Of a stretch of 37,123 nt of DNA, positions 1 to 37,123 are shown one piece after another. A program made the translations under genes and the position numbers. Positions within the stretch are counted from its first letter, which is position 1, and each line of letters begins with the position of its first letter. This DNA is from a virus. Location of the stretch: IMG/VR virus record IMGVR_UViG_3300021376_001850, positions 1 to 37,123 of that record. The stretch is one strand, 5' to 3'. Under the pieces are notes generated by a model. It was not told the DNA's origin and ran no database searches. It was given only the letters and a program-made list of their open reading frames with translations.

Positions 1-2
1 TG

Positions 3-557
3 CGTGGCGACCTTACCAACACAGAGATTGAACAAATACGAAAAGCCATCTCCATTAGAAAAAACATGCATCCGTTTATCATTTCCGAAGACATCTCGTC
101 GTTGACAACGGTTAGCGCTATTGCTGGAAAGATTCAACAGCACAAACCAGATGTTCTTGTCGTTGACGGTGTTTACTTAATGGACGATGAGCAGGGAGAA
201 CCAAAAGGCTCACCACAGGCACTGACGAACATCACACGTTCTTTAAAGAGGTTGGCCCAGCGATATGATATTCCAATCATCGGTACTACACAAGTCCTTA
301 GTTGGAAACTTGGCAACCGTAAGAGCAGGCAAATCACTGCCGACGCCATTGGCTACACATCCTCGTTTGCACAAGACTCGGACTTGGTTATTGGCGTTGA
401 GGCAGACCCCGACATTGATGACCAAGCAATACTGCGTGTTGTTCTTGCACGAACTGCGCCAAAAGGAGAGGTGAGGATTAAATGGGACTGGAACAACATG
501 GACTTCTCAGAAGTGGAGGAAAGCGACCATGATGACAAAGACAACTGGTATTACTAA
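3..557 (+). CDS. dnaB: DnaB-type replicative helicase, C-terminal part (5' truncated by window)
   Basis: The reading frame is open from base 3, so the start lies outside the window. What remains is the C-terminal part of a RecA-fold helicase. It has a Walker B strand (DVLVVDG, bases about 153-173), a following strand IIGTTQVL in the position of the DnaB motif H3, then DAIGYTSSFAQDSDLVIGV and an ART-PKG segment, both typical of the DnaB C-terminal domain. The Walker A motif is off-window. In the phage the enzyme would unwind DNA ahead of the polymerase encoded downstream. The primase gene overlaps its 3' end by 29 bases, so the two are probably translated together. The family call is firm; a non-replicative DnaB-like paralogue cannot be excluded from this fragment. 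Confidence 0.87.
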   Translation, partial: RGDLTNTEIEQIRKAISIRKNMHPFIISEDISSLTTVSAIAGKIQQHKPDVLVVDGVYLMDDEQGEPKGSPQALTNITRSLKRLAQRYDIPIIGTTQVLSWKLGNRKSRQITADAIGYTSSFAQDSDLVIGVEADPDIDDQAILRVVLARTAPKGEVRIKWDWNNMDFSEVEESDHDDKDNWYY

Positions 558-1452
558 CTTTCGTGACGTCCTTGACGCATTAGGCGTGGACGTTCGTCGT
601 GAATCTGGCAACGAGATTATTGCTTGCTGTCCAGTCCACGAAAAACGCACTGGCAAACCAGACAACTCCCCATCATGGTCAATGAACGCAAGCACTGGTT
701 TATGGTTGTGTCATTCGTGTGGGGCACGGGGCAACCTTCCCCAATTGATTGCTGAAGTAACAGGGAGTTATGAATCGGTGTCAAGCGTGTACAACTTGTT
801 GCTCAATACGGGTATGGAACAACTGACAAAACCAAAGGTTGTCAAGGACACGACCACAGCGGATTGGAAACTGTACATGTCCTACGACCAGCCACCGCAG
901 GAAGAGTTGTTGAAGCGGCGAATAAAAACTACCGTCGCCAGCAAGTACGGGATTCGTTGGGCCACACATCGCAAAGCGTGGATTATTCCTATCATTTCGC
1001 CAAACGGTGATTTGCTGGGTTGGCAGGAGAAATCACCACATGGGGTACTTAATCAACCAACAGGGGTTAGTAAATCAGAAACGTTGTTTGGTATTGATAG
1101 GTTTTCTTCACGAGTAGCCATCTTGGTGGAGTCACCATTGGACGTGGTTAGGTTTGCATCGTCGTTTAACGGCGTACAATGTCTTGCGAGTTTTGGGGTA
1201 CAGGTCAGCAAAAAGCAATTACAATTGTTGGAAGCCTCATGTGATGCTCTCATTGTGGCATTGGATAACGACGAAGCGGGTATAACTGTTGGCAAGAAAC
1301 TGATGACTGCCCTACCGTCGTTTAGGCACGGGGTAAAATGGATGAAGTATTCTCATACCAAAGCCAAAGATGTTGGAGAGATGGACGATTCAGAACTAGC
1401 GGTTGCCGTAAAGCAGGCAACTGCCTTACCATGGTGGATTGATGACGTTTAA
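529..1452 (+). CDS. dnaG: DNA primase with CHC2 zinc finger and TOPRIM domain
   Basis: The protein (307 residues) starts with a CHC2-type zinc finger: Cys34 and His37 (CPVH), then Cys61 and Cys64 (CHSC). The TOPRIM domain follows, with the acidic strand AILVESPLDVVRF near residue 200 and ALDNDEAG near residue 245 supplying the catalytic Glu and Asp-x-Asp. It is about half the length of bacterial DnaG and lacks an obvious helicase-binding domain, as in many phage primases. The start is ATG 529, or the adjacent ATG 532, preceded by GGAGGAAAG. It overlaps the helicase gene upstream and the SNF2 gene downstream, making a helicase-primase pair that would prime lagging-strand synthesis. Confidence 0.9.
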   Translation: MMTKTTGITNFRDVLDALGVDVRRESGNEIIACCPVHEKRTGKPDNSPSWSMNASTGLWLCHSCGARGNLPQLIAEVTGSYESVSSVYNLLLNTGMEQLTKPKVVKDTTTADWKLYMSYDQPPQEELLKRRIKTTVASKYGIRWATHRKAWIIPIISPNGDLLGWQEKSPHGVLNQPTGVSKSETLFGIDRFSSRVAILVESPLDVVRFASSFNGVQCLASFGVQVSKKQLQLLEASCDALIVALDNDEAGITVGKKLMTALPSFRHGVKWMKYSHTKAKDVGEMDDSELAVAVKQATALPWWIDDV

Positions 1453-2989
1453 AGGAACCCTGTACCCGTTTCAAGAAGAAGCACGGGAAAAGATGACTGA
1501 CCGTGGTCGCATGCTGCTTGCTGTTGTCATGGGTGGCGGTAAAACCGTGATTACTCTTAACACATTGGAACATCTCTTTCAAACCGACGAAGTTTCTCGT
1601 GTCATTGTTGTAGTGCCAGCCGCTCTTAAATACCAATGGTTGCGTGAGATTAGCAAGTTCACTAACTCACGTGCAGTCGTTATTGATGGAAACGCCAGGG
1701 CAAGAGAAACATTGTGGCGTTCGTCTCTCCGTGCCAAGTATGTCATTGTAAACCCTGAGACATTGATTAATGATGTTCATTTGTTCAACTCACTTAGGTT
1801 TGAAGCAATGGTCATTGATGAAGCCACCATGATTAAATCTCCTCGTGCCAAACGGTCACGACTCTTAAAGAAACTTGGTAAAAAGTGTCAGTATCGGTTT
1901 GCCCTTACTGGACAACCAATTGAGAACAAACCAGAAGAACTGTTTTCCATTATGGAATTTGTGGACGCAAACGTGCTTGGCAAATTTGACGTGTTTGATA
2001 AAACGTTTATTGTTCGTGACAAGTTTGGAAGACCAACAAGGTATCGCAACCTCAACTTGCTCAACAAATCAATGGAAAAGGCAATGGTTCGCAAGAGTAG
2101 GAAAGACATTGAAGACCAACTGCCCAAAGTCATTTCAACGGTCATTCCCGTTCAATTTGACGACAAGGGAGCACAAGCGTATACAAACATTGCAAATGAC
2201 CTGCTGGCGCAAATAAAAAACGCCTTAAACATGCACGGCAAAGGGTTTGACCTGTGGGCGCACTATCACGGCAACGCAGCGGCAAATGAAGCACAAGGAC
2301 AAATAATGTCACGTCTTACCGTGTTACGAATGTTGTGTGACAACCCAATGCTCGTAGACATTTCGGCAACCCAATACACGGACACGAACGCCGATGCAGG
2401 TAGTAAATACGCCAAAGAAGTAATGGACATGCAATGGTTGACCAAACCTTTTGCCACCCCAAAGATGGATGCGGTTATTGAATACATTACGGATATTTTA
2501 AATGAAGACCCAAATAACAAAGTAGTACTCTTTTCGTTTTTTAAGAGCAACCTAAAATTGTTGGCTGAGCGCACAAAAGACCTGACGTCGTGCGTATTGT
2601 TTACTGGCGACATGGATTCATCAGAAAAAGACGCAGCAAAACAAAAGTTCTCTACTGACCCCAAAACCCGTTTGTTCCTGTCGTCAGATGCTGGTGGCTA
2701 TGGCGTTGACCTGCCACAAGCCAATTACCTTATTTCGTATGACCTTCCGTGGTCAGCAGGAAAATTAGACCAACGAGAGGCTCGCATCATTCGCCTATCT
2801 TCGCAACACCCCCACGTTACAATAGCCTCCTTCGTTATGAAAGGTAGCATTGAGGAACGTCAGTATGAAATGCTTCAACAAAAACGAGGAATCAACGAAG
2901 CGTTCATTGACAAAGGTTACGATACACAAGGTAGATTTGAGTTGACGCTAAGTTCACTAACAGAATTCTTACAACACTCGGAGGTGTGA
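1442..2989 (+). CDS. SNF2-family DEAD/DEAH helicase (first of two)
   Basis: This 515-residue superfamily 2 ATPase has a Walker A MGGGKT (residues 30-35), a Walker B of the form VIDEAT (125-130) rather than the usual DEAH, motif III ALTGQPIENKPEE and C-terminal motifs SSDAGGYGVDLPQANYLI and the Arg-rich REARIIRLSSQH. The TGxPIEN pattern and the bilobed layout match SNF2-like phage helicases. A TTG lies immediately before ATG 1442. I take the ATG, which overlaps the end of the primase gene. It probably remodels DNA or displaces proteins during replication or recombination. A second, more canonical SNF2 protein is encoded at 27.8 kb. Confidence 0.87.
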   Translation: MTFKGTLYPFQEEAREKMTDRGRMLLAVVMGGGKTVITLNTLEHLFQTDEVSRVIVVVPAALKYQWLREISKFTNSRAVVIDGNARARETLWRSSLRAKYVIVNPETLINDVHLFNSLRFEAMVIDEATMIKSPRAKRSRLLKKLGKKCQYRFALTGQPIENKPEELFSIMEFVDANVLGKFDVFDKTFIVRDKFGRPTRYRNLNLLNKSMEKAMVRKSRKDIEDQLPKVISTVIPVQFDDKGAQAYTNIANDLLAQIKNALNMHGKGFDLWAHYHGNAAANEAQGQIMSRLTVLRMLCDNPMLVDISATQYTDTNADAGSKYAKEVMDMQWLTKPFATPKMDAVIEYITDILNEDPNNKVVLFSFFKSNLKLLAERTKDLTSCVLFTGDMDSSEKDAAKQKFSTDPKTRLFLSSDAGGYGVDLPQANYLISYDLPWSAGKLDQREARIIRLSSQHPHVTIASFVMKGSIEERQYEMLQQKRGINEAFIDKGYDTQGRFELTLSSLTEFLQHSEV

Positions 2990-2990
2990 A

Positions 2991-3386
2991 ATGTCAGAAC
3001 AGTTTGACGAAACGTACTACACAAAAATGGTGGAAGAGTTTGTCTCGCAAAAGAAACTACTCAGCCAACTTGAGGCGAGGGTAGACAAAATCAAAAAAGA
3101 GTTGAGCACCGTTGTAGAACAGCATGGCACTCCCGACGACAGTGGACACATTTGGCTCAACGTCGGTGGACACGAACTCAAGCGTGAGCGTCGTGTAAGC
3201 AAGACATTCAACGCCGCCAACGCAGAACAATGGGCGAAAGAAAACGGTTTGTGGGATGACGTCAAAGAAATTGTGGAACGCCTTAGCGAAGACAAACTTC
3301 TCGCTGTTGCGTGGAACGACAAGTCCCTGTTGCCAACCATTCAAGGTTTTTACGTAGAGAAAGAAACATGGGCGTTCAAGGCGTGA
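2991..3386 (+). CDS. Hypothetical protein with N-terminal coiled coil
   Basis: I do not recognise this 131-residue protein. Residues about 8-45 form a likely coiled coil rich in Lys, Glu and Leu (for example KKLLSQLEARVDKIKKEL). After it comes a predicted mixed alpha/beta segment (HIWLNVGGHELKRERR) and a C-terminal helix. ATG 2991 follows GGAGGTGTGAA and begins one base after the SNF2 stop. Its position between a helicase and an ssDNA-binding candidate suggests a replication or recombination accessory role, for example a nuclease inhibitor or mediator, but no motif proves it. Confidence 0.75.
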   Translation: MSEQFDETYYTKMVEEFVSQKKLLSQLEARVDKIKKELSTVVEQHGTPDDSGHIWLNVGGHELKRERRVSKTFNAANAEQWAKENGLWDDVKEIVERLSEDKLLAVAWNDKSLLPTIQGFYVEKETWAFKA

Positions 3387-3811
3387 AAGACCCGTTGGAC
3401 CTCTTCAACGACCTTCCAGATTTTCCTGGTGGGCGAACTCCCAAAAACAGAAAAAAGGAAGATACCGCAATTGCCGAAGACCGCTTTAATGGCGCTAAGC
3501 CAAAACGGTATATCATAAACGGACAGGAAGTGCAGATGTTTACCATTGGTCAACTTGCCGTTGCATTGCGAAAACGACCATCAACGTTACGGGTGTGGGA
3601 ACATCGGGGTTGGATTCCAAAAGCCAAGTACCGAACACCTAAACCCACCAAGCAACAACTTCCAGAAAAACCTTCAAAAGGTAGGAGACTTTACAGTCTA
3701 GAGCAGGTAGAGTTCCTAGTGGAAGCAATAGACCGTTTCAAGATACATGACATTTACAATGCAGATTGGAACGGCTTCAGAAAACACATTAAAGAGCAAT
3801 GGCCCCAATAA
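3368..3811 (+). CDS. MerR-like helix-turn-helix regulator
   Basis: The protein (147 residues) has a disordered, charged N-terminus of about 55 residues. A MerR-type winged HTH follows at about residues 58-120: MFTIGQLAVAL, STLRVWEHRGWIP and then RRLYSLEQVEFL. This matches the family scheme TIGELA, TLRYYEEKGLL, YS-E-V. There is no long dimerisation coiled coil or metal-binding cysteine set after the HTH, so any effector domain is missing or minimal. I chose ATG 3368 over GTG 3311 because it overlaps the previous gene by only 19 bases and has a purine-rich leader. The five spacer-dyad promoters at 27.6-35.6 kb have the geometry MerR proteins act on, so this is a candidate regulator of them. That link is inference. 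Confidence 0.75.
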   Translation: MGVQGVKDPLDLFNDLPDFPGGRTPKNRKKEDTAIAEDRFNGAKPKRYIINGQEVQMFTIGQLAVALRKRPSTLRVWEHRGWIPKAKYRTPKPTKQQLPEKPSKGRRLYSLEQVEFLVEAIDRFKIHDIYNADWNGFRKHIKEQWPQ

Positions 3812-3834
3812 ACACACAAAGGAAAAAAGAAAAC

Positions 3835-4497
3835 ATGCCAAGGAATTACAACACAGATGAAATGACACCCAACACGGAGAAAGACTCTCCTGTTGCTGTT
3901 GCAACTGAACGCAAACTGTTGCGTGGCGGTTGGCAACAAGTTGATGCACTTAAGAGCACCGACTCCAACTACGCACAGCGCCTCAAGGTCAGCGAGGACG
4001 TACAAGTCATCAAGTTCATTGAGGACGAGCCGTACGCCGCATGGCATCAACACTGGGTGGAGCGTGACGGACAGAAGTCGTTTGTGTGCATCCGTGAATT
4101 GGAAGAGCGTGGTTGCCCAATTTGCGAACTTGGCAATCGTCCTTCACAGCGTGTAGCGTTCAACGTCCTGCTGATGAGCGTTGGTGGACCATCGGTACTG
4201 CGTTCGTTGGAAATTGGACCACGTGTAGTTGACCAACTTCGCAACCTGAACAAGGCTCCGCAAACTGGTCCATTGACCAAGCACTACTGGGCAATCAGTC
4301 GCACTGGTAAGGGCGCAACAACGTCGTACAACTTGCAGGTCATTCGTGAGCGTGACATTGCTGAAGAGTGGAAGATTGAACCACTGTCCGAAACCGTCCT
4401 TGCCAAGCACAAGGAAGAGAAGTACGACTCGTCCATCATCAAGGTTCCGACCTACGCCGAACTTTTGGCAATTGCTTCAGAAGACCTCGGTAAGTAG
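3835..4497 (+). CDS. Candidate zinc-containing ssDNA-binding protein
   Basis: This 220-residue protein carries a His/Cys cluster, H71/H73, C85 and CPIC (C94, C97). That arrangement is seen in phage gp32-like single-stranded DNA-binding proteins whose OB fold is interrupted by a zinc site. The remainder is beta-rich with an aromatic and basic mid-section (TKHYWAISRTGKG). It sits directly before the DNA polymerase, where phages often keep their SSB. ATG 3835 is preceded by AAAGGAAAAAAG; an upstream ATG at 3799 is in frame but overlaps the previous gene and has a poor ribosome site. The functional call rests on the zinc motif and context. Confidence 0.6.
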   Translation: MPRNYNTDEMTPNTEKDSPVAVATERKLLRGGWQQVDALKSTDSNYAQRLKVSEDVQVIKFIEDEPYAAWHQHWVERDGQKSFVCIRELEERGCPICELGNRPSQRVAFNVLLMSVGGPSVLRSLEIGPRVVDQLRNLNKAPQTGPLTKHYWAISRTGKGATTSYNLQVIRERDIAEEWKIEPLSETVLAKHKEEKYDSSIIKVPTYAELLAIASEDLGK

Positions 4498-4500
4498 CCG

Positions 4501-6561
4501 ATGGGGAGTTCAATTCCTCCCGTCGTAAGCACTCTCCAAGAACTGGACGAGTTAATTGAAGTCGTTCGTGGGGTCGGGGCTTTTGCCTTTGACGTGGAAA
4601 CGCAAACCACGTTGGAGCATCACCCCGACCTTATGGAACATTTGGAAAAGGATTTCCAAGCACACATCAAAGGTTTGAAGAACAAAAACCCCGACATTCT
4701 TCAACGGGCACACGACAACCTTACCGACCAGTACCTGAAAGACGTTGCCGTTAACCCATTACGTAACGAAGTGTTTTGGATAGGTATTGCCACCAGCGGA
4801 AGGTCGTGGGCAATTCCAATGGGGCACAGGATTGGAATGATTGTAGAAAAAGAAGAGGTAGGAGACGGGAGCACAGTTCCTCCTACAGGCTTTCGCAAGG
4901 TGTTGAAAAACGGTCAAGAGTCAATGGCTAAGGCTCGTTATGTAAAACCTGCTGTGTACGGAGAGCCTCCCAAACAGTTGTCACGAAGCGACGTGTTTGA
5001 ACGACTTCGCCCTCTTTTCTTTAGCGACCTTGTAAAGGTTGGACACAACGTCAAGTTTGACGCTCGGTCAATTTCAAAGTACTACGGTGAGATACCACCA
5101 GGACCCTACGTTGACACAATGGTTACTCAACACATTGTTAACGAAAGTCTTTCTAACTATGCACTAGAAACTTTGATTGAAACAAACTACGGTGGTCACA
5201 AAGCGTATGAAAACGGAGGCAAGTTAGGTAATACCGTATCAACAACTCCCTTTGATGCCACCGCCCTTTACGTACACAGGGACGCACGTTGGACATGGCT
5301 TTTGTACAAACGATTGATTCAAAAGGTTCGTGCTCACGCCGACCTTACCAAAGCATTGGAACTTGACAACAACGTGTTGGAAGTTTTGATGCACGTTGAA
5401 AACGAAGGTATTCCCGTAGACGCCACCAACCTAACGGCACTCGGCATTGAGTTGGACAAGGAGATGCAGGACACTCTTAATTCCATTCTTTCATATGCTC
5501 CAGTTGGTTTTAACCCCGACTCCAACAAACATAAACAGACGTTCTTGTTTTCTAAGAAGTCCGAAGGCGGTCTTGGACTAAAACCATACAAGATGACGGG
5601 AAAGGGAGCGCCATCAGTTGACGAAGAGTCGTTGAAGAGTTTACAAAACAAACATCCCGTTGTTCCCATGTTGTTGTCTTGGGCGGAATTACAAAAACTT
5701 AAGAGCACCTATGTAGACGGTTTGTTGCCTAAGTTGTACAAAAGCCGCCTTCACCCATCTTTTCATTTACACAGGACAGCCACTGGTCGTCTTTCGTCAT
5801 CAGACCCCAACCTTCAAAACATTCCACGAACATCAAACATTCGTAAGTTGTTTGTCGCCAACGAAACCAACACGTTGCTGGTTGCCGACTATGACCAAAT
5901 TGAATTACGTATCATGGCAATGTTTAGTCAAGACAGTCGGTTGCTTCACACGTTTGCCAACGAGGAGGACATTCACACGGCAACGGCGTCTGCTGTGTTT
6001 AAGAAAAAGCCAGGTGATGTTACTTCGGAAGAACGACAAATTGGAAAAGGTGTTAACTTCTTAACCGCATACGGTGGCGGGTCAATAAAACTTGCCCGTG
6101 TCACAGGCATTTCGGAAAAAGACGCACAAGAAATTCTTAGCAATTATTACAAGACGTTTTCAGAACTTACGGAGTGGAAACGATTTCTCGTAGAAAAAGC
6201 CCGTAAGGATGGGTATATCAGTACGTTGTATGGTAGGCGTCGTCGTCTTCCCGACCTTCGTTCACCGAACAGTGAATTGCGCTCACGGGCAGAGCGTCAG
6301 GCAGTGAACGCCATTGTGCAAGGAACAGCCGCTGACCTTTGTAAACAGGCAATGGTCAATGTTTATCACGCCATGAGGAATACGAGTGTAAAATTGGTAG
6401 TACAAGTACACGATGAACTTGTGGCTACTGTAGAACAAGATGAGACATCAACAATAATTAAACCGTTTCTAAAAGCAATGGGAGACGGTAGCGTTTTAGA
6501 CAAGGTTCCCATCAAAGTTTCGTATCAATTCGCAAAGAGTTGGGCGGAGGCAAAGGAATAA
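4501..6561 (+). CDS. polA: DNA polymerase family A with 3'-5' exonuclease
   Basis: The 686-residue polymerase has an N-terminal proofreading domain. Exo I is D31-x-E33 (FDVETQT), exo II N183-x3-D187 (GHNVKFDAR) and exo III Y257-x3-D261. The polymerase domain shows motif A around D463 (VADYDQIELR), motif B R512-x3-K516-x3-F520-x3-Y524, and motif C HDE at 637-639. All catalytic residues are present. F520 aligns with Phe762 of E. coli Pol I, the residue that governs dideoxynucleotide discrimination. There is no 5'-3' exonuclease domain, as is usual in phage enzymes. It is the replicative polymerase of this phage and begins three bases after the SSB-candidate gene. Confidence 0.96.
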   Translation: MGSSIPPVVSTLQELDELIEVVRGVGAFAFDVETQTTLEHHPDLMEHLEKDFQAHIKGLKNKNPDILQRAHDNLTDQYLKDVAVNPLRNEVFWIGIATSGRSWAIPMGHRIGMIVEKEEVGDGSTVPPTGFRKVLKNGQESMAKARYVKPAVYGEPPKQLSRSDVFERLRPLFFSDLVKVGHNVKFDARSISKYYGEIPPGPYVDTMVTQHIVNESLSNYALETLIETNYGGHKAYENGGKLGNTVSTTPFDATALYVHRDARWTWLLYKRLIQKVRAHADLTKALELDNNVLEVLMHVENEGIPVDATNLTALGIELDKEMQDTLNSILSYAPVGFNPDSNKHKQTFLFSKKSEGGLGLKPYKMTGKGAPSVDEESLKSLQNKHPVVPMLLSWAELQKLKSTYVDGLLPKLYKSRLHPSFHLHRTATGRLSSSDPNLQNIPRTSNIRKLFVANETNTLLVADYDQIELRIMAMFSQDSRLLHTFANEEDIHTATASAVFKKKPGDVTSEERQIGKGVNFLTAYGGGSIKLARVTGISEKDAQEILSNYYKTFSELTEWKRFLVEKARKDGYISTLYGRRRRLPDLRSPNSELRSRAERQAVNAIVQGTAADLCKQAMVNVYHAMRNTSVKLVVQVHDELVATVEQDETSTIIKPFLKAMGDGSVLDKVPIKVSYQFAKSWAEAKE

Positions 6562-6563
6562 AT

Positions 6564-6932
6564 ATGGAAAGCACCGTTGCAGATAAAAGATTATTTTATC
6601 TAATGTTGTCAATTGCCCAAGGCCAAGACTTTGCCAACTTCATGGGGTTTTCAACACCATCAAAGGACGTTGCCGATGCCGAAACGTTTGACATTGCCAG
6701 CAGGTGGGCGTTGTTTGTTAGTCAAGGTATTGCTGATAACACGCAGGAGTCTGCGGAATGGATGCTTGATTTATTGGAAAAAAGCGATAAACTAGGTACT
6801 CCAAAAGAAGAATTGGTTCCCGTTCTTGTCGCCTATGGCATGTCGCTAATCAATAGACTTTTGGAAAGCGGAAACATATCTATTGTAATTGACGAGGAAA
6901 CTTTGGAAGAGTGGACTAAAAGCGATGAGTGA
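6564..6932 (+). CDS. Hypothetical protein
   Basis: A 122-residue, largely helical acidic protein that I do not recognise. It has no cysteine cluster or membrane segment. The start ATG 6564 follows GGAGGCAAAGGAAT, which overlaps the end of the polymerase gene. Its stop overlaps the next start (ATGAGTGA). Co-translation with the polymerase and recA genes suggests a replication accessory role only by position. Confidence 0.72.
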   Translation: MESTVADKRLFYLMLSIAQGQDFANFMGFSTPSKDVADAETFDIASRWALFVSQGIADNTQESAEWMLDLLEKSDKLGTPKEELVPVLVAYGMSLINRLLESGNISIVIDEETLEEWTKSDE

Positions 6933-7293
6933 TTGGTGGGCTAAGAAATTAAAGGGTGAGAAACCCGCTCCACAACCGACATACCCAAACCCAGCGGCAT
7001 ATAGCAATAGACCGCTTTTGTCGCAACAACCAGCACCACAGGCTCCTGTTGAGAACGTTGCGCCAGATGCACAGATTGGAATGGGGACTGCAATACGTCT
7101 TTGGAAAGGCGGGGAAGCCATGAGGCGTGACGGACATTTGACTTGCCCAAGTTGCGGTAGTAGGAATGTATTTAGCCGCACTGGTAAGGGTGCAAATAGT
7201 ATGATTCACGGAGCAGCACCAGCACCACATTGTTTTGATTGTGGTTGGAACGGGTTGTATGACCAAGCATCGCAGGTAAACTGGGTTGCATAA
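6925..7293 (+). CDS. Small protein with proline-rich linker and zinc ribbon
   Basis: The 122-residue product opens with a short basic helix (WWAKKLKGEK). A Pro/Ala/Gln-rich, probably disordered stretch follows to about residue 50. It ends in a zinc ribbon: CPSCGSRNVF, then HCFDCGW (two CxxC knuckles about 27 residues apart). Such ribbons bind zinc and often contact nucleic acid or protein partners. ATG 6925 overlaps the stop of the previous gene, and the recA-like gene follows 10 bases downstream. The specific role is unknown. Confidence 0.75.
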   Translation: MSDWWAKKLKGEKPAPQPTYPNPAAYSNRPLLSQQPAPQAPVENVAPDAQIGMGTAIRLWKGGEAMRRDGHLTCPSCGSRNVFSRTGKGANSMIHGAAPAPHCFDCGWNGLYDQASQVNWVA

Positions 7294-7303
7294 GGAGCAC
7301 AAC

Positions 7304-8329
7304 ATGAGAGACTACGAATCATTGGAATCAATCGTTGCCGCCGTTTCTAAGAAGTATGGAGATGACGTATTAATTAAAGGTTCTGAAATCAAAGAAGACG
7401 TACCACGTATCACTACGGGCATCCTTGCCTTTGACCTGATGCTTGGCGGTGGCTGGCCCTTGAACCAGTGGTCGGAAATCATCGGAGAAGAGTCGTCGGG
7501 CAAAACTGCATTGGCGTACAAAACCATCGCTGCCAATCAAAAAATCAATCCTGACTTTACCGCACTGTGGATTGCCGCAGAGACATACGTTCCTCAATAC
7601 GCACGAGCCATTGGTGTAGACACTAACCGATTGTGGGTAGTGGAGACCAACGTGATGGAACAGGTATACGACCTCATCATTAAGGCTCTTGATAACCGTG
7701 CAGTTGACATGATTGTCATTGACTCACTGCCCTCATTGGTTCCTGGAGACGAGGCTGAAAAGATGATGGAAGATTTCACCGTTGGCTTGGGCGCTCGTTT
7801 GACGGGAAAGTTCTTTCGTAAGTCGTCAAAAGCACAGCGCCGTTCTCTCATCAATGAAGACAGGGCTTGCACTGGTCTTGTCATCAACCAATGGCGTGAA
7901 AAGATTGGCGTCATGTGGGGAGACAACCGCACCACTCCAGGCGGCAAAGCAAAGAACTTTCACTATTTCAGTCGTGTTGAAGTCAAGCGTGATGAATGGC
8001 TTAAGGAGAAAGACGAAGCCATTGGACAAACCATCAAGGCTCGCACCATTAAGAACAAGACGTACCGTCCACAACAAACCGCAGTAGTTGACTTCTATTT
8101 CACCAGTACGGGAGGATTCCGTTTGGGAGAGTTTGACACCGTTAAAGACGTGGTGAATATTGGTATTGCCGTGGGTCTCATCACACGCTCTGGTCCCTAC
8201 TACTCGTTTGGCGAACAGAAATGGCAAGGCAAGGACGCACTGACAGCGGCAATTCGTGAAGACGTTGAACTGCAACGTGAACTTAAGAAGCAAGCATTTG
8301 GTTACTTTAATCTGACAGTACCCGCCTAA
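7304..8329 (+). CDS. recA: RecA-like recombinase
   Basis: The protein (341 residues, close to the usual 350) has Walker A GEESSGKT (residues 61-68) and Walker B DMIVIDSLPSLVPGDE (about 135-150). The segment AAETYVPQYARAIGVD is equivalent to the RecA AEHALDP-YAKKLGVD region, including the catalytic Glu (E93). LINQWREKIGVMWG-like residues near 205 correspond to the RecA L2 and Gln switch region. It would pair homologous strands in phage recombination or recombination-dependent replication. The start is ATG 7304 after AAGGAGCACAAC. It overlaps the following nuclease gene by one base (TAATG), which suggests that strand exchange and junction processing are coexpressed. Confidence 0.93.
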   Translation: MRDYESLESIVAAVSKKYGDDVLIKGSEIKEDVPRITTGILAFDLMLGGGWPLNQWSEIIGEESSGKTALAYKTIAANQKINPDFTALWIAAETYVPQYARAIGVDTNRLWVVETNVMEQVYDLIIKALDNRAVDMIVIDSLPSLVPGDEAEKMMEDFTVGLGARLTGKFFRKSSKAQRRSLINEDRACTGLVINQWREKIGVMWGDNRTTPGGKAKNFHYFSRVEVKRDEWLKEKDEAIGQTIKARTIKNKTYRPQQTAVVDFYFTSTGGFRLGEFDTVKDVVNIGIAVGLITRSGPYYSFGEQKWQGKDALTAAIREDVELQRELKKQAFGYFNLTVPA

Positions 8330-8658
8330 TGTTGTTTGGAAGCGACGGGGAACGAAAGCGACGACTTAAAAAGTCACGCAAGCAGGAAAAACAAACTGCT
8401 GACCGCTACAAAGGAAGCAGGAACGCAGGCTCTGGTGCTGGTTGGCTACGAAAGAACGACGTTAGAACTAATAACCTTTTAATTGAGAACAAGTTTACGG
8501 ACAACGTAAAACAGTATTCCATCAAGGTAAAAGACATGAACGAACTACGTAAACAGGCGTTGATGGAAGACCGCATACCAGTGATGCAAGTTGAGATAGG
8601 CGGAGTACGCTTTATCACAATGTACGAAGACGATTTTATGGAATACTTCAATGGTTGA
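8329..8658 (+). CDS. Small PD-(D/E)XK nuclease, candidate Holliday junction resolvase
   Basis: This 109-residue protein starts with a very basic segment. The core GSGAGWLRKNDVRTNNLLIENK supplies D44 and the E53-x-K55 triad expected of the PD-(D/E)XK fold, followed by helices and the strands PVMQVEIGGVRFITM. Phage proteins of this size and layout include Hjc-like resolvases. It is coupled to the recA-like gene upstream (TAATG) and overlaps the Cas4-like gene downstream by 8 bases. A structure-specific endonuclease acting on recombination intermediates is the best guess; the exact substrate cannot be read from the sequence. Confidence 0.68.
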   Translation: MLFGSDGERKRRLKKSRKQEKQTADRYKGSRNAGSGAGWLRKNDVRTNNLLIENKFTDNVKQYSIKVKDMNELRKQALMEDRIPVMQVEIGGVRFITMYEDDFMEYFNG

Positions 8659-9508
8659 ATTGAGCAAGGCTGACCTAGACAGCATCAAAACTGGTCTCAG
8701 GGTAAAAGGTCGTCTTATTCCCGTTGTGTCGGCACAAGCGGCAGTAGAGAACAATCAACACACTGACAAACGAGATACTAAGTACTTGCATCCAAGTGAG
8801 ATTTGTAAACGTGATTGGTGTCCACGTGCCTCCATGTACAAGATACATGGCATTGAAGAAGAAAAAGAAAAACAATACGGATTTACCACGCTAAACATTT
8901 TTGCTACTGGTCACATGATTCACAGCAAGTGGCAGGGATGGCTTGAGCGTTCTGGCATAATGAAGCAAAGCGAGTTGCCAATCTTTGACGAAGCGCACCA
9001 CATCATGGGAACCGCAGACGGATTGATTGAGGATGCAAACGGTCAAGCAATCCTTGAAATCAAAAGCGTAGGAACGGGAACCGTACGCTATGAAAACGTT
9101 GATTTGTACAAACAATATGAATCAAAAGAGATAACAGACATAGAGTTATTTAAAAGAATTCGCCAACCATTCATCACACACCTTCGCCAAATAAACCTGT
9201 ACATGCATGTGACTGGTGTTCACCAAGGCATCATCTTGTACGAATGGAAGGCAACACAAGACTGCAAGGAGTTTGAGGTCAAGTACCAACCTGCCCTCAT
9301 TCAACACATCCTTGCGGCAGCAGCACTGGTCAAACAACACCTAGCAGACGGTACGTTGATTGACCGACCTGAGTGGGCGGAAAAAGACCACAGAACCTGT
9401 AAACAATGTCCGTACAAGGACGTATGCTGGAGGAACGATGTTCACGGAACTAACGCAAGAAACAAACCAAGCAATGAAGAACTTCCTGGAGAAGTTCAAT
9501 CTTCCTGA
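8651..9508 (+). CDS. Cas4/RecB-like PD-(D/E)XK exonuclease with Fe-S-type cysteines
   Basis: The 285-residue protein has the RecB-nuclease set: GTADGLI (D123), ILEIKS (E136-x-K138) and QINLYM (Q180). Four cysteines suit an iron-sulphur cluster: C52 or C57 near the N-terminus, and C250, C253 and C259 (CKQCPYKDVC) at the C-terminus. This is the Cas4/AddB-type arrangement, in which the cluster clamps the two ends of the nuclease. No CRISPR genes are nearby; phages often carry such enzymes for end resection in recombination. ATG 8651 overlaps the upstream nuclease gene. Confidence 0.86.
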   Translation: MVELSKADLDSIKTGLRVKGRLIPVVSAQAAVENNQHTDKRDTKYLHPSEICKRDWCPRASMYKIHGIEEEKEKQYGFTTLNIFATGHMIHSKWQGWLERSGIMKQSELPIFDEAHHIMGTADGLIEDANGQAILEIKSVGTGTVRYENVDLYKQYESKEITDIELFKRIRQPFITHLRQINLYMHVTGVHQGIILYEWKATQDCKEFEVKYQPALIQHILAAAALVKQHLADGTLIDRPEWAEKDHRTCKQCPYKDVCWRNDVHGTNARNKPSNEELPGEVQSS

Positions 9509-9929
9509 TAGGCCGATTGGCGCTGTGCCCGACATTCCCAAGAACCTTGACGAGTTGTCGGACTCAGACCTGATGAACAAGTACTCAGAGTTCATGGCGT
9601 GGTTGTCGTATTCAAAGACCGAACTTGTCGTGGCAGAGATTGACGAAGAACGTTGTGCCAACAACCTGCGGCTTATGGAAGCACAAACCTTGATTGGTCA
9701 ATGGAGCGGAGAAAAGGGAGACACGGTTACTCTTGCTAAAGCACGTCGTGATACCGATACACAAGTCTTGGAAATGCAGGACAAGCACCTTGGTGCAAGG
9801 GCGTATCGCAAACTGGTAGAATCAGTGTTTGAACGATGTGAACGTGGCACTCAAATCCTGTCAAGGGAACTGAGTCGTCGTATTAGCACAGCACCCCAAG
9901 ACCGACGACTGCACCGATACCAGCCATGA
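9438..9929 (+). CDS. Hypothetical helical protein
   Basis: A 163-residue, mostly alpha-helical, charged protein without recognised motifs. Long amphipathic helices (about 45-85 and 100-150) suggest an oligomeric or scaffold-like protein. I placed the start at ATG 9438 because GGAGG lies directly upstream. This overlaps the Cas4-like gene by 71 bases, and the longer in-frame alternative from 9360 lacks a ribosome site. It belongs to the recombination operon by position. Confidence 0.7.
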   Translation: MFTELTQETNQAMKNFLEKFNLPDRPIGAVPDIPKNLDELSDSDLMNKYSEFMAWLSYSKTELVVAEIDEERCANNLRLMEAQTLIGQWSGEKGDTVTLAKARRDTDTQVLEMQDKHLGARAYRKLVESVFERCERGTQILSRELSRRISTAPQDRRLHRYQP

Positions 9930-10090
9930 TTAAAGTAAAGTGTTTAAAGTGCGGCACAATAGTGGAACATAACCCTCGCCAAATCTCTGGGTGTGGGTGT
10001 GACCCTGATGCTCCAACATGGGTGTACATTGAAACAGACGGACGCATTAGAGGTTTTAGCCAAGCCGAATGGGAGAAGATTGATGGGTAA
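9926..10090 (+). CDS. Zinc-ribbon mini-protein (54 residues)
   Basis: The short ORF begins MIKVKCLKCGTIVEH, giving one CxxC knuckle. A second set, CGCD, follows about 13 residues later, and the C-terminal tail is aromatic (WVYIETDGRIRGF). This resembles small phage zinc-ribbon proteins that begin with an IKCKKCG motif. Its ATG overlaps the stop of the previous gene (ATGA), and its end overlaps the next start by 8 bases, which supports it as a real translated gene. The role is unknown. Confidence 0.65.
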   Translation: MIKVKCLKCGTIVEHNPRQISGCGCDPDAPTWVYIETDGRIRGFSQAEWEKIDG

Positions 10091-10448
10091 CAAGCACAAA
10101 GCCAAAGGCACGGCATTTGAAACGCTGGTAAAGGAGTACCTCATCTCTAAAGGCTTCTCAGACGCACGGAGAGCCGTTCTCGCAGGCGAAAACGACACGG
10201 GTGATATCCATGGCATACAGCAGCGTACAACGCTTCGTAATGCGTGTTTACAATGTAAGAATCAGAAGAAGTGGGATTTGAGTGGATGGCTCACCGCCAC
10301 TGTTGAGCAAGCCAAACGATTAAAGGACGCACTACCTGTGTTAATCGTAAAACGTCCAGGCAAGGGTGAAAAGGCAGTAGGTGACTCTTACGTTGTGATG
10401 AGGTTGGATGATTTGGTAGAACTGCTACAAGACGCACAATACAAGTAA
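10083..10448 (+). CDS. Second small PD-(D/E)XK nuclease (resolvase-like)
   Basis: This 121-residue protein shows the order of an Hjc/VRR-like nuclease. A helix contains E13 (GTAFETLVKEYL), then NDTGDIHG (D41), then LQCKN (Q57-x-K59) on the next strand, a helix, and LPVLIVKRPGKGE. The Glu of the E-x-K motif is replaced by Gln, which occurs in several resolvase families. ATG 10083 overlaps the previous mini-gene by 8 bases; a longer frame from 9993 runs through that gene and is not needed. It is the third nuclease of the recombination module and likely acts on branched DNA. Confidence 0.65.
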   Translation: MGNKHKAKGTAFETLVKEYLISKGFSDARRAVLAGENDTGDIHGIQQRTTLRNACLQCKNQKKWDLSGWLTATVEQAKRLKDALPVLIVKRPGKGEKAVGDSYVVMRLDDLVELLQDAQYK

Positions 10449-10453
10449 CCTGT

Positions 10454-10474
10454 ATAGGTCACAACTTGACCTAT
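10454..10474 (+). promoter_or_regulatory. Perfect hairpin upstream of the spoVS-like gene
   Basis: ATAGGTC and GACCTAT form a perfect 7-bp stem around a 7-base loop. The hairpin sits in the 36-base gap between the resolvase-like gene and the spoVS-like gene and ends just before the AGGAG ribosome site. There is no T-tract, so it is not a standard intrinsic terminator. It could be an operator, an mRNA-processing site or a translational control element. Confidence 0.5.
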
Positions 10475-10484
10475 TAGGAGTATT

Positions 10485-10775
10485 ATGTCTCAAGAACTAA
10501 ACGCACACGTAGATGAATTTCTTAAAGTGTCGGGCAGCAGCAACCCTCAAGCGGTTGGCTCCATCCTTGCTCGTTCTGTTGTTGCTGGTCAGTATCCAAA
10601 AGTTAGAGCAATCGGCGCAAGCGCTGTGAACCAAGCAGTCAAGGCATGTGCCATCGCACGTGGCTTCGTTGCCCCACGTGGTATTGATTTACTGTACATC
10701 ATTGGCTTTGATGATATTATTGGAGAGAACGGAGAAAGTATTTCTGCTATCTCCATCAAACCAGTAGTGAGGTAA
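10485..10775 (+). CDS. spoVS: SpoVS-like protein (Alba superfamily)
   Basis: The 96-residue protein matches the SpoVS pattern along its length: LKVSGSSNPQAVGSIL, VRAIGASAVNQAVKACAIARGFVAP and GIDLLYIIGFDDI. The conserved core AIGA-AVNQAVKA-AIARGFVAP is nearly complete. B. subtilis SpoVS has 86 residues; the extra ones here are at the N-terminus. The SpoVS fold is related to Alba nucleic-acid-binding proteins, so DNA or RNA binding is likely, but its phage role is unknown. ATG 10485 has a clear TTAGGAG site. It marks the start of the middle block and follows a hairpin, suggesting a transcriptional boundary. Confidence 0.88.
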   Translation: MSQELNAHVDEFLKVSGSSNPQAVGSILARSVVAGQYPKVRAIGASAVNQAVKACAIARGFVAPRGIDLLYIIGFDDIIGENGESISAISIKPVVR

Positions 10776-10777
10776 CA

Positions 10778-11143
10778 ATGGCAACGCAAGACAGGGCTGG
10801 AAACGCATATGGTTCTCCTGCCAAAGCAAAAACCAACGCAGAACGTGCTGGATATTCTATGTCTAACGATGGCCTTCGTAGCCAAGCACTTCAAAGGGAG
10901 TCGGCAAAGTTTAAACAATCATCCCTTCAAAACCGACTAAGTAAAGACAGCGGTGGTGATTTTACACCGCTTGGAGAAGTTTCTAAAAGTGATGTGAAGT
11001 ATGGCACTACAAAACGACAGGAAATGGAAGGCGAATTTAGAACTGCCCGACGAGAAGAAAAGGCAGCAAGCCGAAGATTCAATGACATTGCCAAAAACAC
11101 ACAAAAATCAATGGGAGTAATCCCACTAGGAAAAGGTTATTAA
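10778..11143 (+). CDS. Hypothetical basic protein with AKTxAERAG N-terminal motif
   Basis: A 121-residue, Lys/Arg/Ser-rich and probably disordered protein. I do not recognise it. Residues 5-25 match the N-terminus of the next gene product without gaps, sharing D, GN, G and the run AKT-x-AERAG (12 of 21 identical). The start ATG 10778 lies two bases after the spoVS-like stop. Its neighbours suggest a structural or DNA-associated role, but there is no direct evidence. Confidence 0.72.
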   Translation: MATQDRAGNAYGSPAKAKTNAERAGYSMSNDGLRSQALQRESAKFKQSSLQNRLSKDSGGDFTPLGEVSKSDVKYGTTKRQEMEGEFRTARREEKAASRRFNDIAKNTQKSMGVIPLGKGY

Positions 11144-11145
11144 CA

Positions 11146-11757
11146 ATGACATCTGACCATCGTGGAAACCCAACGGGAACTAACAGTGTGGCAAAAACAC
11201 ATGCAGAGCGTGCGGGTCGTGTGCCCTCACAACAAGAACTTGACCAACACACCATTGCACATGCCGATGGTTTTGTAGGACCCCGTGTCAGCGAATCATG
11301 GGGAAGTAATCCAATGCAGCGTGGAATTGTAACGTATACGACAAAATCTGGTTGGGGCAGCGATGGTCATGAAACACGTATGCAACAAGACCCAGCAATA
11401 GATTACATGCCAGAAGCAACACAAAGTAGGGCTGGAAGCAGGGGAACTGCTGCACGTATGGCGCACCTTGACAACGTTGGTGTTGGTATCAAACGAAATG
11501 CTACACGAATGTACCAACATAAAGGGACTGGAAGTATCATTGAAAGTAGAGACAGTTATGGTGGTGGAACGCAGACAAATGAATTTGGAACCACTGCCTC
11601 TGGAAAATCATTGAATGTTAATGAAGACAGTTCACTCAGCGGTGTTTCTCATCAAAGAGGTGCTCCTAGCGACCCACAAAATAAACCTGACGATTGGACC
11701 GATATTAGCGACACGGTTCGTGGAACGAGCACATACAAGGAAAACAGGGTAAACTGA
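11146..11757 (+). CDS. Hypothetical disordered protein sharing the AKTxAERAG motif
   Basis: The 203-residue protein is rich in Gly, Ser, Thr, Arg and Asn and low in hydrophobic residues, so it is probably largely disordered. Its N-terminus (residues 4-24) repeats the motif of the preceding gene product (DHRGN, then AKTHAERAG). HRGxP is also seen in the 55-residue protein at 16.7 kb. No enzymatic motif is visible. Confidence 0.72.
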   Translation: MTSDHRGNPTGTNSVAKTHAERAGRVPSQQELDQHTIAHADGFVGPRVSESWGSNPMQRGIVTYTTKSGWGSDGHETRMQQDPAIDYMPEATQSRAGSRGTAARMAHLDNVGVGIKRNATRMYQHKGTGSIIESRDSYGGGTQTNEFGTTASGKSLNVNEDSSLSGVSHQRGAPSDPQNKPDDWTDISDTVRGTSTYKENRVN

Positions 11758-11759
11758 CG

Positions 11760-11909
11760 ATGGCATCTATGTCCGAAGGACGACGCAAACCATCGTCCCG
11801 TAACAAAACTCGCTATTATAGGAAACGAGGAGAAGTCCGTCCCGTTTCACCGTTTGGTGGCGGTGCTGGTGGAATAATGATGAGTCAGGGTCTAACGCAG
11901 GGACGTTGA
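11760..11909 (+). CDS. Small Arg/Gly-rich protein (49 residues)
   Basis: This short ORF encodes a strongly basic N-terminal half (EGRRKPSSRNKTRYYRKRG) and a Gly-rich C-terminal half (FGGGAGGIMM). It fills the space between two genes exactly, with ATG 11760 two bases after one stop and its own stop one base before the next ATG. The charge pattern suggests nucleic-acid contact. No homologue is recognised. Confidence 0.6.
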   Translation: MASMSEGRRKPSSRNKTRYYRKRGEVRPVSPFGGGAGGIMMSQGLTQGR

Positions 11910-11910
11910 C

Positions 11911-12087
11911 ATGGCACGAGGAAAAGACGAAGCCAACAATCCAAGACGAAGACCAATCATAAAAATGTATCCAGAGGCAGTAGAACAAGCAAAAGATGCG
12001 TACGCCTACAAGCATCCTTTTGAAAATTCTGAAACAGAAGAACGTGCAATGCGGCAATTAAAAAAGAAGGAAGATTTAGGTAACTAA
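11911..12087 (+). CDS. Small protein with RG-DE-NNPRRRP N-terminal tag (58 residues)
   Basis: Residues 1-15 are MARGKDEANNPRRRP, one of six instances of a shared N-terminal tag in this block. The remainder is a charged helix (YPEAVEQAKDAYAYKH, then EERAMRQLKKKED). It starts one base after the preceding stop and overlaps the next gene by one base (TAATG). Function is unknown; the tag suggests common localisation or a common binding partner. Confidence 0.68.
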   Translation: MARGKDEANNPRRRPIIKMYPEAVEQAKDAYAYKHPFENSETEERAMRQLKKKEDLGN

Positions 12088-12575
12088 TGGCTAAACAATC
12101 ATTTACTTCTTGGAACAGCCCGTCTGAACCACCTGGTGTAGGCACAGCAGTAACGTTTGGACCCGCACCAGTTTTCCGTAATGCCAAAGACCAAGCACTG
12201 GCTGGCTTCCGAAGCAATCCAGAAGCACAGTATCCAGATGGATACCTTGGCACTATGTCGTCTAACCGACGTCAGGACAAGGTGCTTGGCACTCTAAGCC
12301 GAATGAACGCTCGTCAATATTCACGTGGTGTCCATAAAGGTGAGCGAATAAATCCTGGAGACTATATTTGGCCCGATGAGTTCAACAAATGGACCGCATT
12401 GGAACAACAACAGAGGGGTTTGCGATTTGCCCCTCCTGGCGCTGACCCAGTGCGACTGATGCGTGATGGTAATTACGTACCACGTGGACTACCTAGAAAC
12501 AACGAGAATCAACAAGAGCAAATTAATCCAGAGCGTCGGGCACGCTTAAAAGTTCTTGCTCCCGCTTGGCGTTGA
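12087..12575 (+). CDS. Hypothetical protein
   Basis: A 162-residue basic protein rich in Pro, Arg, Asn and Gln. It has segments such as GTAVTFGPAPVFRNAKDQA and PGDYIWPDEFNKWTALEQQQ. I do not recognise a domain. Its start overlaps the preceding small tagged gene by one base. Its composition (few hydrophobics, many Arg and Asn) resembles the neighbours and differs from the enzymes of the left block. Confidence 0.7.
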   Translation: MAKQSFTSWNSPSEPPGVGTAVTFGPAPVFRNAKDQALAGFRSNPEAQYPDGYLGTMSSNRRQDKVLGTLSRMNARQYSRGVHKGERINPGDYIWPDEFNKWTALEQQQRGLRFAPPGADPVRLMRDGNYVPRGLPRNNENQQEQINPERRARLKVLAPAWR

Positions 12576-12592
12576 TTGTGGGATAATAAAAC

Positions 12593-12844
12593 ATGCCTAA
12601 AAAAACAAAACGACCAGACGCATCTGGTGTTGCTGGTTTTTGGGACTTAGCCAGAACCAAATCTGTTGCTCGTGAGAGCATTATGCAACACATCATGGAT
12701 TTTGATGAAGGAAACGTAACAGAAGAAAACGTACACGATATTGCACAAGTAATTCGTGAAACTGGATTACATCGCTCTGCTGGTCGTTATGGTCGTTTCC
12801 TTGATTGGTACGACAACGAGTATCAGGGCGGTGAGAATGCCTAA
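12593..12844 (+). CDS. Hypothetical small helical protein
   Basis: The 83-residue product has a basic N-terminus (MPKKTKRPD) followed by three predicted helices (GFWDLARTKSVARESIMQHIMDF and others). No motif is recognised. The gene lacks a good ribosome site: the 17 bases upstream read TTGTGGGATAATAAAAC. GATAAT ends 5 bases before the ATG, so a leaderless transcript is possible here. It overlaps the next gene by 8 bases. Confidence 0.7.
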   Translation: MPKKTKRPDASGVAGFWDLARTKSVARESIMQHIMDFDEGNVTEENVHDIAQVIRETGLHRSAGRYGRFLDWYDNEYQGGENA

Positions 12845-13241
12845 AGGTGTTGATTCAGCAAACGACCCACGTCGTCGTCCAAAAATTGTGGACTTAGACC
12901 ATTTTCGCCAGACACGTGAAATCAAGGACGTCAATGAGGTAAATGAGATGCGTCGTGCCGAAAATATCGCACGTCGTGAAGCACGTTCATCACATCCCAC
13001 CAATCCGTCACGTCCCGTTTACGATTATGTAGAGGAAGAAAAGAAGGCAGCCGAACGTGAAAACCGTGTGTCAGAAGACACCGACCCTACTCCATACCAA
13101 GGGATTCCTCGCCCTGAAGCCGCCAAGGACTATCCAGAAGAGGCTGACTTCATTGACCGCAATCCAGCCAACAAGACCATCCTTGAAAAGATGTACGACA
13201 AATTTGAACAACATATCAATGATTTGAAAGACAAAGAATGA
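12837..13241 (+). CDS. Hypothetical protein with divergent N-terminal RRP tag
   Basis: I placed the start at ATG 12837, giving 134 residues that begin MPKGVDSANDPRRRP. This matches the six-member tag at G4, D6, S7, D10, P11 and R13-R14-P15. The upstream in-frame start at 12756 would overlap the previous gene and hide the tag. The rest is charged and helical, with many Arg, Glu and Asp residues and no recognised domain. Its stop overlaps the next ATG (ATGA). Confidence 0.7.
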   Translation: MPKGVDSANDPRRRPKIVDLDHFRQTREIKDVNEVNEMRRAENIARREARSSHPTNPSRPVYDYVEEEKKAAERENRVSEDTDPTPYQGIPRPEAAKDYPEEADFIDRNPANKTILEKMYDKFEQHINDLKDKE

Positions 13242-15064
13242 CCGTACCACCTCCTCCTAGAAGCCCACGAGAAACGCCAGCAGACCGTCGTCGTCGTATT
13301 GCTTCTGACAGAGCACGCCTACTTTCTGGAACACGTCGTGCGGAAGCATCTATTAATGAAGCACTGCTGAACTACGGAGAAGGTGAGCAGGACGAAAATC
13401 GCCGTCGTGCAAACGAAGAAATTGAACGAGTGTTCCCAGGAGTGACAGAAGACGAACAAAACCCCACTGGCATGTACATGCCCGACCCAAAGTACTTTGC
13501 GCCACATGAGCCGATAGAAGTTCAATCAAATTATTCAGACACTCATCAACCAATGCGACGAAGGCTGCATCAAGACGTAGCACAAGCAACGGACGCTACA
13601 ACAAATGACCCTACGCTTGGCGGAGAAGTTCCCCGATGGACTGAACAAGAAGAAACCGAATATGAAACACGCAGGAGAAACGCTAGACAAATCTCAAATC
13701 TTGGACTACAAGGCACTGGTGAGTGGGCTAGGTCGCTGTCACCAGAAGAGCGTGCATATTGGTCAGGCTATGATAACGAAGTAGACCAAGAAGCCTGGGT
13801 ACGGGGAGATATAAGGCCACCTTACGACGAACAAATTTACAATGTTCCCACTACATTTCAAGTTATCGGACTCAGACCTGAGAGAACTAACCTATTTCAA
13901 GGAGGCACTGTTCCCAACATTGAGGCAGGTCAATCAGCACCGTACGATATAGACGAAAGAAACGTGAAAGAATGGGCACAAAACCACAGTAGAGAAGTTA
14001 GTAAAACAGGCATAGAAAATACTGAATGGAAACAACGTTTTGATGACTTAAAAAACGACATTGAAAATACCATTGTCCCCATTAACCCTGCATTGCGTAT
14101 TGGACACGAACGGGACTACGCCATTAGACAAATTGGCAACAGAAAAGCAAACCATCTAAACATTTTAAATAGAACTTGGAACCAACACTCACTGGCAAGT
14201 TTGGAAGACACAAATGATGATTCATCTTCTCGCACAAGACGTAGAACTGGACGACAGGGACAGCGACCACGACGTAGCAATATTGAAGGAGTCGCTAGGT
14301 CATTCGTTATTGAAAGTAATGATACTAGAGGGGCCACCACAGGAAGAGGAAACTTTACACATTATGGTGATGCGAGCGCAGTTGGCAGTTATGGTCGGCT
14401 AGACGATACTCGTTTGAGTCTGCGCCAGATTCCAGACTCTAACGACAGAAACGTTGTCTATTCGTACAGTACTCCAATTGCATGGAGAAACCAGAATGGA
14501 ACCGTAATTGTGCCGACTCAAAAGTACAGCAACACAACTGCCAGACATCAAAGGGCAATCCACAATGCGCTGACGGATAATGGTTATCACTCTCCCCAAC
14601 AAATTGCAAACAACATGATGATGGCTGCTTATCAACGAGACCGCCACAAGCAAACCGCTGGCAGTCCCGTTGGATTTAAACACTATCTTATAGACCATGG
14701 TGCTGACGAGTATATTGCTAATAGAGAAGTGGCTACAAACGCAGCCCGTGAAATAGCCGATACTCACTACGAAACAGTTAGGGCAAAGCAACGTGGAAAC
14801 GCAGTAGCATCGGGTAGGCGTCCTCGTAACAGTCGTAAGCCGTTTACACGCAAACAACAATTGCGATTAGAAGATGCTGGTCAATTGAGACTGCCGTTTG
14901 AAGGTATAATGCCAGACGCAGACCGTGTGTGGAGATATGACGACGCAAGTGGACTTGGCACATATGAGCGTGAAGAAACATACGCCCAACGAAACGCTAA
15001 AATCATGCAGTACCCCATAACGTTGGGATACTCTCCCCAAGTAAGACCGAATGTTGATGACTGA
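13238..15064 (+). CDS. Large hypothetical Arg-rich protein (608 residues)
   Basis: This is the longest protein of the middle block and I do not recognise it. It opens with a Pro-rich segment (VPPPPRSPRETPADRRRR), continues with a charged, Asn/Arg/Glu-rich body, and has an Arg cluster near residues 330-345 (SRTRRRTGRQGQRPRRS). There are almost no cysteines or long hydrophobic segments, which argues against a membrane protein or a compact enzyme. A virion-internal or minor structural protein is one option; a protein toxin or polymerisation scaffold is another. It is coupled to the upstream tagged gene by a 4-base overlap. Confidence 0.72.
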   Translation: MTVPPPPRSPRETPADRRRRIASDRARLLSGTRRAEASINEALLNYGEGEQDENRRRANEEIERVFPGVTEDEQNPTGMYMPDPKYFAPHEPIEVQSNYSDTHQPMRRRLHQDVAQATDATTNDPTLGGEVPRWTEQEETEYETRRRNARQISNLGLQGTGEWARSLSPEERAYWSGYDNEVDQEAWVRGDIRPPYDEQIYNVPTTFQVIGLRPERTNLFQGGTVPNIEAGQSAPYDIDERNVKEWAQNHSREVSKTGIENTEWKQRFDDLKNDIENTIVPINPALRIGHERDYAIRQIGNRKANHLNILNRTWNQHSLASLEDTNDDSSSRTRRRTGRQGQRPRRSNIEGVARSFVIESNDTRGATTGRGNFTHYGDASAVGSYGRLDDTRLSLRQIPDSNDRNVVYSYSTPIAWRNQNGTVIVPTQKYSNTTARHQRAIHNALTDNGYHSPQQIANNMMMAAYQRDRHKQTAGSPVGFKHYLIDHGADEYIANREVATNAAREIADTHYETVRAKQRGNAVASGRRPRNSRKPFTRKQQLRLEDAGQLRLPFEGIMPDADRVWRYDDASGLGTYEREETYAQRNAKIMQYPITLGYSPQVRPNVDD

Positions 15065-15066
15065 CA

Positions 15067-15363
15067 ATGGCTAAACCATGGGCTTCCCGACAGGAGATGC
15101 TGGTGGACCTTGCCCTAGAATCGGCTATTTCAGACCCTGATACCATCCGCCAGATTCGCCCCGTAGTTCCGCAACAACTTATGCCAGAGCGCTTTGGGTT
15201 TGCCAAACGAGAATCGGGTATAATGGACGTGTTATCATTACAACGTTATACACCGACGTATCGTTCCTGGGTATCAGGTGCACCCGTCATGTTCCGTAAC
15301 GGTTTGGTTGACGACACGTTCCAAGGTTCTAGTAGATATTCAATGCAAAGTTTGTGGGTCTAA
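15067..15363 (+). CDS. Hypothetical small protein (98 residues)
   Basis: A compact protein with a predicted N-terminal helix (SRQEMLVDLALESAI) and an aromatic C-terminal half (YTPTYRSWVSGAPVMF, then MQSLWV). No family is recognised. It lies two bases after the large Arg-rich gene, and its stop abuts the next ATG, so it is part of the same operon. Confidence 0.68.
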   Translation: MAKPWASRQEMLVDLALESAISDPDTIRQIRPVVPQQLMPERFGFAKRESGIMDVLSLQRYTPTYRSWVSGAPVMFRNGLVDDTFQGSSRYSMQSLWV

Positions 15364-16485
15364 ATGCCAGTTAATCCATTTCAACAATACCAAGAGGCTG
15401 GTTTCGCTGGAGTTAATTTGCAGGCCACAAGGACAGGAACGTATGACCAAGCCCGAACTCGTCAAATGGGAGCAGCCAGTTTAGGACAGGGACACCGTTC
15501 ACAAGCAAACAATCAGGGAGTAACATATGGAGAATTAAGGCCAACACCTAAAGCAAGTGGTAAATTAGTAGAAGGAAACGCAGATATGAAACGCTCATCA
15601 TATGAACAAACACGCCCAGAACAACCAAAGCGTGAAGGTCGTCGTAGTGCATTTGGTGGCATTGGCGATGGTGGTGGCGCAAAGGCTGGAGTAGGTGGAA
15701 CCGCAGTCCATGGAGACATTATTATCAATACTGGGCAAGGAGCCGCTGGTGTTGGAAAAGGTATAGACCAAAGTGGGAACACTGGTCAACTTGGAGGACA
15801 AGGCAATAAGATTTCAGACAGTCAGACTGGCGGTACACTTGACCAGTCAGAGACTTATGCTCCTACGTTTGCAGGAAGTTCTTCTGGTGCTGGTGGCGAT
15901 GGTGGTTCGGGTGGATACGGAAAAGGCGGTGCTGGCGGCGCAAAGGCTGGTGCTGGCGGCGGCGGAGCAGGACTTGGCGGTGCTGGTCGTGGCGGTGCAG
16001 GCGGTGCTGGTGGACGAAGTGGTAACGTTGGGGACTCAATGGCTGACTTTAGCGGTGTAAAGTTTGGTAACAAAACGGCTTTTGGTCGTAACAGAACGGC
16101 ACGAGACACAACAACCGTTACCAGCGATAGCAGCACTAAAAAAACAACTACTGATGCTCGCAAAATGCCTCCCGCAAAGGAAGGACCTGCGAGTAAGAAG
16201 TCCGACCCTAAAAAGCCCGCAGAGGCGACTGAGGCTCCTGCTGAAAAGACTCCTGCTGAAAAGACTCCTGCTGCAAAGAAGACAACTAAAGAAACGAAGG
16301 CCACTGAAACAAAAGTAGCGGAGACCAAGAAACGCAGTGATATCAAAGACAAGGCAAGGGAAGACCTTGCAGAAGCCACCACGACACCTCCCGCACCAGC
16401 AGCCAAGAAGACAGACAAAGGCAAGGGCAAAGGCAAGGGCAGTAAAAAGAAGACCGCAGGCAAAGTGACTAAGGAAGAGGAGTAA
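15364..16485 (+). CDS. Gly-rich protein with histone-H1-like Lys/Ala/Pro tail
   Basis: The 373-residue protein has three zones. Residues 1-95 are polar and Gln/Arg-rich. Residues about 95-225 are dominated by Gly and Ala (GGAGGAKAGAGGGGAG). The last 130 or so residues are rich in Lys, Thr, Ala and Pro, with an AEKTP repeat (about 16234-16276) and a KGKGKGKGSKKK stretch, resembling histone H1 and bacterial H1-like tails. The whole chain is likely disordered. It may condense DNA, or the Gly-rich part may form a fibre-like or phase-separating segment. No catalytic motif is present. Confidence 0.72.
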   Translation: MPVNPFQQYQEAGFAGVNLQATRTGTYDQARTRQMGAASLGQGHRSQANNQGVTYGELRPTPKASGKLVEGNADMKRSSYEQTRPEQPKREGRRSAFGGIGDGGGAKAGVGGTAVHGDIIINTGQGAAGVGKGIDQSGNTGQLGGQGNKISDSQTGGTLDQSETYAPTFAGSSSGAGGDGGSGGYGKGGAGGAKAGAGGGGAGLGGAGRGGAGGAGGRSGNVGDSMADFSGVKFGNKTAFGRNRTARDTTTVTSDSSTKKTTTDARKMPPAKEGPASKKSDPKKPAEATEAPAEKTPAEKTPAAKKTTKETKATETKVAETKKRSDIKDKAREDLAEATTTPPAPAAKKTDKGKGKGKGSKKKTAGKVTKEEE

Positions 16486-16487
16486 AT

Positions 16488-16712
16488 ATGGCTGTCAATG
16501 AATCACGTTCAATGAACCGAGACCTCATCATGGGGGCAACCGATGGTAAGTTCAAGACCATCGTTCCTGACCGTGGCGGAGAGGTTGAAATGACCAGCGC
16601 TACCATGCGTGGTCATGAGTTGCAAATGCAGTACAACGTCGTGGAGCGTTCAGAACTAGCCGATTTGCCCACCGCCGATTACGGGCGACGACGAGAGACA
16701 GGTCACTATTAA
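16488..16712 (+). CDS. Hypothetical small protein (74 residues)
   Basis: The product begins MAVNESRSMNRDLIMGATDGK and has a short beta-prone segment (KFKTIVPDRGGEVEM) followed by a charged C-terminus. It has no recognised domain. ATG 16488 is preceded by GAGGAG, which lies in the tail of the upstream gene. It is followed one base later by another small gene. Confidence 0.65.
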   Translation: MAVNESRSMNRDLIMGATDGKFKTIVPDRGGEVEMTSATMRGHELQMQYNVVERSELADLPTADYGRRRETGHY

Positions 16713-16713
16713 T

Positions 16714-16881
16714 ATGCCGTTGAGCCACCGTGGAGAACCGATTTCTGGCAACCGTTCTGATACCCGTCGTTTGCTGAAAGAAGCAATTGACAATATCCGC
16801 ACGTTTACGGGTTTGGGTTCGGTGGCAGGTGTAGGCTATGGACAGAATCGCAAACGCAAGAACCTTCCCCCATTCAATTAA
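16714..16881 (+). CDS. Small basic protein (55 residues) with HRGEP start
   Basis: This short ORF encodes MPLSHRGEPISGNRSD, a helix (TRRLLKEAIDNIRTF), a Gly-rich segment (GLGSVAGVGYG) and a basic tail (QNRKRKN). HRGxP echoes the N-terminus of the gene product at 11.1 kb. It fits tightly between neighbours and has a start codon one base after the upstream stop. Function is unknown. Confidence 0.6.
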   Translation: MPLSHRGEPISGNRSDTRRLLKEAIDNIRTFTGLGSVAGVGYGQNRKRKNLPPFN

Positions 16882-16890
16882 GGAACAAAC

Positions 16891-17688
16891 ATGGCACGAG
16901 GAAACGACGAATCACGCAATCCAAACCGCCGTCCAAAAAGAAGCACCGAGTGGCACAACATGGGAATGGTTGACCGTCGCCAAGGTTACATTAATGAATT
17001 AGTACAACAAAACAAAGACGATTATGCCTCAGAATCTTATAACTACAACGAATATCCCGAAGAATTTGAAGGCCGCTCGTTTCCAACTGAAGCCGAATAC
17101 CTTGCTGCACATAATCCAGAAACATATGAAGATTATAAAAGACGTCTCCCTACGGACAGGGCGCAAACATTTGGTCGTCCCTATCAAACCCCTTCTGGAA
17201 ACTACGGTTTTGAGTGGGAGCACAGGCAACATCCAGACGACATTGGGGATGCCTCCCCTGAGCCTTTTTCAAACAAAGAAAGTCTGGAACAATATAAAAC
17301 TGCTATGTATAATATGGACTCTGTTGGAGACGCTGCTGATTCGTACTACAGGTCAGAACGTCAGGCACGAGCCGAGGAACATTACGGAGACGATTACAAC
17401 GCTTATAGGGCATGGCAAGCAGGAGAAATTCCAGAAGAAACTGACGAGCCAGCGCCTTACAAAGCCCCTGAAGGATGGGTTGCGTGGTATCAATCTCATC
17501 CAAGCAAGCCGCCACGTGCCATTTCCAATGTTGAAGGCACTCGTCACCGCCTGACTCAAGAATTCAAGACTCCTTCTGCCGCCCGTCGTGCTGGTAGAGC
17601 CTTATTGAATGAGAAACTCTTTGGGTCTCAATCAGGCCGCCTTGACCAAGCACTTCCATACAGTCTCACGGGCATGCAGTACTTGTAA
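16891..17688 (+). CDS. Hypothetical protein with N-terminal RGNDESRNPNRRP tag
   Basis: At 265 residues this is the largest protein with the shared N-terminal tag (MARGNDESRNPNRRP). The body is rich in Tyr, Glu, Asp, Pro and Arg with repeated short segments such as YNEYPEEFEGR, YLAAHNPETYEDYKRR and YGDDYNAYRAWQ. The C-terminal 60 residues are more basic. No family is recognised. The leader AAGGAACAAAC gives a ribosome site for ATG 16891. Confidence 0.72.
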   Translation: MARGNDESRNPNRRPKRSTEWHNMGMVDRRQGYINELVQQNKDDYASESYNYNEYPEEFEGRSFPTEAEYLAAHNPETYEDYKRRLPTDRAQTFGRPYQTPSGNYGFEWEHRQHPDDIGDASPEPFSNKESLEQYKTAMYNMDSVGDAADSYYRSERQARAEEHYGDDYNAYRAWQAGEIPEETDEPAPYKAPEGWVAWYQSHPSKPPRAISNVEGTRHRLTQEFKTPSAARRAGRALLNEKLFGSQSGRLDQALPYSLTGMQYL

Positions 17689-17693
17689 CAACA

Positions 17694-17918
17694 ATGGCAC
17701 GAGGAAAAGACGAATCCAATAACCCTAGGCGACGTCCTCAACGTCCCCAAACGGATGAAGAGAAAATGGCTATTGTTAAGCAGGTGTTTCCTAATGCTCA
17801 GGAAGTAAACGTCAACGAAAATGAAGAAATGGACATGGACGACGACGATTACGACTATATTGACGAATGGAACGACGAAAACCCAAACGATACGTTTGAC
17901 GAAATTCCAAAATACTGA
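17694..17918 (+). CDS. Acidic small protein with RGKDESNNPRRRP tag (74 residues)
   Basis: The first 19 residues are basic and carry the tag in its fullest form. The C-terminal half is extremely acidic (EEMDMDDDDYDYIDEW). This bipolar design, a basic tag joined to an acidic body, shows that the tag is independent of the body it is attached to. It lies between two other tagged genes. Function is unknown; DNA mimicry or a chaperone-like role for basic partners is possible but unproven. Confidence 0.7.
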   Translation: MARGKDESNNPRRRPQRPQTDEEKMAIVKQVFPNAQEVNVNENEEMDMDDDDYDYIDEWNDENPNDTFDEIPKY

Positions 17919-17923
17919 TAACC

Positions 17924-18148
17924 ATGACACGTGGCAAAGATGAATCTAATAATCCCAAGAGGCGTCCTAAAAAGCGTTGGGACCCGTTTCTACAAGCGTG
18001 GACATCACCACCTGAAGGGTATGACTATGCTTTTGACGAAAACGGCGTACCAAAAGACTATAAAAGTTCTGAAGGAACCTATGATGACATGCCAGACACA
18101 TGGGAACCCAATGGTGAGGACGGTCCAAAAGGTTATGAAAAAGATTAA
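17924..18148 (+). CDS. Small protein with RGKDESNNPKRRP tag (74 residues)
   Basis: Residues 1-15 read MTRGKDESNNPKRRP, almost identical to the preceding gene product, but the codons differ at many third positions, which points to selection on the protein. The body is acidic and aromatic (RWDPFLQAWTSPPEGYDYAFDENG, split here only by composition) and unlike that of its neighbour. It starts five bases after the previous stop. A 17-bp tandem repeat begins at its stop codon. Confidence 0.7.
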   Translation: MTRGKDESNNPKRRPKKRWDPFLQAWTSPPEGYDYAFDENGVPKDYKSSEGTYDDMPDTWEPNGEDGPKGYEKD

Positions 18149-18177
18149 AAGACTTCTACAATTAAAAGACCCCTACA
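18144..18177 (+). repeat. Tandem 17-bp direct repeat before the Lys-rich gene trio
   Basis: Two adjacent 17-base units (18144-18160 and 18161-18177) each begin ATTAAAAGAC and end CTACA, differing at two positions. The first overlaps the stop codon of the tagged gene. The second runs up to the AGGAG ribosome site of the next gene. TACAAT at 18157-18162 resembles a -10 box. It may be a regulatory site or a slippage duplication. Confidence 0.5.
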
Positions 18178-18191
18178 AATAGGAGATAACA

Positions 18192-18353
18192 ATGGCTAAA
18201 AAGAAACAAGTATGGGATAAAAAGAATCCCAAGAAAAAGTCAGAGAAACTTGACCCGTCTGAAAAGGCTGAGGCAAAGGCTCGTGCTAAAAAAGCAGGAC
18301 GCCCTTATCCCAACCTCGTAGACAACATGGCAGTAGCAAAGAAGAAAAAGTAA
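18192..18353 (+). CDS. Lys-rich mini-protein 1 (53 residues)
   Basis: The ORF encodes MAKKKQVWDKKNPKKKSEKL, a Lys/Ala/Glu helix (SEKAEAKARAKKAGRPYPN) and a tail LVDNMAVAKKKK. Small Lys-rich proteins with WDK-NP-KKS and AGRPYPNLVDN motifs occur in various aquatic phages as uncharacterised genes; I recognise the pattern but know no function. AGGAGATAAC precedes ATG 18192. It overlaps the next gene by one base (TAATG). Confidence 0.72.
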   Translation: MAKKKQVWDKKNPKKKSEKLDPSEKAEAKARAKKAGRPYPNLVDNMAVAKKKK

Positions 18354-18484
18354 TGGCTAAACAAGGTCCTTGCTGGGATGGCTACGTGCAAAAAGGAATG
18401 AAGAAGAAGAACGGTAAATTAGTTCCTAACTGCGTTCCCGCAGAAAAATCAAAGAAAACCAAGAAAGCCAAGAAAAATGGCTAA
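18353..18484 (+). CDS. Lys-rich mini-protein 2 with CWDGY motif (43 residues)
   Basis: The product begins MAKQGPCWDGYVQKGMKKKNGK, followed by VPNCVP and a Lys/Ala tail. Two cysteines (7 and 27) could form a disulphide or contribute to metal binding. Similar CWDGY-GMK-VPNCVP mini-proteins are known from other phages as uncharacterised genes. It overlaps both neighbours, which supports translation as part of a three-gene cassette. Confidence 0.7.
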   Translation: MAKQGPCWDGYVQKGMKKKNGKLVPNCVPAEKSKKTKKAKKNG

Positions 18485-18746
18485 ATCAGCAGCGTGGCAA
18501 CGCAAAGAGGGCAAGAACCCCGAAGGTGGTTTAAACGCCAAAGGTCGTGCGTCTGCCAAGAAGGAAGGGCATAACCTCAAGCCGCCCGTGTCCAAGGAAC
18601 AGGCTAAGAAGTCTCCCAAATCGGCTGCCCGTCGCAAGTCATTTTGTGCGAGAATGGAAGGTATGAAGAAGAAGAACACTTCTGCCAAGACAGCCCGTGA
18701 CCCAGACAGCCGTATCAACAAGTCGTTGCGTAAATGGGATTGTTAA
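18477..18746 (+). CDS. DUF6321-like Lys-rich protein (89 residues)
   Basis: The sequence matches the family pattern AWQRKEGKNPEGGLNAKGR, then LKPPVSKEQAKKSP, RRKSFCARMEGMK and a C-terminal ARDPDSRINKSLRKWDC. This family is widespread in phages of aquatic bacteria and has no established function. It is strongly basic and likely binds nucleic acid. ATG 18477 overlaps the preceding mini-gene by 8 bases. Together the three Lys-rich genes form a cassette. Confidence 0.8.
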   Translation: MAKSAAWQRKEGKNPEGGLNAKGRASAKKEGHNLKPPVSKEQAKKSPKSAARRKSFCARMEGMKKKNTSAKTARDPDSRINKSLRKWDC

Positions 18747-19904
18747 ATGAGCGATTGGGACGACGGTGTTCCAACCGAACAGCCACTAACACGTGGTCAA
18801 CGGTTTCGTGACTCCATAGCAAGGGCTGTCATCCGACCAGGGTCGGCAGCAACTGGAGAGCAGATACTTCGTTTTCAAGAAGACCAAGGAGACTCATATG
18901 ACAAAGTTGGGTTTAGCAAAGCGTTAGATAGAGACTCTCGTTCTCTTAAAAATCAAAAAGCATGGTTAGACGAAACCATGCAACTAATAAAAAAGTATAA
19001 CGATATTGCTGATTTTGCTAAAGAAAAAGAAGATAGAGGACCTCTTGACAGAGACCCTGATTCATTTGAACGAAAAGAAGAAATAAAATTAAATAAATCT
19101 AAAAGAAAATCGTCTTTTTGGTGGGACAATCCAGACGTTGCTGATTCTGCGACCAAATCACAAATGTTTAGAAAAATGGCTGAAGATAAAGAAACACAAA
19201 TGCTTTCGGGAGAAGTTCCTTCTTATGGTTATCCACGTGTAACCGATAAACACATTACACTTGCCGCTTTGCTTGGAACGTCCACTGTTGATAGAGTGCT
19301 TGAAGAACGTAAACAGTATTCAAGCGTAGACAAAGATGTTAAAAATAAAAAAAGCAATGTTTATTATGACGACGGAACTGGTTACAGTGGCGAATTTACG
19401 ACAAATACTGCCGCTATCGGCAAGGCTTTACACAAACGTAAAACCAGGAACTTGTCACGTTCCGAAAGGTTGAAAGAGCGCATTGCTCCCTACCGTGTTG
19501 GTGTTTACGAAGAACGTGATTCGTACGGAGGCAGGGAAGAAGGTGGTTGGTGGTATAACGAGGGGGACTTGGTGCATGAAAGCCGACCTTTTATGACCAA
19601 GCGTGGTGCTTTTAAAGAAGAAAAACGTCTTGAACAACAGTATCCAAGGAGACGTCGTAGTTTGTTAAATGCTCGTGCCAGCGATGTCATGGAAGCAGAT
19701 AAAGACCAGGGAGTGTTTGAACCGTTGCCATACACCGATAATTCCGCAGCAGCCTTTGGGATGCCCTCAACGTTTATACAAACCCCAGAAGACGAAGACT
19801 ATGACTACAGCCATTTTGGACAACCATCTAACGACTACAGAGTGTACGTAACACGGGGTAAGCCAAGCGAAATGTATCCAGAACAAAAACCGTATTATTC
19901 ATGA
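18747..19904 (+). CDS. Hypothetical protein (385 residues)
   Basis: The protein is charged and largely hydrophilic, with an N-terminal segment TRGQRFRDSIARAVIRPGS, a long Lys/Asp/Glu-rich helical part (about residues 60-150) and an Arg/Tyr-rich C-terminal half (for example RRRRSLLNARASDVMEAD). Bases about 18,950-19,350 are noticeably A-rich compared with flanking genes, which may mark a more recently acquired or unconstrained segment. No family is recognised. Its stop overlaps the next ATG (ATGA). Confidence 0.7.
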   Translation: MSDWDDGVPTEQPLTRGQRFRDSIARAVIRPGSAATGEQILRFQEDQGDSYDKVGFSKALDRDSRSLKNQKAWLDETMQLIKKYNDIADFAKEKEDRGPLDRDPDSFERKEEIKLNKSKRKSSFWWDNPDVADSATKSQMFRKMAEDKETQMLSGEVPSYGYPRVTDKHITLAALLGTSTVDRVLEERKQYSSVDKDVKNKKSNVYYDDGTGYSGEFTTNTAAIGKALHKRKTRNLSRSERLKERIAPYRVGVYEERDSYGGREEGGWWYNEGDLVHESRPFMTKRGAFKEEKRLEQQYPRRRRSLLNARASDVMEADKDQGVFEPLPYTDNSAAAFGMPSTFIQTPEDEDYDYSHFGQPSNDYRVYVTRGKPSEMYPEQKPYYS

Positions 19905-20284
19905 ACCCCGAACAACCATTTACCAGAGACGACTCCGCTTATCCAGGGATGATTGGACTTATAGCCGCAGTCACCGCAACCGATTGTAAATGCTCACGTT
20001 GTGAACGCTTACGAAGTTATTTGCCACCAGACATCAACCACATGGCACAAACAGAGTCTTTTAAAACACAAACTAAACAAATGTACGAAGACGAGGCTGC
20101 TATACCAAGGTTGTCTACGACTGGCAGAAAGATTTACGCCAAACCAAAACCGACTCCAGAACAACGTGAGCGTAAACGTGAAACTGACAGAGCACGGTAT
20201 CACAGACGAACTCCAGAACAACGTGAACAACGTAACGCACGTGTAAGAGCACGTGCTGCAAAACTCCGTGAGGAACAGCAATGA
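19901..20284 (+). CDS. CxCSRCERLR protein A
   Basis: The 127-residue product has a conserved-looking segment GLIAAVTATDCKCSRCERLR with C29, C31 and C34, and a very basic C-terminal helix (QRERKRETDRARYHRR, then RARAAKLREE). The next gene product carries the same Cys motif, so the two are diverged paralogues or share a domain. The basic helix could bind nucleic acid. It overlaps the neighbours on both sides by 4 bases. Confidence 0.7.
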   Translation: MNPEQPFTRDDSAYPGMIGLIAAVTATDCKCSRCERLRSYLPPDINHMAQTESFKTQTKQMYEDEAAIPRLSTTGRKIYAKPKPTPEQRERKRETDRARYHRRTPEQREQRNARVRARAAKLREEQQ

Positions 20285-20805
20285 CTGGAATTCAAATGCC
20301 AAATGCAGAAAACAATTTTGAATATCCATCAACTCAAGAACGAGAAACAGACTACAACGAACGAATGGAAAGCATCCGTTACAAGACTGGAACTTCCAGT
20401 GAACGTGATATTGACCCAGAAGACGCTGGAGAAGACTATGGTCTGATAAAGGGAGAACGCCTACCGCAAACGCTTTCAACCGATGCCGAACTATTGACGG
20501 TAGACCCTCGCCACACGGCTATGCGTGCACTAATAGCAACGGTAGTTGCCACAGGGTGTAGTTGTTCACGTTGCGAAAGGCTACGCCAATTCGTTCCAGA
20601 TGTTGGTCGCCGTACTCTTAAACAAGAATCGGCAAATTACGATATTCTTACCGAAAACATAAGATACAGAACAAGGTTAAACTATGACCCTAGCAAAGAA
20701 GACCCTAGCAAACGGAATAAAAGATACAATAAAAGATATTTGGCATGGGTTCAGAGGAAAGAATATGAGGCAAGGGTCAAATCAAAATCACCTCCTTCAG
20801 ACTGA
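20281..20805 (+). CDS. CxCSRCERLR protein B
   Basis: This 174-residue protein carries ALIATVVATGCSCSRCERLR with C93, C95 and C98, the same motif as the preceding product. Here it is placed after an acidic N-terminal region and before a basic, Tyr-rich tail (KRNKRYNKRYLAWVQRK). A short repeat, SIRYKT and NIRYRT, flanks the motif. The three-Cys core might bind metal as a dimer. It is the last gene before the candidate promoter at 20.8 kb. Confidence 0.7.
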   Translation: MTGIQMPNAENNFEYPSTQERETDYNERMESIRYKTGTSSERDIDPEDAGEDYGLIKGERLPQTLSTDAELLTVDPRHTAMRALIATVVATGCSCSRCERLRQFVPDVGRRTLKQESANYDILTENIRYRTRLNYDPSKEDPSKRNKRYNKRYLAWVQRKEYEARVKSKSPPSD

Positions 20806-20806
20806 C

Positions 20807-20834
20807 TTACCACCTAATTGGTGTACACTATAAT
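20807..20834 (+). promoter_or_regulatory. Candidate leaderless promoter (TATAAT) with dyads
   Basis: A perfect TATAAT lies at 20829-20834, six bases before the ATG at 20841, so transcription would start at or next to the start codon, as in actinobacterial leaderless mRNAs. A weak -35, TTACCA (20807-20812), is 16 bases upstream. Two dyads sit in the spacer: CACC-N5-GGTG (20811-20823) and the palindrome GTGTACAC (20821-20828). The downstream gene has no ribosome site, which supports the reading. Confidence 0.6.
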
Positions 20835-20840
20835 GTAATC

Positions 20841-21122
20841 ATGTCACATGGGCAAAACGAACAACATAACAGCCGTCGTCGCCCCCAAAGACCACGTGTT
20901 GGAGCCGTGTACGAATGGTATCCAGAAGGCTTGGACAAGGAAAAGTCCAAATTAAACATTGAACCAGGTTCTTTAGTGAGAGTTGCTAAAGGTTCTCAAT
21001 TTGGTGCAATGCGTTTACCACCGCCGTTTACGTATGTAGAAGACCCCAATAACGGTGAATTTTTAGGACTTGCACTAGACAATAGCCTTAAACCAAGAAC
21101 AAAAAAAACAACTGTAACCTGA
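20841..21122 (+). CDS. Protein with divergent N-terminal RRP tag and beta-rich body (93 residues)
   Basis: The start MSHGQNEQHNSRRRP fits the shared tag (G4, N6, E7, N10, S11, R13-R14-P15), though most other positions differ. The body is predicted to be beta-rich (GAVYEWYPEG, SLVRVAKGSQFGAMRL, PPFTYVED) and may be a small barrel. It is the only tagged gene with its own visible promoter and no Shine-Dalgarno sequence. Function is unknown. Confidence 0.68.
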   Translation: MSHGQNEQHNSRRRPQRPRVGAVYEWYPEGLDKEKSKLNIEPGSLVRVAKGSQFGAMRLPPPFTYVEDPNNGEFLGLALDNSLKPRTKKTTVT

Positions 21123-21144
21123 TATACAACGTTTGGAGAATAAC

Positions 21145-21630
21145 ATGTCAGAACAACCTAATCGCTTGCTCGTCTGTTGGCGTGTGGTTAACGGAAAGAA
21201 AACTGATGGCGTCATTTACAAAATGCGCCCTTACGACGGTCCACCAGAATACGACATGGAACTTATTGACATCCTAGAACGACATAAGGCCCGCAACCAA
21301 GACTATGACAATTGGCGTGCCTTGATATTCCGCACCGACAAAGACACAGCCGACAAACTAGATGCCGAGACCGCTATCAAGAACGAATTGAAGCGCCACG
21401 ACATCATTATCAAAGATTTCCGTGACGAATTAAAGGTGGATGCTTTACGTTGCTTTAACAAGCACAATCGCCCCGACAGAGGATGTGTGGACTGGTGTGA
21501 CGAGTCAAAGACGGTTGGACGAAAGATTGGTGTTCCAAAAGAAAAACGTCAATACCTGTGTATGTACTGCCCAGCCGCTGAATGGTATACCCGTAAGGAA
21601 CGACAAATGCTGGGATTGTACGACAAGTGA
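21145..21630 (+). CDS. Hypothetical protein with Cys cluster
   Basis: The protein (161 residues from ATG 21145, preceded by TTTGGAGAA) has a helical N-terminal part. A C-terminal region holds five or six cysteines: RCFNKHNRPDRGCVDWC, then YLCMYCPAAEWY. The spacing suggests a zinc or iron-sulphur site. I recall similar Cys-rich proteins from actinophages but no function. It overlaps the next gene by 4 bases (GTGA). Confidence 0.72.
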   Translation: MSEQPNRLLVCWRVVNGKKTDGVIYKMRPYDGPPEYDMELIDILERHKARNQDYDNWRALIFRTDKDTADKLDAETAIKNELKRHDIIIKDFRDELKVDALRCFNKHNRPDRGCVDWCDESKTVGRKIGVPKEKRQYLCMYCPAAEWYTRKERQMLGLYDK

Positions 21631-22106
21631 TTGTCGTTACGTTTGAGGTAATTGCCAACAGGTCTCCTGAGATTGGCTCTAGTCAACCAAACAATCATGG
21701 ACGTAAATTATGGAACATGCTGTTTCCTACATACAACGGACGCATTTGTTTGTTGGTGGATGGCGTTGACAAAACGCAACATCAACTTGTCATGGAGTGG
21801 TTAAAAAAGGAAGGTTTTAAGCCAGGTTCAATTGATTTTCATTGGGAAACTGGTTCAGACAATCGCCTTGACAGAGTAAGGGCTGTGCATGCAGCACATA
21901 CACGAATTGATTGGTACGTGGACAACGACCCAGCGGCAGTTGCCAAAGTAATTAAAGAGGGTATACCGTCTCTCCTTGTTACCGTTCCACAAATTCTACG
22001 CCCAGAATGGAATCAACCACGTACAATAGTGGGATGGGAAGAAATCACAAAAGAGATAGAAAGGCAGCGGCTCAAAAACGCAGAAAGGACATGGCGAGAA
22101 ACATGA
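21627..22106 (+). CDS. HAD-like hypothetical protein
   Basis: The 159-residue product starts at GTG 21627 in a 4-base overlap with the upstream gene. A strand ICLLVDGVD, helices, and a later WYVDNDPAAVAKVIKEGIPSLLV resemble the Asp-containing strands of a HAD-fold phosphatase. The N-terminal nucleophile motif DxD is not intact, so it may be inactive or belong to another Rossmann-like family. The C-terminus is basic. Confidence 0.62.
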   Translation: MIVVTFEVIANRSPEIGSSQPNNHGRKLWNMLFPTYNGRICLLVDGVDKTQHQLVMEWLKKEGFKPGSIDFHWETGSDNRLDRVRAVHAAHTRIDWYVDNDPAAVAKVIKEGIPSLLVTVPQILRPEWNQPRTIVGWEEITKEIERQRLKNAERTWRET

Positions 22107-22330
22107 GGCAAGACGAATGGATTGAAATTGGCGTAAAAATGGGTTGGTGTTCACCACCCATCTGCGAACCGCACGACGGTATGCCAATGAGCCAAGAAGA
22201 AGCAGAACAGTACGAAGAGGGACAGGACCCGTGTATCCATGTTCTGCGCCTGTATCACAGCAACGAGCACCGCAAAGAAGTTGAGGCGTTCTCCTCACAG
22301 GCTGTTTGGCGCAAGGCAGGATGGGAGTGA
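22103..22330 (+). CDS. Small actinophage-type protein (75 residues)
   Basis: From ATG 22103, which makes a 4-base ATGA overlap with the previous gene, the product begins MRQDEWIEIGVKMGWCSPP. It contains CEPHDGMPMSQEE and DPCIHVLRLY, a pattern I recall from uncharacterised small proteins of many actinobacteriophages. Three cysteines and two histidines could bind metal. ATG 22091 is an alternative start with a closer purine run. Confidence 0.7.
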   Translation: MRQDEWIEIGVKMGWCSPPICEPHDGMPMSQEEAEQYEEGQDPCIHVLRLYHSNEHRKEVEAFSSQAVWRKAGWE

Positions 22331-23763
22331 AGATTTACTTTGGCGGAGCAGAAAAAGGAATGTATGCCTCAATGCTGTTGTCTGCCAAAGTACGTCGTAT
22401 TGGCATAAATTTGACTCACTTGGCAATTCCAAAGAAGAGGCAACTAGACCTACGCACGAAGTACGAAAATAGTGAGTTGTTGGTGTACACGTCAGAAGGA
22501 GACGAGGACGTGGGTCGCTACGATGCCTTTTTACGAGCGCACGCTGATGACTTAACGTTGGTTATAGGTCGCCCAGATTACGATGGAACATGGTTAGGAG
22601 AAAAGTACGTACCTATCTGGAACGACGCAGACGACCTTGAACGATTAAATTGGATTTGCCAAAGGAATGGAAGGGTAGCCATCAGCGACAAAGCCCTGAC
22701 AAAACACCACCACAACCGTTTAAATGCCATTGCCATGCGCTGGAACGCCGAGATGGTGGGATTGACCTCAAAGCCAGACAACATTGAAAATTATAAATGG
22801 GATGCTGTGCTGGTCAATTCTTGGACAAGCGCAGTTCGTTACGGAGAAACACAGGTGTGGACGGGTCATGGTTTACGACGTTATCCAGCCCAACAAAAAG
22901 ACTCAGCACGTAAACGACATAGGGTAGATATTGAACGACTTGGTGTATCTTATGAGAACGTTGCGGCTGATGAAGTGGATGCGGTCAGCAAATTGGCAAT
23001 CGTGTCTTGGAAACGTTACGAAGAACACATTTTTGGGGGCTATGACACCATGACATCAACCAATCAGGATGCTTCAGACGACACCGAAAGTGGTGACATA
23101 ATTATTACACCCCCCCATGGTGGTAGTTTGGCAAATGTGGAAAACAGGGGTACAGGTATTGTTATACCCCCTCCCGAAAAGCGGAACGAAAACGATAGGT
23201 TATTATTGCCCGTCATTGGCGTAGAAACCATAACATCAATGGGTTCACAAACCATTGATGAACATGGGGAATCTATTGAAATTGCGCCAGAACAAACCAA
23301 CGTAATTCGTTATTCAGGAGTACTTTTACGGCAGTGCGATAATTGTTATCTGGCCTCTAAATGTCCCGCATTTAAGGAACATGCAGAATGTGCGTTTAAG
23401 TTGCCTGTAGAGATACGAACTAAAGACCAACTTCAAGCCGCCCTAAGAGCCATGATTGAAATGCAGGTTAGCCGAGTCATGTTCGCTAGGTTTGCCGAAG
23501 AGTTGGAAGGACAAGGGCTTGATGGTACATTGTCATCAGAGATGGACAGAGCCTTTGACATGATTGAGAAGTTTAAAAACATCAACGACACCCGTGACCT
23601 TGTGCGTTTTGAGGTAGAGGCTCGTGGTTCAAGTGGCGTGCTCTCTAGACTGTTTGGGCAACGAGCAGCCGACCAAGCCAACGCCCTACCTTACGGAGGT
23701 CTTGGACCGTCAGCCACCGATGCTTTCTATCAGGAGGTTATAGACGTTGAAGAGGAGCAATGA
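22321..23763 (+). CDS. Conserved-looking two-part protein with C-terminal Cys cluster
   Basis: The 480-residue protein appears to have two parts. The N-terminal 240 residues (KIYFGGAEKGMYASMLL, LVYTSEGDEDVGRYDAFL, SWTSAVRYGETQVWTGHG) look like a compact alpha/beta domain. After a variable linker of about 70 residues comes CDNCYLASKCPAFKEHAEC, a four-Cys cluster, and then a long helical region. I recall related sequences in actinophages without assigned function. ATG 22321 and GTG 22327 are both plausible starts; the latter makes a GTGA overlap. Confidence 0.72.
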   Translation: MGVKIYFGGAEKGMYASMLLSAKVRRIGINLTHLAIPKKRQLDLRTKYENSELLVYTSEGDEDVGRYDAFLRAHADDLTLVIGRPDYDGTWLGEKYVPIWNDADDLERLNWICQRNGRVAISDKALTKHHHNRLNAIAMRWNAEMVGLTSKPDNIENYKWDAVLVNSWTSAVRYGETQVWTGHGLRRYPAQQKDSARKRHRVDIERLGVSYENVAADEVDAVSKLAIVSWKRYEEHIFGGYDTMTSTNQDASDDTESGDIIITPPHGGSLANVENRGTGIVIPPPEKRNENDRLLLPVIGVETITSMGSQTIDEHGESIEIAPEQTNVIRYSGVLLRQCDNCYLASKCPAFKEHAECAFKLPVEIRTKDQLQAALRAMIEMQVSRVMFARFAEELEGQGLDGTLSSEMDRAFDMIEKFKNINDTRDLVRFEVEARGSSGVLSRLFGQRAADQANALPYGGLGPSATDAFYQEVIDVEEEQ

Positions 23764-23918
23764 AGTCACTTCCCTACCATTACAAATGTCCTAAATGCGG
23801 GAAAACAGTATCAGTAATTAGTAACAAGTATCCGCCCGTATGTACGAACAAAGACATACACTCAACCATTCGTGTAAACATGGAGTTACAAAATGTACGA
23901 ACAAAAGAGAATCACTGA
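23760..23918 (+). CDS. Zinc-knuckle mini-protein (52 residues)
   Basis: The ORF encodes YHYKCPKCGKTVSVI with a CxxC knuckle, a further Cys (PPVCTN) about 15 residues on and a nearby His, enough for one zinc site. Its ATG overlaps the previous stop (ATGA), and its end overlaps the deoxyribonucleotidase start by 26 bases. The overlap pattern supports translation; the function is not known. Confidence 0.6.
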   Translation: MKSLPYHYKCPKCGKTVSVISNKYPPVCTNKDIHSTIRVNMELQNVRTKENH

Positions 23919-24525
23919 CGTTGGCATTGACATGGATGGGGTGGTTTACCCGTTCATGAGTGCCTTTAAAAAGTACTGTGAAGACGTGCTGGAAATGACA
24001 GACCTTCCAGAACCAACCCATTGGGACTTTTACGACGATTGGGGAATGAACAAGAAGGAGTTTGACGCCCTACTCAACTCAGCCCCTGTTACCCATCGTC
24101 TGTTTGCATCCGAGTCACCAATGAGGAATGTGTACGGTGGTTGGGAGATGTTAAGGAATATGGGAGTCAAATTGCACGTCATTACCGCCCGCCCAACAAC
24201 GGCGTGGGCACAGACCGCCGAGTGGTTGCACGACCACGACCTCGTTCCAGACCACCTGCACTTCACCAACGACAAGACCATTCTTGCCCATACCGCCAAG
24301 GAACATTCGGCAATGATTGACGACCACCATTTGTACTACCAACAACTAGAAAAGGCTGGCGTGTTTGCCGTGCTTCACGACCACCCATGGAACAATCAAT
24401 TTGAGGTGTCCTATCGTGTCAATTCGCTGGTAGACTTCGCTAAACTGGTAAACAAGGTAAACAACAGGGAGATTCCATGGCATCCAACGAACGCCAACAA
24501 GTACTCATTGATGCAGCCAATCTGA
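23893..24525 (+). CDS. 5'(3')-deoxyribonucleotidase-like HAD phosphatase
   Basis: The 210-residue protein has HAD motif I DMDGV (D13 nucleophile, D15 acid/base), motif II in LHVITARP, a Lys in the NDKTILA segment and motif III MIDDH. The order and the small helical cap resemble cytosolic 5'(3')-deoxyribonucleotidases, which dephosphorylate dNMPs. In a phage it could adjust nucleotide pools during replication. It overlaps the next gene by 49 bases, where that gene has its own ribosome site (AGGGAG). Confidence 0.8.
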   Translation: MYEQKRITDVGIDMDGVVYPFMSAFKKYCEDVLEMTDLPEPTHWDFYDDWGMNKKEFDALLNSAPVTHRLFASESPMRNVYGGWEMLRNMGVKLHVITARPTTAWAQTAEWLHDHDLVPDHLHFTNDKTILAHTAKEHSAMIDDHHLYYQQLEKAGVFAVLHDHPWNNQFEVSYRVNSLVDFAKLVNKVNNREIPWHPTNANKYSLMQPI

Positions 24526-24824
24526 TTGTCGGTGACCGTAACGACGATTACGGCGACCCCTACGACGACTTCAGTTTGACTGCCGATTTGTGGCATGCTT
24601 ATTTGATGCGTACACGAGGCAAACGAAAGGGCTTTGTCATTTTTCCGCATGACGTTGCGGTCATGATGGCATTGTTGAAGATTAGCCGCCTCTCATGGAC
24701 TCCTGAAAAGCGTGACCATTGGTTGGACATCGCAGGCTATGTCGGCTGCGGATGGGACTGCGTTGACCGTGACCCACCCACTAGCCATGAAAGTGTTGAA
24801 CACGACGATGAAACACCTGTTTGA
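24477..24824 (+). CDS. DUF6378-like protein (MazG-like pattern)
   Basis: The 115-residue protein shows AANLIVGDRNDDYGDPYDDFSL, then PHDVAVMMALLKISRL, and DHWLDIAGYVG. This R-x3-DYG, F, D-V-x3-M-x3-K-x2-R and D-x3-D-x2-GY pattern is shared by a phage family of unknown function that resembles MazG-type nucleotide pyrophosphohydrolases. It sits directly after the deoxyribonucleotidase, consistent with nucleotide-pool housekeeping. The start ATG 24477 follows AGGGAGATTCC. Confidence 0.75.
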   Translation: MASNERQQVLIDAANLIVGDRNDDYGDPYDDFSLTADLWHAYLMRTRGKRKGFVIFPHDVAVMMALLKISRLSWTPEKRDHWLDIAGYVGCGWDCVDRDPPTSHESVEHDDETPV

Positions 24825-25164
24825 TTTTTATGGAAAACCTTCAGTTGCCAAAAGTGTTTTTGTTCCAGAAATAGAACGCATGCAAAAAGCACTCAACGCC
24901 ATTGCCCCGTTGCTGATGAACAGCGCCGTTGACCTGCATCAGATTGCCAAAGATACAAACCTATCTTTGACCGAACTTCGCTATGACGGTTGGGAAGCAC
25001 TATTTAAATACATCAGAGAGTTGGAAGAAAAAGTAAAAAGGACAGAAGCAGAACTAGAAGCACATAATAAAAAAATGCGTGACTTGGTAATATTCGTAGA
25101 AGAAACGTCGCAAAAGGTGGTAAAACTTTATCGTGAGGGCACTCTCCGAAACGCAAATGACTAA
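24808..25164 (+). CDS. Hypothetical coiled-coil protein
   Basis: From ATG 24808 the product has 118 residues. The second half (about residues 65-110) is a strong coiled coil (ELEEKVKRTEAELEAHNKKM). The first half contains a helical segment LHQIAKDTNLSLTELRY that could be a small HTH. ATG 24787 is an alternative start. It ends in a one-base overlap with the whiB gene, so the two are coupled. Confidence 0.62.
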   Translation: MKHLFDFYGKPSVAKSVFVPEIERMQKALNAIAPLLMNSAVDLHQIAKDTNLSLTELRYDGWEALFKYIRELEEKVKRTEAELEAHNKKMRDLVIFVEETSQKVVKLYREGTLRNAND

Positions 25165-25562
25165 TGACGTGGAGAGACCAAGCCCTATGCAAGGGCAAGC
25201 ACATTGATTTGTGGTATCCGCCATTAGAAGCGGATAATCAAGAGGAGTATTATGCTGTTGCTCGTGAGGTGTGTCATGCCTGTCCTGTGTGGAGGAAATG
25301 CTTAAACGACGGGATGAATGAGCAATGGGGAATGTGGGGAGGACTTACACCACTAGAAAGAACTTCTTTTAGTAAAAACCCAAAGAAAACCGCAATAAAG
25401 CCACACGGCACTGTTACAAGATACCGACAAGGTTGTTATTGTAAAAAATGTGTTGCCGTAAACGACGCAATAAAACAACAAAATAAAGATTTTAGCGTTG
25501 TTCCAACTATGCAGGACAAAGATTTTGATTTGTTCACGGTTTTGTATCAACTCCTTCAGTAA
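25164..25562 (+). CDS. whiB: WhiB-family regulator with extra C-terminal Cys motif
   Basis: The 132-residue protein carries the four WhiB cysteines, C9, C37, C40 and C46 (VCHACPVWRKC), and the signature EQWGMWGGLTPLER (about 53-66). WhiB proteins hold a [4Fe-4S] cluster and bind the primary sigma factor to alter promoter choice. Unlike typical phage WhiB proteins, it continues with HGTVTRYRQGCYCKKC (C91, C93, C96) and a 35-residue tail. This HGT-RY-GC-C-C motif recurs in actinobacterial and actinophage proteins. It may add a second metal site or a DNA contact. Confidence 0.9.
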   Translation: MTWRDQALCKGKHIDLWYPPLEADNQEEYYAVAREVCHACPVWRKCLNDGMNEQWGMWGGLTPLERTSFSKNPKKTAIKPHGTVTRYRQGCYCKKCVAVNDAIKQQNKDFSVVPTMQDKDFDLFTVLYQLLQ

Positions 25563-25566
25563 TCCT

Positions 25567-25583
25567 TGCTATGCTGGATAGCA
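25567..25583 (+). promoter_or_regulatory. Hairpin after the whiB gene
   Basis: TGCTAT and ATAGCA form a perfect 6-bp stem around GCTGG, four bases after the whiB stop codon. There is no T-tract, so it is a weak terminator candidate at best. It could equally be an operator. It marks the largest break between genes in this part of the window. Confidence 0.4.
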
Positions 25584-25602
25584 GACCGTAACCACCTGAC
25601 GC

Positions 25603-26220
25603 TTGTCGTCATTTTGGAACGGTCTTTTGCTTTATTCACCGACAAAGGAGAACGTTCTGTTTAGACATTGGGTTTCATCCATAGTCATATTCATCGGAAC
25701 AATCACAACAACAACAATTGGACAATTTGGGACATCGGACGGGCCAGCAAAGGTAGGAGACGTCATTGAGGTAGAGACCGTGTATCCACTTAAATACACT
25801 TATGACCAACGCCTCGTGGAGTTAACGACTACAACCACAACAACCGAGCCTAAAAAAAACGACCACACAACAAACGTAATAAACGAAACGGAGACTTGCC
25901 CACAATACGAAGACCTGTTCAGGCAATACGGTTTAAAGCCCGTAAAGGTGTTCTCCTACATTGCTTGGAGGGAGTCACGGTGTCGCCTCAATGCGGTCAA
26001 TGCCAAGTGGGATAACCAAGGCAACGTCACGTGGACGTTAAATAAAAACGGTTCTATTGACCGTGGGTTGTTACAAATTAACTCTTCGTGGAAGACCGTC
26101 ACCGCCAACGTCTGCGGTTCTGAGTTTGGAAACATGGAGGTTTTGTATGATTTGGACTGCAATCTTAAGGTTGCCAAATATTTGCTGGACAACGGTGGAT
26201 TAGGGCACTGGGGCATGTAA
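25603..26220 (+). CDS. Membrane-anchored lysozyme/transglycosylase-like protein
   Basis: After an N-terminal hydrophobic segment (WVSSIVIFIGTITTTTIG), likely a signal or anchor, there is a Thr-rich linker (LTTTTTTTEP) and a C-terminal domain with FSYIAWRESRC (candidate catalytic Glu), then SIDRGLLQINSSW and CNLKVAKYLLDNGG. This layout matches lysozyme-like or SLT transglycosylases, which cleave peptidoglycan. It could act in lysis, entry or cell-wall remodelling. Start uncertain: TTG 25603 has no ribosome site, whereas AAAGGAG lies six bases before an in-frame CTG at 25657, which may be the true start. The protein ends soon after the QIN motif region, at GLGHWGM. Confidence 0.78.
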   Translation: MSSFWNGLLLYSPTKENVLFRHWVSSIVIFIGTITTTTIGQFGTSDGPAKVGDVIEVETVYPLKYTYDQRLVELTTTTTTTEPKKNDHTTNVINETETCPQYEDLFRQYGLKPVKVFSYIAWRESRCRLNAVNAKWDNQGNVTWTLNKNGSIDRGLLQINSSWKTVTANVCGSEFGNMEVLYDLDCNLKVAKYLLDNGGLGHWGM

Positions 26221-27129
26221 CATAGTAATCCGTCAAACAAGACGACCACACAACAGGAGACAAACATGTTGATTGATACAAAAGACCTTTGCGGAACAGC
26301 AGAAGCCGCAGCCGTGCTAGGTGTTGTGAAACAACGTATTCACACACTTCGTAAGCGTGCTGACTTCCCACAACCCATCGTTGTTCTGGCTGCTACTCCA
26401 CTTTGGGATGGAAACGCTTTGCTCGCATTTAAGGCAACGTGGAAACCAGTTCGTTCTCAGGACACGACCACGCAGGAACAGACGACCACACATTAATGAG
26501 AATAGGCGTTGTATCCGCTGACCGCCTACATCCATCAATAACGCCAGACAAACTTCCTCATTGGGGCGGTTCTGGTTGGGCACGTGTAGCAAAGTACCTT
26601 CCGCACCTGAACTACGACTACGTGGTGGGTCGGCTGGTGTGGCACTACACCGAACTAAAAATTGAGGACGACGAGGGCAATCTTAACGACGTAGACACCA
26701 TCATCATGCAACGGATGATGAACGAGGGCTTATCAGAACACATCAAGAAGGCACGAGCCATTGGTCAAGTCATTATCAATGACGTGGACGATTGGTATTG
26801 GGGGCTTGACCCAAGCAACGGTGCGTGGAAAGCATCTCACCCAAAGCACAGTCCAAAAGAAAACATTAACCATTACAGGAGAATACTTGGGGTCAGCGAC
26901 CTGTTGTTGGCATCAACTCCGTTCTTGTACGAACGCATCAGTCAATGGAACAAGAACGTGGTGTTATTTCCCAACACGGTTGATACCAAAGCCTTCGTAA
27001 AACACGACCACGCAGAAAACGATTATGTATCTGTTGGCTGGGTTGGCTCTACCGCACACCGAAGCGGCGACCTACAAACGTTGCGTGGAGTGCTTCATCA
27101 ACTGACGACCACGCAGGATACGACCACAC
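25859..27129 (+). repeat. Seven dispersed copies of ACGACCAC(A/G)C
   Basis: The decamer occurs at 25859, 26242, 26464, 26482, 27004, 27105 and 27120, all on the + strand, with A or G at position 9 and often followed by AG or AGGA. Two pairs are 15-18 bases apart. Copies lie in three genes and one intergenic gap. In two genes they fall in the same frame and encode TTTQ or TTTH, and in others a different frame, so protein sequence alone does not explain them. Confidence 0.6.
26266..26496 (+). CDS. AlpA/excisionase-like HTH protein
   Basis: The 76-residue protein contains TKDLCGTAEAAAVLGVVKQRIHTLRKRADFP, followed by PLWDGNALLAF, the arrangement of small MerR-like or AlpA/excisionase HTH proteins (helix-turn-helix, then wing). 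The C-terminal tail is Thr/Gln-rich because it runs through two copies of the dispersed decamer. ATG 26266 follows AGGAGACAAAC. It overlaps the glycosyltransferase gene by one base (TAATG), so it may regulate that cassette. No integrase is in view. Confidence 0.75.
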   Translation: MLIDTKDLCGTAEAAAVLGVVKQRIHTLRKRADFPQPIVVLAATPLWDGNALLAFKATWKPVRSQDTTTQEQTTTH

Positions 27130-27569
27130 AGGTGCGCTATTTTCACGGTGGCTGGTATGAGAAGTCTCCACAGTTTGCCGACGAAGCAGGAGTGCCACAA
27201 AAATACGTGGATGTAGCACCGTTGTGCGACCCTGAGCATTATCCAAGTTTGATAAAAATGGACATCGGTATCGCACCGTTAAGCAAAATGCCGTTTAACG
27301 AAGCCAAGTCGGAAATCAAGTTGTTGGAGTATTCTGCCAGCGGCGTTCCGTGGGTCGCATCTGACTCACACTCGTATGTGCGCCTGCGTGACGAGTGGGG
27401 CGCAGGGCGCATCGCACGCCGCCCAAACGAGTGGCTGCGCCACCTGCGTGAACTTGTCGGCTCACGGCAACTCCGCATTGAGGAAGGCGAACGGCTGTAC
27501 GAGTTGGCACGCACACGGGACATCATGAGGGGTGTGGCTCAATGGCATGAGGTGTTGGCATCGGTGTGA
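26496..27569 (+). CDS. Glycosyltransferase (GT-B fold, GT4-like)
   Basis: The 357-residue protein has an N-terminal Rossmann start (RIGVVSADR), a domain-joining segment NTVDTKAF, the second Rossmann start YVSVGWVGSTAHRSGD and the nucleotide-sugar motif IKLLEYSASGVPWVAS with the family Glu. This is the layout of GT4-type retaining enzymes. Phages use such enzymes to sugar-coat their DNA, virions or the host surface; which applies cannot be told here. It is coupled to the HTH gene and followed by the first of five repeated promoters. Confidence 0.84.
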   Translation: MRIGVVSADRLHPSITPDKLPHWGGSGWARVAKYLPHLNYDYVVGRLVWHYTELKIEDDEGNLNDVDTIIMQRMMNEGLSEHIKKARAIGQVIINDVDDWYWGLDPSNGAWKASHPKHSPKENINHYRRILGVSDLLLASTPFLYERISQWNKNVVLFPNTVDTKAFVKHDHAENDYVSVGWVGSTAHRSGDLQTLRGVLHQLTTTQDTTTQVRYFHGGWYEKSPQFADEAGVPQKYVDVAPLCDPEHYPSLIKMDIGIAPLSKMPFNEAKSEIKLLEYSASGVPWVASDSHSYVRLRDEWGAGRIARRPNEWLRHLRELVGSRQLRIEEGERLYELARTRDIMRGVAQWHEVLASV

Positions 27570-27589
27570 CGCACGTCACACGACATGAC

Positions 27590-27620
27590 TTGACACGGAT
27601 AGTATCTCGTGTAGTAACTT
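27590..27620 (+). promoter_or_regulatory. Repeated promoter/operator, copy 1
   Basis: TTGACA (27590-27595), a 19-bp spacer and TAACTT (27615-27620). The spacer holds GGATAGTATCT, one mismatch away from the dyad of the other copies. It lies in the 74-base gap after the glycosyltransferase gene and would drive the small ORF at 27644 and the SNF2 gene. AGGAGG lies seven bases after the -10, so the leader is very short. Confidence 0.8.
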
Positions 27621-27643
27621 TGGGGTAGGAGGCAAGTGGAACT

Positions 27644-27796
27644 GTGACGTACCGACGCACACGACAGATGCGGAAGCAGGCTGACCGTGAGGTGAACACC
27701 TTGCTGGACAGGCTGTACGACGAAGCATTGTCACAACGTAACACCGAACCTGTATCATCATCGGTGGACAACAAACAGGAGGAACATAGTGGCTAA
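27644..27796 (+). CDS. Small basic helical protein (50 residues, GTG start)
   Basis: The ORF begins at GTG 27644 with TYRRTRQMRKQADREVNTLLD, a basic amphipathic helix, and ends in a polar tail. It is the first frame downstream of promoter copy 1, and AGGAGG (27627-27632) is its ribosome site, 11 bases away. Its end overlaps the SNF2 start by 8 bases. Without it the SNF2 gene would have an unusually long leader. The GTG start and short length keep confidence moderate. Confidence 0.5.
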   Translation: MTYRRTRQMRKQADREVNTLLDRLYDEALSQRNTEPVSSSVDNKQEEHSG

Positions 27797-29696
27797 CGTC
27801 GCCGTACTGCCCAAACAGCAAGTTCAGATAAGGGCATCGCTTATTGCTCGTAGTATGCCTTTGGGATTACTTGACGACACGCAAGTGGACGAGTGGGTCA
27901 GGGCACAGAACCTTGATGAACTTACTTTCGTGAGTGCCAACGACCTGTTGGAGTATTTGTCGGTGTTGCCCGTGACACGCACCGCATCGCAGGCGCACCT
28001 GCCGATGAGCGCAACACGTATCCTCGTGAACAAGAGAAGGGGCGAGTGTGCGTTGTGTAAAGGTGATGTGCTCGCTGGCTTGGGGCTGTATGTGTTTAAC
28101 GATGGTGGTTGGCTGACGTATCACAACAGCGAGGACTGTCCCTCCGTTACTGAACTGCCCGAACTGAAATGGGACAGCGTGACGTTGCTGGCAAACTTGG
28201 AACTGTTTGTGTACGGGTTGGAACGCATGCCAAAGGTTGTGGTGTCCCGTCCCGAACTCGTGGAACTGTCCAAGTCCCACAACGCTGAACTTGGCTTTGA
28301 CTTGGACTTGCCGTTGTTGCCGTACCAACGTGCTGGCGTGAAGTACGCATTGGAGGCTCGTCGTGTGTTGCTGGCAGACAGCATGGGCTTGGGCAAGACC
28401 GCACAGGGCATCGCATTGGCATTGGATACCACGATGAGCAAGGGTAAAACGCTCGTAGTAGTTCCACCGCACCTGCGCCTCCAATGGGTGAAAGAGTTTC
28501 GTCGCTTCGCACCGTCCATCAAGGTCATCACGGTGAAAGGACGCAAACCACACTCACTTGCCAAGCACGATGTTCTCATCATTGGTGACAGCGTAGTGAG
28601 TGCGTGGGCAACGAAGTTGGCTGGCAAGTACGACACGCTCATCGTGGACGAGGCGCATAGCATCAAGAACGAAAAGGCACAACGCACACGTGGTGTCGGA
28701 TACATCGCCAATAGTATTCCTGCGAGTGGCATCGTTGCGCTTATGTCGGGAACTCTTACACCGAACCGTCCAAGTGAGTTGCTAAGCCCTCTCCGCATCA
28801 TCGGCAGGTTGGACAATGTGTTTGGTTCACGCAAGCAGTTTCTCATCAAGTATTGCGATTATCGTATTGTGAACGGATTTCCCAACATGAACGGTGCGAG
28901 CAACACAACTGAACTGAACACGGTACTGCGTGGCACGTGTATGGTACGCAGGCGCAAGGAGGACGTGTTGTCTGACCTGCCTGCCAAGCGCAGGGCACAA
29001 CTTGACATTGAGTTAAACAACGAGGAAATGAACGAGTACCGCACGGCTGAGCGTGACTTCCTGCGCTGGGTGATGGAGACGTACGGTGCGGAGGCATGGC
29101 AACGGGCAAGCAAGGCAGAAGTCATTACTCGCATGAACAAGTTGCGTGAACTGTTGGGCATCGCCAAAGTCAATGCCGTTGTAGAGCACGTGAACTCGCT
29201 TATCGCAGAGGGAGAACAGGTTGTGGTGTTCGCATACCATCGGAAAGTGCTCAATGCGTTGTATGAGAAGTTGGAGGGTCACGGCGTGGTCATGGTGGCA
29301 GGAGGTTCTACCCCCGAAGCCAAGCAACGGTACGTGGAGAAGTTTATGAGCAAGCAGGTAAGTGTATTCTTAGGACAGTACGAGAGCGCAGGCACGGGAC
29401 TGAACCTGACCTCCGCATCGCACGTGGTGTTGGCTGAGATGCCGTACAGCCCGTCCACAGGACAGCAGGCTGAGGACAGGTGTCATCGCATCGGACAGGA
29501 CAACCATGTGGTGTCGTGGTGGATTACGGCTGTGGACGCAGAGTTCCCCACCATTGACATGCGCCTGTGGAGTTTGCTGAACGCAAAGGCTGAAAGCACA
29601 TCGGCTGTGCTGGACGGGTGGGCTGAGAACCTAAACGCTGACGCAGGCACGATGACAGCAAAACTGTTACAGGACATGCTCAATGATTATCGCTGA
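27789..29696 (+). CDS. SNF2-family helicase (second; SMARCAL1-like)
   Basis: The 635-residue protein has Walker A MGLGKT (199-204), DEAH (287-290), LMSGTLTPNRPSELL and the C-terminal pair YESAGTGLNLTSASHVVL and QQAEDRCHRIGQ. The last is the SNF2 motif VI with its arginine finger region. Before the helicase core, CALC (C87, C90) and later H112 and C117 may form a zinc site. SMARCAL1/HARP-like enzymes anneal or reverse branched DNA at forks. GTG 27789 follows AGGAGGAACATA. It is the main gene of transcription unit 1 and a more canonical SNF2 than the one at 1.4 kb. Confidence 0.92.
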   Translation: MANVAVLPKQQVQIRASLIARSMPLGLLDDTQVDEWVRAQNLDELTFVSANDLLEYLSVLPVTRTASQAHLPMSATRILVNKRRGECALCKGDVLAGLGLYVFNDGGWLTYHNSEDCPSVTELPELKWDSVTLLANLELFVYGLERMPKVVVSRPELVELSKSHNAELGFDLDLPLLPYQRAGVKYALEARRVLLADSMGLGKTAQGIALALDTTMSKGKTLVVVPPHLRLQWVKEFRRFAPSIKVITVKGRKPHSLAKHDVLIIGDSVVSAWATKLAGKYDTLIVDEAHSIKNEKAQRTRGVGYIANSIPASGIVALMSGTLTPNRPSELLSPLRIIGRLDNVFGSRKQFLIKYCDYRIVNGFPNMNGASNTTELNTVLRGTCMVRRRKEDVLSDLPAKRRAQLDIELNNEEMNEYRTAERDFLRWVMETYGAEAWQRASKAEVITRMNKLRELLGIAKVNAVVEHVNSLIAEGEQVVVFAYHRKVLNALYEKLEGHGVVMVAGGSTPEAKQRYVEKFMSKQVSVFLGQYESAGTGLNLTSASHVVLAEMPYSPSTGQQAEDRCHRIGQDNHVVSWWITAVDAEFPTIDMRLWSLLNAKAESTSAVLDGWAENLNADAGTMTAKLLQDMLNDYR

Positions 29697-29701
29697 CCGA
29701 C

Positions 29702-29732
29702 TTGACACGGATAGTATCCCGTGTGATAACGT
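29702..29732 (+). promoter_or_regulatory. Repeated promoter/operator, copy 2
   Basis: TTGACA (29702-29707), a 19-bp spacer with the full dyad GGATAGTATCC, and TAACGT (29727-29732). It follows the SNF2 stop by a few bases and precedes the DUF932-type gene. Outer arms ACAC and GTGT extend the dyad imperfectly, with one extra C on the right side. Confidence 0.82.
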
Positions 29733-29750
29733 GATGTTAATACCAACATC
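29733..29750 (+). promoter_or_regulatory. 5' leader hairpin of the DUF932 transcript
   Basis: GATGTT and AACATC form a perfect 6-bp stem with a 6-base loop immediately downstream of the -10 box of promoter copy 2. A transcript starting about seven bases after the -10 would begin within the left arm, so the element may act as DNA (operator) rather than RNA. It is absent from the other four promoter copies. Confidence 0.45.
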
Positions 29751-29770
29751 TACCATAGGAGGTAGGAACA

Positions 29771-30778
29771 ATGAGTAAGGAAACATACGAGTGGCTGAAC
29801 AAGTATTGCCTCATCGGTTACACGAAACAGCGTGGAACGGCTTGGCACTACCGCATGGACAGCCAGAGCACAGAGCCGAACCATTACGAGGGTGCTATCC
29901 CCGTTGAGGACGTGCTTCGTCGTCTGTATTCGTGGGAAGCACAAGAAGCCCCCGTGTACGTCAAGTGGAACGACACGTACCGCTTGGAGACTGACCGCAA
30001 AGCCATCGTGCGTAGCGACAATGGTGACGTGCTGGGCATGTTTAAGGACACCTACGCTATTCACCAATACAAGTCATGGCTCATTGAGAGCGTGTCTCAC
30101 CTGTTGGACGACAGTCTCAACATTGGTAGCGCAGGCATCTTAAAGAACGGTGCTGTCAGTTTCGTCAGCGTGGAAATGCCTGAGAGCATCAAGGTGCTGG
30201 ACGGTTTCACCGTGCGCCCGATGTTGCTGGCAACGACGAGCCACAATGGTTCTATCTCCACGACCTACAAGAGCGTGTCCACTCGTGTTGAGTGCGACAA
30301 CTTGCTGGCTCGTGCGCTGAACGAGGACACACAAGCGTTCCGTGCCCGTCACAGCAAGAACAGCAACTTCCGCTTACAGAGCGTTCGTGATGCTCTTGGC
30401 TTCGTCCACCGTATGACGGAGGACATCGTGGCTGAGGTGAACAAGTACGCCAATGTCAAGGTGTCTGACCGTGAGTGGGAAGCCATCGTGAACAAGTTGA
30501 TGCCGATTAACACGGACGCAAACGTACCCAAGCAGGCTGTCTCACGCATTGAGAACAAGCAGGAACGCATCAAGGACATGTACCGCAACGACCCACGTGT
30601 CGCACCGTTCGTAGGCACGGCACTTGGTGTAATCCAAGCGTTTAACACGTTTAATCAGCACGTAGTCGGCAAGGACGACAACCGTGTTGAGCGCAACATG
30701 ATGAACGCACTCACGGGCAAGGTCTTTAATCAGGACGAGCAGGTCATGAAAGTCATCAAAGACTTGGTGCTCGTGTGA
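29771..30778 (+). CDS. DUF932 (phage/plasmid-like) protein
   Basis: The 335-residue protein fits the DUF932/TIGR03299 family: an N-terminal KQRGTAWHYR and IPVEDVLRRLYSWEAQ, then RKAIVRSDNGDVLGMFKDTYAIHQYKSWL, and a long helical C-terminal half with an LALG-type segment near the middle (FVGTALGVIQAF). The family is common in actinophages and on plasmids; its function is unknown. It has a strong AGGAGGTAGG site and its own promoter (copy 2), and is translationally coupled to the second whiB gene (GTGA). Confidence 0.88.
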   Translation: MSKETYEWLNKYCLIGYTKQRGTAWHYRMDSQSTEPNHYEGAIPVEDVLRRLYSWEAQEAPVYVKWNDTYRLETDRKAIVRSDNGDVLGMFKDTYAIHQYKSWLIESVSHLLDDSLNIGSAGILKNGAVSFVSVEMPESIKVLDGFTVRPMLLATTSHNGSISTTYKSVSTRVECDNLLARALNEDTQAFRARHSKNSNFRLQSVRDALGFVHRMTEDIVAEVNKYANVKVSDREWEAIVNKLMPINTDANVPKQAVSRIENKQERIKDMYRNDPRVAPFVGTALGVIQAFNTFNQHVVGKDDNRVERNMMNALTGKVFNQDEQVMKVIKDLVLV

Positions 30779-31095
30779 CCGATAAAGCGTGGCTGTCACG
30801 TGCCAAGTGCCGTGAACCTGAGTTGTCTCCCCTGTTTAGCAAGGTGTTTGACAACGACGCAAAGGCGAACACGGCGAACATAGCAAGGCGTGTTTGTTTG
30901 GACTGCCCTGTCAATGTGGAGTGCTACAAGTTGGCAGTTGCCAACAAAGAAAGGTGGGGTGTGTGGGGTGGCGTGAACTTCGGACGCTACACCAGCATCA
31001 TCACTCAACGCACCAACTTTGACATGGAAGTTCGTAGGCGTAAAACTAAGCGTAAGTACGTCAAGAGTGGCAAATACGTGAAGGTGAAGTCATGA
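30775..31095 (+). CDS. whiB: WhiB-family regulator (second)
   Basis: The 106-residue protein has C12, C41, C44 and C50 (VCLDCPVNVEC) and the turn ERWGVWGGVNF. A Lys/Arg-rich tail (RRRKTKRKYVKSGKYVKVK) takes the place of the basic DNA-contacting end seen in host WhiB proteins. It begins at GTG 30775 in a 4-base overlap with the DUF932 gene. Being inside one of the five repeated-promoter units, it could modulate sigma-factor use at those promoters; that is inference. Confidence 0.92.
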   Translation: MTDKAWLSRAKCREPELSPLFSKVFDNDAKANTANIARRVCLDCPVNVECYKLAVANKERWGVWGGVNFGRYTSIITQRTNFDMEVRRRKTKRKYVKSGKYVKVKS

Positions 31096-31334
31096 AAGTG
31101 TCGTGGCTCACCGACGACGACGCAGACAGGCTGTTGTGGTTTGCCATCGGCTACCTGAACTGCGCCGAACGTCGCACCAACTACCTGTCACACATCATTG
31201 GTAAAGACGAGTGGGTGGAGTTTAATGACAAGTTTGACCTACGCTTTGTCACCAACAAGGACGAGCACGGAGTGTGGGGCACTACCGTCACCGCACATGA
31301 CCGTGAACGTGAGCACGAGTTGTGGCTTGTATGA
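31092..31334 (+). CDS. Hypothetical small protein (80 residues)
   Basis: A small acidic protein with helices DADRLLWFAIGYLNCAERR and an aromatic beta-prone C-terminus (EHGVWGTTVTAHD). No domain is recognised. Its ATG overlaps the whiB stop by 4 bases and its own stop overlaps the next small ORF. Confidence 0.7.
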   Translation: MKVSWLTDDDADRLLWFAIGYLNCAERRTNYLSHIIGKDEWVEFNDKFDLRFVTNKDEHGVWGTTVTAHDREREHELWLV

Positions 31335-31417
31335 GCGACTTCTTTATTGCCTCATCGTGCGTAATACTAATCCTGTGCTACTACTTGTTTAGTAAAGCGT
31401 TAAGGGACAGGACTTGA
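31331..31417 (+). CDS. 28-residue single-pass membrane peptide
   Basis: The ORF encodes MSDFFIASSCVILILCYYLF and a short basic tail SKALRDRT. The hydrophobic core spans about 17 residues, enough for one membrane helix with a positive inside end. Its ATG overlaps the previous stop (ATGA). Its own TGA lies inside the TTGACA box of promoter copy 3. Small holin-like or inhibitor peptides look like this, but function is unproven. Confidence 0.5.
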   Translation: MSDFFIASSCVILILCYYLFSKALRDRT

Positions 31418-31444
31418 CACGGATAGTATCCCGTGTGGTAAGTT
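31414..31444 (+). promoter_or_regulatory. Repeated promoter/operator, copy 3
   Basis: TTGACA (31414-31419), a 19-bp spacer with GGATAGTATCC and TAAGTT (31439-31444). It overlaps the end of the membrane-peptide ORF and heads the longest of the five units, ten genes from 31473 to 34232. Confidence 0.82.
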
Positions 31445-31472
31445 AAAAACAGGACAACAAACAGGAGGCAAC

Positions 31473-31919
31473 ATGACCAAGTTATTCACACCAAAGTTCC
31501 GCATCAAGGACGAGCACCGTGACATTTACGGCACAGAGCAAATCCGCCACCGTGTCATCAAAGCACGCACGATGCCAAAGGCACTTGACCAAGTGAACAG
31601 GCTCACCCGTTGGGGCTGGACTGTAACGCATTTCGGTGGAGTTACGCCACAAGTAACCATTACCAAGAAAGAACTTGTGTGCCTTGACGTGGCTGAGACA
31701 CAGTTCCCACGTCGCTATGACGACGAGACCAAGACGGTCATTGACGTGTACCACAAGTACGCAACTACGTGGGCACTTACGTGGAAAAAGAGGGTGCGTA
31801 ACGTCAATAGCATGCTGGCTCGTGGTTACGAAGTCACGCTTGACCTCAACACGATGTTTGGATACCGCACGGTGTTCCACAAGACCTACGTCAAAGACAT
31901 GGCAGAGGAACGGGCGTGA
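31473..31919 (+). CDS. Hypothetical protein (148 residues)
   Basis: A basic protein with mixed alpha/beta prediction (KALDQVNRLTRWGWTVTHFGG, TKKELVCLDVAETQF). It has no recognised motif. It is the first gene after promoter copy 3, with AGGAGGCAAC before ATG 31473, so it is probably the best expressed of its unit. It overlaps the next gene by 4 bases (GTGA). Confidence 0.72.
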   Translation: MTKLFTPKFRIKDEHRDIYGTEQIRHRVIKARTMPKALDQVNRLTRWGWTVTHFGGVTPQVTITKKELVCLDVAETQFPRRYDDETKTVIDVYHKYATTWALTWKKRVRNVNSMLARGYEVTLDLNTMFGYRTVFHKTYVKDMAEERA

Positions 31920-32140
31920 GCAAGTACGCTGAGCACCGTAAGGCGCATTGGGACACCGTTGGCTGGTTTCACACGCTGGCAGGACGTTTGCCCGACGTGG
32001 AGAGCAACGAGGAGTGGAACGCATTGGCAACACAACTCGCCTCCATCTCCGATGAAGTTCCCTTTCTCCGCAAGCATTGTCGTGAGTTGGGCATCAACTT
32101 CGTACTGAACGACAACTGCGAGGCGATTATCTATGCCTAG
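31916..32140 (+). CDS. Hypothetical small protein (74 residues)
   Basis: A small protein beginning at GTG 31916 with SKYAEHRKAHWDTVGWFHTL, predicted to be helical, with a short beta C-terminus (INFVLNDNCEAIIYA). No family is recognised. It overlaps the preceding stop by 4 bases and the next start by 8. Confidence 0.68.
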   Translation: MSKYAEHRKAHWDTVGWFHTLAGRLPDVESNEEWNALATQLASISDEVPFLRKHCRELGINFVLNDNCEAIIYA

Positions 32141-32450
32141 CATTGGACGATACATCGTCACGTGGTCTATGGCGTATGACGACGCAGAGGACGAACACGA
32201 GGCAGTAACGATGGCTCTCGCATCATTGGACGACGTTATCAAGCACCACGAGGGGGCAACGACGTTCATGGTTGAGGACACCAAGACAGGCACGGTATCG
32301 GTGCTGACTTCCGACGTAGCCATGCGCCACGTCCATAACACCATCATCAACATTGACCAAAGCATCAACTACGCACCTAGTATTACCATTAACGCTGGTG
32401 GCAACGGTAAGCGTGGCAAGGACGGAAAGAAAGGCAAGGACGGGAAATGA
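32133..32450 (+). CDS. Hypothetical protein with Gly/Lys tail (105 residues)
   Basis: The first 70 residues look like a small alpha/beta domain (GRYIVTWSMAYDDAEDEHEAVTMAL split by helices and strands; TFMVEDTKTGTVSVLT). Residues 70-88 are beta-prone (NTIINIDQSINYAPSITIN), and the tail reads GGNGKRGKDGKKGKDGK. The purine-rich tail codons also supply a ribosome site for the next gene. Function is unknown. Confidence 0.7.
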   Translation: MPSIGRYIVTWSMAYDDAEDEHEAVTMALASLDDVIKHHEGATTFMVEDTKTGTVSVLTSDVAMRHVHNTIINIDQSINYAPSITINAGGNGKRGKDGKKGKDGK

Positions 32451-32674
32451 CCAAGAAACACAAAGTCACGTATTACGTGTATCACTCTGGAAGTGGAACT
32501 CTCATTAACGCTGATGACGGAGTAACCGTATTTAGTGACGAGGCATTTACCAATGATGAACGTGAAGCCCTTGACGATGGCGACACCCTCCCTGCCGAAG
32601 GCGCAGGTGTACGACTTATGACGCTTATTCGCCACTACAACAAAGCCGATGATAAGGGTAAGAACGGCAAATGA
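32447..32674 (+). CDS. Hypothetical small protein (75 residues)
   Basis: A small acidic domain with a beta start (KVTYYVYHSGSGTLI) and a GKNGK tail similar to the end of the previous gene product. It has ATGA overlaps at both ends. No family is recognised. Confidence 0.68.
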   Translation: MTKKHKVTYYVYHSGSGTLINADDGVTVFSDEAFTNDEREALDDGDTLPAEGAGVRLMTLIRHYNKADDKGKNGK

Positions 32675-32955
32675 TTACTCGCTACGTCTTACATCTCACG
32701 TGTAGTAAAGACAACCCCGATGGTACGCCACGTCGCATGCTGTTGGTGTTCCTGTCGGCAGGTGGCAACAATGTAAGTGCTGGGGCTAACGGCTACATAC
32801 ACAAACTCATCATGGTACATGAGGGCGAATACTGTAAAGAGACACCGCCCAACGACGCACATGCGTTCGTGGTAACACCATCATCGTACAACGAGTGGGT
32901 AAAGAAAGCAGAAGCACGCCTTGACAAGGCTGAGTGGAACAAGAGGGTGAACTAA
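32671..32955 (+). CDS. Hypothetical small protein (94 residues)
   Basis: The product has a beta-rich first half (RYVLHLTCSKDNPDG, RRMLLVFLSAGG) and a helical C-terminus (YNEWVKKAEARLDKAEWNK). No domain is recognised. It is coupled upstream by ATGA and downstream by TAATG. Confidence 0.68.
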   Translation: MITRYVLHLTCSKDNPDGTPRRMLLVFLSAGGNNVSAGANGYIHKLIMVHEGEYCKETPPNDAHAFVVTPSSYNEWVKKAEARLDKAEWNKRVN

Positions 32956-33224
32956 TGAGCAAGCAAGAAGTTTCGTTGGAAGCGATGGAGAAAATCGTTG
33001 AGGAGTTGCCGTTTGGTAACTACATCAACGTCGCCAAGCACGTAACATACGACGTGCTTCGTATCGTTGAGCATCTTATTGAGGAGGGCATCGTTGTGGA
33101 CGAGGAGAGCATAATGGAACGTGTGGAGGGGTACGCAAAGGACGACTTCTCATGTGGTTGGGGACACGAGGTGCGCCTGAAAGACCTCGTGTTCACGGAC
33201 GAGCACGGAGAGGAAATCATCTGA
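32955..33224 (+). CDS. Hypothetical small protein (89 residues)
   Basis: Mostly helical and acidic (LEAMEKIVEELPFGNYINVAKHV; VLRIVEHLIEEGIVVDEE), with a beta-prone C-terminus. The helices suggest a small HTH-like or dimerising domain. I took ATG 32955, which overlaps the upstream stop by one base. The longer in-frame start at 32934 would run into the previous gene. Confidence 0.68.
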   Translation: MSKQEVSLEAMEKIVEELPFGNYINVAKHVTYDVLRIVEHLIEEGIVVDEESIMERVEGYAKDDFSCGWGHEVRLKDLVFTDEHGEEII

Positions 33225-33412
33225 TGACCAACCCTTACTATCCCAACCATCGTATTCCATACCCAAAGGACGAGGATTACGTGCCAGAGGGACATGCTTG
33301 CGAGCATTGTGGAAGTCTGGAAGTTATTTGGTTTGACAAGAGCGCAGGCGAAGTAGAGTGCTACGACTGTGGAAGTATGTATTTCATCAACAAGGAGGTT
33401 ATGACATGTTAA
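33224..33412 (+). CDS. Zinc-ribbon mini-protein (62 residues)
   Basis: A polar, Pro/Tyr-rich start (NPYYPNHRIPYPKDEDYVPEG) leads to CEHCGSLEVIWF and VECYDCGSMYF, two CxxC knuckles 18 residues apart, a classic zinc ribbon. ATG 33224 overlaps the previous stop (TGATG). Its role is unknown. Confidence 0.72.
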   Translation: MTNPYYPNHRIPYPKDEDYVPEGHACEHCGSLEVIWFDKSAGEVECYDCGSMYFINKEVMTC

Positions 33413-33972
33413 TCGTGTGTTCACAAACAGGAACGGTGTTGGAGGCAGAACATTGTGCGCTTCTTGACCCCGACGAACTCACTCCCGAAGCACGTGACGA
33501 GTGGGAGGAAGCCTATTGTAACGACACTCACCTTGCTAGTTTCGCAGCGTTGTACGGAGTGCCCGTAATGAGGGTCTATGAACAACGTTACGAACAGGAA
33601 CACCTTGCTGGTTCGTACAAGACACTTGCCGATGAGACCCGTAAGGAGTTGGCTAATCGTCACCTGCGTAGCGGAGACTTGACATGGGGCAACTGTATCC
33701 CGTTTAGTCCGTTGGCGTTGCGTGAACTTCTCACAAACATCGTAGAGGAGACTGAACATCTTGACAATGAAACGTACATGGCTCTTTATTTCGGCGCAGA
33801 GTTCGCAAACGATGAGTGGCTGACATTGGTTGGAGAAACAGCATTGTCTGGCGACGAAGCGTGGATTACCTACAAATCCTCAGTTGTTGAGGCAGTACGC
33901 CACGTTTATGTAAATACTATTAGAACTAGCGGTGCAGAACCCCACATAAAGGGCAAGGGGAAAACATCATGA
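33406..33972 (+). CDS. Hypothetical protein (188 residues)
   Basis: From ATG 33406, preceded by AAGGAGGTTATGAC, the product is acidic and mostly helical. It contains a segment THLASFAALYGVPVMRVYEQRY that resembles an HTH (helix, turn GVP, recognition helix) and the later ETYMALYFGAEFANDEWLTL. A basic GKGK tail ends it. It could be a small regulator; no family is recognised. Confidence 0.7.
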   Translation: MLIVCSQTGTVLEAEHCALLDPDELTPEARDEWEEAYCNDTHLASFAALYGVPVMRVYEQRYEQEHLAGSYKTLADETRKELANRHLRSGDLTWGNCIPFSPLALRELLTNIVEETEHLDNETYMALYFGAEFANDEWLTLVGETALSGDEAWITYKSSVVEAVRHVYVNTIRTSGAEPHIKGKGKTS

Positions 33973-34232
33973 CAAAAGCAGTATCACATTTATGGGACAT
34001 GAGCGAAGCGTATCCTTATCCCTCTCCGTTCACGCTGTATCTTGACCTTATTGGCTGGAACACCATGCGGTATGGAAAGCACATGGCAGACGGTTGCGAG
34101 TGTGGCGTGTATGAAGCACGCCTCATTGGTGATGCGCTCATTGAGTTCTCAGACGACCCTGTTGAGGTGGGCAAGTACGTCAATGTCATCATGCTCGCTG
34201 ACCAACTGACCATTGATTACGACAGGACTTGA
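33969..34232 (+). CDS. Hypothetical small protein (87 residues)
   Basis: A small protein with an aromatic N-terminal half (AYPYPSPFTLYLDLIGWN) and an acidic C-terminal helix. It has no recognised motif. Its TGA stop lies within the TTGACA box of promoter copy 4, as for the membrane peptide at copy 3; both end with the codons for Asp-Arg-Thr. Confidence 0.68.
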   Translation: MTKAVSHLWDMSEAYPYPSPFTLYLDLIGWNTMRYGKHMADGCECGVYEARLIGDALIEFSDDPVEVGKYVNVIMLADQLTIDYDRT

Positions 34233-34259
34233 CACGGATAGTATCCCGTGTGGTACATT
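34229..34259 (+). promoter_or_regulatory. Repeated promoter/operator, copy 4
   Basis: TTGACA (34229-34234), a 19-bp spacer with GGATAGTATCC and TACATT (34254-34259), followed by TGTAAC, or rather GTAAC, and TAGGAGG. It is identical to copy 5 from the -35 box through the ribosome site (about 43 bases). It drives the genes from 34278 to 35558. Confidence 0.83.
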
Positions 34260-34277
34260 GTAACTAGGAGGCACAAC

Positions 34278-34523
34278 ATGGCAAAGGAAACAGCAGAACA
34301 CGCACAACGCAGAACGGTAATCAACAGGGAGTTTGGCTCTCTCGTTGGTAAGACCATCAAGCGTGTGCGTCCAATGACCATCAATGAGTGCGACTTGTTC
34401 GCATGGGACTACGAGGCTGACTATGCGTTCCTCGTGGAGTTCACGGACGGTACGGTAATCGTTCCGTCGCAAGACCCCGAAGGTAATGGCGCAGGACACC
34501 TGTTCGTTGAGAGCGTGCGCTGA
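34278..34523 (+). CDS. Hypothetical small protein (81 residues)
   Basis: A helical basic N-terminus (TAEHAQRRTVINREFGSL) and a beta-rich second half (FLVEFTDGTVIVPSQDPEGNGAG). I recall similar DGT-x-DPEGNG-G endings in small actinophage proteins without assigned function. ATG 34278 follows AGGAGGCACAAC directly after promoter copy 4. Confidence 0.72.
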   Translation: MAKETAEHAQRRTVINREFGSLVGKTIKRVRPMTINECDLFAWDYEADYAFLVEFTDGTVIVPSQDPEGNGAGHLFVESVR

Positions 34524-34524
34524 C

Positions 34525-34752
34525 ATGCCGAAGTTCATCAAGCATTGTTCCAAGACCATTGACATTGGTATTATCGTGGAAGCAGACACGTTGGAGGACG
34601 CAAAGAACATGTCCGTAGGTACGTGGGAGAACAGGGTAGCGTTCGTTTGCGACGGTGGCTGGGACGTGTTCTACGATACCTCAGCAGTAGGTGACGACGA
34701 GCAGTTAATCCCGTACACGGACGACGAGTTGCGAACGTTCTTGGTGTTCTAA
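34525..34752 (+). CDS. Hypothetical small protein (75 residues)
   Basis: A small beta-rich protein (IDIGIIVEADTLEDAKN, RVAFVCDGGWDVFYD) with an acidic C-terminus. No motif is recognised. It starts one base after the previous stop and overlaps the next start by one base (TAATG). Confidence 0.68.
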   Translation: MPKFIKHCSKTIDIGIIVEADTLEDAKNMSVGTWENRVAFVCDGGWDVFYDTSAVGDDEQLIPYTDDELRTFLVF

Positions 34753-35558
34753 TGACCAAACAACACTACACGCTGGATTACGACACGTGGGCAAAGCAGT
34801 TTAAGCCCATGATTAACTACATTGACCCCGACGCTTCGTTTAATCAGACGATGTTTGAGACGTACGGCGATGAGGTTGAGCATGTGTGTGACAGGGCTAA
34901 TACTCCCGATACCGCACTCACCGTGTGGACGTACATTGATGGCTTTCTTGGCACGTACATTGTTGAGGGCTATCGTCACGTGAACCGCATTGGACATTTC
35001 GTCACAGAGAAGCCTGCCGATGCCAATGCCACGTACGAGATTACGGTGGACAAGTACGACGACAACGACGAGTGGGACAGCACGACGAACGACGGTATCC
35101 CTGAGTTGGAAGTGTTGGAGACACCGTACTTCGCTGGTTGTGACCGCATTTGGGCACGCATTGACGGACAGGATAGCGAACTGTCCTACGAGCAGGTTCG
35201 CACGTCTCGTGCCATCTACACGAGAGAGGAAACGTTTGATGGAGAGCAGACGATAATGCTGAGCGACGGACGCAAAGCACAGGTACAGTCCATTGACCTG
35301 CGTTACAACAACAAAGAACCCATCGGTGCTCAAATCACGTATTATTGGAAAGATAGTGACCCAGACCGTCAAGGTTTGTGGGGAGGTTACGTCTCGTTCG
35401 GTGATTATGACGAGGCAACTAGCACCGATACCTACGGTAATCACGATGACTTTATTCACTATTATTTCCCCGATGGCGTAATGGAGATGGTGGCATACAT
35501 GATGGAGAATAAGGGAGAGTTCACCATCGTTGAGTATGTGTACGCATACCACGAATAG
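34752..35558 (+). CDS. Hypothetical acidic protein (268 residues)
   Basis: The largest gene of transcription unit 4. The product is acidic and rich in Asp, Tyr and Thr, with repeated beta-prone segments (ATYEITVDKYDDNDEWD, AQITYYWKDSDPDRQ, GLWGGYVSFGDYDEA). Its charge could suit a DNA-mimic or anti-host protein, but no family is recognised. It ends before a gap with a large hairpin. Confidence 0.7.
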   Translation: MTKQHYTLDYDTWAKQFKPMINYIDPDASFNQTMFETYGDEVEHVCDRANTPDTALTVWTYIDGFLGTYIVEGYRHVNRIGHFVTEKPADANATYEITVDKYDDNDEWDSTTNDGIPELEVLETPYFAGCDRIWARIDGQDSELSYEQVRTSRAIYTREETFDGEQTIMLSDGRKAQVQSIDLRYNNKEPIGAQITYYWKDSDPDRQGLWGGYVSFGDYDEATSTDTYGNHDDFIHYYFPDGVMEMVAYMMENKGEFTIVEYVYAYHE

Positions 35559-35567
35559 TCAAGATGT

Positions 35568-35619
35568 TCCTCCACGTAGGTGCGTTACATACACCGCCCA
35601 CAACCGTCTGCGTGGAGGA
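35568..35619 (+). terminator. Long hairpin between units 4 and 5 (possible terminator)
   Basis: TCCTCCACG (35568-35576) and CGTGGAGGA (35611-35619) form a perfect 9-bp stem. Inside the loop GGTG and CACC can form a second, smaller stem. It lies between the stop of the acidic protein gene and the -35 of promoter copy 5, only one base from TTGACA. There is no T-tract. It may end or process the upstream transcript, or bind a regulator next to the promoter. Confidence 0.5.
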
Positions 35620-35620
35620 C

Positions 35621-35651
35621 TTGACACGGATAGTATCCCGTGTGGTACATT
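35621..35651 (+). promoter_or_regulatory. Repeated promoter/operator, copy 5
   Basis: TTGACA (35621-35626), a 19-bp spacer with GGATAGTATCC and TACATT (35646-35651). It sits in a true intergenic gap, unlike copies 3 and 4, so its conservation is not due to coding. TAGGAGG follows nine bases after the -10. It drives the last visible unit, which continues past the window end. Confidence 0.83.
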
Positions 35652-35668
35652 GTAACTAGGAGGTAGTT

Positions 35669-35875
35669 ATGAAGCAAGATGACTTTGAGAAAGCATTAGC
35701 CAACGTCCGTTTGGACAAAGGCGTTGTGTGGCGTAGTGAAGTGACTGAGGACATGGTTGCCCACCTTAACGACGCTGAGTTACAGCAGTTAGTGGACGAT
35801 TTGGACGACGCTGTGTTTCACATTTGCGAAACGTACAAGGCATCTGTTGTCAGTATTCATCACGAGGAGAAGTGA
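35669..35875 (+). CDS. Hypothetical small acidic protein (68 residues)
   Basis: A helical acidic protein (QDDFEKALANVRLDKG; NDAELQQLVDDLDDAVFHICETY), first gene of unit 5, with TAGGAGGTAGTT before ATG 35669. No family is recognised. It has a simple helical-bundle character. Confidence 0.7.
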   Translation: MKQDDFEKALANVRLDKGVVWRSEVTEDMVAHLNDAELQQLVDDLDDAVFHICETYKASVVSIHHEEK

Positions 35876-35876
35876 C

Positions 35877-36035
35877 ATGACAAACGAACCTATTGAGTGG
35901 TACTGCGAGTGCCCGATGGAAAGGCTGTACGGTAAGAGTGAAGTATGTAAATACTGCCGTACTGTCGTGTTCCACGACGACCCTGATTACGCCGAGCACA
36001 TGGGCTTTACGCTCGTGGACGGGGAGTGGGTGTGA
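35877..36035 (+). CDS. Cys-rich mini-protein (52 residues)
   Basis: The product contains WYCECPMERLYG and CKYCRTVVFH, five cysteines and a histidine spaced as in a small zinc ribbon. It starts one base after the previous stop. Function is unknown. Confidence 0.68.
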   Translation: MTNEPIEWYCECPMERLYGKSEVCKYCRTVVFHDDPDYAEHMGFTLVDGEWV

Positions 36036-36036
36036 C

Positions 36037-36414
36037 ATGGGCGCAGACTTGATGTTCTCCATTTGTGAAATGGAAGCCACGAAAGAGCAGGCGTACAACA
36101 ACGCACGCCACCTGTCAGCCCGTGAACGGTGCGACAACACGGCGAAGTTATTAGAGGAAGTGTGTGGTATTTCTTTCTGGTATGACACCGAACCAACAGA
36201 GCAAGAAGTGTACGACTATCTTGTTGCCTGTATTGATGAAGTGTATTCCTCGCAACGTAGGAGGGACTGTGGGTTGTTTCACGTGGACAAACGTGAGTTT
36301 TACATCACCGCAGGCATGTCGTGGGGAGACGCACCTACTGACGCATGGGACGCATTTAGCGTGTGTGAAACATTGGGACTTACGCTCAACCAACCGAACT
36401 TGGACTTGTCATGA
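36037..36414 (+). CDS. Hypothetical protein of MGADLMF type (125 residues)
   Basis: The product begins MGADLMFSICEMEATKEQA and has helices over the first 70 residues and an aromatic C-terminal part (FYITAGMSWGDAPTDAWDAF). Proteins starting MGADL-F and containing TGGMSWGD-P-like motifs are common, uncharacterised, in actinophages and actinobacteria. ATG 36037 follows the previous stop by one base. Confidence 0.72.
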   Translation: MGADLMFSICEMEATKEQAYNNARHLSARERCDNTAKLLEEVCGISFWYDTEPTEQEVYDYLVACIDEVYSSQRRRDCGLFHVDKREFYITAGMSWGDAPTDAWDAFSVCETLGLTLNQPNLDLS

Positions 36415-36866
36415 CCGCAGGAGTGAACTACTATCTCGTGAGCGACGAGGACTTGGTATTGCGACGTGACCCAGCGTTCTACGTCAATGACGAGCAGGCA
36501 CACGAACTTGTCGCAGTAATCACATCGGGAGTGCCCGATGACGCACGGGAAATCCGTGTGTATTGCGACGGAGAAATGCGTATCCACGTGTGGAAGTCCA
36601 AGAAGGCTCGTGAAGCCAACGAAGTGCTTGATGATGTAATCCGCTATGTGAGTGACCTCGTTAGTATTGCCAATACCGATAAGGAACTCAATGACTTGGA
36701 GGAACGCATTGAGTGGGTGAACAACGCATGGTTTGACCTGTACGCATACGGCGATGGTATCACCGATGGTTGGCTGAACTGCGTTCACTATGACATACAG
36801 GAAGCAGTAGCACAGGCAGTAGCACTCATGGACGATGAGGAAGTGTGGAAGGAACTGACAACATGA
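36411..36866 (+). CDS. Hypothetical acidic protein (151 residues)
   Basis: An acidic helical protein (DEQAHELVAVITSG; KAREANEVLDDVIRYVSDLV; KELNDLEERIEWVNNAWF). No motif is recognised. It has 4-base ATGA overlaps with both neighbours. Confidence 0.7.
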   Translation: MTAGVNYYLVSDEDLVLRRDPAFYVNDEQAHELVAVITSGVPDDAREIRVYCDGEMRIHVWKSKKAREANEVLDDVIRYVSDLVSIANTDKELNDLEERIEWVNNAWFDLYAYGDGITDGWLNCVHYDIQEAVAQAVALMDDEEVWKELTT

Positions 36867-37042
36867 CACCCATTATCACCGACCACGATGGAAAGACATG
36901 CCCCAACTGTGGGGACACCATGCGTGGAGACAAGAGCAACATACTGCCCACGTGGAGTGACTACCACGACAACGTGGTGTGTTGGTGGTGTGCTTCGCAC
37001 CCTCACGAAACTGACAGGTATGGAAGCGAGGCAACGTTGTGA
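36863..37042 (+). CDS. Zinc-ribbon mini-protein (59 residues)
   Basis: KTCPNCGDTMRG and VVCWWCASHPH give two CxxC knuckles and flanking histidines, a zinc-ribbon design. It overlaps the previous stop by 4 bases (ATGA). Function is unknown. Confidence 0.68.
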   Translation: MTPIITDHDGKTCPNCGDTMRGDKSNILPTWSDYHDNVVCWWCASHPHETDRYGSEATL

Positions 37043-37123
37043 GCGAGTACGCATGCGACAAGTGTGGGACGGAAGTGCCCAATGGTTCGGGACACTACCC
37101 CAATGGGGACACGGGCGACAGGG
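37039..37123 (+). CDS. Zinc-knuckle protein, 3' truncated by window
   Basis: A frame opens at GTG 37039 in a GTGA overlap with the previous stop and runs off the window: SEYACDKCGTEVPNGSGHY. It has one CxxC knuckle and a later His. It continues the run of small zinc-binding genes; too little is visible for more. Confidence 0.5.
   Translation, partial: MSEYACDKCGTEVPNGSGHYPNGDTGDR

Follow-up and report, generated by a model that had tools for sequence, protein, structure and literature searches.

A repeated promoter and spacer box in an actinobacterial virus point to one shared genetic switch

Promoter elements and genes of the accessory block

The window, i.e., the whole stretch of 37,123 nucleotides analysed here (genome G000), carries a helicase gene, a DUF932 gene, two WhiB-like genes and a block of small accessory ORFs, with five copies of one promoter-like element. 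The features are as follows.

3368..3811, + strand: MerR_1-like helix-turn-helix protein (PF13411, E 3e-5; alignment), proposed as the regulator in the initial annotation
25164..25562, + strand: WhiB-like protein 1 (WhiB1; PF02467, E 1e-13), encoded outside the promoter block; conserved across every class
26266..26496, + strand: 76-aa helix-turn-helix protein (HTH_17/excisionase-like; profile matches, alignment)
27590..27620, + strand: predicted promoter 1; -35 TTGACA at 27590-27595, box GATAGTA at 27598-27604, -10 TAACTT at 27615-27620 (exact match)
27644..29696, + strand: unit 1, preceded by promoter 1; 50-aa ORF at 27644-27796 and DNA helicase gene at 27789-29696
29702..29732, + strand: predicted promoter 2, ahead of the DUF932 gene; -35 at 29702-29707, box at 29710-29716, extended -10 TGaTAACGT with the -10 at 29727-29732
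29771..30778, + strand: DUF932 gene (phrog_1221), first of unit 2 (Pfam PF06067, E 2e-32; phrog_1221, E 5e-80)
30775..31095, + strand: WhiB-like protein 2 (WhiB2; PF02467, E 4e-14), overlapping the end of the DUF932 gene
31092..37123, + strand: rest of the accessory block, units 2-5; tightly packed small ORFs (ORF map), continuing past the window end
31414..31444, + strand: predicted promoter 3; -35 at 31414-31419, box at 31422-31428, extended -10 TGgTAAGTT with the -10 at 31439-31444
34229..34259, + strand: predicted promoter 4; -35 at 34229-34234, box at 34237-34243, extended -10 TGgTACATT with the -10 at 34254-34259
35621..35651, + strand: predicted promoter 5; -35 at 35621-35626, box at 35629-35635, extended -10 TGgTACATT with the -10 at 35646-35651

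The helicase of unit 1 matches PHROG 62 DNA helicase (E 3e-97) and has orthologues in close relatives. WhiB2 displays the four-cysteine pattern and the GVWGG turn of the Wbl family in the alignment and is similar to the WhiB chains of solved structures 8dy7 and 7kif.

The five elements consist of TTGACA, a spacer of 19 bp in five of five cases and TAnnnT, all on the + strand. Each lies directly ahead of one gene block, with a fixed -35/-10 spacing and a ribosome-binding site and start codon downstream. The full element reads TTGACA-CGGATAGTATC[T/C]CGTGT[A/G][G/A], followed by TAACTT, TAACGT, TAAGTT, TACATT and TACATT in copies 1 to 5, respectively. An exact sequence search confirmed the positions given in the initial annotation and placed every copy on the + strand, GGATAGTATCC being exact in copies 2 to 5 and differing at one base in copy 1. 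Exact matches to the 17-mer TTGACACGGATAGTATC number five in the window, and allowing three mismatches revealed no sixth; 0.10 copies were expected in shuffles, none of which reached five. The pattern TTGAC-n-TGnTAnnnT was found four times with a spacer of 19 (shuffle mean, 0.08) and never with any other spacer from 14 to 23.

All five elements have the features of actinobacterial sigma-A promoters, i.e., a TTGAC-like -35, a TAnnnT -10, a distance of about 16-20 bp and a location upstream of genes, and in four of them (copies 2 to 5) a TGn ahead of TAnnnT extends the -10. The conserved box, [C/G][C/G]GATAGTA, sits in the spacer directly behind the -35, at about -29 to -23; ahead of TTGACA there is merely a short (G/C)AC. 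In copies 3 and 4, the upstream gene ends within TTGACA, whose TGA serves as its stop codon. Copies 4 and 5, reported earlier to be identical through the ribosome site, indeed share 47 bases from GGAC (34225 and 35617) to AGGAGG. In both, the Shine-Dalgarno sequence starts 6 nt past the -10, so that the predicted leader is shorter than 20 nt.

Conservation of the array in related genomes

A search of 2.9 million viral contigs with the pattern of this element (class I) returned matches confined to this phage lineage. Positions 1-25000 of the window had no nucleotide match among 50,697 phage records, and Madraxi, Trogglehumper, Shotgun and Fryberger, which are cultured phages that have the DUF932 gene, showed no TTGACA-box array in the gaps read. 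Arrays were found in G003 and in the 92-kb relative G004, which has 13 such promoters on one strand, packed into one 14-kb block at 22.0-36.0 kb; the equivalent genes of that block gave few family matches. The 19-bp architecture recurs in the related contigs G003, G013 and G014. TTGAC-19-TGnTAnnnT occurs 3 times in G003 (shuffle mean, 0.04), 11 times in G004 (0.19), 8 times in G013 (0.2) and 6 times in G014 (0.11), and matches at other spacers are few in these genomes and in the window. Elements orthologous to promoter 1 precede the same gene in G002, G003 and G004, those orthologous to promoter 2 occur in G003 and G004, and promoter 3 has its orthologue at 11925 in G003. The relatives strongly support the prediction that the elements are promoters, ahead of successive units of an accessory block as first described.

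The G004 copies reveal which parts of the element are kept. TTGAC is present in 13 of 13; the columns of TTGAC and GATAGTA carry about 1.2-1.8 bits and the next seven positions 0-0.7, while the T and G of the extended -10 reach 1.8 and 1.2 bits, respectively. The box is found within one mismatch in 12 of the 13 copies, and the seven bases next to it are randomised, as is the flanking sequence. A search blind to the box yielded 14 minus-strand matches, 12 of them inside the block and with the box (at most two mismatches) and two outside the block and without it.

The 11-bp dyad noted in the initial annotation, centred near -25, is real in G000, but it is not what the relatives conserve. In G004, conservation is confined to the left half, GATAGTA directly after the -35, and the bases of the right arm are random: mirrored bases beyond ±2 of the centre matched each other in 5, 2, 5 and 4 of 13 copies versus 5.0, 2.5, 4.2 and 4.4 expected from the column composition. 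In G003, the dyad has lost its pairing at ±4 and ±5. TAGTAT within the dyad was rejected as an alternative -10, its final T being lost in 8 of the 13 G004 copies.

Within G000, and likewise within G003, the identity of the copies extends past the box, which suggests that recent copying of promoter cassettes explains part of their sameness. Two G003 promoters carry identical variant elements.

Orthologous promoters in sister lineages carry boxes other than GATAGTA, and at the position of promoter 2 classes II to V have different elements. The box is TTGRTGACRA with an 18-bp spacer in G011 (nine sites; shuffle mean, 0.04), ATnCTAC in G013 and AnAGYG in G014. Classes III and IV are one genome each; the class II pattern, used to probe for relatives, is unspecific and matched 83 stretches. 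In class V relatives, the promoters lack a -35, and a palindrome, TGTTCCACGTGGAACA, lies at the orthologous genes, centred near -24.5 or -35.5, i.e., at sites one helical turn apart. This palindrome is parS-like. The box is lineage-specific; as the relatives have retained promoters at these genes and differ in the box, the factor that reads it would be lineage-specific as well.

Possible readers of the box

A repeated promoter with a common box in an actinobacterial virus points to one shared genetic switch. The reading that we favour, and consider reasonably probable, is that host sigma-A promoters form the array and that a single regulator, binding in the spacer, controls them. Being of the sigma-A type (TTGACA, a 19-bp spacer and the extended -10 TGnTAnnnT), the elements would serve as promoters for the main RNA polymerase of the host, with one at the start of every unit in a single block of accessory genes. 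One DNA-binding factor would read [C/G][C/G]GATAGTA at every copy, so that the whole block would be switched together. Both the start of transcription at the elements and the reading of the box by a protein we infer from sequence. As the -35 and the -10 are both near consensus, we lean tentatively, for the window, toward the box being an operator through which promoters that would otherwise be strong are shut down; activation through the box appears somewhat less likely, about as likely as no regulator at all. Transcription programmes in phages of uncultured actinobacteria are, to our knowledge, almost unknown. The array represents a defined, testable predicted regulon in a group whose genes mostly lack function, and a case in which orthologous promoters stay in place with their sigma elements retained but differ, lineage by lineage, in the regulatory box.

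The near-consensus -35 and extended -10 would also suit strong early promoters that serve the unmodified host polymerase and have no regulator, having been duplicated and homogenised by recombination, with the box a mere trace of shared ancestry. The 47 bases that copies 4 and 5 have in common and the identical variants at two G003 promoters fit such a history. However, conservation of the G004 box amid randomised neighbours is not predicted by copying alone, and we are aware of no contact by which the polymerase would read bases -30 to -23 like this. We consider this account rather unlikely.

WhiB2 is a candidate regulator of the array. Its gene belongs to unit 2, inside the putative regulon, and directly follows the DUF932 gene in almost every close relative having that gene. 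WhiB2 is also the fastest-evolving regulator: it is 35% identical between G000 and G004 versus 93-96% for its neighbours, and in the pair G011 and G013, which have different boxes, it is 49% identical versus 90-95% for the helicase and DUF932 proteins and 89% for WhiB1. That last value, despite the different boxes, led us to reject WhiB1 as the box reader. The 76-aa helix-turn-helix protein was rejected as well, since its helix KQRIHTLRK is identical in aligned representatives of classes I to V, i.e., in lineages with different boxes. Scans of G004 with Pfam (83 proteins) and PHROG (35 of those) covered about half of its called proteins. The likely DNA-binding or regulatory families among the matches listed (25 of 32 Pfam families for one protein set) were WhiB, MerR_1, HTH_36, HTH_29, SpoVS and weak ParB-like matches only, with no further regulator beyond these.

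WhiB2 bound to region 4 of sigma-A, alone or with a partner, might read the box and activate the array, including its own gene. Its rapid divergence, its place in unit 2 and the class V sites without a -35, one helical turn apart, are consistent with such sigma appropriation, as is the binding of Wbl proteins to the main sigma factor (PMC7157823). WhiB7/WblC-dependent promoters likewise combine actinobacterial sigma-A, TAnnnT and an accessory box adjoining the -35, and this phage has WhiB proteins. However, the WblC box precedes the -35 by 3 bp (PMC7157823), whereas here the box is downstream of the -35, in the spacer. Moreover, G000 and G004 have a common box although their WhiB2 proteins are just 35% identical, and a consensus -35 with an extended -10 needs no activator. 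A literature search on WhiA/WhiB promoters gave no result. We consider this mechanism unlikely. Doubtful, too, is the wider scheme in which the box behind the -35 is read by a sigma-A-bound phage WhiB-like protein, with or without a partner, in an array that includes the promoter of that protein, protein and box change together, and sister lineages rewire the regulon, one of them onto the parS-like palindrome at its two positions. Phage WhiB proteins are common yet poorly understood. If one does read the box, they would have a direct role in reprogramming sigma-A, and the sister lineages would provide matched protein-site pairs for specificity mapping.

It is improbable that the box is an operator for a host regulator, a host protein that varies by lineage. 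In its favour, a chromosomal ParB would read a site such as the palindrome that class V relatives carry at the orthologous genes. The relatives searched, several of them fragments in which a phage ParB may be missed, gave no ParB_N match that passed the family cut-off, and a phage ParB behind the class V palindromes was set aside on that ground. No actinobacterial operator known to us matches the class I box.

Very improbable, finally, is activation by a MerR-family dimer that occupies the dyad of an over-long spacer and twists the DNA so that the promoter becomes active, the mechanism of which the 19-bp spacer and dyad had been called the hallmark. MerR-regulated promoters do have their site between a consensus-like -35 and -10 in a long spacer, and a MerR_1-like protein is encoded at 3368-3811. 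Nevertheless, activation through the dyad was rejected on the non-conservation of the dyad in G004 and G003 and on the alignment of the regulator. The helix-turn-helix is nearly identical in G004 and in G010 and G011, whose box differs, the protein also has a relative in G017, a genome without these promoters, and the sequence past the helix-turn-helix and wing is too short for a MerR dimerisation coil. Nor need 19 bp be unusual in the phylum: it is the modal -35/-10 distance (BTGACN/TANNNT) of ordinary promoters in Streptomyces avermitilis (PMC8780764), which may not be the host of the phage, while other actinobacterial promoter sets favour 17-18 (PMC8079986, PMC7157823). A regulator bound in the spacer is still likely, but it is not likely to be a MerR protein.

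Resemblance to other repeated phage elements

The middle promoters of T4 (MotA box, AsiA) similarly form a set of many phage promoters with a common short box near -30, used by the host polymerase. Their box adjoins or replaces the -35, and their -10 is good and often extended. In contrast, the class I promoters retain a full -35 TTGACA; those of class V do lack one. No MotA or AsiA relative was detected in the scans made. The stoperators of Cluster A (L5-like) phages are asymmetric repeated sites that overlap a -35 TTGACA. Most of them are not promoters, whereas every copy here has a -10 at a fixed spacing and no class I element lies outside promoter positions in the window or in G004.

Cluster K mycobacteriophages also have short repeats ahead of many non-structural genes, which vary by subcluster: the start-codon-associated SAS, with the consensus GGGATAGGAGCCC, and ESAS, paired 17-nt repeats (PMC12699233). 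Here, unlike SAS and ESAS, the repeat is an entire promoter. In Cluster O (Corndog), too, a single phage genome holds numerous copies of a dyad element, the 17-bp palindromes, of which several are intergenic; those of Corndog are scattered genome-wide, about a third inside genes, with no attached -10 (PMC4351075).

Repeated predicted promoters and their gene block

The 17-mer TTGACACGGATAGTATC occurs five times in the 37,123-base window, an IMG/VR virus record, and allowing up to three mismatches revealed no sixth copy there (mean in shuffled sequence, 0.10).

27590, + strand: copy 1, GGATAGTATCC with one mismatch
29702, + strand: copy 2, GGATAGTATCC exact, TGn before the -10
31414, + strand: copy 3, as copy 2; stop codon of the upstream reading frame is the TGA within the -35
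34229, + strand: copy 4, as copy 3; AGGAGG starts 6 bases past the -10
35621, + strand: copy 5, as copy 2; AGGAGG starts 6 bases past the -10

The spacer between TTGACA and TAnnnT is exactly 19 bases in all five copies. Exact matches and the shuffle rate thus confirmed the five elements described in the initial annotation. The stop codons within the -35 and the proximity of AGGAGG to the -10 imply that the predicted promoters fit tightly between genes and that their leaders would be very short.

The block downstream of these elements encodes a helicase, a DUF932 protein and a WhiB-like protein (WhiB2), whose gene overlaps the 3′ end of that for DUF932; the other reading frames there are small and closely packed. 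A second WhiB-like protein (WhiB1), a 76-residue helix-turn-helix protein and a MerR_1-like protein are encoded outside the block. By its gene content this is an actinobacterial phage. Phage isolates yielded no nucleotide relatives of positions 1 to 25000, and the best matches of the DUF932 gene, in Rhodococcus, Gordonia and Microbacterium phages, are 37 to 40% identical. Positions 22360 to 23763 encode a predicted queuine tRNA-ribosyltransferase-like protein (phrog_887, E 5e-30) kept in most close relatives.

Lineage-specific boxes in related viruses

IMG/VR scans with the helicase and DUF932 proteins as queries yielded close relatives (G001, G002, G003 and the 92-kb G004, then G010 to G014, G016 and G018) and more distant ones (G005 to G007 and G009). 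Most are fragments, and their genes were called with a simple script. When TTGAC-n-TGnTAnnnT was counted for spacers of 14 to 23, the number of sites peaked at 19 in the window's genome (4), G003 (3), G004 (11), G013 (8, with three further sites at 18) and G014 (6), for shuffle means of 0.04 to 0.2 at that spacing. The GATAGTA box lies directly behind the -35. G004 has 13 copies on one strand, between 22.0 and 36.0 kb, and no box-bearing copies elsewhere on its contig.

Alignment of the G004 copies, initially chosen with an ATAnTA-containing pattern, showed that TTGAC is kept, followed by [CG][CG]GATAGTA, seven positions without conservation, and the TG, TA and T of the extended -10. A box-blind search of G004 at 19 bp returned 14 minus-strand sites; the 12 inside the block have the box (two mismatches at most) and the two outside do not. 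The initial annotation had also proposed a dyad in the spacer, which proved not to be a conserved feature. Mirrored bases at ±1 to ±6 about the central G matched in 11, 13, 5, 2, 5 and 4 of the 13 G004 copies, when column composition predicted 11.0, 13.0, 5.0, 2.5, 4.2 and 4.4, so nothing outside the box points to a dyad. In 6 of 13 copies the outer ACAC/GTGT pair is kept, but its right half shares bases with the extended -10.

Sister lineages carry other boxes:

G010, G011, G012 and G018: TTGRTGACRA, 18-bp spacer (nine sites in G011 versus 0.04 expected)
G013: ATnCTAC
G014: AnAGYG

Classes III and IV comprise one genome each. Several of these promoters precede the same genes as in the window (helicase, DUF932). 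Judged by sequence, the array is a variation on a known type, consisting of repeated, predicted phage promoters whose spacer holds a box that differs between lineages. T4 middle promoters similarly have a box near -30 used with host polymerase, but there it replaces the -35 (PMC6755090), and WblC sites, unlike these, are found upstream of the -35 (PMC7157823). The SAS/ESAS of cluster K (PMC12699233) and the palindromes of cluster O (PMC4351075) are also repeated in actinophages but take other forms.

Possible mode of action and candidate readers of the box

The 19-bp spacer with its internal dyad had been taken as a hallmark of MerR-type activation, a reading that is not supported. This length is the mode in Streptomyces avermitilis (PMC8780764), and although the S. 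lividans average is 17.4 and WblC promoters prefer 17 to 18 (PMC7157823), spacer length alone demands no activator. With a consensus -35 and an extended -10, host polymerase alone should suffice for these predicted promoters, so that a box retained between the two would most simply be an operator. We lean slightly toward shut-off rather than activation in the lineage with the GATAGTA box (class I).

The MerR-like, helix-turn-helix and WhiB1 proteins were rejected as readers of the box because they are conserved across lineages with differing boxes. In all classes aligned, WhiB1 (25164 to 25562) is extended at its C-terminus, and the extension contains another conserved pair of cysteines (RYRQxCxCxxC). 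G011 and G013 share 90% identity in the helicase, 95% in DUF932 and 89% in WhiB1, but only 49% in WhiB2; between the window and G004 the values are 96, 93, 84 and 35%. By these comparisons WhiB2 is the only predicted regulator of the window changing as fast as the boxes. The box is nevertheless shared by the window and G004, whose WhiB2 proteins differ greatly, and a link between WhiB2 and box change is therefore no more than suggestive. Among the families listed in Pfam scans covering 83 G004 proteins, no other obvious regulator appeared.

Palindromes and stem-loops in distant relatives

Class V relatives (L011, L012, L013, L059 and L060; 65 to 74% identity at helicase/DUF932) have the perfect palindrome TGTTCCACGTGGAACA ahead of successive gene units, with nine copies within 10.7 kb of L011 (2760, 4716, 6224, 6907, 8329, 9075, 9569, 10140 and 10625). 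In most cases with a callable downstream -10, the centre of the palindrome lies at -35.5 (±1) or -24.5 (±1), counts that include orthologous promoters and are thus not independent. These positions are one helical turn apart, without a -35. The class I dyad is centred at -25, making the spacer position common to both classes. Given the missing -35 and the phasing by one turn, class V looks more like activation. The palindrome resembles parS, the ParB site; it is also common across viral contigs generally, and no ParB_N gene above the cut-off was found in the five class V fragments. Near the promoter block of G013 (class III), parS-like sites TGTTTCACGTGAAACA and TGTTTCACGTGGAACA occur at C1:17886 and 19017.

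More distant relatives, about 55% identical (L067, L069, L074, L084, L086, L108 and others), have a single stem-loop some 40 nt ahead of the DUF932 gene. Its core hardly varies (GGTA/GATA-GTTT/GATT-TATC), and its arms, of up to 17 bp, vary with compensating changes. Some resemble the class I element, as in L108 (ACACGGATAG...CGTGTGGTAC). In Gordonia phage Fryberger (14342 to 18951), the gaps between small genes 3′ of the DUF932 gene, mostly about 80 nt, contain diverse stem-loops and share a GAGAGAGGAAAGA ribosome site. Microbacterium phage Shotgun has a repeated intergenic cassette like GTCGACTAGACTATAGGTGTAAGCACAACCG, in gaps such as 15776 to 15986 and 19203 to 19270, which is probably that phage's own repeated promoter.
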